Assembly: GCA_015657535.1 (NCBI GenBank)
Contig: JADHZB010001308.1
Location: forward strand, 41,935 to 105,934
Reading direction: 5' to 3'
Source of the DNA: Nephromyces sp. MM_2019
Taxonomy: Eukaryota; Apicomplexa; Aconoidasida; Nephromycida
Length of the DNA stretch: 64,000 bases
A program made the translations under genes and the position numbers. The notes below the pieces were generated by a model. The model was not told the origin of the DNA and did no database searches. It worked only from the letters and a program-made list of their open reading frames with translations. Below, one piece after another: positions 1 through 64,000 of this stretch (position 1 is the stretch's first letter; the number at the start of each line of letters is the position of its first letter).

Positions 1-336
1 TAGGAAGTGTGAGAGAATTTTATAGCCTGATTTCATCTTGTTGGAAATTGCGTAATTTTACTCCTACTAGTCGTGACCGACGTAGTTTAGCTGAAAGTAG
101 TATGCAGAGCTGCGTAGGGGATGCATATAATTACTTTACGATACCCTCATGTACTTTTGTCGGTCAATTGCTTTTCGGTATTTTCGGAGTTTCGCGCATG
201 CCGAGCTAATGAAATATATGACCACTCTAATAAGCTCATTAAGCTGCTATTTTATATTTGTTAGAATCCGTAGATTTAAAGTTCTACTTCCATTTATCCT
301 GCGCAAGATATTCTTTCATTCCTTTCTTCAATTAAG

Positions 337-3300
337 GGTGGAGTCTGTGCAGTCCCATCTCGCACGAGCATTTCTAAAGTTACATGGGAGGCTAAATGAG
401 TATATCAAGGTTTCTTCCTCGGAAACTCCAGTAGCACATCTTCGAGGACTATCGTCCTCTTTACGTACTGCAAGTCGAACTGATAATGGAGTTAGCGCCT
501 ATTCTGGGGTAACTAGCATTGGCTTTGTATACGTCAGCGTAATTGAGTTTTTTTGCTGAATCATTGAGTTTTGTTATAACATATTTTGCATTCAATCAAG
601 TAATTCTTCCTGCTGCTTCTTTGAAATTCATAATGCTGCTATTGGGTTGCCTCTAGTGTTAACTTTACACGTTTCTCAGTTACGCTTCATTTCTTTATCT
701 CATTTTTTGAAGTAACTGCTGGATTATATTTTTCTATTGTCCCTTTTTGACTCAAGTATACCTTTTTCATTTAATTAGTCATCTTTGCTATTTTTTGCTC
801 GCCTCTGCGATAGCCTCTCCTTTTTTTCCTCTCCCAGCAACTATCTCGCTCAGGGATGAAGATTTGCTAGCTTTTCAAATCCCTGGTCCACTATGATATA
901 AGTTTATTATCTTGAATAAATATTTCACTAGGGCAAAGAACAGTTAAATATGATTTAAGTGTGATCCTAGAGCGGAGTAAACGACGAAAAGTGAAGGTTA
1001 ATCAGATTTCCGGGAGGTTTCTAATTTTTTTCAAGCATTGCATGCGCCTATTGAATCATTTTACAATATTATCTAATAAAATAAGGCCTGTTAAATGCTA
1101 CCTAAAAAATTAACACAACTAAAGACTATCATGGCGAATAACTCCTTGGAGAGTTAGCTTTAGTTAAGCTGTTTTTTCCCTTGTTATATTATTAGGTTTG
1201 CCAGTATGTATCAAGGATGATGACACTGTGGTGCAAGAAGGATTATTTGCAGTTGCAACGCTCCTTGAACGCCATCCTACCGCTATCATTGCGTGTCAAG
1301 GCTGTGATTGATGCCCCAAACGACGAGGTTACTGTTTAGTATGACTTAATGAGAACGCGTACTCGCCTCTATTGACTAATTTAATACTTTGGAGATTTCT
1401 CTTTTCGGATGGTTGATGTTTACTTTGGTAGAATACTGGGACTTCGCACTCTGCTTAAAACTTATAATATGAGAATTGGTTTGGCAAGACAGGAATCTTG
1501 TGAATTCTGACTGCTAAGCAAGATTAACGGATTTTGAAGTTTTTAATTTTTATGCTGTTAATACTGTGTGTGCTAGGATTTCACTTCGAACCATTTATAC
1601 TATTTGTTATTTATCCCTAAAAACTTTTTTGGTCTTAAAAATCAAGTAATCAAAGTTGCAATATTCAATTTTCATATATATATTAATTTTAACATTGGCT
1701 TGAACGGTCATAAACCTCTCGATACAAGATATTAAGAGGTCATCGCGTTGGCTTTTCTTGTCTATTCACATTATCATCTCCTCATAACTGCTAATTGAAT
1801 CCGTTCATCTTTTTTGACAAGATTTCTATACCCTGAATGATTGAGTAGCTTCATACAGTATAATTCATGCAATAATTCGACTTTCCATATCCTTATTTTT
1901 TCTCTTCAAGTGTGTCTTTATTTCCAGAATAAAAATGGGTATTAATCAAAGCTTTTATGACTCTTATTTTGGCAAATTTATTTTCAGTTTAATATACAGT
2001 TGCACAATGAAGGAAAGGAATACTGGTATAACCTTGATTTTTCTCGCCCTAGCTGCCCTTTTAATTCTCGATTTTGCTGGCGCCTAGGCGAAGATAGAAG
2101 GTTTTCTCATCTCCTAAAGGTTCAAAAAAGGAGTAACACCGTGAAGAGCGCGGATAATGCTAACTCTTCTTGTGAAAGGCAGCAGGCTATGCGTTGTAAA
2201 GACCTCCACAATGACACGGCCTATTGGAAGATGAAAGGAGCAGAACTCAACTTTAATTTTATAGCCTTGAAAGAAGCATGCGAATTGATTCAAAGCAGAA
2301 CTTGGGACTTTAAGGTAACAATATATATTTTACAAATAATTTTTGAAAAATGCGATGAATTAGTGTTTAAGTAGGGCTCTGCAAGGCTTCTCTTGCTGAC
2401 CAATAATAATTGCATTACCAAGTCATATTTTATGAGCGCCAAAAGTTTGCTGTATTTATGTTTAAAGACCTCACCAAGGGCATTCTTATAGCCTTGCAGT
2501 TCGCTAAGCGTATGGCCCATACTGTAAGCTGAAACGCATCTAAAAGGCGCAGGTTATTGACGAACTATCAGAGTGATGCTGTTGTTTTTTCAAGGAAATT
2601 TTATCTTGGTAAAATTCTATTTTTTTGAATTTTTCATTAGCTTTTTATGAGCGAGACTACCGGTACAATCGGTAAATACCTAGCATGCGAGCACCTAATT
2701 TGGATTACTTAAGTTATAAGCATAATGGGCCTTTTTGGAAGCTCAGCCAGTAAATACATTAGCAAAGAAGTTTTTTTTTGAATCCTTATCTCTCCGTGCC
2801 CTGGGGAAAACTTACAAATTTTATGTGTGCAGCTATAGCGTATTTGCCATGTTAGGCAGTGCTTTAAGCCCACAAACCATCTTTAGCTCTCAAGTTATTT
2901 TGCATAAATATGTTCTTCTCATATCTGCCTAAGTTGTTTCCTCATGCTGCTGTAGTGAGGTTTCTACAGACGCTTTCTAGGAGCATAAGCCATTGTACAG
3001 GAAATAGGCAATCATTATATGAATTTAGATACCATTAGCGAAACCAGATTAAATGCATCAAATTATATAAAATTTTCGCAATGTATTTCTGCAAAAGCAT
3101 CAAAGGATTGTGTTTTGCTCACCCTTGTTGGCACTGTAATATCATTTTGGCTGATCATTGTTTTCTTAGAGGTTTTTGGCAGGGTCGAAATTCTTCACTC
3201 TTTTGGTGATGACGTTTTCATGCCGTTATGCCTGTACCACCAAATTTATTTTCACCAGCTTTTTCCTTTTAGTGATATTGCGTTTGTACGACTATTAAGC

Positions 3301-5400
3301 TTCTTAATACTAGCATCTTAACAGTCGTATAAACACTTTGCATACATTTTTTAACATGCGAAGGGCTGGCATTGCTGCTTGCTGCCCTTAATCAACAAGG
3401 CTGGTAGGTGTATTTCTTCAATTCAGACTCTAAGAGTCTCCCACCCTAGGTTTTTTTTTCGTGTTCCATGCCCACTGATATTTTGAAAATTGCAAAGAAA
3501 AATAGTTGATCAGTGCTTATTTTTATACGCATGAGATTCATGTCGTAGTATTGCACATGAAAATAGACCAATGTGAATACTGGTTGAAACTACTGGTACT
3601 GCCGCGCATGATAAAGATTGTGATCATAGATACTCGGCGGTACTTAGCCCAAAGCGGTACCAGGAGTGCTTCGTTTTTTAGTCTGAGTATATTTGCTGGC
3701 CTGCGCGCGAAAATTAGAAACAATTTATATCGCAACGTACTGCATGCAATTTTGAATACTTTAGCCTCGCCATTGCGGGCTTTTATTTAGTATTTATGGA
3801 GCGTTTTATCTCCTTTGTTTGAACTTGGCATTGTTAGCGTAGTCACAGTGTCTATTTGACTATTTTTTCCATTTTTTTATGAAACTATGTTCAATAGCAA
3901 GAGTTATCACCTGCACGAAAATAGTTTTCTAGAATGCAGACTAACTCTAGTGTGTAGGTTTTAAAATATGGTTCTAGCACGGAGTTTGCCCAGTCGTACG
4001 AGGCCGATTGTAGATTTCAACTTCTAAGATTTTATCTAGGCCATTTTTTTTTATAAGCTTAGTTGCTTCATAGATTTTATGCTTTTTTTAGACGCAAAGA
4101 TTGCATGAATGGTTTTTTACAGGATGAAAAAGATACGGCATATCATTTGTTGAGCCGTTGTTCGCCTATTATTCATTACACTTTATCTATCTAGACCTAA
4201 AGCATTTCATTATCTTCTTTCCATTTGGATTAGTACAGGCGTTTCGCGGACGTCTAAGCAAGCGAGAAAAAGATACGACTGTTAATCCCTTCTGCACTAT
4301 TAGTGAATTGATGCTTCAGCCGATGGAGAATATCGACGCGATTATAGAGGCCGATTTAAGATCAGAAGCTACTCTCAACCACCCAAGGTGAATTATTTTT
4401 TTAATCGTCGAATCTGTGAGCTTCGGCTGAAGAAACGTGGTCGCTTTGAAGTATAAGATGATAGTGCTTGTGAGCTACCGCCCTTTGGTATGATGCGGTA
4501 GAATATTTTCTGCAAATTTTAGATGTCTCGAGATGTCGGCATACCCTGTTTCGGTGTAAATTCTTAACCTTGGAATAGATCGAAAACATATTGGACTGAA
4601 TCTGAGAGGACTCAGTTATATATGTTGTGGCCTATTAATGAACTTGTCCCAGATACGGTACCAAATTCTTGAAGAATCCACATTAAGTTTCATCTATGGG
4701 TTAACATCGTGTGTTAGCTTGTTCACACAAAGTTTTATTTGGTAGCTGTGCAAATAAACATTCTTAGTGACCTTACTTGAACTAAGCATGGATCAGCAAA
4801 CAGCAGGAAGTCCCCTTACTTTTGCCAAGTATGTGAACTCTTTAACACAATACTAGAGTGCCTTCCGCTGCATTTACAGGTGCACATTAAAGATCGTTGG
4901 GGACCGATTTCTTTACAAGATGATACGCAATATAGTAGGAACTCTCGTTCAGGTATGCAAGTGCCGCATAGAGGATCATGCTAGGCTACATCTAGGTTAT
5001 ATTAAGCGCAAGGGACTAATATCTCGATCAGTTTCACGGTAAAAACGGTGGTTTACATAAAAAGGCTTGAAGGTTGGAACATTTTGTAGCTATAATTCGT
5101 GCGGCAGGTGTGTGGATATGTGAAGTGGGTAACCGCTTTTAGTGAGTAGGATACAGATTTAGCAAAATTTTTGGGCAGAAAATACCATGACTAACCGCTT
5201 TTGTAATATTTTTATTTTTTTAGGTTGCATTCGGAAAGTGCACCGTTTCTGATGTGAGGTACTGCTTGGAAAATGGAAATTTCCCTCATAAAGTGCAAAA
5301 ACTTACGGCACCACCTGAGGCTCTTACTCTTCGCTGTGTTTATTTAGATGAAACGATACGGAAACGCTTTCGAGAGTCGAGAAAGAGATACCAGGCATAG
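337..5400 (+). CDS. TruA-type tRNA pseudouridine synthase (5' partial)
   Basis: Likely isomerises uridine to pseudouridine in tRNA (TruA/PUS family). Exons: 337-508, 1196-1327, 1988-2314, 4239-4387, 4880-4952, 5224-5400; phases agree across every junction and all introns are GT-AG. Seen: an 'ESVQSHLARAF' stretch like the family's SVQ segment; 'ASRTDNGVSAY', whose Asp fits the catalytic position of the RTD motif; 'LNAILPLSLRV'; 'GKEYWYNLDF'; 'WDFKAFRG' spanning a junction (family HDFSAFRG); 'GDRFLYKMIRNIVGTLVQ'; and a C-terminal 'APPEALTLRCVYLDE', stop at 5398. About 342 residues are visible. The N-terminal segment (YDGT..GWQ region) is missing and must lie left of position 1, since exon 337 needs two bases from an upstream exon. 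An insertion of some 45 polar residues sits in exon 3. Whether it resembles cytosolic or organellar PUS enzymes cannot be told. Confidence 0.92.
2315..4238 (+). other. Long intron of the TruA-like gene
   Basis: This 1.9 kb intron contains several open frames with exon-like edges (around 2500-2532, 2750-2932, 3002-3134, 3506-3790). The exons on either side join in phase to give WDFK-AFRG, exactly where the TruA family has HDFSAFRG without insertion, so these frames are best read as non-coding. I see no mobile element. Confidence 0.7.
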
Positions 5401-8295
5401 TAGCAAGTTATTGTGATGTCCAAATATCCATAAGTCCTCAACTCGGTCCTCAATGTAGCTTTAGCACGAAAGGTGTCTCCGACGAATTTGATTTGATAAG
5501 CAGGTTGAAGACGGTGTGGCATGACGGGAGAAACCTGTTTTTGACTTAACTTTCAAAAACCAGACGAAGCGTCTTTTTTTGGTTTATCAAGTAAAAGCCT
5601 CAATTACATTTCACGATTTTTGTGAAGTAGTTTTCAGTAGTAAGGCCCTTAATGAGCCCTAAATTCTGACTAGCGGACTGAGTGACTGCAGAATATTTTT
5701 TTTACAAAATATCCCTTTACTGGGACTGATGATTCTGATCATGCTAGCAAAAACATGATCTAAGCATAAGGAAGTAAATTCACTACAATCTTTAAGCATA
5801 AGGGGTTGAGGCATAGTGCCGTTCGCCTTGTTTCAGGAATAAAGAAGCATAGCCAAGGAGACAGCCATTGCACTGTCCAAACAGTGTTGAGAAAATATCC
5901 CATCTACACTGCTGAGGACAGGTAAAAAAAGTCAACTGAGCGCTGGTAGCGATATGATGTCTCACACCTAATTGCATAACAGTGGGGACGGGGTCCCCGT
6001 AATTTTCAAGTCAAGCAGTTTCTAAAAAGTATTGGCATACTAGAGCGCGCATATAAAGCTCCGTGTGGATGACGTGCACCATGGGGGTAAAACTTATTGT
6101 GAATTGATACCTCGATTATAGCGAAGAAACTATGGTGAGGCTATGTTCATGATCACGACAATACAGTTTACCACATATTAGTTGTTTAAATATATTAAAT
6201 TTCTTGCTGCGCTAACAAAAAAAATTTACCTGATTGATACAGGGCTGTGGATAGGCCCATTTTTATACGCAGCTGCAGCAAGCAGTACTGCAGCAACGCG
6301 GTAAGGCATTCCCAATGACAGTACTATTGAGGTAATCGACTCCACAAAATTGACAGCAATCGTCCGGGGCTTCTCTCTCTCCTGTCGTAACTTTAGTTAC
6401 GGTACAACTGGTGGGAAAATCCATAACTTGATTAGAAGCTTACGAGGCTGTCATAATAGCTTGGTTGAATTACATTCCCGGTACGGCTAATTTTCTCTGA
6501 AAAATTATCACAAAAAAACAATGTAATGATCTTTAGAAAATAGTTATGACGAAGTAAGCAAGCGATTTCAATGGCTATATCCTGAATTTTCAAAATTATT
6601 TTTGTGGTAAATGTGAAAAAAAATGCTTTTCATGCAAATGCTGCATTAATTACCGACAATGCGTTTGCAACGTGAGTATGGCAACAAAGGCTGGTCAATT
6701 CAGACCCAAGAGAGGCCAAAACCATGATACTGGCATGAAAATCCTTCGAAGATTGCACATAATTAATATAATAAATATGCGGGAGTGTACTCTAAAGATT
6801 GAATTTATCAATAAATTGAAGGAAAAAACAGGGGAAAGCATATCGACTAAGACCAAAAATGTACACGAGAATTGCAATTACTGAGTTTCAGCTTATACGC
6901 GGTACGAAAAATTTTGTGTTGTTTGTGAGCTATACATAGTACTTACGTGAGGCCTATAACGAGTTGAGTAGCAATGTAGCAAACTTGACATGGCTACACC
7001 TGCATATGGCACGGTATATAGTCTGTATAGCCATGTCTACAGCTACATTAAAATCTTGGAAGTTATAGGTACCATTAGCTGCTATTGTACCACCAAACTG
7101 CTTCCAATTCATCAAGGCTACTCCGGAAAAAACTTCAAGGTGTGATTAGAGGACGGCACACGCATAAATACCTGATAGCTGCCATTTAGTGGTTGAAAAA
7201 GGGGTGCATCAAAGTAATATTACTTGGCACCTCTAGCTTGCATTATTTCGCTGGATGCTGCTGTGAAGGGCCTTAGGGATGGCCGAAACAAAATAGTGCT
7301 CCGTAGTGACTCCAGACAAGAAGGCCTATATAAAGGATATGTAAGCGAGTATGCTAGCGAAAAGGAAAGCTTATGTTTCAGATTATTACACTCAGATGAA
7401 ACAAGGGTGGGTGTGAAAATTTTAGGACCTAGTTTAATTACCAGGTACGACCATATTTGGGCCAAAATCTCGCGAAAACTAAAAGAATCCCATTTATACC
7501 GAAGACAGAAATGTTACTAGGAATGATTACGCAGTATATTAATTATCTGCAATCTAATAGAGGCATTTTCCCCTAGTTTACGCACTGCAAAGTACGACGG
7601 CTCCCATGTGCAGCTTTATGTTTGTCAGTAAACTTGCAGTGGTCCAGCTGATTGAAAGTGAATCTTCCTTCAACTATTACTGCGATCAAAGCAGGTCTTG
7701 TCAGCAGAGGATATCACATTAAGTGCTTTCCGCTGGCATTTCGTGTATTTTTTCCGGGTCGAAGAATATAAACTGCATCGAGACATACCTGTTGAAGATT
7801 GTCGTGCGCACAGAAGCACTCGCGTTACGCTGTTGCTTACACAGCCACCTCACTTTCGGCCCGTTGCTGGGCGTTGACAGGTCTGATGAATGCGGAACAT
7901 GCCTCGTAACTTGGGCCTACATGGAGCTTGCAATCATAAAGATCACAGATTTTGCGCAGCCTTTTTACTCTTCAAATTTTCTCGAGTGACCAATACAAGG
8001 CTACTTCTCCAATTCACTAATTGACGTTTTTGAGTTTCTGCTGACTTTTTTTGATCAGGCCATTGCTACTAGTGCGCTCGGCACCACTCGAATCAGCGCA
8101 TGTGTGAGAATTTTAAGCAAGCAGACATTCTTGGGTAAAGAAAAGTAGCACCTTGTGAAACGCTTTGAGAGTAGTATTGGAAATCAAGACTTCCTTACAT
8201 TTTCACGGTGGAACTCCGATGCAAGACTGAGCCGCTTAGCCACTTTCTTTGCTCTTTATCTTGTGTCCATACGTTAATAGAAGTTCAAAGGCAAG
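5401..8295. other. Intergenic region without a supported gene
   Basis: Between the stop of the TruA-like gene and the start of TFB5. Open frames at 6672-6884, 7224-7520 and 7723-7989 lack recognisable motifs and consistent splice phases. A TATAAA-like string occurs near 7326 with no convincing gene behind it. A nested inverted repeat lies at 6973-7049 (listed separately). Confidence 0.5.
6973..7049. repeat. Nested inverted repeat (stem-loop)
   Basis: Outer arms AATGTAGC (6973-6980) and GCTACATT (7042-7049) are perfect complements. Inner arms GACATGGCTA (6987-6996) and TAGCCATGTC (7028-7037) are also perfect complements. Short unpaired spacers separate the two levels, and the terminal loop is 31 bases. 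It could be a small fold-back element or a structured RNA; nothing flanking it shows target-site duplications. Confidence 0.7.
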
Positions 8296-10881
8296 ATGGT
8301 TTCAGCGCTCCAAGGCATTCTGGTTAAATGGTGCCGCTAAATGCACCTTTATTATACTTTGTGTATAGATTTTTTTTTGCAATATTATGCCTAAACAGCG
8401 CGTGGTGGAGTTACTACTTACTTATCTCTTATTTTTGCCGCTGTACACTTTTGGGTTGTTTGAGTATATAGCTTCAAAAAAAGTGGGTATGCTAGTGGCT
8501 TGAGCAGGATAATATGTATAGCCATCAATATGGGATCATATGGCAAGTTTAGGCATAGCAACGTTTTTGCTTTATTGATTATTCTTCCGCTATGTTCCTC
8601 TTTGAAGCCGTTGCGTACCCCATCGTGAGGCGTTTCTCTCTGTAGTCACCACCCTTGCTTGTTTGATGAGCATACGACTTTTTGGGTGGGACGGCGATTT
8701 TATATTTGAAAGGGATATGATCTGCCTGAAAATAATGTATTGGGGACAAAGCTTGCTTAAGTTGCCGCTAGCTTTGAGAGTCATGTCTTTTGAACCGACA
8801 TATTCAATGTTTGTCACATCGGCTACTTTTTATCGTTTGAGATATTTTTACTCCCGTCTGGAGTTGGATTCCTTGAACTCCTCTATTGGGGGATGTTGAG
8901 AGTAGAGCATGGTGGCGCTAGTTACCTGTTTCCAGCTTATTTCCCACTTGTGTACTTTCACAACTAGCTCTATAAGCATTTTCATACTCCCTCATGCAAG
9001 GCACCACGCTTTATATAATGTGTGCAAAGTTCTGATCATGCGAAGCAGTTAAAACACCTCAAATTCACCGCATAATCATATAGATATTGTTCTGCTTTTT
9101 CTCCCCTTGCTTTTATTGCAGCGATCCACCAACCATGGAAATCATTATGCAGCTTAATGAGACCAAGGGATTTGTAATAGAAAAACTAGACGATTCGTGT
9201 GTCCTCTGCAAAGAAGTAGTTAGCGATTTTCTCGAGGTTAGTATAGCTGCTTTTAAAAATTGAATGGGTTGTACTCATCAGAAGTATAGAAGTCTTTTAA
9301 CTCTTTTTTTGTAATACGGTAGATGGGTTTCTCATTGGTAATTTTACAAGCAATAAAATAGCACCACAGCATATTTTTTATCTCGCCATTCTGCTATTAG
9401 TTTCCTAAAGCTATCCAGTGCACATTTAGATGCTTTATTTCTGCGTAATAAATATGTTTTATTGTCTAAGGTTTTTGCCTTCCTATGCCCCAATCGTAAA
9501 AAAATGAGCTTTGGGTGTAGCTTCAAGTTTTTGACAAGAAAGAAAAGCCCATATATTTTGTTAATTGATCGATGTTCATCCGCGTCTGTTGAAAATTTCT
9601 TACCAGCGAGATGCTGACAGTTTTAGATATAAGCAACTTAGTCAGTCGATCCGTGATATTTACCAAAGGCCAGCGAATTACTTGCTTCAATATTAAGCAC
9701 TTTTTTAAATTTTTAAGTTTACACCCTTTTAAATCTGGTTCCCCCACCTTCTATACATCCCTTACGTATATTAAAGTACACCTCTTAGCATGCCCGGCTG
9801 AGTTACTAGTATGGATGCACTTCGTTTGTAGACAGCACGCTTACCTTTCATTTTTTATATATCATGTAGTTTTGAACGATAGAGAGTTGCGCTTCTTGAA
9901 GTGGATCTGGTAAGGCAGATACAACTTGCTCACTTCCTCAAGGTTGTTTATTTACTATTTATGCCAATTAAGAATATTAGTCGAAGGATATAAATTCGTG
10001 AGCAGCACGCAAGCTCCTCTATTTTCATTGGTCCTCCTTTTCTTGACTGTATATTGCCTCAATTTTTTTAGCAAAAAGTTGAACTATTGGGGTCTGTTCA
10101 GGTTGTTTCGGCACTGCTTGCTTTGCTCCAAAGTGCAGCTTCATATATTGGTATAAGATTTTTTACTGAATTCCATCAATACGAGGTCCTCCTGTCTATG
10201 ATTCTTTGCATGAAGCAGGTGTTTTTTTCGCAATCCGCGATGCCCTTCCATATAATTGTATATGAATTGAATCTTTTGCGTCATATCTTTCGTTAAATTA
10301 AGAACTACGAATTTTATGGGGTGAATATACAGGATACTGCCCATTCTAGCCTATGTATGTAGCATTTATGGAGCCAAAGGGATGCTGTGAAATATTATTT
10401 CAATTGAACTTAATCATATTACTCAGCTTGCATGCACTGAAGTGATTTTTAGGCGTATGACGCAGTGAATAGCCCTGCCGGGCTGAGTTGGTATGTAGTT
10501 TTTGCTTTTCCTACATGCTCTATTATTATGCTTACACAGAATTCCCATACCTTTTTGCTCTACATTTTTATGTGTACCCTTTGTCGGAGGTGCCTAGATC
10601 TTAGGTTTGCTCGATGACCTTTAAGTCTCATCTCTCATTTTGTAGCACCGAGCATTCACTTTCTTAAAAAGTTATCTATTGAATTTTTTATTGCCTTTAA
10701 GGTCTACCGCCTTAGCCTTAGTCCTAACATCCACATAATGGTCAAAGATTGATTCCTTTTTATTTTCATTTAGGAAGAAGTTATGAAGAGGCTGGAGATG
10801 GCGGAAAGGGTGGCTGCTGAGTTTATGAAAGAGGTCAGGGCTGAGCAGCAGAATCCACAGGAGGACGACTCAAACCTTTGA
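8296..10881 (+). CDS. GTF2H5: TFIIH subunit 5 (TFB5/TTDA), complete
   Basis: The smallest TFIIH core subunit, which binds and stabilises p52/TFB2 and supports XPB activity in transcription and nucleotide excision repair; nuclear. Three exons: 8296-8330, 9122-9236, 10774-10881 (phases 2 and 0, GT-AG), encoding 85 residues. The start is MVSALQGILVKC, matching the family's MV.VLKGVL..CD start, so ATG 8296 is secure. Exon 2 has 'CDPPTMEIIMQLNE' (family CDPAMKQFLL.LDE), then 'FVIEKLDDSCVL' (family FIIQDLDDTH.FV) and 'VVSDFLEEEV'. Family proteins are about 70 residues; the extra length is a charged C-terminal helix ending in an acidic tail (EDD). The middle segment is a few residues shorter than usual. 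Introns of 791 and 1537 nt dwarf the 258 nt of coding sequence. Confidence 0.93.
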
Positions 10882-12524
10882 GAAACCGTTGCTACATTTT
10901 CAATGAAGATTATTGTGCAAGCGCAATCTTTACCAGTCAAAACTACACTTAATTATTGGTCAGACATTCAGGTTATGTAGACACCTGCAGAACATCCTCT
11001 AATTCCTGATTTAGCAGGATGTTAAGCGATCAATATTTGCCGAGTCGGCATCGCTATCAATGAGATGTTTTATACACGTATATCACGTTTTTCGTAGCAC
11101 TTACAGAGTGCTATATTTTCATGCCCCCCGCGCTGAAGATTAACTTAAAAGTCTGCAGTTTGCCCGTAGAAGCTATATCACTTATTGTGTTCCCAAGTAC
11201 TGATTCGTAAATTTGAATTAACTGATTCTAGGCATAGAAGTGCAGGCATTAAAAAATATTCCTTTAACTTTGGTTCAAGGAAAAAAATTTCGCTCTTATC
11301 CCATAGATTGATCAAAGGTAGCATGATAGCATGTCAGGGCTGGGTGCATCGTGCAGAACAAATATGCTATGAAATTTATCTCTAAATGTTTCATTTGATA
11401 TACCATATTGAAAAATAATCAATACGCGCCCTACGACTTAGCCTGCTTAAGGGGAGAATAACAAGCATGCAATCACTCCCCATGATGCAGCACCATAGAA
11501 ACAAGGGTTTAAAAATAGTAACTTTTAAGATATCTCTTCAAATATTATTCGGTGTTGGCACTTCATAGAAACTATTGATGAGGTTGAGCGGAGAATTGAC
11601 TCCACCGCGCAGATTTTGCTTAAGCCGCTTAAAGGACTACATAAACAATAGTTTATGCCACTATGTACATAGAATGTTCTTATTTGCTAAGTCTTGTGGC
11701 AATTTCGCATTTTGCAGTGTTAACCGTATGTCTATAGTATCACTAATTAGCAGTCTTTGCGATGTCAAGAAACATGATTCTAGCATGCGTGCATAGTAAG
11801 CTAGGCGGGGTACCAGTTACTGGATGACGCTGGATTCAGGCAAAAAGTATTGTCGGGACTAGTATCCAGATGCTTAAGTTACTCATGGGAGTCTTACGCT
11901 TAGCTCTAGATAGGAAAACTCTCCTGGTTAATGTCGCTGTTGCCTTCGTGGAATTAAGCAGACATGCACCTTCTTGTGGCCTTCCCGTCTGGCGGCTAAT
12001 GGGATAGTTTCCATTCCTTAATAAACGCTTGATGCTCTAGTGCTCTTGACAAGCTGTCTTGGTACATCCTCTGACTCTGGAACCGGTTTATCTTCTGTAG
12101 CGGGCAACGGCATTCAAAGTAGGAATAGCAGGGAAGAAATTTAATTTTCTGTTATTTCGAATAAGAAAGCTAACACGTTAGATCTTTCAGCGGCCGTGCG
12201 ATATTTTCATATTGTCATAATTGTTATAGCGGTTCACACATTTTGATTCCCATCAAAATGTGTGAACCGCTATAACAAGCTGAAGTTCTACTTCGCATTA
12301 AAACCCCTGAATAAAACTAGATAAAAAGAGTCATAACTCACAAGCATGGGGCCAGCACTTTTATTCTGTGAAAAAGGAAAACTTCAGGAAATGGGGCTGT
12401 GAGTAAATGGCATAAAAAAACTAACTTGGTAGGCCTACTTTCTATTTTTCTTCCAGCACTGATAACTGTGAAGCTATCTTTACTTGCTTTAAACCGGCTA
12501 AAATGGGCGTTGCCGAACATTGTT
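10882..12524. other. Intergenic region; contains a perfect hairpin
   Basis: Convergent gap between TFB5 (+) and the membrane-protein gene (-). Open frames at 11185-11385 and 11575-11796 show no motifs or supported splice sites. The one clear structure is the hairpin at 12221-12278, listed separately. Confidence 0.5.
12221..12278. repeat. Perfect 27-bp inverted repeat with 4-nt loop
   Basis: Left arm 12221-12247 begins TTGTTATAGCGGTTCACACA; right arm 12252-12278 is its exact reverse complement; the loop is TCCC. Lying about 250 bp beyond the 3' end of the minus-strand gene and 1.3 kb beyond TFB5, it is far too long and perfect to be chance. It may be a fold-back transposon remnant, a small-RNA precursor or a 3'-end structure. 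Confidence 0.95.
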
Positions 12525-15500
12525 TCATAGCACACAAATTTTCGGCCAGTTTTCACAGTCAGACGAGTTTTCGCCCTCCTCAGGTTTTAAATAAACTTTT
12601 AACCGCAATCATAAAAGCCTCGGGCTGCCACCACCTTTCATAACACCCAAATGTCTATTCATCTGCCCATTTTGAGGCTAGTGTGCGGGGCGCATGCGGA
12701 AAACACTACGCATTGACTCCGCGGTTTACGTATCTTTGCGTAAACTTCCAAGATTGCTCAACAGTTTTTTCTGTTTCTAGCTTCTGTGATAACATTTGGG
12801 TTAAATTAGCAAATTCTTCCACGGATCTTGTAGAATCTAACTCTTTTGCAATACTTTTTCTGAAATAAGATTCTTAAGCCACGCAACGGGCTAAGCACCG
12901 AGTGTGAAACTCATAATCCTTGAGCTGCCACTTTTGAAGCGAAGTTTGCTTCCAGCAGAGAAATCGTAAGAGCTACTTTGCGCAGTTTGCGGAGTGGGTT
13001 TGAAAGGCGATCCCTCTAATCGTACAATGAAGGTTATTGTACGAGGACTACTTAAAAACTTGCTGGCGTGGTTCCATTGCCTAGCATATACTATGCATGG
13101 TACCGTACTACGAGCCGCATAAATGCGTACAAATACTACTGCAATACGTTTCTAAGCATTGCAATAGACTCTCGTGCCTAGTTGGAAGTATTTCACAAGT
13201 GGAAGCTCTGTGTAAATGTGAAAGATAACGACCGGAGCCAAAATTTTCGACTACAAATTACCTCTATAGTATGCTTATGCCTCCTATTCTCATTCCGATA
13301 ATCTTTAATCGCCAAAAGCCTCCTGAAAATAAAGCAGCAACCAACAGGAAACCTCAATTTTCCGAAAGACAAATTTCGACAAAGCGGGCGAAAAAAATTG
13401 TAATGGAGAAAATTCTGCTAATCACACGCCTAATATACTCAAACTTGTTGGGCATAAGCACACCTATAAAGAGGGAAGCTGTGAATAATATACCAGCTGA
13501 GGAAACGTAGGTTCCTACGTACTGCAAAATTAAACGACGCTCAGATGCTCCCAAGAAAAAAGTGTGGGAAATAGGCTACATATATCAGGTTACATCTGAA
13601 TGGTACATCTTAAAACATAATATATGAATGCAGATGGCGTATAATCATATACGAACGACTTCTGGTGAGCAAGGAAGCCTGAAGAAGCCAGAGGGTAAAA
13701 GTATTCATCTCTGCAGCTTACACTGCTTTATGCAACCAATTGTAAATTCAAAATAGCGCGAACTCTTGCTAGATAAATTTTAACCCTATGGAGAGATTTC
13801 TTCTAGAATCCATGCCAAAAAAGCCCAGGGTTAACGCTAAAATAGTCCGGTTATCCTCTGTAAAGTTGCTTTAGAGCAGGGGGGAAAATTCTAAGTCTTA
13901 CCAGCAAGAATGGTTAAAATCAATATATGAAAGAGTGCTAAAGACAGAAAATCAATAACTTGGGACCAAAAAAATTTTTTTGGAGAATATTTTTCCACTT
14001 TACTTGATGAGACCCGCATTTCCTCCTTTTTTATCACTACGCCTTCAAAAACAAAGTGAAGACTTAAATTTCTATCGCTATGGGAGATATCTATTCATGG
14101 TGCAAAGAGCAAGCACATACAAGCTTTAAGCAGAACCCCTAACAAAATCCCACTAAATTCTTGCTTCAGTATGCTAAGAGGCATATTTACGCTTGCCTTG
14201 ACACGTCAGCTTTATATAAATAAGACGCACTCTGTACTCAATTTTAACTGCATATGAAAAAGTCTTCTACTATGAACATACTCAAACTAGTATTGAAGGT
14301 ATACGCAACGAGGAAAACAATAAGAAAACCAAAATTTTAGATATCGAAGGTAACAAAGGTTACCCCCTTTAGTGCGACACCCCAGAAGAGCAGAAAGAGT
14401 GGAAAACATCCGTCTGCATTTGCGATTAGAATCTACTTGTTATCCAAGTTTTAGAGGAGGTGAAAATCGAAGCTAATTGGAAAATATCTGTAGATTCACC
14501 GCTGGAGATTCGATAGTTGCTAATAGCGCTTTAAGCGCCGAAAATTTGAACTGATCAAAACGGTAATTATATGTAACATATTCTGCCCAGTTAACTAGGA
14601 ATAAAACGACATTAGCGCAAGCAAACTTTTTCGACTAGAGTAATATTATGTTAAAAGCGAGAAACCACGGCTTATATTGTAAAAAATAAACCATCTAACG
14701 GCATGAGCTAAAATCACCAAACAGTGAAAAGATAAGAAATAAAAAGTACCAGGGCAAAGAAAAAAGTATATAGTCAAAACATCAAACACAGCTTCAGTAT
14801 AACCTAAAGCAAGAGCATAAAAAGCTACAGGTCAATTAATCCGGTATCTTAGAATAACGTATGAATCAAGAAGAAAAAAAACCTATACCAACTTCTAGAA
14901 GCCAAAGTAGGAGCATTCAAAAATTGTCAAAAGGGAAACAAAGAGCACCGAACAGGGCTTATCCCTCCATCCTTAGCGTGTGCAGAAGGTTAAGCCAACA
15001 TCAACAGGCCAGCTTAAAAGGCGACTTATTATATTTTCAACCCTTCAATGGTGGAAAACAGCAGAGCATCAACTGCTAATGAGCATGGCCAGGCTTAGTC
15101 ATACTATCTAGGACTCAAGCAAATTTTACAAACGGAATTCATCGCATAATTTGCTACCAAAAAATAACAGCGCTTTGCTAACCATACAAGTTAATCTCAT
15201 CGAGAAGAATCAAGTAGTAAAATATCAAATTCAGGGGAGCTCACGTGAATTCAAGTTCAGCCATTCCAAAATTTTCATCATAGAAATCGATGCTGTTAAC
15301 TCTGGCATTACTGGAGAGCTTCAAAGTCATCCAACGTCTCATAAACGAGGTCGCGTACACATCGCCCTGCAGCTAGAGGTGGAATCAAAAAGTAAAAGGA
15401 GGTAAGAAAATAGTATAATACTCCAGAAATATACAGAAATGCAAAAACTGGAGCAGGAAAACCCACATGGTAGCTTTAAAATTCTTCTGAAGAACGCTTA

Positions 15501-16449
15501 ACATCAAATTTGCGAAATTTAGCTTCACAAAATAAGTCGACTCTGTTAAATTGGAGAGCATCCAATGACCAAATGCTGCAGAGTTAAAAAAACTGTTCCT
15601 ACAGCCGCCACAAGTTGCTCATGGTCAGGAGACAGCACGACAAACTAAATCGCTACATTAGCAGCAACAACTCATAAACAGTTTCAAACACTTACAGAGG
15701 TATGCGCCTATTATAAGCCACAGTAGTACCCACTCGCTCTTTCTCATAAACGAAACAATTCCAGTTTGATGAAAATCGCAGCCTCTGTATTCATCAAGAA
15801 TTGTCTTCAGCCAAATAAAAACCGAATAATTTGAAATAAAAATATCGACGTAGTCTATTCCAGCTAATAAAAACCTACAATTTACGAGAATATAAACCAA
15901 AAAATAGCATCGCGCGCTCACGCGCGAATTCCTCGAAAGATAGTAGCAACTGGAAAAAAAATTTCGTTATGCTATTAATGTTTATTCCGGTATATTTAAT
16001 AAGTGTTTGCTCTGTGGTATGCCAACCACCAGCTAATTTTACAGCATGTTTCTCTATTATTAATACAGTTAGCAAGAGCAAAGCCTGCGTTCGCGGCTAT
16101 TTATTACGAAAGATACGCAGTATTACAAAAATAACTATATACTTTTATACTACATTTTAATGCTATTCCTAAACATTAACCAAAGTACTGAGCCTTGAGA
16201 TTTCTTCAAAACACTTTTTAGTCTTTTTAGTTCTTTCAAACAATATATTGCCAGGTTTCTCGGCCAAAAATTTTCACAACTTACATGACCTATAGCGAAA
16301 GTAGATCGGCATTTGATCCATCCTACCAAAAATAAATCTTTGGCAGTTAAAAAGAGCTCCCGTTGATATAGTGACCCGCCTCCTGTATTAACATGGGCCC
16401 AAAAGCATGTATATTTTAACTTTTTAAAAATATTAAACAAGGGAGCCAT
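12525..16449 (-). CDS. Unidentified multi-pass membrane protein with charged helical tail
   Basis: I do not recognise the family. Minus-strand exons, 5' to 3': 16285-16449 (start MAPLFNIFKK), an unresolved segment, 15696-15949, 15463-15575, 15245-15372, an unresolved segment (14.1-14.45 kb, hydrophobic fragments such as GCFPLFLLFWGVALKG), 14004-14090, 13785-13857, 13653-13710, 13464-13521, 12899-13015, 12730-12859, 12525-12578 (stop). Phases match at most neighbouring junctions, notably 15696-15949 / 15463-15575 / 15245-15372 and 14090 down to 12899. The 12899/12859 junction does not match, so an exon or splice variant is missing there. Hydrophobic segments include 'SEWVLLWLIIGAYL', 'TILALTLGFFGM' and 'SSAGILFTASLFIG'. 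The C-terminus is polar: a Ser-rich stretch (GSPFKPTPQTAQSSSYDF), then a predicted helix 'LTQMLSQKLETEKTVEQSW'. Several small genes rather than one remains possible. Confidence 0.65.
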
Positions 16450-17877
16450 TGGGAGGGGGGAACAGCATGACAGTTCAAAACTCTTTAAGAAATGACATTG
16501 CGGGAAAATCGGTGGGTACAAGTTGCAGATGAATTTGTGACTCTTCAATTCCTTGAAAAAATAGAAACGCGCTGGAGTGGTACAGCATCTAATTTTATTA
16601 CGCTTGATGAGCTAAACGTCTAAATTCTTAAGGAATACTTCGCGTCTACAACCGGTATAGACGCCAATAAAGCTTCAAAAACATAAATTACAAAGCATAA
16701 GCAAGCAACTATGTGCGTTAAAATAAACGACAGGTGCAGAAAATTTTATGATTTCAGCAAAAAAATTAATTACCATTATACATGAAGTGAAGAAGTCACC
16801 ACAGAATAGAATGTACTTCGGGTAGATTGATCTTATTCACTGAATTAATGCTCAAGAGAATAGGCTAAGCAAAAAATGTATATAAAATGTTTGGAAAAAT
16901 TAAAACCATTACACTAACGGAAAGTTGACCAAAGGAAATGCAGTATCAGATAGCTCAGCAAAATACTATCGAAATTACAAGTACGTCTTATTGCCGGTAC
17001 CCAACCAATGAATGATCAAATCACTATTAAAAGCTGCAATTTGTACAAAAATTGAGTTATCATAAGTATAACTCTCATGAGCGTCAACTAGTTTCGCGTT
17101 AAATGCAACTCTGAAATTTAATTATGAACAAAAAAGTGCAGCCGACAAAATCAAACTATGCCTTAATCTTTTCGTGTTTAAAATACAATTTAAGAACCCT
17201 GAAATATACGCAATTACAAAACTTAAAGCGTACTCATCTCTCTACCAGTAAAGGTTCCAGTCAAATTAAATCGAAATTTTCCCAGCAAGTTATGCCAATT
17301 TTTTTCATCATATAAGTCAGGTCTAGAGACAATACGGCTAATCACAGGCTGCGCTTTCACCCGGTTGGCTCCACCTAAAGGCTGATGACACCACACAGCA
17401 CAGAAAGCCCAGCGCTCAACAAATAAATCACCAAAACGGGTAAATTGTGAAATGGGTCACAATCGAAGGCTAAGGATAAGTTTTTGGGATATCCAATTAT
17501 GGTACATCGCATACATTAAGAGTACCTACGCAAAAAAAAGTTAAAAGGCAGCCCGTATCGCAAAAACCTTAACCATTGTATGAATTGAAATCATATCTTG
17601 ATTTTTGGTACAGAAAATCTCCATCGTTCCATAATGGCTTTACCAAAGACACCTTTTTGAACCCTGAAATCTTCTGAATGCGTAGCACTGCATTAATACC
17701 CTATCTTATCATCAGTATAAGCTCATCGACATCGAATTCCAAAAAAAACATAACAATTACCTCTACGTATATTCATAGAAAATACACTGAAGCCCCATTG
17801 TGGGAGGTTCTAAGCTCAGCATCTTGCCCAAAAAGCAAGCGCCTATAAAGTCCTACTCAACACACCAGTAACCACCA
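16450..17877. other. Intergenic region between two minus-strand genes
   Basis: Includes the presumed 5' flank of the membrane-protein gene. No coding exon with consistent splice sites was found; the 17124-17315 open frame has no motif. Confidence 0.45.
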
Positions 17878-18613
17878 CTAAGTGCGATAAAAATTCGTTT
17901 CAACCGGCCGCTCCAAGCCAAATTCGTCGTAAATTGAAATAGTTTCACTATAGCTAGCATTTAATTTCCTTGAAAGCCTATAAAATTTACTATACCGGTT
18001 AATTTTTACATCTATCGGATTAAGGCGCACAAAATGCGGGTATTTTACAGCCAAATGGGGGATGGAATGCTGATAAAATTGCTCAAAAACAGCCATATTC
18101 GAAAAAAGATGCACGGATTGCATACTTCAATCTACGCCTACCGTGCCGCTGCCTTGCGATACGGAGAATATTACAATACATCGGAAGCTAAATCCAAAAG
18201 AAAAACAAGCTGCAAATGAGCATGGCCACTCAAATTCACCACATTAGCAGCTTTGCCATAAGCACTATTAGATGTGGGAACCCATGAAAGTGAGGTCCGT
18301 CAACATCCCTTGAATAACTCGTATTTAGTCCCAGTTAATTACGAAGCCTTCAAATTGAGCTATACATGCAAAGACTTTATACCTTAGGCCTATATATAAT
18401 ATCATATAGAGAAGACTTGTTGTATGTCTGTGGGATTCCTTTCTTTAATACTGGTATATCCGGGGGGAAAGCAATAAGGTTCCCTCCTCCGGCTCCTCCA
18501 GCGTATCCTGCAGGGCGAAGTAATGGGTTCCTCCTCGGTACTATTGTCAGTTCATTATATCGTCGAACCTTCGCCGAACGAGGGGTAGGAATTCCTCTCG
18601 GATTGGGGGCCAT
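17878..18613 (-). CDS. Unidentified basic Pro/Gly-containing protein, about 140 aa
   Basis: Two exons, 18383-18613 and 17878-18069, joined in phase 0 by a GT-AG intron, stop at 17878-17880. Exon 1 starts MAPNPRGIPTPRSAKVRRYN and has a Gly-rich turn 'GYAGGAGGG' followed by 'AFPPDIPVLKKGIPQTYNKS'. Exon 2 has 'KYPHFVRLNPIDVKINRYSK' and ends ERPVETNFYRT. There is no obvious transmembrane segment; many Arg, Lys and Tyr. The exon is more GC-rich than its surroundings. A pyrimidine-rich TTTTTTTAG directly precedes the ATG, so it may be an internal exon with 5' exons further right, or the gene may have a 5'-UTR intron. The opposite strand of exon 1 is also open but has no splice context. Confidence 0.55.
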
Positions 18614-21600
18614 CTAAAAAAACAAGACTATAATGAAAAAGCTAAACCAAGAAAGGCCAATATTGGAAAACCGCAAATTATCGCACTCGCCTCAAAATCG
18701 CGTTACGATAATTGATTTTTCGTGATACTGCTCCACGTATCTTTAGATACCCTCGTTTTTTCTGAAAACTTTTTTTTATTTTCACCTACTAGCATTGACA
18801 ACGAAGTAACTGAAAAAGATTGCATTGTCTTCGCCGAAGATAGCACAGTTCCCAAGCAATGTGAATGAGATATCTAAGGAGCATTTCAAGGAGTCGTGGA
18901 ATCCGAAATGTGCATATATGTATTCATGTAGTAGAGCCAAACCCGCCATCATCTACTTTTGTCCTCAAAATGGCTTCTTGAAGAATAGAGTAGCAGACAC
19001 TGCAATTTAATCTATTACATGCTTCACGCTTGGGCTCCCGCATTCTCGATCAACTCAAAGAAACACCAGTCCCCTATACTGAAGGTGAAGATATTTCCTA
19101 AGTAGCATACTTTGTTGGCGGTATTATTTCTGTAGATGTGCGTGTGCTGGAAAAAGATGGCAAGCTTGTGAGACTCATCGGTCTAAGATGGAAAATTTAC
19201 ACTAAATTGATGCTAATAGCGAACGATGTTTATTCGCCCTACCCTAACCCGGTAAGGTGGCACGAAAGCCTAAGCGGATGGAAACTATTCAGAATATGTT
19301 TGGGCCCTGCGTTATGCACAATCGGATACTAGTTCGTAATGCGATTTTTCTTTCCTCAGTGATCGCGCTGGTTAGAAGCACAATTGTTTGCAGCGAATAA
19401 TTATGCTTGCGGCGAGTTTCTATCATGTTTGACTATACCAACCAAGATCCCCCCTACGCAACCGAATGCACTATGCGATATCATGGAGATAATTGCTCTG
19501 CCCATAACAAAATTACCGGTGGACGTTTAACAACCTATTGGCCGCACTTTTATGAGTAACAGAGCTTCTAGATCCAACGAGCACCTTAACTTCGATGGCT
19601 GACGACTTGCCAAAGGCTAAGTAATGAGTTTTCGTTGTGGAACCAATGGCAAGCATTAATTTATTAACTGAAATGATGCATTATTTTCTTTTGGTAAAAA
19701 AAGTTGCTAAACGACTCGTATGATATTGTATCACAGAAAAGCTATAATCCATCGAATTTCTGCATATTGCATGTAGTAAACACGAATAAGTTTATATCCA
19801 GAGGTTTTGTCAAGCGTGGTATCGTGCGTAGAACATAAACTACTATGAAGCAATTCAAATAGAAAAAATTCGTGCATTCAGTATAAAGGATAACGTGCTA
19901 TATATAATTTTAATTAAAAATTATGTATGAATAGCTGAACTTCAGGAAAGCGATATTTCTCCTCTATGTACTCATATGTTTTTAAGCTAGTTTCAAATTT
20001 GTTGGCGGCCGCATTTTAAGCGTTATGACTGCTTACTTTTGCAGTTATACCGATTGTAATACTTGAGAATTTCGGCACATTTTCTTTGCATTAAAGTTCA
20101 GCGTGGCTATAATTATCGATGTGCCATAGCAATAATCATAATAGCTTCAATATAGGGTCTGTTATGTGTCTCAATAGAACGAAATATACGATGGTGTTTA
20201 AGTAGCAAGCGATTACGTCAGAAAAATAAAATATCGGACGAAGATATTTTCACTAAGGAAAACTTAATTATCATGTACACGGCCTCCAATTGGTTGCTTC
20301 TAAAGCGCTGGTTTATCTAACTCCTATAAAGCCGAAAGGTGTTTATGTTGCTTAAAGAGAAACTCTTTCCTTCATTGTGTATTAAGACTGTGAGCCGCTT
20401 ATCTCCAAAATTTAAAGGCATTGTGAGCTTGTCTATCTTAAAATTTTGTACTAATGACATATACCATGTGCACCAATACAGTTTGCTCATTATGCTCTAA
20501 CCTAGAAAGTAAAAAAAGATCACACGTTGAATCTGTTGAAAGGCTTTATCTTTGATTTTGGTAAAATCTTCGGTTTGAAATAGCATCAAGCTCATAAAGG
20601 CGATAACAAGAAGTAAATTTCTTTTAGAAAATTACCTATATTACTGCGTAATTACATTTGGAAAAAAAAATTTAAGCCTCTAAATTGACGCCTTTTCTAT
20701 ATACAGGTACGGAATCAAATCGCATTATTTTATGCTCTCATTTCATTCTTTGCACAAGCTTTCAAGGATTAGGATATTTTCCAGTAATACAATGCTAGTG
20801 GGACATATAGTTAGATATTATGGATATTCTGTTTTTTTATTAGTTAACAGTTACAATTTTATAATTCAAGTGTTTACAGGTAGCACAGGGTACAAACTGG
20901 AATATTCGAAGTGTTTGCTCATATAAATTAAATCAAATAAAATAAGCAAAATCCTTTTTTCTGCGTGTATAGTTTGCAGAATCATTCTAGTGAATGACTG
21001 GGCAGGTTGCGCTCTGAATAACGTGGATCATACTCCACAATTGTTTACACCCACTTTAGTTGCTGAATTTTCATGGGGTATAAGCAGCCTCTAAAATGAA
21101 CACGGTTGCATAGAATCATAAAGACAACGGGCAAACTGTCGACAGTTTTAACTTATTTGAAATGGAACAATTAGCAGCCGCTGGCATGCTAGGCTTAGTT
21201 TTGAGTTGATCATAGACTAAATTATACCCGATGTGTCCCACTAGTGGAATAACAGGTAATTAGTACATGAAAATGACTATGACGAGCTGCTAAATTCCAT
21301 TTAACAAAATTATGTTATATGATATCCAGTTTACTCCTGCGTCATTGCGTTTAACGTCATATTTTGTAGAGTTAACAGCTTTTGATGAATGGCTCAGGAC
21401 AGACTTTTTGTTTGAGAACAAAAAAATGAGCTGACCCACAGTAAAAAAAGTTGGACTAATAAGCCACATAAAATTGAGAGCTTCCGCAAGTGTATCTTAT
21501 AATGCCATAGTTCTTATCTTCTTAGAGGGTAAAATAATGTGGTATGAGATACATCTCGTCACACTGCTCGTCTTTTCCTATATTTTCGCAGTTGAAGCAG

Positions 21601-22999
21601 CTTAGCGAAGATAGCGAATGCATCGCATAGAAGTAGCTACCGTCAAACTGCAAGCTGGTCGGAAGCATCGCTAATAGCGGTATAAGGCTGTACGCGTAGT
21701 GAGCGCTTCCCCATAAACTTATCCAGCATCAGATACATATATTCTCTTTCACTTTTCCCAAGGTATTCAAGCATTCATTCAACTAACTTAGGGCACAATA
21801 TACTAGCTTTCCTACGAAGCAATAAGATAGTAGGTGCTAGGTTCTCGGAAATTCTCAGGCGAATGCATTTGCGTAGATATATAATGCAAAGCTTAAAAAT
21901 GGTACCAAGAAGAAAAAATTCAATAGATGCCCCTATCAAATGCATTAATACTTTGAGCTACTTCCACGAAATATATTGGCGGGGAATAGAAGAATTCCCA
22001 AAGAATATTAATCAATGAGCAACAGCCTGTCCAACCATTAACTCATAAAAAAATACGAACCGCTTCTTTGGGAAGCCACTAAGGCTTACAATAGCTATAC
22101 AGGCCCAAATAGGAAACAAAAGAAAGAAAAAGCATTTCTAGTTGCACTGGAAATCCGTCTCCACCTGAGAATATCCAAAACTTTAGCTTTTCTTCCAAAA
22201 ATATTTTAGGGAGGCTATAAATATAAACTATAAAGCGTTAAATATCTAAAAGTTTTTCCTGAGCTACAATGACAAGAAAATGGTTGCTTCAATATTCAAA
22301 GGTGCTCATAGGATCAAAAATTATCGAAATAAAAGCTTGGTATACGACTCTTAACTCAAAACTGCCCTACTGAGCCTTAAAACGTACGTTATATGCTATG
22401 GTGCTATAATAACGAAAGCGGCCTTACAGGGATAACGGCTTTACTGTGTGGCAAAATAGCAAGTAAATAAATGACGAATACAAAATAAGCTGAACTCTGT
22501 CAATTTTAGCAACAACAAAAAGTACTTTCTAGAGCAAATTAAGAAAAAATCGTGCATTACTTTAAGGATCCTCATCATACATCAACTTATATGCTATCAA
22601 CTGCAGCTAATGGGAAAAAGTTCATGCCGTCTAAGAAGTTCTTAAGTCAAGATGATAACAAATTGAAGTACAGAACTATCAAAAACCTTCGACCATTGTT
22701 TCCTGAAGAATCGATTGGCTTCTGCCTCCAAATCTGGAGGGCTAACCCGAACTGACATATGGTACGAGCTGTGCCCAGTGAGAATGGCTACATTTCGAGG
22801 TACAGGCGTCAAGAACTTCTGGCAAGAGCAACAAATTAGGTAGACAAGTGTCTTCCGCTTGACGTATCAATCATTTCATGGGATAGAAGCATCTTAAGCA
22901 CTTATACACCTCGTAAAGGAGCAAGCTTGCAGTCACTGCTTTACATTTTATGGTTGTATATCTTGAATCCTCTAGGTTTTTCTGAATTCATGTTCCGAG
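18614..22999. other. Long region without a confident gene
   Basis: Possible plus-strand coding fragments occur at 18825-19007 and 19135-19251 ('VRVLEKDGKLVRLIGLRWKI', followed by a good GTAAGG donor) and at 22552-22755, but they could not be chained. The stretch 19.7-22.5 kb looks like plain AT-rich intergenic or intronic DNA. Confidence 0.4.
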
Positions 23000-23000
23000 T

Positions 23001-23132
23001 TGCCACATGTGCAACGAACTGCTCAGCAGTGAACACGCGTACAAGGCGCCTCATGCCTTACCATGCGTTGGGTGCCGGTGCACAACTCGAACTCAGTTGT
23101 ACTCAATGAATTGCCGACGTACTCCAATGTAG
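23001..23132 (+). other. Cysteine-rich open segment, possible zinc-binding exon
   Basis: One frame reads CHMCNELLSSEHAY, then LPCVGCRCTTRTQ, giving CxxC and CxxCxC spacing reminiscent of a small zinc-binding fold. It follows an AG at 22998-22999 and ends in a stop at 23130. The region is relatively GC-rich and all three frames stay open for a while, so chance cannot be excluded. It could be an upstream exon of the MSP-like gene or a separate small gene. Confidence 0.28.
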
Positions 23133-23299
23133 CAAGGTTAACATGAGAATAAGACGCATATAGGAATCGGGGAACGTTGCTATCGAGCTGCCCTCAGCCG
23201 ACGGTACTCCGCGATGCTAGAGCTAGCATCGTACCACGCGATAGCTCAAGAGGTAACGGAGCCAAAGTTCTTGCGAGGCTGCCGGGCTGGGCTTTTCAG

Positions 23300-25552
23300 A
23301 TGAAATGCCGCCACCCCCCACAGATTACGCCGCCGGGGTATACGTTCATCGCTCCGAATACTCAATTAATGGTAACTGCAGAGAAGACTGCCACGGTGAC
23401 TCAAAAGAAGTCAGCCTCCTGCCACAAGTATATCTTGCAAATTGAAGCTGTCCACATTGGAAAGGTTGGTCTTCATGGGAAGGTTGTTCTTTTAAAGAAG
23501 GTCGCGGGTTCGTTGAAGATGGTGTGGATGCTTTCTTAGTTGCTGTATTATTGTATCAGTAGCACACTCGTTGCTGAACTTGTTCATCTCATTTTATACT
23601 GTTTATTGAGCTATATCCAGTGTGTTTTTGTATGTTGTGTCTTTATGATGCTCCATGAGCCTGTTAGATGCATCGTTTAAGCGCTCGGTAGGAAAAATGA
23701 TGTTGCGACTGGTATTATGTCGATGCCGCTTCTTACACATCACGTAATATCATTCTGTCTGATATTTTTAGGTGGTATAATATGTTAGCTGTTCTTAATG
23801 CCTTTATGTATTATGGTTGAGTGCTTAAGCTTGGTAGCTATTATTTGGTGTGATTTCAATGCACATCAACTTAAACTAGATATCATTAGCGGTGTTCTGT
23901 CGTTCACCCATTTTGACCTCTGGGAGTCAGTGAGAGTTAAGGGGGGGACGAAGCTGCGGCTATGTGATATTCTAATGCACGTTACTCAGTCCTTCAAGCT
24001 TTCCTTGCTAAGAGTTTGGTGATAACTGTTATACTTTTTTTTCGATTTTTACATTTGCATAAGTTTGTACCAACAGAGTTGCCACTAACTCTGCTGATGT
24101 CAAGCGTGCGTAATCACTTACTTGGTAGCTTTGTGTTGAATGGCCGTTCTGTAAGGACGTGATGGTAGGCTGAGTGCTCTGTTAGCCAGTAATTAAGTCC
24201 GTTGTTTTTTCCTACTTTTTTTTATTTCTCCTGGTGTGAGAATTCTGATGCTGAACTCCTCGATGCTTGATTTTTTGGCCCTCAGCTACGTTTATGAACT
24301 GTTCCTGTGACCTTTTCACAGCATCTACAGAGTACCATCGTTATTGGTTGAATATGTCACGAACTTTTTCTCAGAAATGAATGCGAATGTACGAGTTGCT
24401 TAGCCAGCATGCCGATGTTCTGCATGAACTCCTTTCTGATAGACGATGCCTCCTGTTTTCATTGTTACCGTGTCTAGAAAGTTGAATATTTTTGTGTTTG
24501 CATGAGAAGCCTTGTTATGTGGTGTTACTACTTTGGGCAGTGGTATCATCGGGTATCGTTTTTGGCGCTGTTGTGGTGCGTTACTGGATGGCCCTCCACC
24601 CTTTAATGCCGTAATATAATTATTAAATTGGGAATTGCTTTGTTAAATAAATTCAGGCAATGTATGCTTTTTAGGATATAGTGTGGGCTTTTATCGAAAT
24701 ATTTCTGCAGTAAAATTGGATGCAAATTTATTTCACTGGTTCTATGCGTGCACTTTAGTATTTACTGTTCAAACATGCGATAGTGACATTTTGAAGCCAT
24801 TTTGTTTGTTGTCTAATTGTGAGCTTATTCTGGGTTACCATTATCATCTTTATGCACAATAGCTAACTAATTCCGTAATTATGGCTTTTGTGGAATATTT
24901 CTCCGGTTTATCTTTTATGTTTTTATAAAGTATTTTGATTCGAATTCTTGCGAATATTTTGTTTCTAATGTATTGCAATACTGATTCCAGCGGTACGATG
25001 GACTAAGTTGCTTTTACCTGCTCTTATTTGTCTTGTCTGTAGGATTCAATATTCTATCTGACGTTTGCAAGAGCGTTAACTTTAATCGTTAGGAACCTTG
25101 TATCTTGTGCTAAATACTGCATTCTCTTTCACCTACAAAAAGATGGATGAGGTACAGGCAATTGCAGTTTCACAGAAGGAAACTCTGCGGTTCCGCAAAT
25201 GCTCCGCTACTTCTAGAGTTATTCCAGCCAAACAGCACGGAGCTGTTCAATTTAACATTTGCAAGGTAAAATTATTGGCTGCTCTATTTGACTGTTTCCA
25301 TATTATGCTTATCTTTGCAATTTATCTAATTTTTCAAGTCCCTTCTTGTGTATGACACTATTTTTTTCTTGAGCATATGAAATATTTTGAGGCGTGTTAT
25401 GTCGCTGTTTGTAGGTGAACAGTGAAGGGGTGATTATCCCAGGAGAACACGACGTTGTTGCTCTGTCCGCCCCCGTGCGAATGAGAGGAGAGTCCGACGC
25501 TGCTTTGAACCACATATTTTATGAAAAAAAAATACTCACTACCAAAATGTAG
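23300..25552 (+). CDS. MSP/VAP-like domain protein (5' end unresolved)
   Basis: Likely contains a major-sperm-protein (VAP) type Ig-like domain; VAP proteins bind FFAT motifs at ER contact sites, but no tail-anchor is visible here, so that role is not established. Exons: at or before 23300 to 23464, 25143-25265, 25415-25552 (stop), all joined in phase 0. Exon 1 reads 'MKCRHPPQITPPGYTFIAPN', then 'TQLMVTAEKTATV' and 'CHKYILQIEAV', lining up with the second half of VAP MSP domains (..FKVKTT..Y.VRPN.G.I.P....V.V......KDKFL.Q). If the frame continues upstream it adds GWAFQ, fitting the preceding strand. The later exons may form a second domain of the same fold ('GAVQFNIC', 'EGVIIPGEHDVVALSAPV'), ending TTKM. 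Start and upstream exons are not identified. Family assignment rests on motif resemblance only. Confidence 0.5.
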
Positions 25553-26616
25553 GCGTATTTTATATTTTTGCTTCGTTCTTGTCTTGCGCTGCGTTAATCC
25601 GTATCTATGGAAGAATTGACCATTCGATTAGAACTCTTTGATTGATTAGAACTCTTTTAAAAGCTAAGGGTGGGAAGGTTGTTTGGTTGGTCGTCTTGGT
25701 GCCAATTTATGTATGTAGTTATTCTCCTGTTATACATGGCTACTGGTGTATGCTAACGCCTTAATTTTTGCTTGCATTAGGTTGGTATCACGTATAATGC
25801 CGACTGTTATATGCTGCAGTATTCTATCCGCTATTTGTATGCCCTGTGTTGCGCAATCATGAGCGTCTAATATATGATATTTATGACTGCATTGAGCACC
25901 TTGCCAACCCATTTTGGGTATATAAATCCATCTCGCTATACTTTCCATCACATGATTTCAGATGCTGGGCGGGGGTTTTTCGAGATGTTTATATTACCAT
26001 TAAGAATTCATCAAGCGTAGCCTATGGAATATATGGAAGTTTAATTGATATATGCATTTCTCTACGAGCCGCCCTTTAGTGTGGCAGCGTAGTGTGCTTT
26101 GATCGCATGAAGTATTACCTTGCCTTTCCTGGTGATGCTGAAGACTCTACGGTATCTGCACTTACTTGGCGGCAGCTGCTTAATAGGCCAGTTGTAACCA
26201 TTATACATACTTAGTGAATACGTATGGCATAGTGTCCCTATGCTGTACCTTGAAGCTTTCTCGTCTCGCCTTACATGGCGACGATATGGTAAACACAAGG
26301 AAGTGGGCCCTTATCGTAACATTTTTTGACATTTGAGGCGATGCGCGTTATATTTGTAAAGCCCTACCCAGATTTTACCATTATCGATCGCAATACTACG
26401 TAATTTTTATAAGGCAATGCACTACTGAGTTGCTGGTAGAGTTTACGGGGAATCCTCCAGGGTAGTTACAGCTTTGATATTTATCTGCATCGCGCACTCA
26501 ACTTTGATGATCAGCTATGGCTTCGAGGAATCAAATCAGCAGAGTTCTGGCGTTTTTTTTTGGGGCGTTGGGATTTTACCTTGTCTATGATAGCTATTTG
26601 CAGTAACTGAAGTTCA

Positions 26617-26769
26617 TCAGCTGTGCGTCACTCTATACTTGCCTGCGCAATGCTTTGCATAGAACCAGTTCGTTGCACGGCTTTGATGTTTTTGGAATCT
26701 TGCGCCCATTTGGAAGCTGTTCATTGCTTTCCGGCTAATTCCGATAAGATAGTCTTTGTCACGCAGCAT
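26617..26769 (-). CDS. Short basic ORF, possible exon or small protein (50 aa)
   Basis: Starts MLRDKDYLIGISRKAMNSFQ and ends GKYRVTHS, rich in Lys, Arg and His. Not recognised. No TATA box or convincing splice sites were found, and the opposite strand is also open over the same interval, so only one of the two can be real. Confidence 0.25.
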   Translation of the reverse strand: MLRDKDYLIGISRKAMNSFQMGARFQKHQSRATNWFYAKHCAGKYRVTHS

Positions 26770-28972
26770 TTGGAAGCTTTTGTTGAGCTTTTCTTACTCT
26801 GCTAGTAGCCTTTTGTCTCTTCGTACCTTTTTTGGAACTCTGCTGATGTTTTCAAAGGGATGAGTGTGATTGGATCCGGAAGGATGAAATGGTCACCGTG
26901 TTCCTACTTAGTATGTTTGGCCCGTGCTTGAAGGATGACTGATGACCTGCAACTTTCTCTTTCAATGTTATATTTCATAGTGAGACCTCCAATCGCCTCT
27001 ACGATTCTTTCATTTCTTGTATGGTGTTGACGTTGGGAAATTCTATGGGATGGCTTCCCATTTTGTCGTGTTCTCTATTTTTGAATTTTTATAATGCTTT
27101 CTATATCACCGTTAAGATGTAACTGCTGAAGAAAGTGTGATTTTAAGGGCAATACGGGGTGCTTCTTTTTTGGGCATCACGCATTTATCATACCATCGGG
27201 TAATGATTCTACTCTTTATCACGCGTGTACCCGCCCGGGGAAATTAGGGTTAGCAGCTTCACTTGTGAAAAAAGTTTGATCCGCCCCTTTGCTGTTCGTG
27301 CGCTGCGAGGCTTTTAGGCGGTCTCTCTAAGTCGTAATTAGGCTTTTTTACTGACTTCGTAGCTGCATCTTGGAGATAGTTGCATGTTTCTCTTCCTGAT
27401 AGGGGGGCACCTATCGGATCATAGTTCAGTGCCTAGGTGCTCGACGATTATGGTACCCCTATCATGTGCGTACTTGGCCCCTGTATAGCTTGGGGGGGTA
27501 TCATGGTGTGCTGTAAGCCTACTTTATTTCACTACGCGCTCGTGGATTCTGGGACCGCAGTGAGGGGCTACTATCCTGGTTGAAGCGAAGCTGCCTCTGG
27601 CCTTGCGAACTTGAGCTAGTAGGTCATAAAGCGCATCGGAGGGTCCCTGCACGCCATGGGAATGGGGTGCTAATTTGGTTTTCATACAATGTGCGGCTAT
27701 GCTAGGATTTGAAAGCGTTCTCTCTGGGCTTCAATTTTTGGAAATGCTAACCCATGCTTAGCATAGTCGTGGGTATCATAATTTTGTTCCTTGTCGATGC
27801 TTTCTGCATGGAATGATATTTAGGAATAAAAGAGGGTAATATTCCTAGCGAAAGGTGAGATGGCAGTTTCTGGACGCCTCGTGGTGACTCCTTCGTTAGT
27901 ATGTTACTCGCCTTAAAGCGCGGGGCTGTAGCGTTGCTCAAGCTTGTATGATTTATGAAGGGCATATAAGCAGGACTTTACGGTGTAAAAGGAAATATTT
28001 TACATGGAAATTCCAAAAATGCCAGTTGTAAATATGCCTCCTGCATTAAAAAATTATGATTTCCTTGTATGAAGTACAGCAGGCGGGGTGCGAAGAATTT
28101 ATCCAGTGATTCTGCGCATTAGTACATGGCCTCGAGGAGCTCGCTGTTCATGTTGAATGTCGGGAAATTCTACCATTTACGTGTGTTCCATGCTTGTCGG
28201 TGCTCAAGTTTTAACTGGGATAATTCCGCTGATATAGCAAGCAATACTGCACGCTCCTACTTAAGATAATCCCCGAGGTTCGCGCCATTCTTGTCAGCAT
28301 AATCCAATTATGCTACCGTAGTGTCATTCTAGCTGAAGCCAGCTTGCTGGCGTCATAATCATATTAAATCATCTTCGGGGTAAAATCTTCTTGCACGTAA
28401 TGCTCAGCATAAGTTTTTCTCCATTTATCAATTCTTTCTTATTTCCCTTAAATGTTTTTAACATGGCATATCATTGACAGATCGGGTAGAAGCAATTCTG
28501 GCAAGGAAGAAAACACCGAATAGATTTCGCTTTTTATCCACTTTTCAATTAAAGTTTCGCGATTTAAATTACTTGTGCTGCTACAACTAGGTTCAAAATT
28601 GCCACAAAGGATAAAACAGTCCCAAATTTTCGCAGCGCCAAAATCTTTTACAATAATTAAGATTTTGAAGCAGGTTTTGCTAGGTTATTCTGCTTAATGT
28701 TATCAAATGATATGCCTATATAAGTTTGCAGCAGTTTTTTCTCATACCTCCGTGTATAAACCCAAATACAGGTGGTGATATTTTCTATAGTTAATGTTTA
28801 GAACAAAGTTGGAAGCAAATACTTTGTGTATTAATATGTATTTAAGTCCAAATGTCAAACTCCCATTAACTCAGGCGCAGTCGAAAACCATTTTTTAGAA
28901 AATAATGCAGCTGCTATCTACTGACGCAATCTGCATTATGTTCTTCGAAACTAGTTCACAACAGTAAGCTGC

Positions 28973-28979
28973 ATATAAA
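28973..28979 (+). promoter_or_regulatory. TATA-box-like element
   Basis: ATATAAA within GCATATAAAG lies about 115 bases before the ATG at 29092, giving a leader of plausible length. It argues that translation starts at 29092 rather than at the in-frame ATG at 28999, which would sit almost at the transcription start. Confidence 0.4.
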
Positions 28980-29091
28980 GCAGAGCTATGTAACGTAAAT
29001 GTATCATGCGGTATCTTCTCCACCTAATTTTTACTGTCAGGCATTGGATATTTTGTTCATCCTATTGAAATCAACTACATCATCGAGCAAC

Positions 29092-30695
29092 ATGGATCTA
29101 GGCGACCCAGTGTACCTGACGGAACCTGTTGACCCGCTCAGTAAGCAGTGGGGTCCCGAATGGCAGACTAATTTGGATGATAGCCCGTACTACTGGAACT
29201 TACCGGAGGGTATTAATCTGCCCGGGGATAAGCATGATAGCCAAGCGCTAGAAAATTTCGTTAGTGAACTATTTGAGAATTTAAGCTCACAAAAGCTAAA
29301 AGAGCATCTCTTCTCAGATTTTGACGGCGGGGAAACTAGCAAACCCATGCAAAGCAATGTCCAGAGCGTGCAATTGAATCCATATTTTAATCTACCACAA
29401 CCGACTGGATACTTAAGCTTTCCAATGGAGGAACAAGAATGCAGAAAAGCGGATAAAATTACTTTTTGGACCAAGGTTGCCTCTATTCCATCGTCATTAG
29501 CTCTCTATACCGCAAATTGGCAACAAATTATAAAACCAGAAAAGCTGCTAAACTTTTCAAAATATTGGGGTAGTGAAGAAAACCACAGGAAGGAATTCAG
29601 GTGATAACCTTCTTGCTCATGGCATGTTAATCCCTATTCCGCAGTTGTAGAAGGATAACTAGACATCCGAAATTTAGAATGACTAATGAAAAAGTTTAGA
29701 CAGGCATAACGTGCACAACACTGCGAGACGGCTTACGTGATCTGCAATTTACTCATCTTTGATATCCGAGTAGCGTAAAACTCTTATATGGTCTTGTTTT
29801 GTAAATGCAACGAGGTCCCTCTACTTTTTTGTTGGAATAACTAAGTCAGCGAGTACCCTACGAGATGATTTTACCTGTTTTTTACTCGGTTGTCTACATG
29901 CACCCGTACTAATGCACAATGTGTAGTACCGTACTAACTAAGCAAATTTTAGAAATAAAATTATGACAAAGCAAGCTAAAAATTTTTTCTTTGCCTGAAT
30001 TGTTGAGTAAATCAGGATATGTAGTAGAATTACATATATTTTCTCGCTGAGCAACTAGCATCTGAATAGTCAGCCAAAGTAACTGTCAAATGAAAAGCTG
30101 CGCTAGCAAGAGGCAATACGCACACTTTCATCTACAACGCTTGGAAGTATATTAGGTGCACAGAGCAAAGGAGAGAGTTTTATAGTTATAGGCCTCTGAG
30201 TATCATGTACGATATTTCGTGAAAGTAAAGCAAGGTATTCCTTATGAAAGTTAGGTGTGTTGCTAGCTCAGCTTAAAGTGCGCATGATCAACTTTGTCGA
30301 GACAAGCACACGACCAGTAGCTATAGAAACGTGATCGCATTAGCAGCTAGATACCACAGTACTCTGTAGTTTGTATTCGTCTGTTGGTAACGATCTAGGC
30401 CACACTGCTGAATACCTCTGCTGAGGATATACTATATGCGCTAATTTTTCTGTGCTTTTGTAGCTCGAAAGAATGCTTGTCTGGCCTTGCACCAATCAAG
30501 CTCCCATTAGATGGTGCGGTACCCCATTCTGGGGTACATTTACCTCACAACCCTTATGCTTTTCCAAAGCAAAATGACTCCATTGAGGCTGATGATGCCC
30601 AAAATACGAAGGGCACTGCAACAGCCGCAGCAGAGGAATGTGAGGATAATCCACGGGTGCTAAACGCACAAGGTCTGCGTTATAGACTTAATTAA
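29092..30695 (+). CDS. Unidentified soluble acidic protein, 246 aa
   Basis: Two exons, 29092-29600 and 30464-30695, phase 2 junction with GTGATA donor and TTTTGTAG acceptor. Not recognised. The N-terminus is Trp/Pro/Asp-rich ('DPLSKQWGPEWQTNLDDSPY', then 'YWNLPEGINLPGD'), loosely recalling WW-type sequences without a full match. A middle helix-rich part contains 'ALENFVSELFENLSSQKLKE'. The C-terminal exon carries 'SGLAPIKLPLDGA', an acidic/Ala stretch and ends LRYRLN. No signal peptide or membrane segment. The frame is open further upstream to 28999. The last exon could instead splice onward before its stop (possible donor near 30672), which would connect it to the next gene; I think separate genes are likelier. 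Confidence 0.65.
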
Positions 30696-31550
30696 AGTTA
30701 ATTGCTTCTAATTTGCTAGAGACGTGGCCTTGTATCTATGTTAATCACAGATTCATTATTTGAAATTTTTTTTAGCAATATCTCGACACATTACCTTGCT
30801 CCCGCAATTTTTGAACCTAGGTCTTCTAAAGTGTTACTTCTAGTGCCAGCATAAGCGGCGTTGGAGGTGTCAGCTTTCTAATGCTTGATTTCAGCGCTTG
30901 GCTTTTTTATAAAAAGCTAAGTAGAATGGTATATTTTCTTTAAAACTTTTTGTTGGAAAGAACAACTTACATCTTTACTTTCGGAAATCAGCATTAATTT
31001 ATAGTGCTGCGATTATTCTGCAGAATCACAAAATGCATAATTGCCACTTTTGTGACATAAATGCGCCAATTCAGAATGGCTGATCTATTGGTTAGTAGCC
31101 ATCCAATTCCAATAATTTTCACTATTTCAGCGGGTTGAATGCCTGAAGCTGTGCCTTTCTTGGTTCTAAATATTGCAATAGCTACTTCGATATCTAGTCA
31201 TTTCATTAGATGCATCTCTAAGGAAACATATCGAGTAATTCAGACATAGATAGGAGGCTTTGATTCATTCAAATACGGCCAAGGTCGCAGCAAAGGCCCA
31301 ACCTCGAAATGAACTGCGCGCAGCAGGCGTCACAAGCTCTTCTTCCAGTGAAGATTACTAGTAGAAATATTGCCATGAAGTCCAAGTTTTCTCTTCTGCG
31401 CTTTCTAATCCTTAGTAACTTGAAGCTACTACGCTACATCCGTGCATCTCTGAAATGTGCTACTAGTGAAAAACACTCTGAAAGCTTGCCTATTACCACA
31501 GGTTCCCCACGGTCTGAAAAAGCAACATGCGGCTCTTGTACCATTTTCAG

Positions 31551-34500
31551 TCAGTACGAAGAAATCTCAAGCAAAGTGCTGCCTTCCGGATCTCATTCTA
31601 TGGCTAAAAGTGGAAGTTCCATAGCGGCGGTAGTTGCTTCTAACTCCACCTTTTCGCCGACAGTACAACATACCCTTATGTTTTCTGCTTAGTAGATTTC
31701 CATGAATTAATTTTGGAAGACAGCAAGGGCCAATCGAGAGTCATCCGTATCTACTCAGCGTCGAAGCTTTGTGAAATAGCAAGAGCCAAAAAAATATCAT
31801 ATAGTCACCCTGGAGTTGTTCATTATGCGGTTTTGATGCTTAAAAAATTGAATATATAAACTTGTGTCTTAAATTTTTTTTGCAATTTTAATGCATGAAT
31901 TTTGGGCTTACTCGCTCTCCCAGTAAATTTAGAGGCTGAAATAATAATTTTTTTAGCAGAGCTTCATTCTTTTTGATTTGTCAATATAGGTTTCGGAACG
32001 AAGCAGCCAATTTGATCATGATACGAAAGATGGAATCAACCCTCACTCAGTTTGTCGATCCCTCATCCTGCGAAATTCTCAAAAGCAGCATTGCATGGGC
32101 ATGTTATTGGCAAAGCTGAAGCAAAAAAGTGAGCTCCTGAATTTTTAAGTACCCTGATTCATAAGCGCTGTAGTGCTTGCACGGAATGCCAGTTAAAAAG
32201 CTGCAGCTAGGCCAATGCATTAATTTATACTTTGATATGGTGCAAGAAAGGTGCCTCCCAGCATTATATATGTAACAATTTTTTTTTCCATTGCACTAAT
32301 CACAACAAAGCATGAGTAGATTAAGGGGAGAATTAACTTTGGCAATGAATAATTTGTAAGTCGCTCAATCCGTGAGATTTTTGCATAGAAAATTGCACCA
32401 CTATGAGCAAGTCTAAGTGGCTTACGTCTCGTGGCTCTTTCAGATTGAGTTATGCTAGAAAAATTGGAATGGAATTACTAGAAGTGTTGTAAAAATTTTC
32501 CACAAAAAGACTGATTGCCTGCAGTATATTATTTCCGGAGTACATGACAAGTTAGATACCAAAGCTTGGTACATTTTGAAACTGAACACCTGAGTTCATC
32601 AAACGGGCACAGTAAGAAGATTTTCAAAGAGCTCTTGTTATTCAAATTGATGTGAATACCACTTCTCACTAAAATCAGATACGCCTCGAGACTATCCGAA
32701 AATAGCACCATCAGATGTGCGCATATCCCCCGGCGGTATTCCCGAGCTCCACGAGTATAAAGATCGCAACTTAATTGACGATAAGCCAAACACGCAGTCT
32801 CTACCGGTACAGAACACTGTAACCTCTTTAGCCATCAAAGCGCATAGCCTGTGGTGCATATTATCTCTTGGATAATTACAATTTCATGAACATAAACAAT
32901 GGAAGAGCGCACCATATCCACAACATTATAAACTAAGTTTTGAAGCTAGCTACGTTAAAGTATGTGAAAATCTAATCAGTCGCTACCGAAAATTTATCAA
33001 TATTTTTTCCTGGGCAACTTGCTTATAAAAGCATGAAGCATCATTAACACTGAAGGAAGCATCCGAAAATATAGATTAATAGAGTTACTACGGTCCCTAC
33101 TGCATTGTTTCTTTTGCTCAAGCTCTGCACCATGCGAAATTTTTTCTTAAGCACCAAAAACGATATATTGTAATACTCGGATAAGATAAGTCAAAATTAT
33201 GCACGCTGTGATACCCCTAAATATATAATTTAGATCGCAACCGCTAAAGTTGCAAAAGCTGATAATAGCGGTGAAATTGGCCATCTTTTCAGCACTCCAA
33301 GACCTCTTGTTTTAATTGGCTAATTTTCCTCCGTGTGGCAATCTCGAGTTTTAGATGGCTTCTATATTTTTTCCTCAATGCATTAAGCTCTGTTTCAAAA
33401 AACAAATTTTAAAGTTTTTTTGGATCTTTTTTCCGCTATGCTCTTCCAGATCGCTGAGATTATTAAAGGCACATATGAGAAAAAAGATACCATGGTGTAC
33501 ATCAAAAAAGTAGCGGACTATAAAGTACTGTACGAAAACGAGGGCTGTATACCAATTTTTAACGCCGTGGCACTATATGATTCTACAAGCGAACTTAAAA
33601 GCCAAAATTTCGAAGGGCAGCAGGAAATTGAAATGCGCGGAGGATTTAATTTCACTCCCGTGCTTAAGCAGAGCTATCGAAGTAGCGAAAGTAGAAAAGC
33701 TTCGGAACTGGGTTCGGAAAACCTTCAATCTGACTACGATAAGGTGACTAAAAAAATATGATTTTTAATACCTTATGGGGTTCTTATACACATTGAAGTT
33801 ACTCGGTAAAAATTTTCACGGTGCGAACTTCGCGCTTGGATGACATCTGGATTCACAGCAAAAATAGCGCTATATTCCCAAAGAAGATAAAACAGTGCTA
33901 GCACATGATTTGCTAACAAGGCTTCTATCAATCTTTCACCTTGGGCATGTGTATTCTGTTCATATTGCCTTAGGCTAAAGCTTTTACCTATCTTTTTTGT
34001 AAGTGCAATTACTAGGCCATATAAAAGTTCATCTCAAGCAGGTTTAGCACCTGTAAAAAACAGCAACTATTTCTTTGCGGGACTAGGATATATATAAAAA
34101 TCTAGCTTATTTTTATTTATTTCCTATGGGATATACTTTTTCACAATATCCGAAAATGCGAATTAAAACTGGAAATTTTGGATTACAGGATTCAATTTCG
34201 AGATCTGCTTCTAATCGTAGAGCTAGTTTTGACAATTTTGAAACGATAGAGCCGTCGTTCGAAGAGTTTGGGATGGATGCATGCTCGGCACGAGCAGGAT
34301 TTGAGTTGGAGAATCAGCCAAATGAAATTTTCGTTAGAGCCCCAGGTGTGCTACCTCCTTCTACTGCAAACAGTGATAAGGTACCTTCCTCCAGCTCTAG
34401 GGCGTCTTCTGTATCTAATGGTAAGTTTTGGAAACGCCGGAATAATTATACTATACGATTTTTTTGTATCTAGACACGCTAGTAAAAATATTACAAAAAA

Positions 34501-34776
34501 TTCACGTTGTTTTGAGCTGAGAACAGCAATTTTGATGGGAAAATTCTTAATTCGCATAAATGATGGAATTTATAGTAACTGCAAGTAATCTTAATCCTGA
34601 ATTCGCCATATTCAATTACATCCTACGCTTCTTTTTCAGAAACCGAATTCAAAGTAGACCCAAATTGGCCCTTCGACTCCAGAGGGCGTTTGAATTTTCA
34701 ATCAATTAGAGGTCCTTATCCTGATCATATCTTAAAAGCCAGAAGAAAAGTAGCACAAGTATTGAGAGAGCAATAA
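31551..34776 (+). CDS. Unidentified Ser-rich protein with basic C-terminal helix (5' incomplete)
   Basis: Exons 31551-31629, 31990-32128, 32377-32483, 33450-33743, 34189-34420, 34640-34776 (stop). Phases agree at every junction. Best supported are the last three (TCTTCCAG acceptor at 33450, GTAAGT donor after 34420, CTTTTTCAG at 34640). The 32377-32483 exon has a weak GTGTTG donor and is tentative. Not recognised. Seen: a basic segment 'SKWLTSRGSFRLSYARKIGM'; 'DTMVYIKKVADYKVLYENEG' followed by a hydrophobic strand 'PIFNAVALYD'; low-complexity Ser/Arg regions ('SISRSASNRRASFDNF', 'SSSSRASSVS') that look like phosphorylation-prone linkers; and a C-terminal 'DPNWPFDSRGRLNFQS', then 'DHILKARRKVAQVLREQ'. 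The 5' end was not found. Confidence 0.6.
32529..32789 (-). other. Antisense open frame inside an intron
   Basis: An 86-codon frame containing 'AYRQLSCDLYTRGAREYRRG' reads well as protein but lies in the intron 32484-33449 of the plus-strand gene, with no splice partner found. It could be noise or an overlapping minus-strand exon. Confidence 0.2.
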
Positions 34777-35185
34777 TATTTTTATCGCATTTTCCGGTGA
34801 ACCCTACAGATATCCGTTATTTTATGCAAATATTTCCTATCTTAAAAAATCAGCTTTTCCACCGACTATACAGAAGATGAAAATTATCTTAGATTATCGT
34901 CAGGTCAACCATAATTTCTTAAAGATACAAAATACCTGGAACATCTGCTAACTTATTGTAAAGTTCATGTTTGTTATGTAACGTTACTTGAAAACTGTTT
35001 AATGCTTAAAAAAACGTTCAATTAACCTATAAGTTAAACGCAGCACACTCATTTTCTGAAAAAGTATAGAAATAAAGGTAGATGATGTCAAGAGACGAAT
35101 AAAGAAAAATTTGCCATGTATACTTCAATCTTCTGCATTTTTTAAAGTGTAGGATAAATATTTATTTAGTATAAACAAATTAAGA

Positions 35186-37921
35186 ATGGACATCTTTATT
35201 CACAAAAAAGGATTGAATTGCTGCTTTCGGAGTTCAAATAAGAAGGAAAGTGACGCAGCAACGATTAGTGACGAATATCTGCTGAGATAATTTCCACAAA
35301 TTATTTTATTCCTTCAAAAAGAGTATAGCTAATAACCAGCTATTTTTTTAACATATAAACCGATTTTGACTCAAGGTCATGTAGCTGATTGGGCATATTC
35401 CTTACGATTGCTTAGAAAAAAAATAGAAAAACACACAGTAAAATTAGCTTGGTTGCTATCTTATAATTTCATTCGCTAAAAACAGCTTTAAAGTTACTGC
35501 TATATCTTGAGGCCATTTTTGACATGTAAAAGCATCGCATTAAAAAGAGCAACAATCGTATTCTACCCGACAGATACTTGTTAGAAAGAGACTTATCGTA
35601 AACGTTACTTCCCCAGAAGCGCCAATCTTTTTTCGCACAAAATCTTTTTTTTGCTATCTAAAAAATCCATTAATTTTGACACTTAAAAATTCCTAAAAAT
35701 TAATACCACCGCATAAAGTTGTTCCAATTATCTGCAATGCTCAATTTTTCTCTTCCATGGGCTATTTTGTTTAGTTTAATAATGTAAAAAACTTTAAGGA
35801 AAAACTCACCATATTCATCAAATCATAAGTGGTCCGATATTGTGATAAAATATGATAATTCCTGCCCTGCAAATCATCACACCGAATAATTCAAAGACAA
35901 CCTATGTCGACTTAAAAAATGCTTTCTTTCAAAAATTTCTTTCCCCTTCAAAAGGAAATAACTAGCATTGAGTTTGCTTCAAATTCGATAGTAAAGACAA
36001 ATTACACATTGGGAGGGAGTTAAAACCACAGTGGCCTCAAGAGAAGCGTTGCAAATCAGTCTAAAATTATATTTCTTCCAACTAAAACGTTGCTATCTTG
36101 AAGAATTTTGTTTCTACTGTACATGATATGCGAAAATTAAAGAAGTTGAGTACGGCATAAGAATTGCATGGAACTAAAATACTGTTTCACTCCAAGCCAA
36201 AAAGGCGTGATAGCTTACTAGCTGAAAAGATAAATTAAAAAATTTCCGGAATTCATTTTTTCTGTTTAAGTTTCATCCAAAAATAAAGAGCCTCCATTTT
36301 TCGACTTTAACGGAAATTTATGGCCGATTCAAAAAGCAAGTTAAAGCTTTATAAACCTATTTAACCTTCAAAGTGAAAAAAAACATGTGATGTTAGCAAA
36401 ATGTTCACTCGCTCATAATGAAAACGGATATCAATTACTGCATTTGAAGGCTTTCAACGTATACTACGTTCATAGCATCAAAATTATCCCACTAAAGTTC
36501 AAGAATTTCCCAGAAATTAACAAAACCAACAAATATCACACTAAAAAACAGACAAATTCAAATAAAATCTAGACTCAAAAAAATCTAAGGAAAGTACACA
36601 AAAAATTATATCAAGCCCCCTACGCAAAGTTTTGCAGCCTTTACTTAAACGACTGCTACCTTTTCGCCTTGAAATTGAAGTATTTATAATAAATAAAACT
36701 AATGAGCATTTAGAATGAGAATTAAACACTGCGAATTAAGCTTTAATCTAGTGTTTGCGAGCAGTAAAACTATATATTTTTTTAATATTGGTCTAATTAA
36801 GTGCTCACTCAAATATAAAATCATAGTTTTTTCCCGCCGTCGTATTAGTCCAAAAAATAGCCTGATTCTCGAAGGGAGCCGATCTTTTTAACATTTTTAG
36901 CATACTAATGCATGCGATTCCAATGATGAGATATCAAAATATTTTTATAACAATAGAGGTTCCAGTTAAAGATTATAAACAAAAGCTTAACGAATTAAAA
37001 CAAAATTTTTGCATTGAATTCCTATCCTTATTCACGGAATTTAGCATATAAGAAAACATAACGCAAAAAAATAGCTGGAGTAGCTTTTTAATGCAATTAA
37101 AATTATTTGGCGCATTTTCACGGCTCGGATATTAAAAAATAAAAATACAAGTTATATCGTGTCACTAAAATATGTTAAGGGGATGCAGAATTTCGAGCTT
37201 GCATTAAACTCGCTGCTGCAAAATCGAACAAAACAATTTGTTCGCAATAAATAACAACCTTTTTGCTCAATAAAAAGTTAGTATTTCATCTAATTCTTGT
37301 ACATGGAAATAAGCACACCAGTGTGTGAAGAAAAAAATAGCAAACAAAACGCAGACATAGGCTAATTAGCAGAAGAAATATTTCAGATAGAGTTGGCTTG
37401 CAGGCCAAGCTATACAATGTTTACTCGAAGGATATGCGTAATAAACTACTTGAAAACCAGCTATGAAAACCCATTCAATCGAGCTTTGTAAATTTTGAAA
37501 AAAACTGCTTTTTAGGCCTTTAAACAAAAACAAATTGCGGCCATCTATCAAGGATACCGTGTAAATGTTTCCAATGTTCCATCTCATCATGCAGTAAACA
37601 TAGGTTGCTGCATTGTATTCACAGAAACTGCAAAAATACAATTTTCGCTCACAATTTTCATAGCAGCAAAAAAATCAGCAAATATCAGAACACTTCCTGA
37701 AGGGAATATTTTTTAAGTATTTACGATAAGTTATATTTGAAAACTGGGCATCTAGTGCTCAATCAAAAACATTTCTTCACGATAATGCTCATTTTTTCAA
37801 TCTTTGTTTCAGATATGGCCTCTATTATAAGTATGAAATTCCACCAAGCAGTCGTGAATCCTCTTTTAGTATCAAAATGCTGGAAGGGCATCAGCTTTTA
37901 TATATAAACGTATATTCGTAG
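35186..37921 (+). CDS. Unidentified multi-exon protein with exons under 110 nt
   Basis: Exons 35186-35267 (start MDIFIHKKGLNCCFRSSNKK), 35385-35437, possibly 35574-35597, at least one missing exon, 36032-36118, 36397-36458, 37180-37239, 37387-37487, 37813-37921 (stop). From 36032 onward phases fit at each of the four junctions (1, 0, 0, 2), and GT-AG is present at all. Not recognised. Peptides read: 'ASREALQISLKLYFFQLKRC', 'NENGYQLLHLKAFN', 'GMQNFELALNSLLQNRTKQF', 'TSYENPFNRAL', 'YGLYYKYEIPPSSRESSFSI' and a final 'EGHQLLYINVYS'. It looks like a mainly helical globular protein. The long minus-strand frame 37366-37641 across two of these exons is a shadow. A Cys pair and basic cluster near the N-terminus are unexplained. 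Confidence 0.58.
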
Positions 37922-38179
37922 AGCAAATCTTAGGATAGCCACAGGCTAATACAATAAATGCTTTTGAATTTTGAGATTTAGTACTATAAATTCCATATTC
38001 TGTTCCAAAAATTTCAATGACTCTCTCCAAATTATTTCATTCTAGAAATAATTTGATACGTTTACATAGCCAAAATACAGCATTAAAATTAAGAGATGGT
38101 GGAACATATCTTCATATTTTCGTCAAAAAAATTTTCTAATAGGTAATGTTAAAAAGTATCATTCGATACTGCTATTCAT

Positions 38180-38446
38180 TCACATTCCATGATAACTTTT
38201 GATAAAACCAAATAATAGGTACTGAGCCATCCAAAGTCCTAGAATTTTACGGTTCCCATAGAAAATACAATATTCTCTCCTTTTAAATTTGTCAAAATAC
38301 TTTACAAAAACAAGAGGGTGCTTAACAGTTTTTTCCGTCAATTTCTCGCTTTGAAACGTAGCAAATTTTTTCCTGTCGCTTGCTAGTAGAATAACAAAAC
38401 AACGTTCCTCATTGTGCCAGCAGAATCCCTTATGATGCATTCTAAT
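38180..38446 (-). CDS. Possible alternative last exon of the NEK gene, or separate terminal exon
   Basis: An 88-codon frame begins after TCTAG at 38447-38451 and runs to a stop at 38180. It reads 'MHHKGFCWHNEERCFVILLA', then 'LVFVKYFDKFKRREYCIFYG', and is clearly protein-like. It starts in phase 0, the same phase in which NEK exon 7 (39083-39202) ends, so splicing to it would replace the 15-residue tail of exon 8 with 88 residues. It could equally be the last exon of an unseen gene. The function of the segment is unknown. Confidence 0.4.
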   Translation of the reverse strand: MRMHHKGFCWHNEERCFVILLASDRKKFATFQSEKLTEKTVKHPLVFVKYFDKFKRREYCIFYGNRKILGLWMAQYLLFGFIKSYHGM

Positions 38447-38832
38447 CTAGACTTTCATCAATTCCTTGCAATTATTACAGTTTTATCGTCTATCAACAAA
38501 AAACTGGGAAAAAAATTAAAAAAAGTTTACGTATTACGCTTCAATCACAACTCAACCAATAATCACTCATATCACATGCGTAAAATAAAAAGTCACAAAT
38601 TTGTATAATTGAGAGCCTGTGAGCTCCTGTCCTGCAGATTGAAGAATTAACTTTAGATAATTAACAAGATTTATTCCGCCTTTGGCGCATTCCTTGTAAA
38701 ATTTTGCATAATTTTTCTTAATAAAAAAAAAGCAAAGTATTACAAGGAATATATTAAAGGCAAAAACTCAGCAGCACTGCCTTAGTTTTTTAATAGGATA
38801 ACACACAACAAATTTAAAGGCCCCTTCTTCAT

Positions 38833-41777
38833 TTATGTCTTCCCTAACTGCCGCGATCCTGAGAGGCTGCGTATTTCATCCTAAACAAACAACTCAAAAA
38901 CCCATTTTTACTTCAGTTGAAAATTTTAATGAGGAAGCCAAAATCAAACAGAAGTATGAATGATTCATACCAGCATCACCTGAATAAAACGAGGCTCAGC
39001 ATTTCATTCTCAAAATTAATACAAAATAAGAAATACCAACATCTTTTTTCCCTTTCATCTACTTAATAAAAACATTCTTTACCTGTATTAATTTTGATGC
39101 AATCAAGTCATCAAGGCTAATCCGTTCAGTTGGATCCTTTTGAAGCATCGATTGGGTAATAAATCTTAGCTCTTTAGAGTAAAATTTAGGTATCTCTTCA
39201 ACCTGAAAAATAAGAAGACTATACACTAAAAAATGCATTTATCATAAAATATACTTTGGTTTGGTAAAATAATTAGGGAGCACGCTCAGCCTTCCAATAA
39301 AAGTAAAAAAGCTATTTAAGTAAAGAGTTAAAACCAGCTTTTTAACCGTAAATTTAAATAACCCATTATCGTAACGAAAATCACGTCCATAACTTCATAG
39401 AAAAAAGATATAGGTAAAATTTATCCTACACCCTAAACCTTTTTTTTCCCGTCATTTAGCGTTTGAATGCTATTTAATGAAAGAAATAACGTACTCTTGC
39501 TTTTGCAATGATCTTAAAGAGCTCGCTCAGTGATCCCGATACCACGAAAGGGTTCCTGAGTGTGGCCAGTTCGTGGACTATTAAACCCAGGGACCATATA
39601 TCACGTGGCCATGCATACTTATGACCCTGGTTAAAGCGAACAAGTGTGTACACTTTTCAATGGAAGAGCACTTCATAGAGTACTAATAAACTAAAAGCAA
39701 AAAATTGGTAAACTGCTAGAACAGGCAATGGCGAAAACAACGCATAGTCAAATTGGAGAAAAGTAAACTTTTTTAAACAGAGTCATATCCAACGTTATTT
39801 TCTTCCTAAAGCTACATCTCAAACAGGAGCAAATTGATAGCAAGCACAGTTTAGTAGACCTCGCGCATGTCAATTCTGAATCCCATTAAATAAGGTTCCA
39901 GTTATATCTTCAAAGAAAATGTATTATAAGAGGAAATCACTGCAAGTAGTCTTTGCTCCTCAAAGAAAAATTATCCATCGTGTTAAATTTGCTAAAGTAC
40001 CAAAGTAAGTAAGTTATTTCTTTGCACTGACCATACACATTTCCGGACTTATATAGCTTGGAGTACCTACGAAGCTGTGTGTCAGCGAAGGATACGGGCC
40101 CAAAATTTTTGACACTCCGAAATCTCCCAGCTTTATTCGTCTATTTTTGTCAAGGAATACATTCAGAGGCTTCAAATCTACGAAAATGAACGCAAGCTTA
40201 CTTCAGCCAATTAGGTAAATCAAAAATTCAATTTCATAGGTATATATGCTCATAAAATAAAGAGAAATATATTCCAGAAGGCTACTTCTCAACTTTTTAA
40301 AGAGATATACGCGCCATCTGCTTCTAAAATAGTTCGTTATTCTAATTAAGGCGAACACATATCCAACACAATGCAACATGGCAGAAACAGCATGTCGATA
40401 TGCAGAATTGTGCATGTTTGTCATGCAGTACCAAGCACTTTACAATAAGTACCCCTATTAGAATAAAATGTACGTGAAAAGGGTCGCCGGGATATTATTC
40501 TCAGAGTCATAGTTATTACTTAAATTTCTCAAACCGTGAATAAACAGTGTAAAAATCTATTAAAGGCATACGCTCACCCCGGTGTAAAATTTGATTTCGG
40601 TACAGGAACTTTAGCGCTAAAGATATCTGGGCTAGCCACTTTAAAATTTGCTCCTCATCAATGGGTTCATTTTTTTCACGATGTTTTACTATCACTTCTT
40701 GAAGGTTTCCACCTAGAAAGAGTGCCCAATGCGTACTTAAATTAATGATTTCTGGTAATTCTGTTGATGAAAATGTTTCTGCACCATTTCTTTGGTTTAT
40801 AGAATCAGCTTTAAACTGTCTAGAGATATATATAAAAATTTGGGCCCTTGACGAAAAAAACTGAATATTTAAAAATAAATAGTGTAATATACCGTATGCC
40901 AAAACAAGAACATATTTATTCGAATCTCTGAAACATAGCATACTTAACTGGCAGACTATCTTAAGAAGTTCACAAAAAGTACCTTCACAGTGCTCCATCA
41001 ATATGTAAAGACATCCACTGAGGATAAAGCTATCTCGGTATCGAACGATGTAAGGGTGGTAAAGTCGTGATAAGGCCTGTAGAGAAATATTACACGGCTT
41101 GAATATTCAGTGCACGATACAAAAAGCAGGATAACTTGGGGATAGGTGTAAGCTTCTCTTCGCTCATTATAAAGATTTGACCATGAAGCAAGCATCTGCC
41201 AAACTGGAATCAAGACTGATGTGTATTTTTAGTATTTATCTACGAAAGCGCACAGATTTATGTAGAAAGCTTCCCATAAAAGGAACCTGAAAATATGCTA
41301 CATTATTTGGCAGCTTCACGCATGACGGCAATGAAATATTTGAAGAATGGCTCATAAGTTGGTATCGCTTACTTGTATTTCGTTTAAGCAAAGCAGCTTC
41401 GAATATTTTGGCATTTCTTCGATATCAATAGCCTTCATTATGCTTCTGGAAAAATTTTTATTGTTAAAACCACATAAATTAAAAGATATCTACTTCTATG
41501 GATGTGCATGGCGACTAAAAACGTAAATTTGAGTAAGTTGAATGTTACGCATAAATACTATGCGATAGCATGCCTTCATGGCAAAGCAGACAAGTTATTT
41601 GGTGTTGAGACGAATAATTTAAATCAACAAACATACAACAGTTAAGTCATACCTCCCATGCTCGCTCGACCATACAAGATACACTTTACTCTTCGGACCA
41701 CTCCAGACCATTTCTAAGATACTAATATTTTTAAGCTTCTTAAGAATTTTTTTCGTGTCTCTATCCAGTTTCAACAT
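38833..41777 (-). CDS. NEK-family Ser/Thr protein kinase, compact form (290 aa)
   Basis: A NIMA-related kinase; the family acts in mitosis, centrosome and cilium control. Eight exons: 41653-41777, 41373-41445, 40983-41076, 40578-40712, 40032-40177, 39495-39626, 39083-39202, 38833-38880; all phases fit and all introns are GT-AG. Kinase landmarks: Lys in 'SIMKAIDIEEM' (subdomain II), Glu in 'LCLNEIQALSRLYHPYIV', 'LYILMEHCEGGNLQEVI' (NEK signature), catalytic loop HRDLKPLNV split across exons 4/5, 'LGDFGVSK', 'VGTPSYISPE', 'RDIWSLGLIVHELATLRNPF', and a final 'MLQKDPTERISLDDLI'. The Gly-rich loop is degenerate (LEMVWSGPKSKVYLV), but Lys, Asp, Asn and DFG are intact, so activity is plausible. Only about 15 residues follow the kinase domain, unlike the long coiled-coil tails of most NEKs. 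The frame is open a few codons before the chosen ATG, so an upstream exon is possible. Confidence 0.95.
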
Positions 41778-43177
41778 CTTTGTCTCATACCTAAACGCTG
41801 CAATAAAGCATACTGTTTTCTAGATTATTGATATTTTATTAGAACGAAACATATGACGATGATATTATGATTTACACGCAGTTATAGTACTGCAATAACC
41901 TGAAATTTTCCCTATTAACCCTAAAAGGTCTAACAAAAATTGCTTGGGACACATTTCGCTGATCTCACGCAAGTCGTGTAGGGAATTAATACTTGCGAAG
42001 ATACCCTGCTTAAGACAAACGAATAGCCCAATTATGGAGACGGACCAGCATGACGTTTCGCTTTTCTCTAAATACGCAAAAATCTTAAAAGTGTAGCAGA
42101 ATGTTCTTATAAGATATCTTACCATCTAGTCAAGGTGATAGAGTATCATGACGTATGCCGTAAAATTTGCTCGTCATATAGTGAATGATCATAATTATTT
42201 TACAGTTATTAATTTCAGGGATCCTTCCTGGCAGAGCAATATACTTCAAGATATTGATGCATTGATAGGGAGATACTAACCTGAACTACAGAGATATAAC
42301 ATATTTTTGCCATACTGTACACTAAAGGAATAGTTTATAAGGTATGAGCCACGCGTATGCAAGAGCTGACCTGCATTTGACGCTCAGTGACACAGAACGA
42401 GCTGCAGCAGAATTAGCGGTCCACTTGAAGCTCCTAACAATTTGGGCCATACAAAGGTTTCAAGAGCTCCAACAGGCGCAAACATAGGCTAAAAGATAGC
42501 CTGAATATTCACGGCTCAACAACTTTTATGAAAAATTGGGATTTTCGTAGCTAATGAGACACTCCATATTTTTCCACATGGGGTATTAAGCAAAGGAAGC
42601 CAGTTACTACACAATATTTTATGGATCCCTAGAAGTATCGTCAACCATGTGCTTATAATCATGTTAATGTGATCGGTACAAATTCAAGCACAATAACATC
42701 TCTTCAGCATTGGAGGTGGGGAAAACATCAATTAAAGAATAGTAGTTATCTTTTAGAAAGCCACAAACTAATTAAGAGTGTTAAGGCGAAATCCATATTA
42801 AAAGCTCAATCCTGGAAAGTAGGGAACCATTCACAGAACGTATCTACGTCTGATTATGACTGCAAGTACAAGTTACCAGCTCTTACATCGCATGCTCGAT
42901 GTTCTGATCAGGCCCTGTTGACAGTGCCATACAAGTTTGGGGCATGAAGCTTAACCAGCAACACTAAGCGTCAAAAGGGTTAATCGTAAATCTCTGGCTA
43001 CATTTATTTGGCAGGAGCGCACCCCTACAGCATCCTGAGTTAAATAGAGAGTGACTTCTAAGGAGCTTTTGCATTGGAAAATTTTAATGTAAGCTAAAAA
43101 AAAGTGTCGAAGCTTAAAAGAATGCCATACCGGCATATGAAATTGCCCACCGCGATTCCAGCGCACTTCTAGAACGG
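41778..43177. other. Intergenic region between two minus-strand genes
   Basis: Apart from the short plus-strand ORF at 42344-42487 (listed) I see no supported gene. The 42669-42947 plus-strand frame has no motif. Confidence 0.4.
42344..42487 (+). CDS. Short amphipathic ORF, 47 aa
   Basis: ATG at 42344 opens a 47-codon frame 'MSHAYARADLHLTLSDTERA', then 'AAELAVHLKLLTIWAIQRFQ' and a Gln-rich end. It is strongly helix-forming and GC-richer than its surroundings. A TAAG precedes it, so it may be an exon. The minus strand is also open in part. Not recognised. Confidence 0.3.
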   Translation: MSHAYARADLHLTLSDTERAAAELAVHLKLLTIWAIQRFQELQQAQT

Positions 43178-46100
43178 TTACAGCAACAAAAACTTCGCAG
43201 GTATATCATAGAAAAATTCCTGTCGGGGGGGCATATTACTCAAAGCCTCCTATGCAAAATTCGAATATGTTGAAATGCGACGAAAATACTCGTACAGCTC
43301 AAATAGCCAACGAAGCGCATGGTTTACCAATTTTGAATGAAATTCATATCAGATCAGCAGCGTAAAACTGACCGTTATTTGGTACCATGGTTCGATGAAT
43401 CAGCATATACACCACCACGCTTAGTTTACATGTTTGCCAGCGCCAAATTTACGGTCAGATTCTCCTCTTGTGTAATCAGCGACGCAGAAATGACGGTACT
43501 CGCATGGCGGAAGTATGCGCATCTCTCCATTGACTATAATTTCCTGGTAGTTAGCTAGGTACGAGGATACTCCACTTGCAGCTTCGTTAGGGTACCGCTA
43601 TAGTTCCTACTTTAAAATGATACTTTATCGGTTATGAGCGAAAGTAGCCTGCACTGTGACTCGTGATACTGACAGTGAAAGCAACTCTAATCATTCTAGA
43701 TCATTTCATAATGCTTTCTTTGTAGTATTCTTAATGTGATATTATGAGAAGCGTAACTCCTTCAAGGCGATAAGCAAAAACCTCACAAGAGTGAGTGATC
43801 TTTTACATGTGACCATGGCTATTCGTGAGCAGACCCGTCATTGAGGCCTCCATGTACAGCGTAAACTAAACGGGAACCAGGTAGTTTACTGCGGCTTTTG
43901 GCGTGTACGTGAAATCCTGCTAGGCTATTACTCTGGGTGCACACGCTGTGGGATAACCATGTGCGCATCAGCTAGAACTACAAACCCTAGGGCGATTATA
44001 ACACAGCAGCGTGATAAGGACAATAGTAATTGTAGCCTAGTTTTTTAGCGGCAAAACGCAAAACACTTGCTGTTCACGATAGATGGGTACGCTTCCATCG
44101 CGAGGAGCATGATACTGTCCACATCATCAAACATGTGCAGTATAAACGCTCCTCACACCCTCAAAAAATCCCTGAAATTGATATTGCCTTACAAAACGTT
44201 ACTTGGAGAATTTTTTCGTAAAAACTTTGCTGCTGGGGCTTGAACACTTCAGGGGCCTTCAACAGAGAAGTATTTGACGATTATATATGTCTCTTATAAA
44301 GAATAGAACTTGGGTTAGTCACAATGTAAGCTTGCGATTATATATACCTCTATGCGAAGTATAATATTTCTTCATCCTGCACTGATTGTAAAACTACTTT
44401 ACAGTTCAAAAATCTTTGGGTAAAAGCGTTCCTGTGGTAGACTACAGCTAGTACTTCGTACTCTAGGTGATGTTGGAAGGGTAGGAACGATTACAAATCA
44501 TAAAGGTACATTCTAGTTTTTCAATTGGATACGATGTAGCGCCAGCTTTATGTTCCATAGTAATTCAGTGCGAGGCTAACAACCAATAATTGTAAACGTA
44601 GCGCCAAAATTAGCTGAAATTTCAAGTACTAAAAGTCCCAAATTAGTTATAGCAAAAATTGCACGGAGGAAGTTACATAACAAAAAATTTGTACCCGATA
44701 CTAAGGAAAGCGTATCATAATAAAATTGCTTCTAAGTATATTTCTATGGCTGGGGCTGCCATTTGTAAAGTTTTTGCCGAAGGGTATACTAGGAGCGCTT
44801 AACTTACTGGTTCGGGGTTCGAAATGGAAAAAAGTCTTTTATTGCACCTTACAAGTTATTAATAGAGCTGTTTCCTTCGTGCTTTGAAGGCACAGGACAC
44901 ATGTGCTGTTCACAGGTTTATCAGATGGAGCTGCTAAACGTAATCACACGCTCAGTTTAGAAAATAATTACTATTTGAAGCTAATGGGTGGTAGAATGGT
45001 AACATAATTTGACAACAGAAGATCCTAGTATTGACGTTTCCCAAAAAGCTAAAGAATTTACCGGTAGCAGCTTTTTATATGCTAAACACATCTCAATATA
45101 ATATTCGATCCACCCAAAACTTTGCAGGGAGCTAGCCAAATCTTTTGTTAGCAGCACAGTCACGGGACTAGCTTGCTGTTGTCGTCTTTCAGCTAAGTCT
45201 ATTTTCCAGTGGGCATATTTGCGGCGCATAACAGCTTTCTTCCTTACTTTCCAGTTGGGACGCGCATCTTCTGGACCGAAAAGCTGCCGCGAGGAGCTAT
45301 CAGCATTTAAGTTAGCTTGAAATTCTGCTGAGGGGCGCGTTTGTGCTTTTTCTGGAGGTTGTGGAATTGGTGGGTTGTCTTGGTAAAGAGCGCAACTGAA
45401 TTCTCTGTCCTGATTAGAAAGTGGACCTTGTTCGTAAATTTGTACTTTGAGAAATCAATTCGGGATAAAAACTCATGTCAAACCAATAATATCTATTGCG
45501 CAGCTCTCAGCACAGCGGAGCACGAAAGTACTACGGATTTATTATGTACCATGTCACCCGTGTTTCATATGCATAGGAATAATATATTATCACGTTAGCG
45601 CCTCAGTACACGCTGGATGCTACTTATAAAGTAATTGCTGAACAAACAGCAGATGCTTTTTTTATGGGAACAGAGGGTTCAACTATAGTACTGCATAAGA
45701 CCCTGCTGATTTTGAGTCATCAACCAAGCGAATGAACAAAGCTTCCTTCACGAGCGCAATTAGCTTGTGCCTGATGCTGCTTGCCAAGAAAAATCCACAT
45801 ATATACGTAAAATGGGGCTTTTCAGCCCCTTCCAGACTTATGAACCTTTTCTTTACAGCTGAAGCTTTCAGGCAATGGAAATACATTTACCTTCGATACT
45901 AAGACCGTCCCCATTTATTGTTGCATTAGTTTGTGGTAATCTTAAAGGTAGTGTATTCGCAGCCTTCTTGACTAAATTTTGGTGCAAAACGATGGATATC
46001 TCTTGCAGTCTCCTATGATTCTGCAGTAGTTTGCGCAGGTTACTCTGCAATCTCGTTTTCTGCGCCTTCAATGTGTTACAAGCTTCATATTGGTAACGCA

Positions 46101-46699
46101 GTTCCCTCTGGGTTTTTTCCAGATGATTTTTCAAGTTAATGAAACGCACTTCATAATTCAGTAATATTTGAACCACTTCCTGATGCGAAGCTATGGTGTG
46201 TGTCTCCCGGGGTAAGACCTGGAGTTTCCGAAACTTTGACTGTGGATCGTCCAATCTGTTATACTGTCTTCTTGCCTGAGGCAGAAAGGCTGCAGGAACT
46301 CTAATACTTGCGCACAATCATAAGTGTGAATGACAAGTATATGTAGGGAGAACATATTGAATATGTATCTGCATTTTGAGAGTGCGAGCGCTACTTGTAT
46401 AAGGAGCAAGAATCGGTTTGAGGGGCCTTGCTGCTCACTGGTGTTTGTTTTCTGCACTGTGAAAAGTCTCCACGAGTAAGCATACCAACCTGGCTGACGT
46501 TATTCCACCCTTGAGGGGCATTGGTAGGGCCATAGGAACCTGACCTTGGCAAATTTAACTCCTTGGAATAGGTACTAACAGGTCCCCTGTGTGCTACGTT
46601 CGTTGGGTTTTCCTCTAGTAAAGACGAAGATCCTGCCAATGTTAACTTGGTACCCCTTAGATTCGCTTTTTCTGTAAAATTAACGTGGGAAGGCATCAT
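43178..46699 (-). CDS. Unidentified helical/coiled-coil protein with Pro-rich region
   Basis: Exons 46490-46699 (start MMPSHVNFTEKANLRG), 46395-46451, 46219-46275, 45891-46179, then 45062-45395, 43430-43554 and 43178-43219 (stop). The first four join in phase 0 at each of three junctions and are solid. The joins 45891/45395 and 45062/43554 do not match in phase, so one or two exons are missing, or two genes are involved. Exon 4 is a long charged helix ('INLKNHLEKTQRELRYQYEA', then 'LQSNLRKLLQNHRRLQEI'), likely a coiled coil. Exon 45062-45395 has a Pro-rich 'DNPPIPQPPEKAQTRP' and basic 'KVRKKAVMRRKYAHWKIDLA'. Exon 43430-43554 reads 'NYQEIIVNGEMRILPPCEYR', followed by a segment rich in Asp, Arg and Gly. 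I cannot name the family; a cytoskeletal or centrosomal role would be a guess. Confidence 0.6.
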
Positions 46700-46817
46700 T
46701 TGTATATTTGACTCCTTGCAGGAAGCACTATATAAGAGTCAACCTAGCTTGATTCAGAGTGAGTTATTGTAAACGAAGCCGAAACACGGAAAACGCTGAG
46801 AGTACTTCAGCCTCGTT
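46700..46817. promoter_or_regulatory. Short divergent promoter region
   Basis: Only 118 bases separate the ATG of the minus-strand coiled-coil gene (46699) from an ATG on the plus strand (46818). A TATA-like CTATATAAG at 46728-46736 is placed about 80 bases before the plus-strand ATG. The layout suggests a shared bidirectional promoter. Confidence 0.4.
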
Positions 46818-49800
46818 ATGCAGCTTTTAGCAGCACGTCATGAAGATGCTTGGCTTCCCATTAAGTCTAAATTTTTAGCCGACAAGTTAATATTGCTACC
46901 GGGAAGTAATATAAATATCTAGAGATCTTGTCAACGTAATGATTTTATAAGCCAATTCAGGAGTTCATTATGATTTTTGACCTGCTTGGAGCTCGATAGG
47001 TTGTTCCGACTCAGTTTTCTCTCCCCTCACTATGATTTTTCTGCTGAAATTTTGTTTCTATTAATGCAAAAAAATTATGATAGCAATTCACAAATTGTGC
47101 GTCAACTTAAATTCGAAGGATAGGAGGAGCTTGCTATAGATATGTACAGTTTCACGTATTTAAAAAAAAAATTTTATGTCCGAATTCTCTGTTGCTGTAA
47201 CACGTTGGCTTCAATACTTTGAGCAAGGACCCACCAATCTATAGATATTAGTATTCAAGTTTCGCGCTTCAAGAAAAATTCAGAAGCAAAAAATTGAAGC
47301 ATATTGAGGTTTCGGGCATAAAATTTTCTCCGCTTATGCTCAGTATAGAAATTTAATTGTTTGCATTTATGCATTCGAAGAAAAAAATGCAATGTTCCTA
47401 AATTAGGATAAGGGCATCATTAATTACATAGAGGCGTGACTTATAATGCGGGTGCAAATTTATCCTACCGCCGTATCTTGCATTAAAATTGTTTCCCCAG
47501 CAGATTAGAGATTTATAAGGCTTAAAATCAAATAAAAAAAATTAGACTGAAGTTTGCTAGTTTGAAACTTAATATATTTTTTGCAATAAAGAATTGCCCT
47601 ACTGTTATTTTGCGGCAAATGTTGCATAATGGTGGTCGTACCCAGTAGCATCACGACTATGCAGGTAACCAAAAAAGAGCAGTTGAGACATTTAGGATTC
47701 TATTCTTTATCTCGCTTGTAACTTACAAAGGATACAGAATATACTGGAAACAGTGCACAGACACGGATATGAATTAAAATTATTTTACAAGGCACTCTAA
47801 TTTTTGTTTTGCAGTTAACGAGATATCAATACAAGCATTATTCATTATTTCACTTTTGGGTTATTTTTACCTTCGAAGCTTCGATTTTCTTGTATTTATT
47901 CGCCGAAAGGTTTTTTCGGTGCTTATCTTGCACTAAACAAAGCATAGAAGTATATTAAAGTTTTCCTCAAAGAGGCTACTCCTCACTTTTGTATCGATAA
48001 ATTATTTCTCGCAAATTTCGTAAAAATATAAAAATTATTGCGATTCATAAGTGTATATATTCAAACTAGACAATCAGTAGGTTTCAACGGCATTGGCTGC
48101 CACTTGAATTATGTTTCAGCCGTAGAATGGTAGGGGATACTTTAAGCAAGCATAGGTAATTAATTTCGTGATACCAAAATATGTCCTTTTTTTTCTTAAG
48201 TAATTCTTTTTCCAATGCTGCAAAAAGGCTGATATTCTGTTGCTACTAGAATTGAAAACCGTGAGCAAAGATTTTTGTTTATTTTGTAGAAATAGCATTT
48301 TATGTATTAGTACGCAAGTAAATATGGCTAGTATAGCATCTTATGTGGTCATTCATGAAATTTTTTTTAGCGCTTTATAGTTCTGAATATTATTTACCAA
48401 AATTTTATATTATCTCCCTATTTAAAGTTATTGAAATTATACACACTACTAATAATTATACTGCCTATAATCAAAGCCATAAAGCAATCATGCTTCCGCA
48501 GTATCATAGCAATTGTTTTAGAGTGCAAATTATTTTAACAAGTAGCACTTTTATTCTTTACAAAAAACGTGTAGAAACAGCCAAAATTATAGAAATAATA
48601 TAGGTACTAAGTGGGGAAATTCATTGTTATGCATGTTAAGATATTTGATCGAATTGAGAGAGCTACCTGCTAAATTTTTGAGTTGAATACTTCGCACTGG
48701 CTATTGATTTTATTAATGCGTAAACACTCAGAAATGTAAGAAGACTGAAAAAACCTATTAAGTGCGCAGCCTTCATCTTACGCCCTTTAAAATATTTTTT
48801 TCTGCCCGAAAAAACTTCGGGATACTTAAATTAATATAGCGCTCTGTTTTTATTACCTCGAATTTTAAAGGTTTCGCAACCATGTAATGTCAAGGAATTA
48901 CTAATTAAAAAATGTTTTCTGTAATATCCAAAAAAATACATGCTGATGCAGCACACTTATATATCTTAGAGGAAAATTCATATAATTTTGTTTGGCGTTC
49001 TTTAGGGTAAAAACATTTGTCGTTTACTCGCTATATTGGGGACGCCAATGAACTCCGCTGAATTCGGAGGGCTTTTAGATATTTCGTTATTTTCTGTGCC
49101 AAAAAAAAAGCCTAGCGATTTTTTGATCCGCATAATATGAAAATTTTGTAGAAAATTAAGCAGAATCAAACCTAGAAGGCCATCATTTTGAAGTGAGGGC
49201 TAATTGCATCTAATCCAAAGAAAGCTTAAAAATGATTAATAAATTTCATTTTGTTTCAAATAAATATTATGAAACTTAGAGTGTACTACGAATTTATTTT
49301 AAGCTGCGAATTGCCAGATTTTTGTTAAAATTTTTATAGAAAATCCAGGCACCTTCAACTGCTAGACTAGTTTGATTATGCTTTCATCATTTGAATATAT
49401 TAAATAGTTAAAAAGTGCTTTCTTTGTAGTGTAGGACACGCAATAGGCAGAAGTATTTTTAAGTTTGGACCCGCTTTTTCTGCGCATGATATACTTTCAA
49501 AATATAATTGCTTGATTAATCGGAATTACCTTTTATTTCTAAAGGTTTTGACTGGAAAAACATTAATTTAATTTTTCTCGCCAATTAACTCATGCAATAT
49601 CTTCAAGATAAAAATTGAACGTGAATAACATACATTATAATAGTTCAAAGACCTATTCCAGAAACTTTGCTCAAGAAAAGCAGTTGCGTTTATTTGGCAA
49701 CATAAAAAAGCTTTTAAGCAAGAAACAGGTGATAAGGCTTTAATGCTGCTATTACTCATAGATTTTGAACATTTAAAGCAAAATAGCAGTGAAAAACCTT

Positions 49801-51079
49801 GTTTACGGCGCTCAGCATAGCTAACATTGTTTAATTTTTAGTTCTTAAAAGTAAAGCCAAGTATATGTTTTACGCAAGTTTCAGTACGCACTGGAAAGCA
49901 CACCCTTCGCAAATTAGTGGCCTTTTTCATGTAAAATTTCTATATATTTTTGGACAGGACAATGTTTAGTTGTGTTTGAGCGCAAACGCTTAAACATCAT
50001 AATTGAAATTCTCAAACTATAAAGAATTGCGAAGCTATAAGTCAAGAATTTTTATATTACGAGGTGCAAGTTCAGTCGCTAATATACTACATATTTGCTA
50101 ACTGCATAAAGATGCTAGGGAATTGGTGAATCTAATCTGTCTATAGAGGCACCAAGAATAGAAAGACCTAAGTATAGACGTAAACTTTTTTAATTTGAAA
50201 GCGTAGATAACTTTCCATTAAATTTAATGTCTAAATTTTCGTAAATCTTTCAAAACTCCCATCTTTAGCTTTTGTGTAAAAAAATTTTCTCTGCTTTCTA
50301 CTCCATCTAAAACACTTTTTGAGCATAAGCAAAAATTTTGAAAACTTACCCCTTAATAAAATCTTAGGTTTGAAAAATGAATTACAATATAGTAGTTATT
50401 CCATGAAACTTTTTCTTAAAAATTTTGTTTTATATTTGACTGGACCAAAAAAGAGATATTAATACTATAAATTAGATTGCTTTCACGGGCTAATCGATTT
50501 GCATTTAGCGGTTGATCAAAGCTTAAATAGCATCAAGATGCTATATAATAAAATATGGGCAGCTGTTAGCAATATCTTAACTTCTAACGGTGCTTGCGGA
50601 GGGTATACTTTAACTGCCATATGCAAAGTTATTACAGAGAATCGCGCATGCTGGTAACCAAAGAAAAAAGCGCAATCCTGCGCTAAAAAATCTAGAGTTT
50701 TCTAAGTCATAAAATGCGGGATTTTTGAACTTCACTCATGTGAGATTAAGGTAAATACTGTTATTTCAGACCAGCCTATTTAATTCGAGTTTCTACAGTG
50801 GCTGATTTGGATAGCCAGACTTTTTAAAAAAATATTCTATTAAAATATTGCGGTACGGATTAAGAACGTGTAAAATATTTTTACAAATTTCATAAGCTGA
50901 AAATGAGACATCCTCGTATTCATAGAAAAAATAAGACTCCTAATTAGCACCTTGAAGGACAGATTGAACCTTTTTATGGTTATAGCGAAAATTTGTCTGA
51001 GGCTGCCTTGAGACGCCTTGCTTTGAAGAAATTGGACCTAAAATTTAGGCCAATTGAATCTTTTCAAAGTATTTTTTAG
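46818..51079 (+). CDS. Tentative plus-strand gene built from scattered exon candidates
   Basis: Candidate exons: 46818-46905 (start MQLLAARHEDAWLPIKSKFL, donor GTAATA), 49006-49140 ('ICRLLAILGTPMNSAEFGGL', ending in a stop), 50638-50712 ('RIAHAGNQRKKRNPALKNLE', ending in a stop) and 50948-51079 ('IEPFYGYSENLSEAALRRLA', then 'LKKLDLKFRPIESFQ', stop). Each follows a good acceptor and reads like protein, but they do not form one consistent chain and two of them end in stops, so more than one transcript or gene may be present. LLAILGTPM loosely recalls the post-subdomain-IX segment of CDK-type kinases, too weakly to call. The rest of 47-51 kb is AT-rich with no visible gene. Confidence 0.35.
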
Positions 51080-51704
51080 CAAACAAAAAACTGCAGAAAT
51101 ACTTATTGGGCTTTTAAATTAACCTTTGAAAACGTTCACACTCTAACATTGGCTAGTTGCTGCAAAAAATATAAAAATCCGCGATAAAAGCTTATATTTA
51201 AATATAAATAAATTTTATTTGAAAGACTAAAAAAACAAATTATTTAAAAAAACCAACTTAACTAGCAGTTACGTACGGCTTCATGACCAAAACATTTTTG
51301 AAGCAATCAAAATAATAGCAGAAATATATAAATAGTCTAAAGAAAAAATAACCGCTAAATATATTAAATAGATAAACTCTGCTAGGTGCTTTTTTATGTT
51401 AAATGAAGAATTAATTTTGTCAAAATCTGGAAATACTCAATTAAAGTATACAATAAATGTCATAGCACAATGGATTAGAAGTAATAGCAAAAACTACATC
51501 CCTCAATTAAACAACCGATTAGCCAATAAAGCAGCTTTTTATTTGAGTTATCACAAAACACCTTTTATAATTTTAAAAAAAAATATGCACAAACTAATTT
51601 AGACAATGTTCGCTATTACCAGACTTATTCAATAATAATATAATAAAGCAAAAACACAAGATACGTACATAAACAACATTCTAATGTTGACCCACGCTGC
51701 TTAC
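51080..51704. other. AT-rich spacer
   Basis: Lies between the tentative plus-strand terminal exon and the last recognised module of the minus-strand array. A 68-codon frame at 51396-51602 shows no motif. Confidence 0.4.
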
Positions 51705-54700
51705 GTTGAATTGGGTTGGGATCATTTACTTCATCTTTTTCTCGGGCCTTTGATGTTAAACTAGATTCTGCTGCAAATTATTCATAATAAAAAACAAGTG
51801 TAAATGACAAAATTATTATAAAAAACCGCTTTCATAGTTGATATAAGCACATAAAACACATAAATAATCTCAAGCCAGCAAGCTTGTAAAAGAGAACAAG
51901 ATGTGCTATCCATTGGCCGTAAAATAAGGAAAAAAATTAAACAGCAAGATTAAGCAATGTCATAAAAAGTGGCATCATGTAATTACAACGATAAAGTAAA
52001 ATTCTATTTAAATGAGTTCAATTTAGAAGGTATAATCTTTGTATCAGAATTATTTTACATTTTTAATACTGCATGTAAAATTTTGCTGCAAAATTTTTGC
52101 ATATTAAAAAACATTTGACTATATGTAATAAATTTTTATAGAGCAAATGCTGTCAAAAATATGACTTAAAAATTTTGCAAAAGCAAAATTTTAAAACCTT
52201 TTATTAAGTAATCAACTTTCAGTACATAAAATCATTTTTTTGCAAATTACTCTAGAGCTAGTTCAAAAACTAAATGCGAAAAGTTGTATCAATTCTAAGT
52301 TGCGGTTTTTTTAACAACAATTCCTTTTGTATCATATTATTATGACATATCATTGAATAAAAAATGAATGAGAGTGAAGCATCTGTTATTTTTAATATGT
52401 TTGTTTTGTAATACTAAAACGGATTTCTACGCCTATAGTTGATAATAATTAATTTTTTTGGTATGCACAGTGTCCCAGTACAAGAATAAACCTGACAAAA
52501 AAAATATTTTGCTATAGTAAGTGTATCTAGCGTTAAAATTGTTTGATAAATAAGTAGCAATCCAGTTAAAAGTATAAATTTTTTTTGAAAAAAAGTTTAA
52601 TAAAAATAAAGGCAGTGATGCCGAATCACACGCATAATATTTAGTAGCAAAAAATAATACTATCCTAGCTTTAACGGGTCACTTGTTAAATGTTTGTGCT
52701 CAGTATTATTATTCAACAATTCGGTGCTATTTGAAAATTATTTTAAGCGCTAAAGGTGGAATAATTTTCAAAAAAATCAAGCTGCAGTTAGTTGATATAG
52801 CCATATAAAGTGTGTTAATGCAACCACTAGAGAATTGTCTACTTATATCTTTATAATGCTTATAATTCATAATTTGTGCAAAAAATTCTTATTAATGCTA
52901 CAGGACCGCATATAGAGCGCATATTTAATATTTGATTTTAATTCTATTCAGCATTTTTGAAGTTGCCGCTATTTGCTTTGGCAAAATTTTTAATATCTAT
53001 TGAAATCTTTTACATAGTGTTTTAAAACTATGGCTTCAAGCAGCACTAAACTGCTAGTCAATTCAAGTTTAATATCTAAGTATATAGCTTAAAGTATTAA
53101 TCTTGTGCACATCATTAATACTACTTTTGAAGAATTAGCATAAAAGCATGAAGATAATTTAACTCACTTAAAAATTGATTTGCATTGATGACAAGCTTCA
53201 CATGAAAAGCTATGTATATAAAACCACACAAAAAAATTTTCCATTACGTACTTTCTTTGAAGATACCAGCATTTATCTCACTATCATGAAATTCCAGTAG
53301 AACATCGGAATCATCTGCGTATTAATTGTAACATATAATATATATAATTGCTTAAATTCTGCATAATTTAATTGGCTGATGAAGCAATATAAAATAACTT
53401 AAAAATGTCTTGACATAGATGTGTTGTTCAGATTTGTATACAAGCCCTAATTAATGCGTCTACTAACTACTTTTCAAAATTTAGGTTAAAATATTCAATT
53501 ATAGGATCAAATATTGCGTAATCAACTAAAAATCACGCAGCAGCATAAGTGACTTAAGATATTGCTTACCTTGAGTTAAAATTTCACTAATTGCACCGTA
53601 ATCAGTATAAGTGTGTGATATTATATTTGACTCCTCTGCTTATAAATTAACACAATAAATTTTAATTGCATAAAATATGATGAACTGCAAAGTCTGCGTT
53701 AAATCAAATTAGAATTTACCCTTAAATAGCTTTATTCATTCGTCACTAAAACAGGATTGATAACTCTGTATCGCTGCGCTATATATTATAGACTTTTTAC
53801 CAAGCAAAAAAAATTATTTTTACATAGCCACTAATCCAAAGAAGACAAATATTGATGCTTATGTAACCAAAATTGAAGCTGTTATAAATGCAATGATGCG
53901 GACTAAAAAACTGTGAAATTTTTTAAGCAATAAAAAAATCGCAAAATAAGATTAGTAGAGCAGAAATGCGATAAAACAAAACAGTAAAACCTTATATATT
54001 TCCAATGGCTTATAAAAATCATGCTTAACAGACTAAAATTGCGCTTTATTGTATCAAAGGCAGTTAACTTAATATATGCTTTCAATCTAAGATTGCATAC
54101 TGCTTTCGAAAATATCATAATATTTTGCAAAACTATGACTAGACTTCAATGTCAAAATAAATAATTTTGTGAATTCTTTATGGCATTAATTATACAAAAA
54201 TATAAGATATGTAAAAAATTTCTCTTTATTTTCGTGCCTCTGCAAACATAATATATCATTTTACTGCATATTGAAAGACAGTGTTATAAATCAAAAGCAT
54301 TACCCACGGATATCAACAAAAAATTTATCTAAAAGTATTTATCAGCTACAACACAAGCTTTATCCTAAGCAATTATTAAAAGCTAATTTTATGTTAATAT
54401 TGCTTACCTTGCTCTGCAATTTTATTGCCAATGTCCACTTTATGATCAGAATGCAAAGATACATTGGAACCTCCTGCATATCATTTTTGCAATGTTAAAT
54501 GTGTAACTGCAGGCTGTCTAATAGCATGTGCAAAAAAAAGTTTTAGGATCATGTTCTACTAAATCTAATTTCTTAATATAAGGATTCCTCAATTTACATA
54601 CTGCTTCGTACATGTTAAACTAAAATAAAAGTAATGAAAATATAATTTTTAAGTTTAAATGCGCACATTATTCAAAGCAGCTGCAATGGACTGCATTGCC

Positions 54701-57700
54701 TAATTGGCTCGTCTTTATTCGATAAAAAATCTTTTTATAATAAGCATAACAAATTCCGCACGAAATCTTGCTTAATTAATAACATGAACACATTTTTGCG
54801 TTGCACACCTTCCCATAAGGCTTCACCATCAATGCTGTCACTGCGATAAGTTTGTAACAATAAATTGGGCTTATCTGCGTATAATTTTCAAGTTTAAATA
54901 TGTAAGCGTATAAGGCATAATTTAAAAAAATAAAAATTAGAATGAAGATTTGTTTTAATGTCAAAAAATTCGGTTATTCAAGATATTTCAAAATCGTAAT
55001 AATTCCGCGCTTTTTGTATTAGAATGCTTCAACTCAATTTCTGATTACAAGAATGCACAATAACACATTTTACGCGGGCAGGAAGTATTGCATAAAAAAA
55101 TCTAATTTACCCTCAATAAATCAATGAAAGACCACCAGAATCATCTGCAATATAAAGCTGTAAACCTACATTGAATTTTCTTCATATTAGCGGTATATAA
55201 CCGCGTAATATGTATAGCCAATATAATTAATGTTGAAAAAAGTGTAAAAATTAGCACCCAGTAGTATATATTAATAAAGTATTAGAGTTATTTTAACAAA
55301 AACTAGAATACTGCTGCACATATTATGCGCTTGATTTAACCTGAAATGGCCAAATTTATATTGGTCATAAGGGCGTGCTGCATTAAAAAAAACAAGATAA
55401 TACCATAAAATGATGATGGACTCATTTACCTTCATATAATACATCGTTAGCAGCACCATCAGCGTCGTATTGACCCTCTGAAAATAGAAAATTCAATGGT
55501 TCTGCATATGTATTTTTTTGTGAAGTCATAAAAAACCGCTTATAAGGATCTTTAAAATTGCTGGACCAGAGACTTAATATCATACGTAAGCAATACAAAA
55601 GTCATTCTAGCAAGCTTCACTGTTAAAGCATATAAATTTTTTTTTCTTGTATGCTTTTGCCCGAATATTTTACAACTATGATGTTAGAATAGATAGATAT
55701 TTAATATAAAAGACTTAAAACTAAATTTTGAATTTGTATACCTTCAGATAATGTGTCATTTTTAAGCTCGCTATCTTCATATTGGACAGCTGAAAATATC
55801 ACATGTATTGTGTGGATATGTTAGTTATAAAGTTTAATATAAGATCCTACAATATACGCATTAACAATTTTGATTACTGCTAACTTTATTTTAACAATTT
55901 CGTTACGTTAATCAAGCAGAATATGCTATTTAAATTTGTACAAATAGTGCAATATATATATATATATATTTCAGGTTTTTACACGGTACAGCGGCAAAAT
56001 TTACAAATATTATTGCATTTTTACATAACAGCATGACAAAAAAGATATATAATTAAACATTTCATGCATTCACCTTCTTTTAGTATGTCATTCTCCATGG
56101 CATCATCATCATTATATTGACTAGCCGATAATAACAAATTAGATAGTCCTATAAACATATAATATTATTTTGTGCACAATCCTAAAGTAACCAACAAAAT
56201 TTATGATCATTGTGAAAATTAACATACACAAAGAACTCAGCTTTGCATGAATACAATTGAAATTATATTTTAGCAAGCGCATTATCATTACATTATTTAT
56301 GGCGGCACTTTTTTTTATAAGTGATGTTAACAATACAAATTGTATACTGCAACTAATGTAAAACCCATTTAACTCGTTACTGAATCTACCTATCTTAAAA
56401 AATGTATGATTAGAAACATCAGTAGCGCAGTATTTACCAAATTTATAATATAATAAATGCCAATGCATACATGCTATGATGAAGCATAAGGTCTACAATT
56501 AATTCAAGGCTTAATACCATCAATTAAATTACCCTATATACACACGGAGTAATACAGCTACTTCAAAAACAAATGCCACCGCCATAGATATTTATCTCCA
56601 AATTTTTTATTTTTGAATGTTGAATAATACAAAATTAAAAATTTTATCATGAAGGATTACATTGGTGTGCTGTTGAAAAATTATATATTTAGGCAATAAA
56701 TTTATTTACCTTCATATAGTCCATCAGCTTCAATGCTGTCATCGTTTTTTTTATTAGCTGAAAATATTTCATTGAAATCCTCTAAAAATATATTATAACT
56801 TTCAAAATCTACTCGGAGAGAATGAAAAAGCGCATGGAAATAAGGCAAAAATTATGCCACACATTATTAACTTTGCAATTCCTACCAAATTATAGCCATT
56901 TTAACTATTACTAACACCATGAAATGCACGTTACGCAGCTCCTCATACTATGCAGCTTGGTGTAATTTCAGCACCATACTTAAACTTTATACTATAATGC
57001 ATAAAAATATAATAAGCAAAAATTATTATATAAATTTAATTTATTCATTTTCATATGGCTTATAATTAATTGCAGCTTTATATCCACTAGCTGGCTACAC
57101 CAAATTGGGTTATGCATAGGCACTATAAGCTTTAAAGTGTAAAATTTTGGAATAGACAATAAAAAGTATAACTATTATCAACTTTTACATTTAAAAGTGG
57201 CTTCTATTTGCCTGCATGCACCAATGCGGCTATTTATTAACACAAAGTCCACTGCAAGGCATTTATGCCTTTCTTTGTGGTTGGCTTTTAATAGTAAAAC
57301 TTAAAAACGTGGTAGTATAGTATTGTATAAATTTATAAACAAAGACTCAGTCCAAATCAAATGTCTTCATCTTCAAAAAATTTGTAATCAATAGAATTAT
57401 TTTGTGCCCGTTGCCATACTGTATTGTACTATTCTGCATATATATTATATATTATAATCTTCAATGTATAGTTTCAAAATATACACTAGTTTATATGAAT
57501 AATGCATAAATTCATGTAGGCAATTATCTTAAAATTATGCATAAAAGCAGTGATACAAAGGTATTCCAACGAATATGAAAACCGCAAAATACGTATTATT
57601 TAGCATAGTGTATGCTAGCAAAATTTGGAACCAATAAAGCATTATATTAATTAGATGCCTCTGAAAAATAATAAAATTAAGTATGAAACATTTATCTTTA

Positions 57701-60700
57701 TTTAAGGCTTAATCAACATTGTATTCGATCCCCTGCCAATACTAAAAAATTGATGCCTTGCCATAATCATATTGTTCAGCACTTAGTGGTAGAATACCTA
57801 ATTGCTTATATTTTTTATTTCAAACGTTAATTAACTGTTAAAATTAACATTAAGCATATAAAAAATACTGCGGTAACCCCACAAAAACTAAGAAAAGCAC
57901 ATCGTATGTCTATTTATTTTAGTTTGAAATTCGAAACTTTGCAATTGTTGTAAGTTCATACTAAATAAGCATCTACTAAAAAAAAGCAATTAAATGCAGA
58001 TTTTGCTTACCTTCATTTGAAAAATAATTCCCAATGTCATCTTCGACGCTTCTTTCCTCTATATATACGTTATTATATTTGAATTAATTATAGAACGCGT
58101 AATAGCATATATTCTTAACTCTAAAATTGATATAAACATTTAAATTCAATTTCAAATACACGCATGATGAAAGCTACTTAAAGAGACGGTATTGTTATAA
58201 CATGCCTTTTACCTTTAAGTTTTATTATATGTCAGCAAGATCTACAAGTATTATAAAATTACATTATTGCTAATGTCTAGGATGAAGCTCATAAAGTATC
58301 TTCACGCAAGTTGTCACTCTCAGTGCCATCATCATAGCCTTGATCATCTAATAATAACACATTACATAGTTTTGCGTATATATTATAAAGTCTTGCATAC
58401 TATAGCAAAATAATGGCTTATTCCTGTTAAGCTGAAACTTACATAAACAAAAGGCTAATAGTGTTCATGCGTATACAAGTAGAGTGACACCAATAGAAAG
58501 AAAAATTGCAATATACCCTCACATATACAAATTTAAGTAATGCTGGCAGTGTTCGAAATATAAACAGGGCATGCTAACTTTAGCCTATAAGTGAAAACGC
58601 ATTTTGATATTTTCTATTTACTATCATTTAATATTTCACCATCAAAAAATTTACCAGCAGCCAATGCTGGACTGTAGCGGCTTGCAGTTATACTATCATC
58701 TTTGAAAATTTATTTTACCATACTCAATAGTGTATGTAGCATTGTGAACCTAATCTTAATTGTAATGATACCTATAATTATATTAGGTATCATTACAGCT
58801 ACTTTAACAAATAGTAGCACTATCAAATATATAGCATATTTTTGGTATAACATAAAAGTGGAAAATATTTTATATACTATAAAAACATACTGTAGCATAG
58901 CCTAAAAATGAAAGAATAAAAAAAATTATTAAATTATGCTCTTTCATATTACGCTGAAATAGCATGTGTTTTTATTCAAACAAAACCAGTGATTCTATAT
59001 TAGATAGTTCTGCACATAATTTATAGCAGTAAATATATATTTCAGGAATACTTCATTGCTTATATGTTTTAAAGAATTGATGTAGACAAGTGACTTAGCA
59101 TTAATAAAGCAGGCACCGCCACAGTTCAGTAAACAAAAATAATACAATGCACTGCATATGGTATTTTTTTTTTATTATGCGTATTAGTTTTTAGCCGCAT
59201 TCATAAATATTATAAGAATATCATATAAGAATTTCTTGTAATATATTCAATATTCAAGTAATTAAGCATAGCATTTATTGCTTACCTTCATACAATGTGT
59301 CATTATTATCGTTTTGAGTTCCTGGCAATTCTGAGCTGGTTTCATCTGAACAGAAGTTAAAATAAAAAAATTTGCAGGCACAATTGATAATAATGCATAT
59401 CATTAACGCCAAAAATTTCCTATAAAAAAACCTTAAAATGAGTACATGGCACTATCAGAGAAGCTCAAATATACAGCAATACTTTTAAAAGCTTGCAATC
59501 TAGTTTCAGCCATTTAAATTGGCAAAATTTACAGGTTTATTATATTATATTACTCGATTGCACAATGGAAAACTTACAAACTGAACCGCTTAAAGTAGTT
59601 TTTTTTATACAATTTTTAATCAAAGAGGTCTTTATTTTGATCATCAGGGATATAGTATTGAATTAGTTGCCCATATGCTATAACATGTAATACTTAATGG
59701 TAAAACGTGTGTTACCGTATTTTATTAATGTAGAATATTATTTTTTACAATTGGCTTGCATTCTACATACACTTAGTATTACAGCTATTTCAATGGAGCA
59801 GAATTGTTTTATACAGATTAATTTTTAGCAAATTGCCTGTAGTCGCAGCATTTATACATTTTGTAGCATATATTTACATAATCATAAGAGAAAAGTCGTG
59901 ATATAACTTGAAATTTATTTACCTTTGTTGATTATGCCATGTTTGGTTTCATAAGCACCATACTGATCATCTGAAAATATATGATTTATTTCTACATATA
60001 GATTAAAATGTTGCAAATTTAATAGTACAAAGTGTGGTACAGTATATGGCCTGAAGTTGAAATTAATATGGACAAGTGACCTACATTATGAATAATATAC
60101 GCATTGGTATAACTGCTTTAAAAAATAAAAACTGCAAAATACATAGCAGCGGCTTTTTCTAACTTTTAACAGGATTATATAGCAGATGCAATAACAGCTT
60201 AAATTCATGCCTCAGAGGAAATTTGTACTTATACAAAATCAGTCAATTTGGCTTTTTTTAATATGTCATTATAATTGCAGCCGTCACTATTGTGCCCAGC
60301 TGTCCACTTTACGTTTAAGTGTTTTGATATATGTTACAATGCCTAAAATGCAATTATGGCTCATGTAGAGTTTGTGTTTTAACTCCACTCTTTATAAAGC
60401 AGCGACTTTGCACTAGGCATAGACATACCACAGGTAATTCAATAAGCCTTAACGCTACGTAACACGTGTGTTATTATTATAATAGATATTAACATTCACA
60501 AACAATTTTAATGCTTTTTACGAGCACCTAATTTCAGGCACAGAATATGATATTTATTTACCAATGTTTAATGAGTCCTTATCCATTTCATTTTCATCGC
60601 TTTGAGCTGCAGCCAAGACTAAATTGGATTTTTCAGGATATAAGCAATAATGTTTCAAATGCAATAGTAAAGCAAATAATAACTTATGCCGATAATGTCG

Positions 60701-63700
60701 GAATTGCTATAAACATGTAATTTGCATTATCAAGATACACTAGGTTACCGTAATTTTTGCAAAAAATAATAGGCAAATTTAGGCATATATTCTTTGCTAT
60801 ATATTATAGTAGGCACTTCGAAAACAATTATAACATCATAGTAGATTTGAGCCTAATACAAAAAAATTACGCAATCAAACCTATAATTTATTTACCATCA
60901 TATAATGGGTCAATTTTAATATCATCATTATCGTACTGAGCCGCTGTCAATACTACATCGGATTCTTCTGCATACATATTACTACGTTTAATATTTAACT
61001 TCAGAATATATTTTGTTTCAATATTACTAAAAATTTGGCTTAAATTACACATAAATGTATTACTGCGGTGATTTTTTTAAACAAAGTTATGATAATATAG
61101 ATACTGCCTTCCTTTATGGTATATACCTGCTTAGCTTACGGGAAAGTCATTACATTAATTTCTGATATAAAATTATATTACACATTGATTAACTTTATCA
61201 TTATATAGCATGTAGTTATTGGTATAATTAATGGTCTATGCAACGGCTGATAATACCAAATTAAAAATTATTGCATACGCTTCGTAACCAACGTACAATA
61301 GTAGAGTGAGTCATATGACATGCAATCATTCTATAAATTTTTATAACTAAATAGTATACATAGTACGCATGCATGCCACTGCTGTCATTGGGAAAATAAT
61401 AACATTGTGACTGACATACGATCTTTATCACAAGTATGTTAGCGATGATTAAACATGGCTAAAATTGTGTTAGGGTTACCCTAATATAAAATTATATTTT
61501 TAAGCACTGGAAAAATTAAAGAGTATATCATGCAACACAAAAATTGCTGTTAATGCTTCGACCATAAGGCAATGCTTTACTCGGGCATTCCGTATGAAAA
61601 AGACAATACATAGCCAGCGATAGAACAAATGATTTCATATTTTGTTAATAATAAAATTTGTATAAACCGGTGGCTTCTTTCATGCTGGTAGGTATTCTTG
61701 TAGCTACTATTTCTATAACACAATAAACCCGCCATTCTCATATTATGTTCTTTCTACCAAATATCACAGCTTCATGCAACAATATTATAGCTTCATATTT
61801 TATCAAGCTCTAGTTTCAAGGCTATATAATTATGCACATTGAATCTAGTTACCTTCAAACGGCGGGTCAATCTGAACGTCACCAACATCATCTTCCGGAG
61901 CAGCTTGAGATATTAAGTTAGATTCTTCCGCAGCTACGTTGTGCGCATGAAATAATGAAACATATATAATTTTATAGGCTTAATGTAACTTGGCATATTT
62001 CTTTATGCGCATACAAGCGGTTAAAGCTATTTTAAAAAAAGAATACCGTTAAAAAATTAATGCAGACACTCTTACTACAATACATGGTACAGCACAAATA
62101 TAAGAGCATAGAAGATAATGAGCTCCCAACAGAAAATTCAAAGCATTAAGAAAATTTGCCTTCATATAACGTGTCAACCTTCATATCATTATTATCATTT
62201 TGAGCTACTGGTAATATACGATTGAATTCATCTGCAAATATGTAGTTATTTTTGTTATATAATGGGTTAGCAACACTGCAGTACGCAATTAATATAGGAA
62301 CACATATAGTGTAATTATAATATTTAGATAAATAAGAAACAAAAATTTCCCAACAAAAACAATTGTGCATGTATTCACATTTCAAAGACGTATCACATCA
62401 ATTTTTAGCAACTTGATGGCTCTGCAATATAGTTAGGCCAATACAAAAGTCATAAAACTTCTTATTATGTACATATTTTTTTATATATGCCAATCCAAGT
62501 TTTATTATTGGTATCGCTTCAAAACTGCTAGTAATAATCCGCTGGACTCATGTAAATATATATAATTATTTTTAGCATGCTGTAATAAGTCTGCTGCATA
62601 GTCTAATATATTATTGAAATGGAAATTCATGTAGATAATTTAAGTATACTATCCTGCTACGCGCACTAGCTCGCGGCGTTTTAATGTACTGTAATAAAAA
62701 TAGACTTGTACTTTTTAATTTCCAAAACTTAGAGTGACATCTACTAATTTTGATACTCTCGTATTATATATGCTTTTATTAAGCCATGCACCGCTTAATT
62801 ATTGAATATAATTACCCTCATACAATGTTCCAATTAGAGTATCATCATGGCTATCTGTTTGAGCCGCGGATAAAATTAAATTAAAGCTACCTGAACACAT
62901 AATCATATTTAATATGTAATGGCAGGCAGAGTCTAGTGTATGAATCATGTACAAATTCATCTAGATGAGTGATGTATACTGAACATGCGCATGCATCCGT
63001 GAAAATAGTATCAATACATATACACCTAATTTCCTATACTTTTTGGCAAGTATTAGCTCAATTTAGTAATTTCATAGTCTCATACCACACTAGACTTAAA
63101 CAGTAGACTCCTGCAAGTAAATATTATGAATGATTATCTTCATTTAATTTGTCAATTTCATTGCCGTCATTGTTATCATTTTCAGATGCAGGGAATATTG
63201 AATTAGATTCATCTGCATAAGTGTGATACCATTCAGTGTAATGAGAGAAAGGATAGCAGGGTTAATTCTTAATGTAAAAATTTATATAGATGCGAAACAT
63301 ATAATATGCAGAGAAACATAAGCATTTTTTTCTGGCTTAGAATCATATTAAGATATGTATATTTGCATGCTCGCAGGAGCATTGCTTTACTTTTTAGCGT
63401 GCTCAACACCCCGGCACCCAAATGCCATTGCATGTGGAGTCCCAATGAAAAACTGGAACGCCTTCTTTGGTCTCTAAATTCATGACTATATAATGCACTT
63501 ACTTGTAAAAAACAACACCTCCCATTAGCTAGTTGACATAATTACCTTCATTTAATCTCTCAATTTCATTATCATCATTTTGAGTTATTGGTAGTAATGA
63601 ATTAGAGTCATCTGCATAAATACAATAATGTTTAGTATATGATGCTAGAATGCATAGTCTAGTATACTGCTAAATTAGAATTTTACATCAGTGAAATTCG

Positions 63701-64000
63701 TATAGTATACGAACAAACGAGCATACATCGTTTTAATTTTTATTACTTTTATGTTCATATTTATATTTTTGTTAATATATACATCGCTGTATTTAACACG
63801 AAACTAATAATCATATACCTTAAATGTTTCAATATGCAATGAATCTAACTAATAATTAAATACAATTACCTTCATTTAATCTCTCGATTTCAGTATTATC
63901 ATTGTCGTCTTTCGGGGCTGCTGATAATATTGCAGTTAACTCGTCTGCACAAATATGATATTGTTTAATATATATTGATATAGTGCATTCTAGTATTTAG
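51705..64000 (-). CDS. Acidic modular protein encoded by an array of symmetric mini-exons (both ends open)
   Basis: Minus-strand exons with usable splice sites, 5' to 3': 63870-63944, 63546-63611, 62816-62890, 62160-62231, 61853-61933, 60896-60967, 60562-60618, 59923-59970, 59286-59345, 58011-58058, 56710-56781, 56074-56148, 55742-55789, 55430-55501, 54809-54874, 54408-54473, 53570-53635, 53252-53314, 51705-51770. Every one is a multiple of three, enters with two bases and leaves with one (phase 1-1), so any can be skipped without frameshift. Together they encode about 416 residues. Typical modules: 'ESDVVLTAAQYDNDDIKIDP' plus LYDG, 'EFNRILPVAQNDNNDMKVDT' plus LYEG, 'SFNLILSAAQTDSHDDTLIG' plus TLYEG. 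They are acidic and Asn-rich, with no Cys or membrane segment; probably an extended secreted, surface or scaffold region, but the ends that would tell lie outside or unidentified. The 3' end may lie left of 51705. Family not recognised. Confidence 0.82.
55111..55144 (-). pseudogene. Truncated, frameshifted array module
   Basis: Good TTGCAG acceptor and GTAAAT donor flank only 34 nt, which is not a multiple of three; the entering frame (DSGGLSLIY) hits TGA. Inclusion would break the reading frame. Confidence 0.55.
55953..55970. repeat. TA dinucleotide microsatellite
   Basis: An uninterrupted run of about nine TA units in an array intron. Confidence 0.85.
57365..57433 (-). pseudogene. Dead array module with stop codon and no donor
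   Basis: A 69-nt module with a good TATGCAG acceptor. Its second codon is TAG, and the donor is GAAG/ACATTT. The remaining frame still shows the module pattern (NTVWQRAQNNSIDYKFFEDE). Confidence 0.6.
58300..58347 (-). pseudogene. Array module with lost donor (AT for GT)
   Basis: A 48-nt in-frame module (DQGYDDGTESDNLRE) with a TTATTAG acceptor; the donor position reads GAAG/ATACTT. Confidence 0.55.
58761..58797. repeat. Short perfect inverted repeat inside an array intron
   Basis: TGTAATGATACCT (58761-58773) and AGGTATCATTACA (58785-58797) are exact complements with one more pairing base inside each arm. The 62-67 codon open frames on both strands here (58702-58905) are a by-product of this low-complexity palindrome. 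Confidence 0.8.
60252..60299 (-). pseudogene. Array module with lost donor
   Basis: A 48-nt in-frame module (GHNSDGCNYNDILKK) follows a CAG acceptor, but the donor position reads CC rather than GT. Confidence 0.45.
60562..60633 (-). other. Array module with mutated acceptor and a substitute inside
   Basis: Alignment to its neighbours puts the ancestral acceptor at 60634-60635, where the coding strand now has TG instead of AG. An AG inside the exon (TTTAG before 60618) keeps phase 1 and gives a 57-nt exon beginning LAAAQSDENE, so the module may survive in shortened form. Confidence 0.5.
63138..63212 (-). pseudogene. Array module with lost splice donor
   Basis: A 75-nt module in frame ('ESNSIFPASENDNNDGNEID', then KLNEG) with a normal TATGCAG acceptor. 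The donor reads GAAG/ATAATC, with AT where GT is expected, so it should be skipped or misspliced. Confidence 0.6.

Follow-up and report, generated by a model that had tools for sequence, protein, structure and literature searches.

A predicted tandem array of symmetric mini-exons for an acidic module, with decayed copies beside apparently usable exons, in Nephromyces

Results

The window, meaning the whole 64,000-nt stretch of contig JADHZB010001308.1 from Nephromyces sp. MM_2019 that was analysed, holds an array of mini-exons on its minus strand that occupies about 12 kb (51705..64000) and comprises 24 copies of one module. Eighteen copies are open, symmetric phase 1-1 exons with usable splice sites (17 AG..GT, 1 AG..GC), a count that takes in M05 with its GC donor by assumption. 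Three others are open and have lost one splice site, the donor in M03 and M11 and the acceptor in M08, and in-frame stops, read by eye, occur in M13, M14 and M19. The array is more regular than first seen, with decayed copies beside usable exons; the original prediction of at least 24 copies as exons stands for the number of copies located, but only 18 of them look usable. The array reaches the edge of the contig (64000), which makes the number of copies a minimum, and the 5′ end of the gene lies off the contig. Neither Rfam families nor tRNAs were found in the window. The features are listed below from 5′ to 3′, with slots referring to positions on the spacing lattice.

63870..63944, minus: M01, intact module exon, 75 nt; 5′-most, 56 nt from the contig end
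63546..63611, minus: M02, intact module exon, 66 nt
63138..63212, minus: M03, open module, donor lost (GATAAT); stop after four further codons
62816..62890, minus: M04, intact module exon, 75 nt
62524..62575, minus: relic module in the M04-M05 slot; DNA profile 10.7 bits, 15.5 nt from slot
62160..62231, minus: M05, module exon with GC donor (GCAAAT), usable by assumption
61853..61933, minus: M06, intact module exon, 81 nt; acceptor apparently shifted 9 nt upstream with the frame preserved
61199..61266, minus: relic module in the M06-M07 gap; DNA profile 6.2 bits, 25.0 nt from slot
60896..60967, minus: M07, intact module exon, 72 nt
60562..60633, minus: M08, open module, expected acceptor lost (CCTG)
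60252..60341, minus: relic module in the M08-M09 gap; DNA profile 7.1 bits, 14.5 nt from slot
59923..59970, minus: M09, short module exon, 48 nt; DNA profile 18.3 bits, without protein-level signal
59286..59345, minus: M10, intact module exon, 60 nt
58990..59034, minus: relic module in the M10-M11 gap, slot 1; DNA profile 8.7 bits, 9.3 nt from slot
58615..58705, minus: relic module in the M10-M11 gap, slot 2; DNA profile 7.3 bits, 4.7 nt from slot
58300..58347, minus: M11, short open module, donor lost (GATACT); DNA profile 35.4 bits
58011..58058, minus: M12, short module exon, 48 nt; DNA profile 8.1 bits, E 0.12
57690..57746, minus: relic module in the M12-M15 gap; DNA profile 5.0 bits, E = 1, 11.2 nt from slot
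57647..57660, minus: M13, module-like start with in-frame TAA, by eye; DNA profile 3.2 bits
57357..57433, minus: M14, module relic with in-frame TAG, by eye; DNA profile 7.4 bits, 7.5 nt from slot
56710..56781, minus: M15, intact module exon, 72 nt
56074..56148, minus: M16, intact module exon, 75 nt
55742..55789, minus: M17, short module exon, 48 nt; DNA profile 29.3 bits
55430..55501, minus: M18, intact module exon, 72 nt
55111..55144, minus: M19, truncated module-like stretch with in-frame TGA, by eye
54809..54874, minus: M20, module exon, 66 nt
54408..54473, minus: M21, outlying module exon, 66 nt; DNA profile 12.3 bits, without protein-level signal
53570..53635, minus: M22, outlying module exon, 66 nt; DNA profile 13.2 bits
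53252..53314, minus: M23, outlying module exon, 63 nt; DNA profile 8.5 bits, E 0.087
51705..51770, minus: M24, last module exon, farthest from the core, 66 nt; DNA profile 5.0 bits, E = 1
51281..51426, minus: M25, probable terminal exon of 48 codons, whose first codon is divided between M24 and M25; hydrophobic C-terminus, TGA

Each of the 21 open modules is 48-81 nt long, divisible by three and in phase 1 at both ends, in full agreement with the range, strand, exon sizes and phases originally proposed. Each encodes approximately [DE]-E-S-N-x-x-L-x-A-A-Q-x-D-x-x-D-x-x-x-x-D-x-L-Y-E, an acidic module of ~25 residues. The codon split at the exon borders is G/AT or G/AA, and after splicing the junction reads, in most cases, L-Y-E-[D/E]-E-S-N. 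In the edge motifs reported earlier, the final G of L-Y-E-G and the initial D/E of D/E-E-S-N thus come from the two parts of this one split codon. Acidic (net at least 0.2) open symmetric AG/../GGT segments make up 21/41 on the minus strand of the array and 0/3 on its plus strand, compared with 3/101 and 0/124 in the rest of the window, where the counts include the modules themselves and nested segments.

At the protein level, 12 of the 13 core modules scored above all 2000 of their own shuffles when compared with a profile of the other 12, the exception being M20, whose leave-one-out score was reached by 29/2000 shuffles. Outlying modules with a protein-level signal were M17 (4/2000 shuffles), M22 (17/2000) and, weakly, M11 (77/2000); none was seen against the core profile for M09, M12, M21, M23 and M24. 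A profile built from the DNA of the 13 core exons recovers all eight outliers, although M23, M12 and M24, at E values of 0.087, 0.12 and 1, respectively, appear tied to the family weakly. Across 64 kb and both strands, 28/28 hits of at least 5 bits fall on the minus strand within the array (13 of them being the training modules themselves), and the best hit outside it reaches 3.5 bits. Core identity at codon positions 1, 2 and 3 is 59, 64 and 51% (permutation p about 0.016), a modest bias. Among 210 pairs of 150-nt upstream flanks, M01/M02 alone exceeded every null score, with M08/M12 borderline, and none of 210 downstream pairs stood out. Like exons amid diverged flanks are as expected under coding constraint on the exons. 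Modules farther apart in the array were not significantly less similar than close ones (Mantel r = -0.10, p = 0.14), and thus duplication from neighbor to neighbor is not visible.

The starts of the modules follow a ~330-nt lattice. The start-to-start spacings are best described by a period of 312 nt (R = 0.73; p 0.001 and 0.003 versus two smooth nulls), while the 10 short spacings alone give 334.4 nt, with p 0.006-0.016 for the long spacings. Eight of the 10 long spacings come within 0.2 of a whole multiple of 334.4, the misfits being those of 838 and 1544 nt. The lattice implies ~40 units, of which 18 slots lack a listed module; seven of these empty slots hold a DNA-profile hit of at least 5 bits (one is M14) and 11 hold nothing. 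All seven extra hits, i.e. those of at least 5 bits beyond the 21 listed modules, lie within 25 nt of predicted slots, a closeness matched by 0/20,000 random placements, and 30 shuffles of the intron sequence produced two such hits in total. These in-register relics support the original prediction of change by exon duplication and loss. Two of the stop-bearing copies are off predicted slots and hence doubtful: M13 by ~80-85 nt, and M19 by ~43 nt, the latter also being absent among DNA-profile hits.

Joining the 18 usable modules and M25 computationally affords one open frame with its sole stop at the end. The module part of this chain has 397 residues, with 26% D+E, 5% K+R, no Cys and a pI of 4.05. 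M25 starts 344 nt, or one period, past the start of M24 and stays open for 48 codons, with a peak hydropathy of 2.23. Equally long open frames with a peak hydropathy of at least 2.0 follow 7/620 AGs in the region, M25 included, and shuffles give 2.0 frames like M25 per 605 AGs; M25 could be chance. No second copy of the terminal exon was found at E <= 10. Overall, the phases, open spliced frame, lattice spacing and modest codon-position bias lend good support to the earlier claim of one gene of tandem symmetric homologous mini-exons, with M25 as its probable terminal exon with a hydrophobic end.

Searches for relatives of the module returned no match in Pfam (minus frames of 50001-59900), none in the PDB (best E 0.054) and none at E <= 0.001 among 5511 candidates from a protein database in which eS21 was also without a homologue. 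At the limited sensitivity of these comparisons, the module is as unrecognized as it was to the original prediction. In the Nephromyces genome beyond the contig of the array, neither protein queries (E <= 10) nor DNA queries found a module, and the gene is apparently single-copy, where the consensus protein query recovered only five of the window's own modules and distant copies elsewhere could escape. A pattern of the M03 start had a three-mismatch hit on another contig (C996), where 30 kb scanned with the protein profile yielded no module; the hit was therefore attributed to chance. With the window divided into eight slices, a simple array detector picked up the array in just the last one; it missed the other half in slice 48001-58000 and is therefore not sensitive. 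The apicomplexan literature contained no such array among the matches listed from open-licence PMC papers.

Gene content was used to place the host. The eS21 protein is closest to those of Plasmodium and Toxoplasma, AMA-1 has one match in the genome, and IMCp has 20, with a query that also matched in one bacterial control. Uricase gave eight matches on three contigs, and two bacterial control genomes contained it as well; the assembly could contain bacterial sequence, and the uricase matches could be bacterial. Malate synthase had no match in the assembly, which is possibly incomplete, and the same query matched in 6/14 controls. Passages of one study describe the Cardiosporidium/Nephromyces clade as apicomplexans with urate oxidase and malate synthase as present in Nephromyces (PMC6320678). 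Judged by these genes, the host is an apicomplexan with Cardiosporidium-like gene content.

Discussion

We favor, with moderate confidence, the view that the locus is the 3′ part of an exon-encoded repeat-protein gene that evolves by duplication and decay of symmetric exons and encodes an acidic membrane spacer. The gene body would have grown by tandem duplication of a ~330-nt unit, an exon of ~72 nt plus an intron of ~250 nt, with each exon supplying one acidic ~25-residue module in phase 1 on both sides. Because the exons are phase 1-1, units could be gained, or lost via splice-site decay or stops, without a frameshift. If transcribed and spliced as predicted, the usable exons and terminal exon would yield a repetitive, Cys-free, very acidic and presumably disordered chain with a hydrophobic anchor at its end, its length set by the number of surviving exons. 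Such a chain would most likely serve at a membrane as a stalk or spacer of negative charge, and the protein is probably a disordered, membrane-anchored acidic spacer. Its N-terminus falls beyond the contig, and the protein could either carry a signal peptide or be tail-anchored.

Six of 24 copies have lost a splice site or carry a stop and only 7/18 empty slots hold a hit; the gene may thus be dying, in part or entirely. Extended to the whole array, this would make the locus a pseudogene and its open modules remnants, a reading also encouraged by the 18/40 slots without a listed module, 11 of them without a profile hit of 5 bits, and by the failure to find a relative that would show conservation. 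We consider it doubtful: 18 exons are still open, retain usable splice sites and can be joined in one frame; conservation is higher at codon position 2 than at position 3, with diverged flanks; and symmetric exons that can be dispensed with would be expected to decay unit by unit. A non-coding, satellite-like ~330-nt repeat with an accidentally open stretch is hardly credible: the spacing is regular, but likeness is confined to the exon stretch and splice borders, the excess of acidic open AG..GT segments is strand-specific, the open-module lengths keep frame, and codon-position bias is present.

The remaining alternatives concern how the exons are joined. M03, M11 and M14 reach a stop soon past the donor place, and together with M25 they might be last exons of several small tandem genes of a few modules each, yet the gaps of 247 nt (M03-M04) and 241 nt (M11-M12) leave little room for a promoter and first coding exon, and we regard this arrangement as very unlikely. 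Alternatively, these three modules, whose predicted ends consist of E-D, 2-3 further residues and a stop, resemble alternative last exons of a cassette-exon locus, the idea of the original prediction, in which different transcripts would join different subsets, giving variants of length and composition. The symmetry of 21/21 open modules would keep any combination in frame, and the proposal is compatible with the repeat-protein gene that we prefer. Tandem duplication alone suffices to give that symmetry, however, the 150-nt exon flanks have almost no common sequence able to serve as selector elements, and nothing in the sequence distinguishes cassette from constitutive exons; cassette splicing is thus possible but rather unlikely. 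We are likewise skeptical of the fuller proposal, that varying selections from ~18 or more exchangeable exons are assembled by splicing into acidic proteins anchored in a membrane. If true, a protist would here draw surface variation from splicing and the turnover of exons, not from gene families.

Exon-by-exon growth of repeats is familiar from animals. Here, open exons, copies that have lost a splice site, stop-bearing copies and faint relics share one lattice, making exon birth and death readable in a single locus. Genes of this kind would probably escape gene finders, and others may be hidden.

Comparison with known systems

The array has the hallmarks of a general exon-encoded tandem repeat gene, with tandem homologous exons on one strand (firm in the core, weaker for the outliers) that are symmetric and of the same phase in 21/21 open modules. 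The likeness to micro-exon gene families that was originally drawn holds for architecture only. Bicycle proteins of aphids carry paired cysteine motifs, in contrast to the absence of Cys from the 397 module residues of the array. According to passages of one report, bicycle genes have unusually many small internal exons, a feature shared by the array, and a related gene has >100 microexons, but the bicycle classifier counts phase-2 exons in favor and phase-1 exons as negative (PMC9168663), and the array is all phase 1. Schistosome MEGs, as described in part of another source, similarly consist of many short exons of 6-81 nt, mostly multiples of three, between longer introns; their exons are mostly 15 nt (PMC10526429), whereas those of the array measure 48-81 nt and are lattice-spaced copies of a single module. 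A signal peptide, the N-terminal feature of MEG proteins, would fall in the part of the gene beyond the contig. A Dscam-type gene also contains a tandem array of homologous exons, as an excerpt of a further paper describes (PMC1397879). Dscam-type arrays are spliced mutually exclusively, whereas no selector-like sequence is common to the 150-nt flanks here.

The PEVK region of titin has a 28-residue repeat, and exon phase counts as a further likeness. Both loci have many small exons encoding repeats of a charged chain, presumably disordered in the case of the array; portions of the titin literature describe change of PEVK by exon duplication and loss (PMC6469411) and a disordered PEVK chain (PMC12295887). 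Titin is an animal muscle protein and the gene described here is from a protist, with a module that is acidic and D/E/N-rich rather than P-E-V-K, such that the two are likened by architecture and not by sequence. By this analogy, the array would work in principle like the titin PEVK exons.

Module exons and splice sites

The module array occupies the minus strand of the window (positions 41935-105934 of contig C666, JADHZB010001308.1), and window position 64000 is where the contig stops; the 5′ side of the gene is therefore missing and all copy numbers are lower bounds. By eye we found 24 copies of the module on this strand, numbered M01 to M24 from 5′ to 3′ along the gene, and checked 21 by script. 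The original prediction of exons that are multiples of three in phase 1 held throughout this scripted set, as all 21 are 48-81 nt long, divisible by three and open in phase 1. AG and GT borders were present in 17 of the 21, while M05 is the sole module with AG and GC. The donor is missing in M03 and M11, the acceptor in M08, and in-frame stops were seen by eye in M13, M14 and M19 (3 of the 24). Conserved edges had also been predicted, and D/E at the acceptor and G at the donor are indeed present. These are not two separate residues, being halves of a single split codon, so the junction after splicing would usually read L-Y-E-[D/E]-E-S-N. Individual features are as follows.

63138-63212, minus strand: M03, reaching E-D plus 2-3 residues, then a stop near the donor place
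58300-58347, minus strand: M11, ending likewise
57357-57433, minus strand: M14, ending likewise
61853-61933, minus strand: M06, expected acceptor GCGG; an AG 9 nt upstream seems to be used instead, preserving frame
56142-56492, minus strand: 117-codon open stretch in another frame, ending at M16
51281-51426, minus strand: M25, likely terminal exon

The endings of M03, M11 and M14 could represent alternative last exons, or else chance, and the 117-codon stretch is probably a chance product of AT-rich sequence.

Homology and constraint

Scored against a protein profile of the other 12 core modules, 12 of the 13 core modules exceeded all 2000 of their self-shuffles; the score of M20 was equalled by 29 of 2000. 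Among the eight outlying modules (M09, M11, M12, M17 and M21-M24), this approach distinguished M17 (4 of 2000 shuffles) and M22 (17 of 2000), M11 weakly (77 of 2000), and the other five not at all. A DNA profile built from the 13 core exons and their borders, scanned over the 64-kb window, recovered all eight, from 35.4 bits (M11) to 5.0 bits (M24, E = 1), and also matched seven stretches within long gaps, M14 among them. All 28 matches of at least 5 bits, 13 being training modules, fall on the minus strand inside the array, and the top score beyond the array in the window was 3.5 bits. Among open symmetric segments between AG and GGT, counting modules and nested segments, net acidity reached 0.2 or more in 21/41 on the array minus strand versus 0/3 on its plus strand, with 3/101 and 0/124 in the remainder of the window.

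Identity across the core set, which includes M03 and M08, was 59, 64 and 51% at codon positions 1, 2 and 3 (p ~0.016), and GC content was 35% in exons versus 28% in introns. Across 210 pairs of 150-nt upstream flanks, M01/M02 alone scored above every null value and M08/M12 was borderline; none of the 210 downstream pairs (150 nt) was distinct from the null. The exons are preserved while their flanks diverged, the behaviour expected of coding sequence. Modules lying closer together were not more similar (Mantel p = 0.14), so the order of duplication is unreadable.

The 3′ end and predicted spliced product

The 280 nt past the M24 donor contain 12 AGs, and the last one considered, before 51426, opens the 48-codon frame of M25, which starts 344 nt, one period, after the start of M24. 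Hydrophobic residues abound in this frame (hydropathy over 19 residues peaks at 2.23), which stops with TGA at 51281. Its assignment as the terminal exon is likely but not sure, because an equally good frame follows roughly 1% of the region's AGs (7/620, M25 included; shuffles gave 2.0 per 605). A genome search at E ≤ 10 gave no second copy of M25. Joined in silico, the 18 usable exons (M05 counted by assumption) and M25 form one frame with its sole stop at the end, in which 397 module residues (D+E 26%, K+R 5%, N+Q 13%, no Cys, pI 4.05) precede the hydrophobic tail.

A lattice of probable exon-intron units

Ten start-to-start spacings of the modules lie at 288-401 nt (mean 334.4) and ten are longer. 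Divided by 334.4, eight of the longer spacings come to within 0.2 of an integer; two, of 838 and 1544 nt, do not. The best period for all 20 spacings was 312 nt (R = 0.73; p = 0.001 and 0.003 under two smooth nulls), and with the period fixed from the short spacings only, the ten long ones gave p values of 0.006-0.016. Splitting long gaps evenly with a 330-nt unit yielded 40 slots, of which M25 and the 21 checked modules occupy 22. The seven extra DNA-profile matches of at least 5 bits, including M14, are each no more than 25 nt from an empty slot, a result matched by none of 20,000 random placements; at cut-offs of 3 and 0 bits, 7/8 and 7/10 extra matches fall within 30 nt of slots. Thirty shuffles of intron sequence gave two 5-bit matches in total. 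Eleven of the 18 empty slots hold no match of at least 5 bits, and M13 (off by ~80-85 nt) and M19 (~43 nt) fit the lattice poorly. Most simply, the array is read as an ancestral tandem run of ~330-nt exon-intron units, roughly half of which are still usable.

Since every exon is symmetric, a unit without a splice site can be skipped with the frame kept. Each duplicated unit would add ~25 residues, and chain length would be set by the count of surviving exons. Most probably the gene encodes a disordered chain of strongly negative charge whose tail holds it at a membrane, for which we infer expression, splicing and localisation.

Host genome

Two further genes of the window are listed here.

25143-25265 and 25415-25552, plus strand: ribosomal protein eS21 gene, two exons
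~39000-41800, minus strand: protein kinase gene with many introns (Pfam Pkinase, E 7.1e-15 and 4.3e-07)

Among solved structures, the closest relatives of this eS21 are those of Plasmodium and Toxoplasma. The assembly (48.28 Mb, 1127 contigs) gave one AMA-1 match and 20 IMCp matches, the IMCp query also being positive in 1 of 14 control genomes. These sequence markers make an apicomplexan the most likely host. Eight uricase matches, possibly of bacterial origin, lie on three contigs, C548 (two, a single 364-residue open frame), C1090 (four) and C1018 (two), those on the latter two in pieces. Malate synthase had no match in this assembly, which may be incomplete. According to PMC6320678, urate oxidase without malate synthase is a pattern nearer Cardiosporidium than Nephromyces, Toxoplasma or Plasmodium.

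Relatives and known systems

Protein and DNA queries did not find the module in its own genome outside C666, with limited sensitivity: the consensus query recovered only five of the window's own copies. The protein database gave no match either, nor did it contain a homologue of this genome's eS21. The PDB likewise gave none, as did Pfam when queried with the minus-strand frames from 50001-59900. Among the matches listed from open-licence literature, none described an apicomplexan array of this kind. Likeness to schistosome MEGs (PMC10526429) and aphid bicycle genes (PMC9168663) is confined to many short exons. The titin PEVK exons (PMC6469411) are a counterpart that works in the same way in principle.
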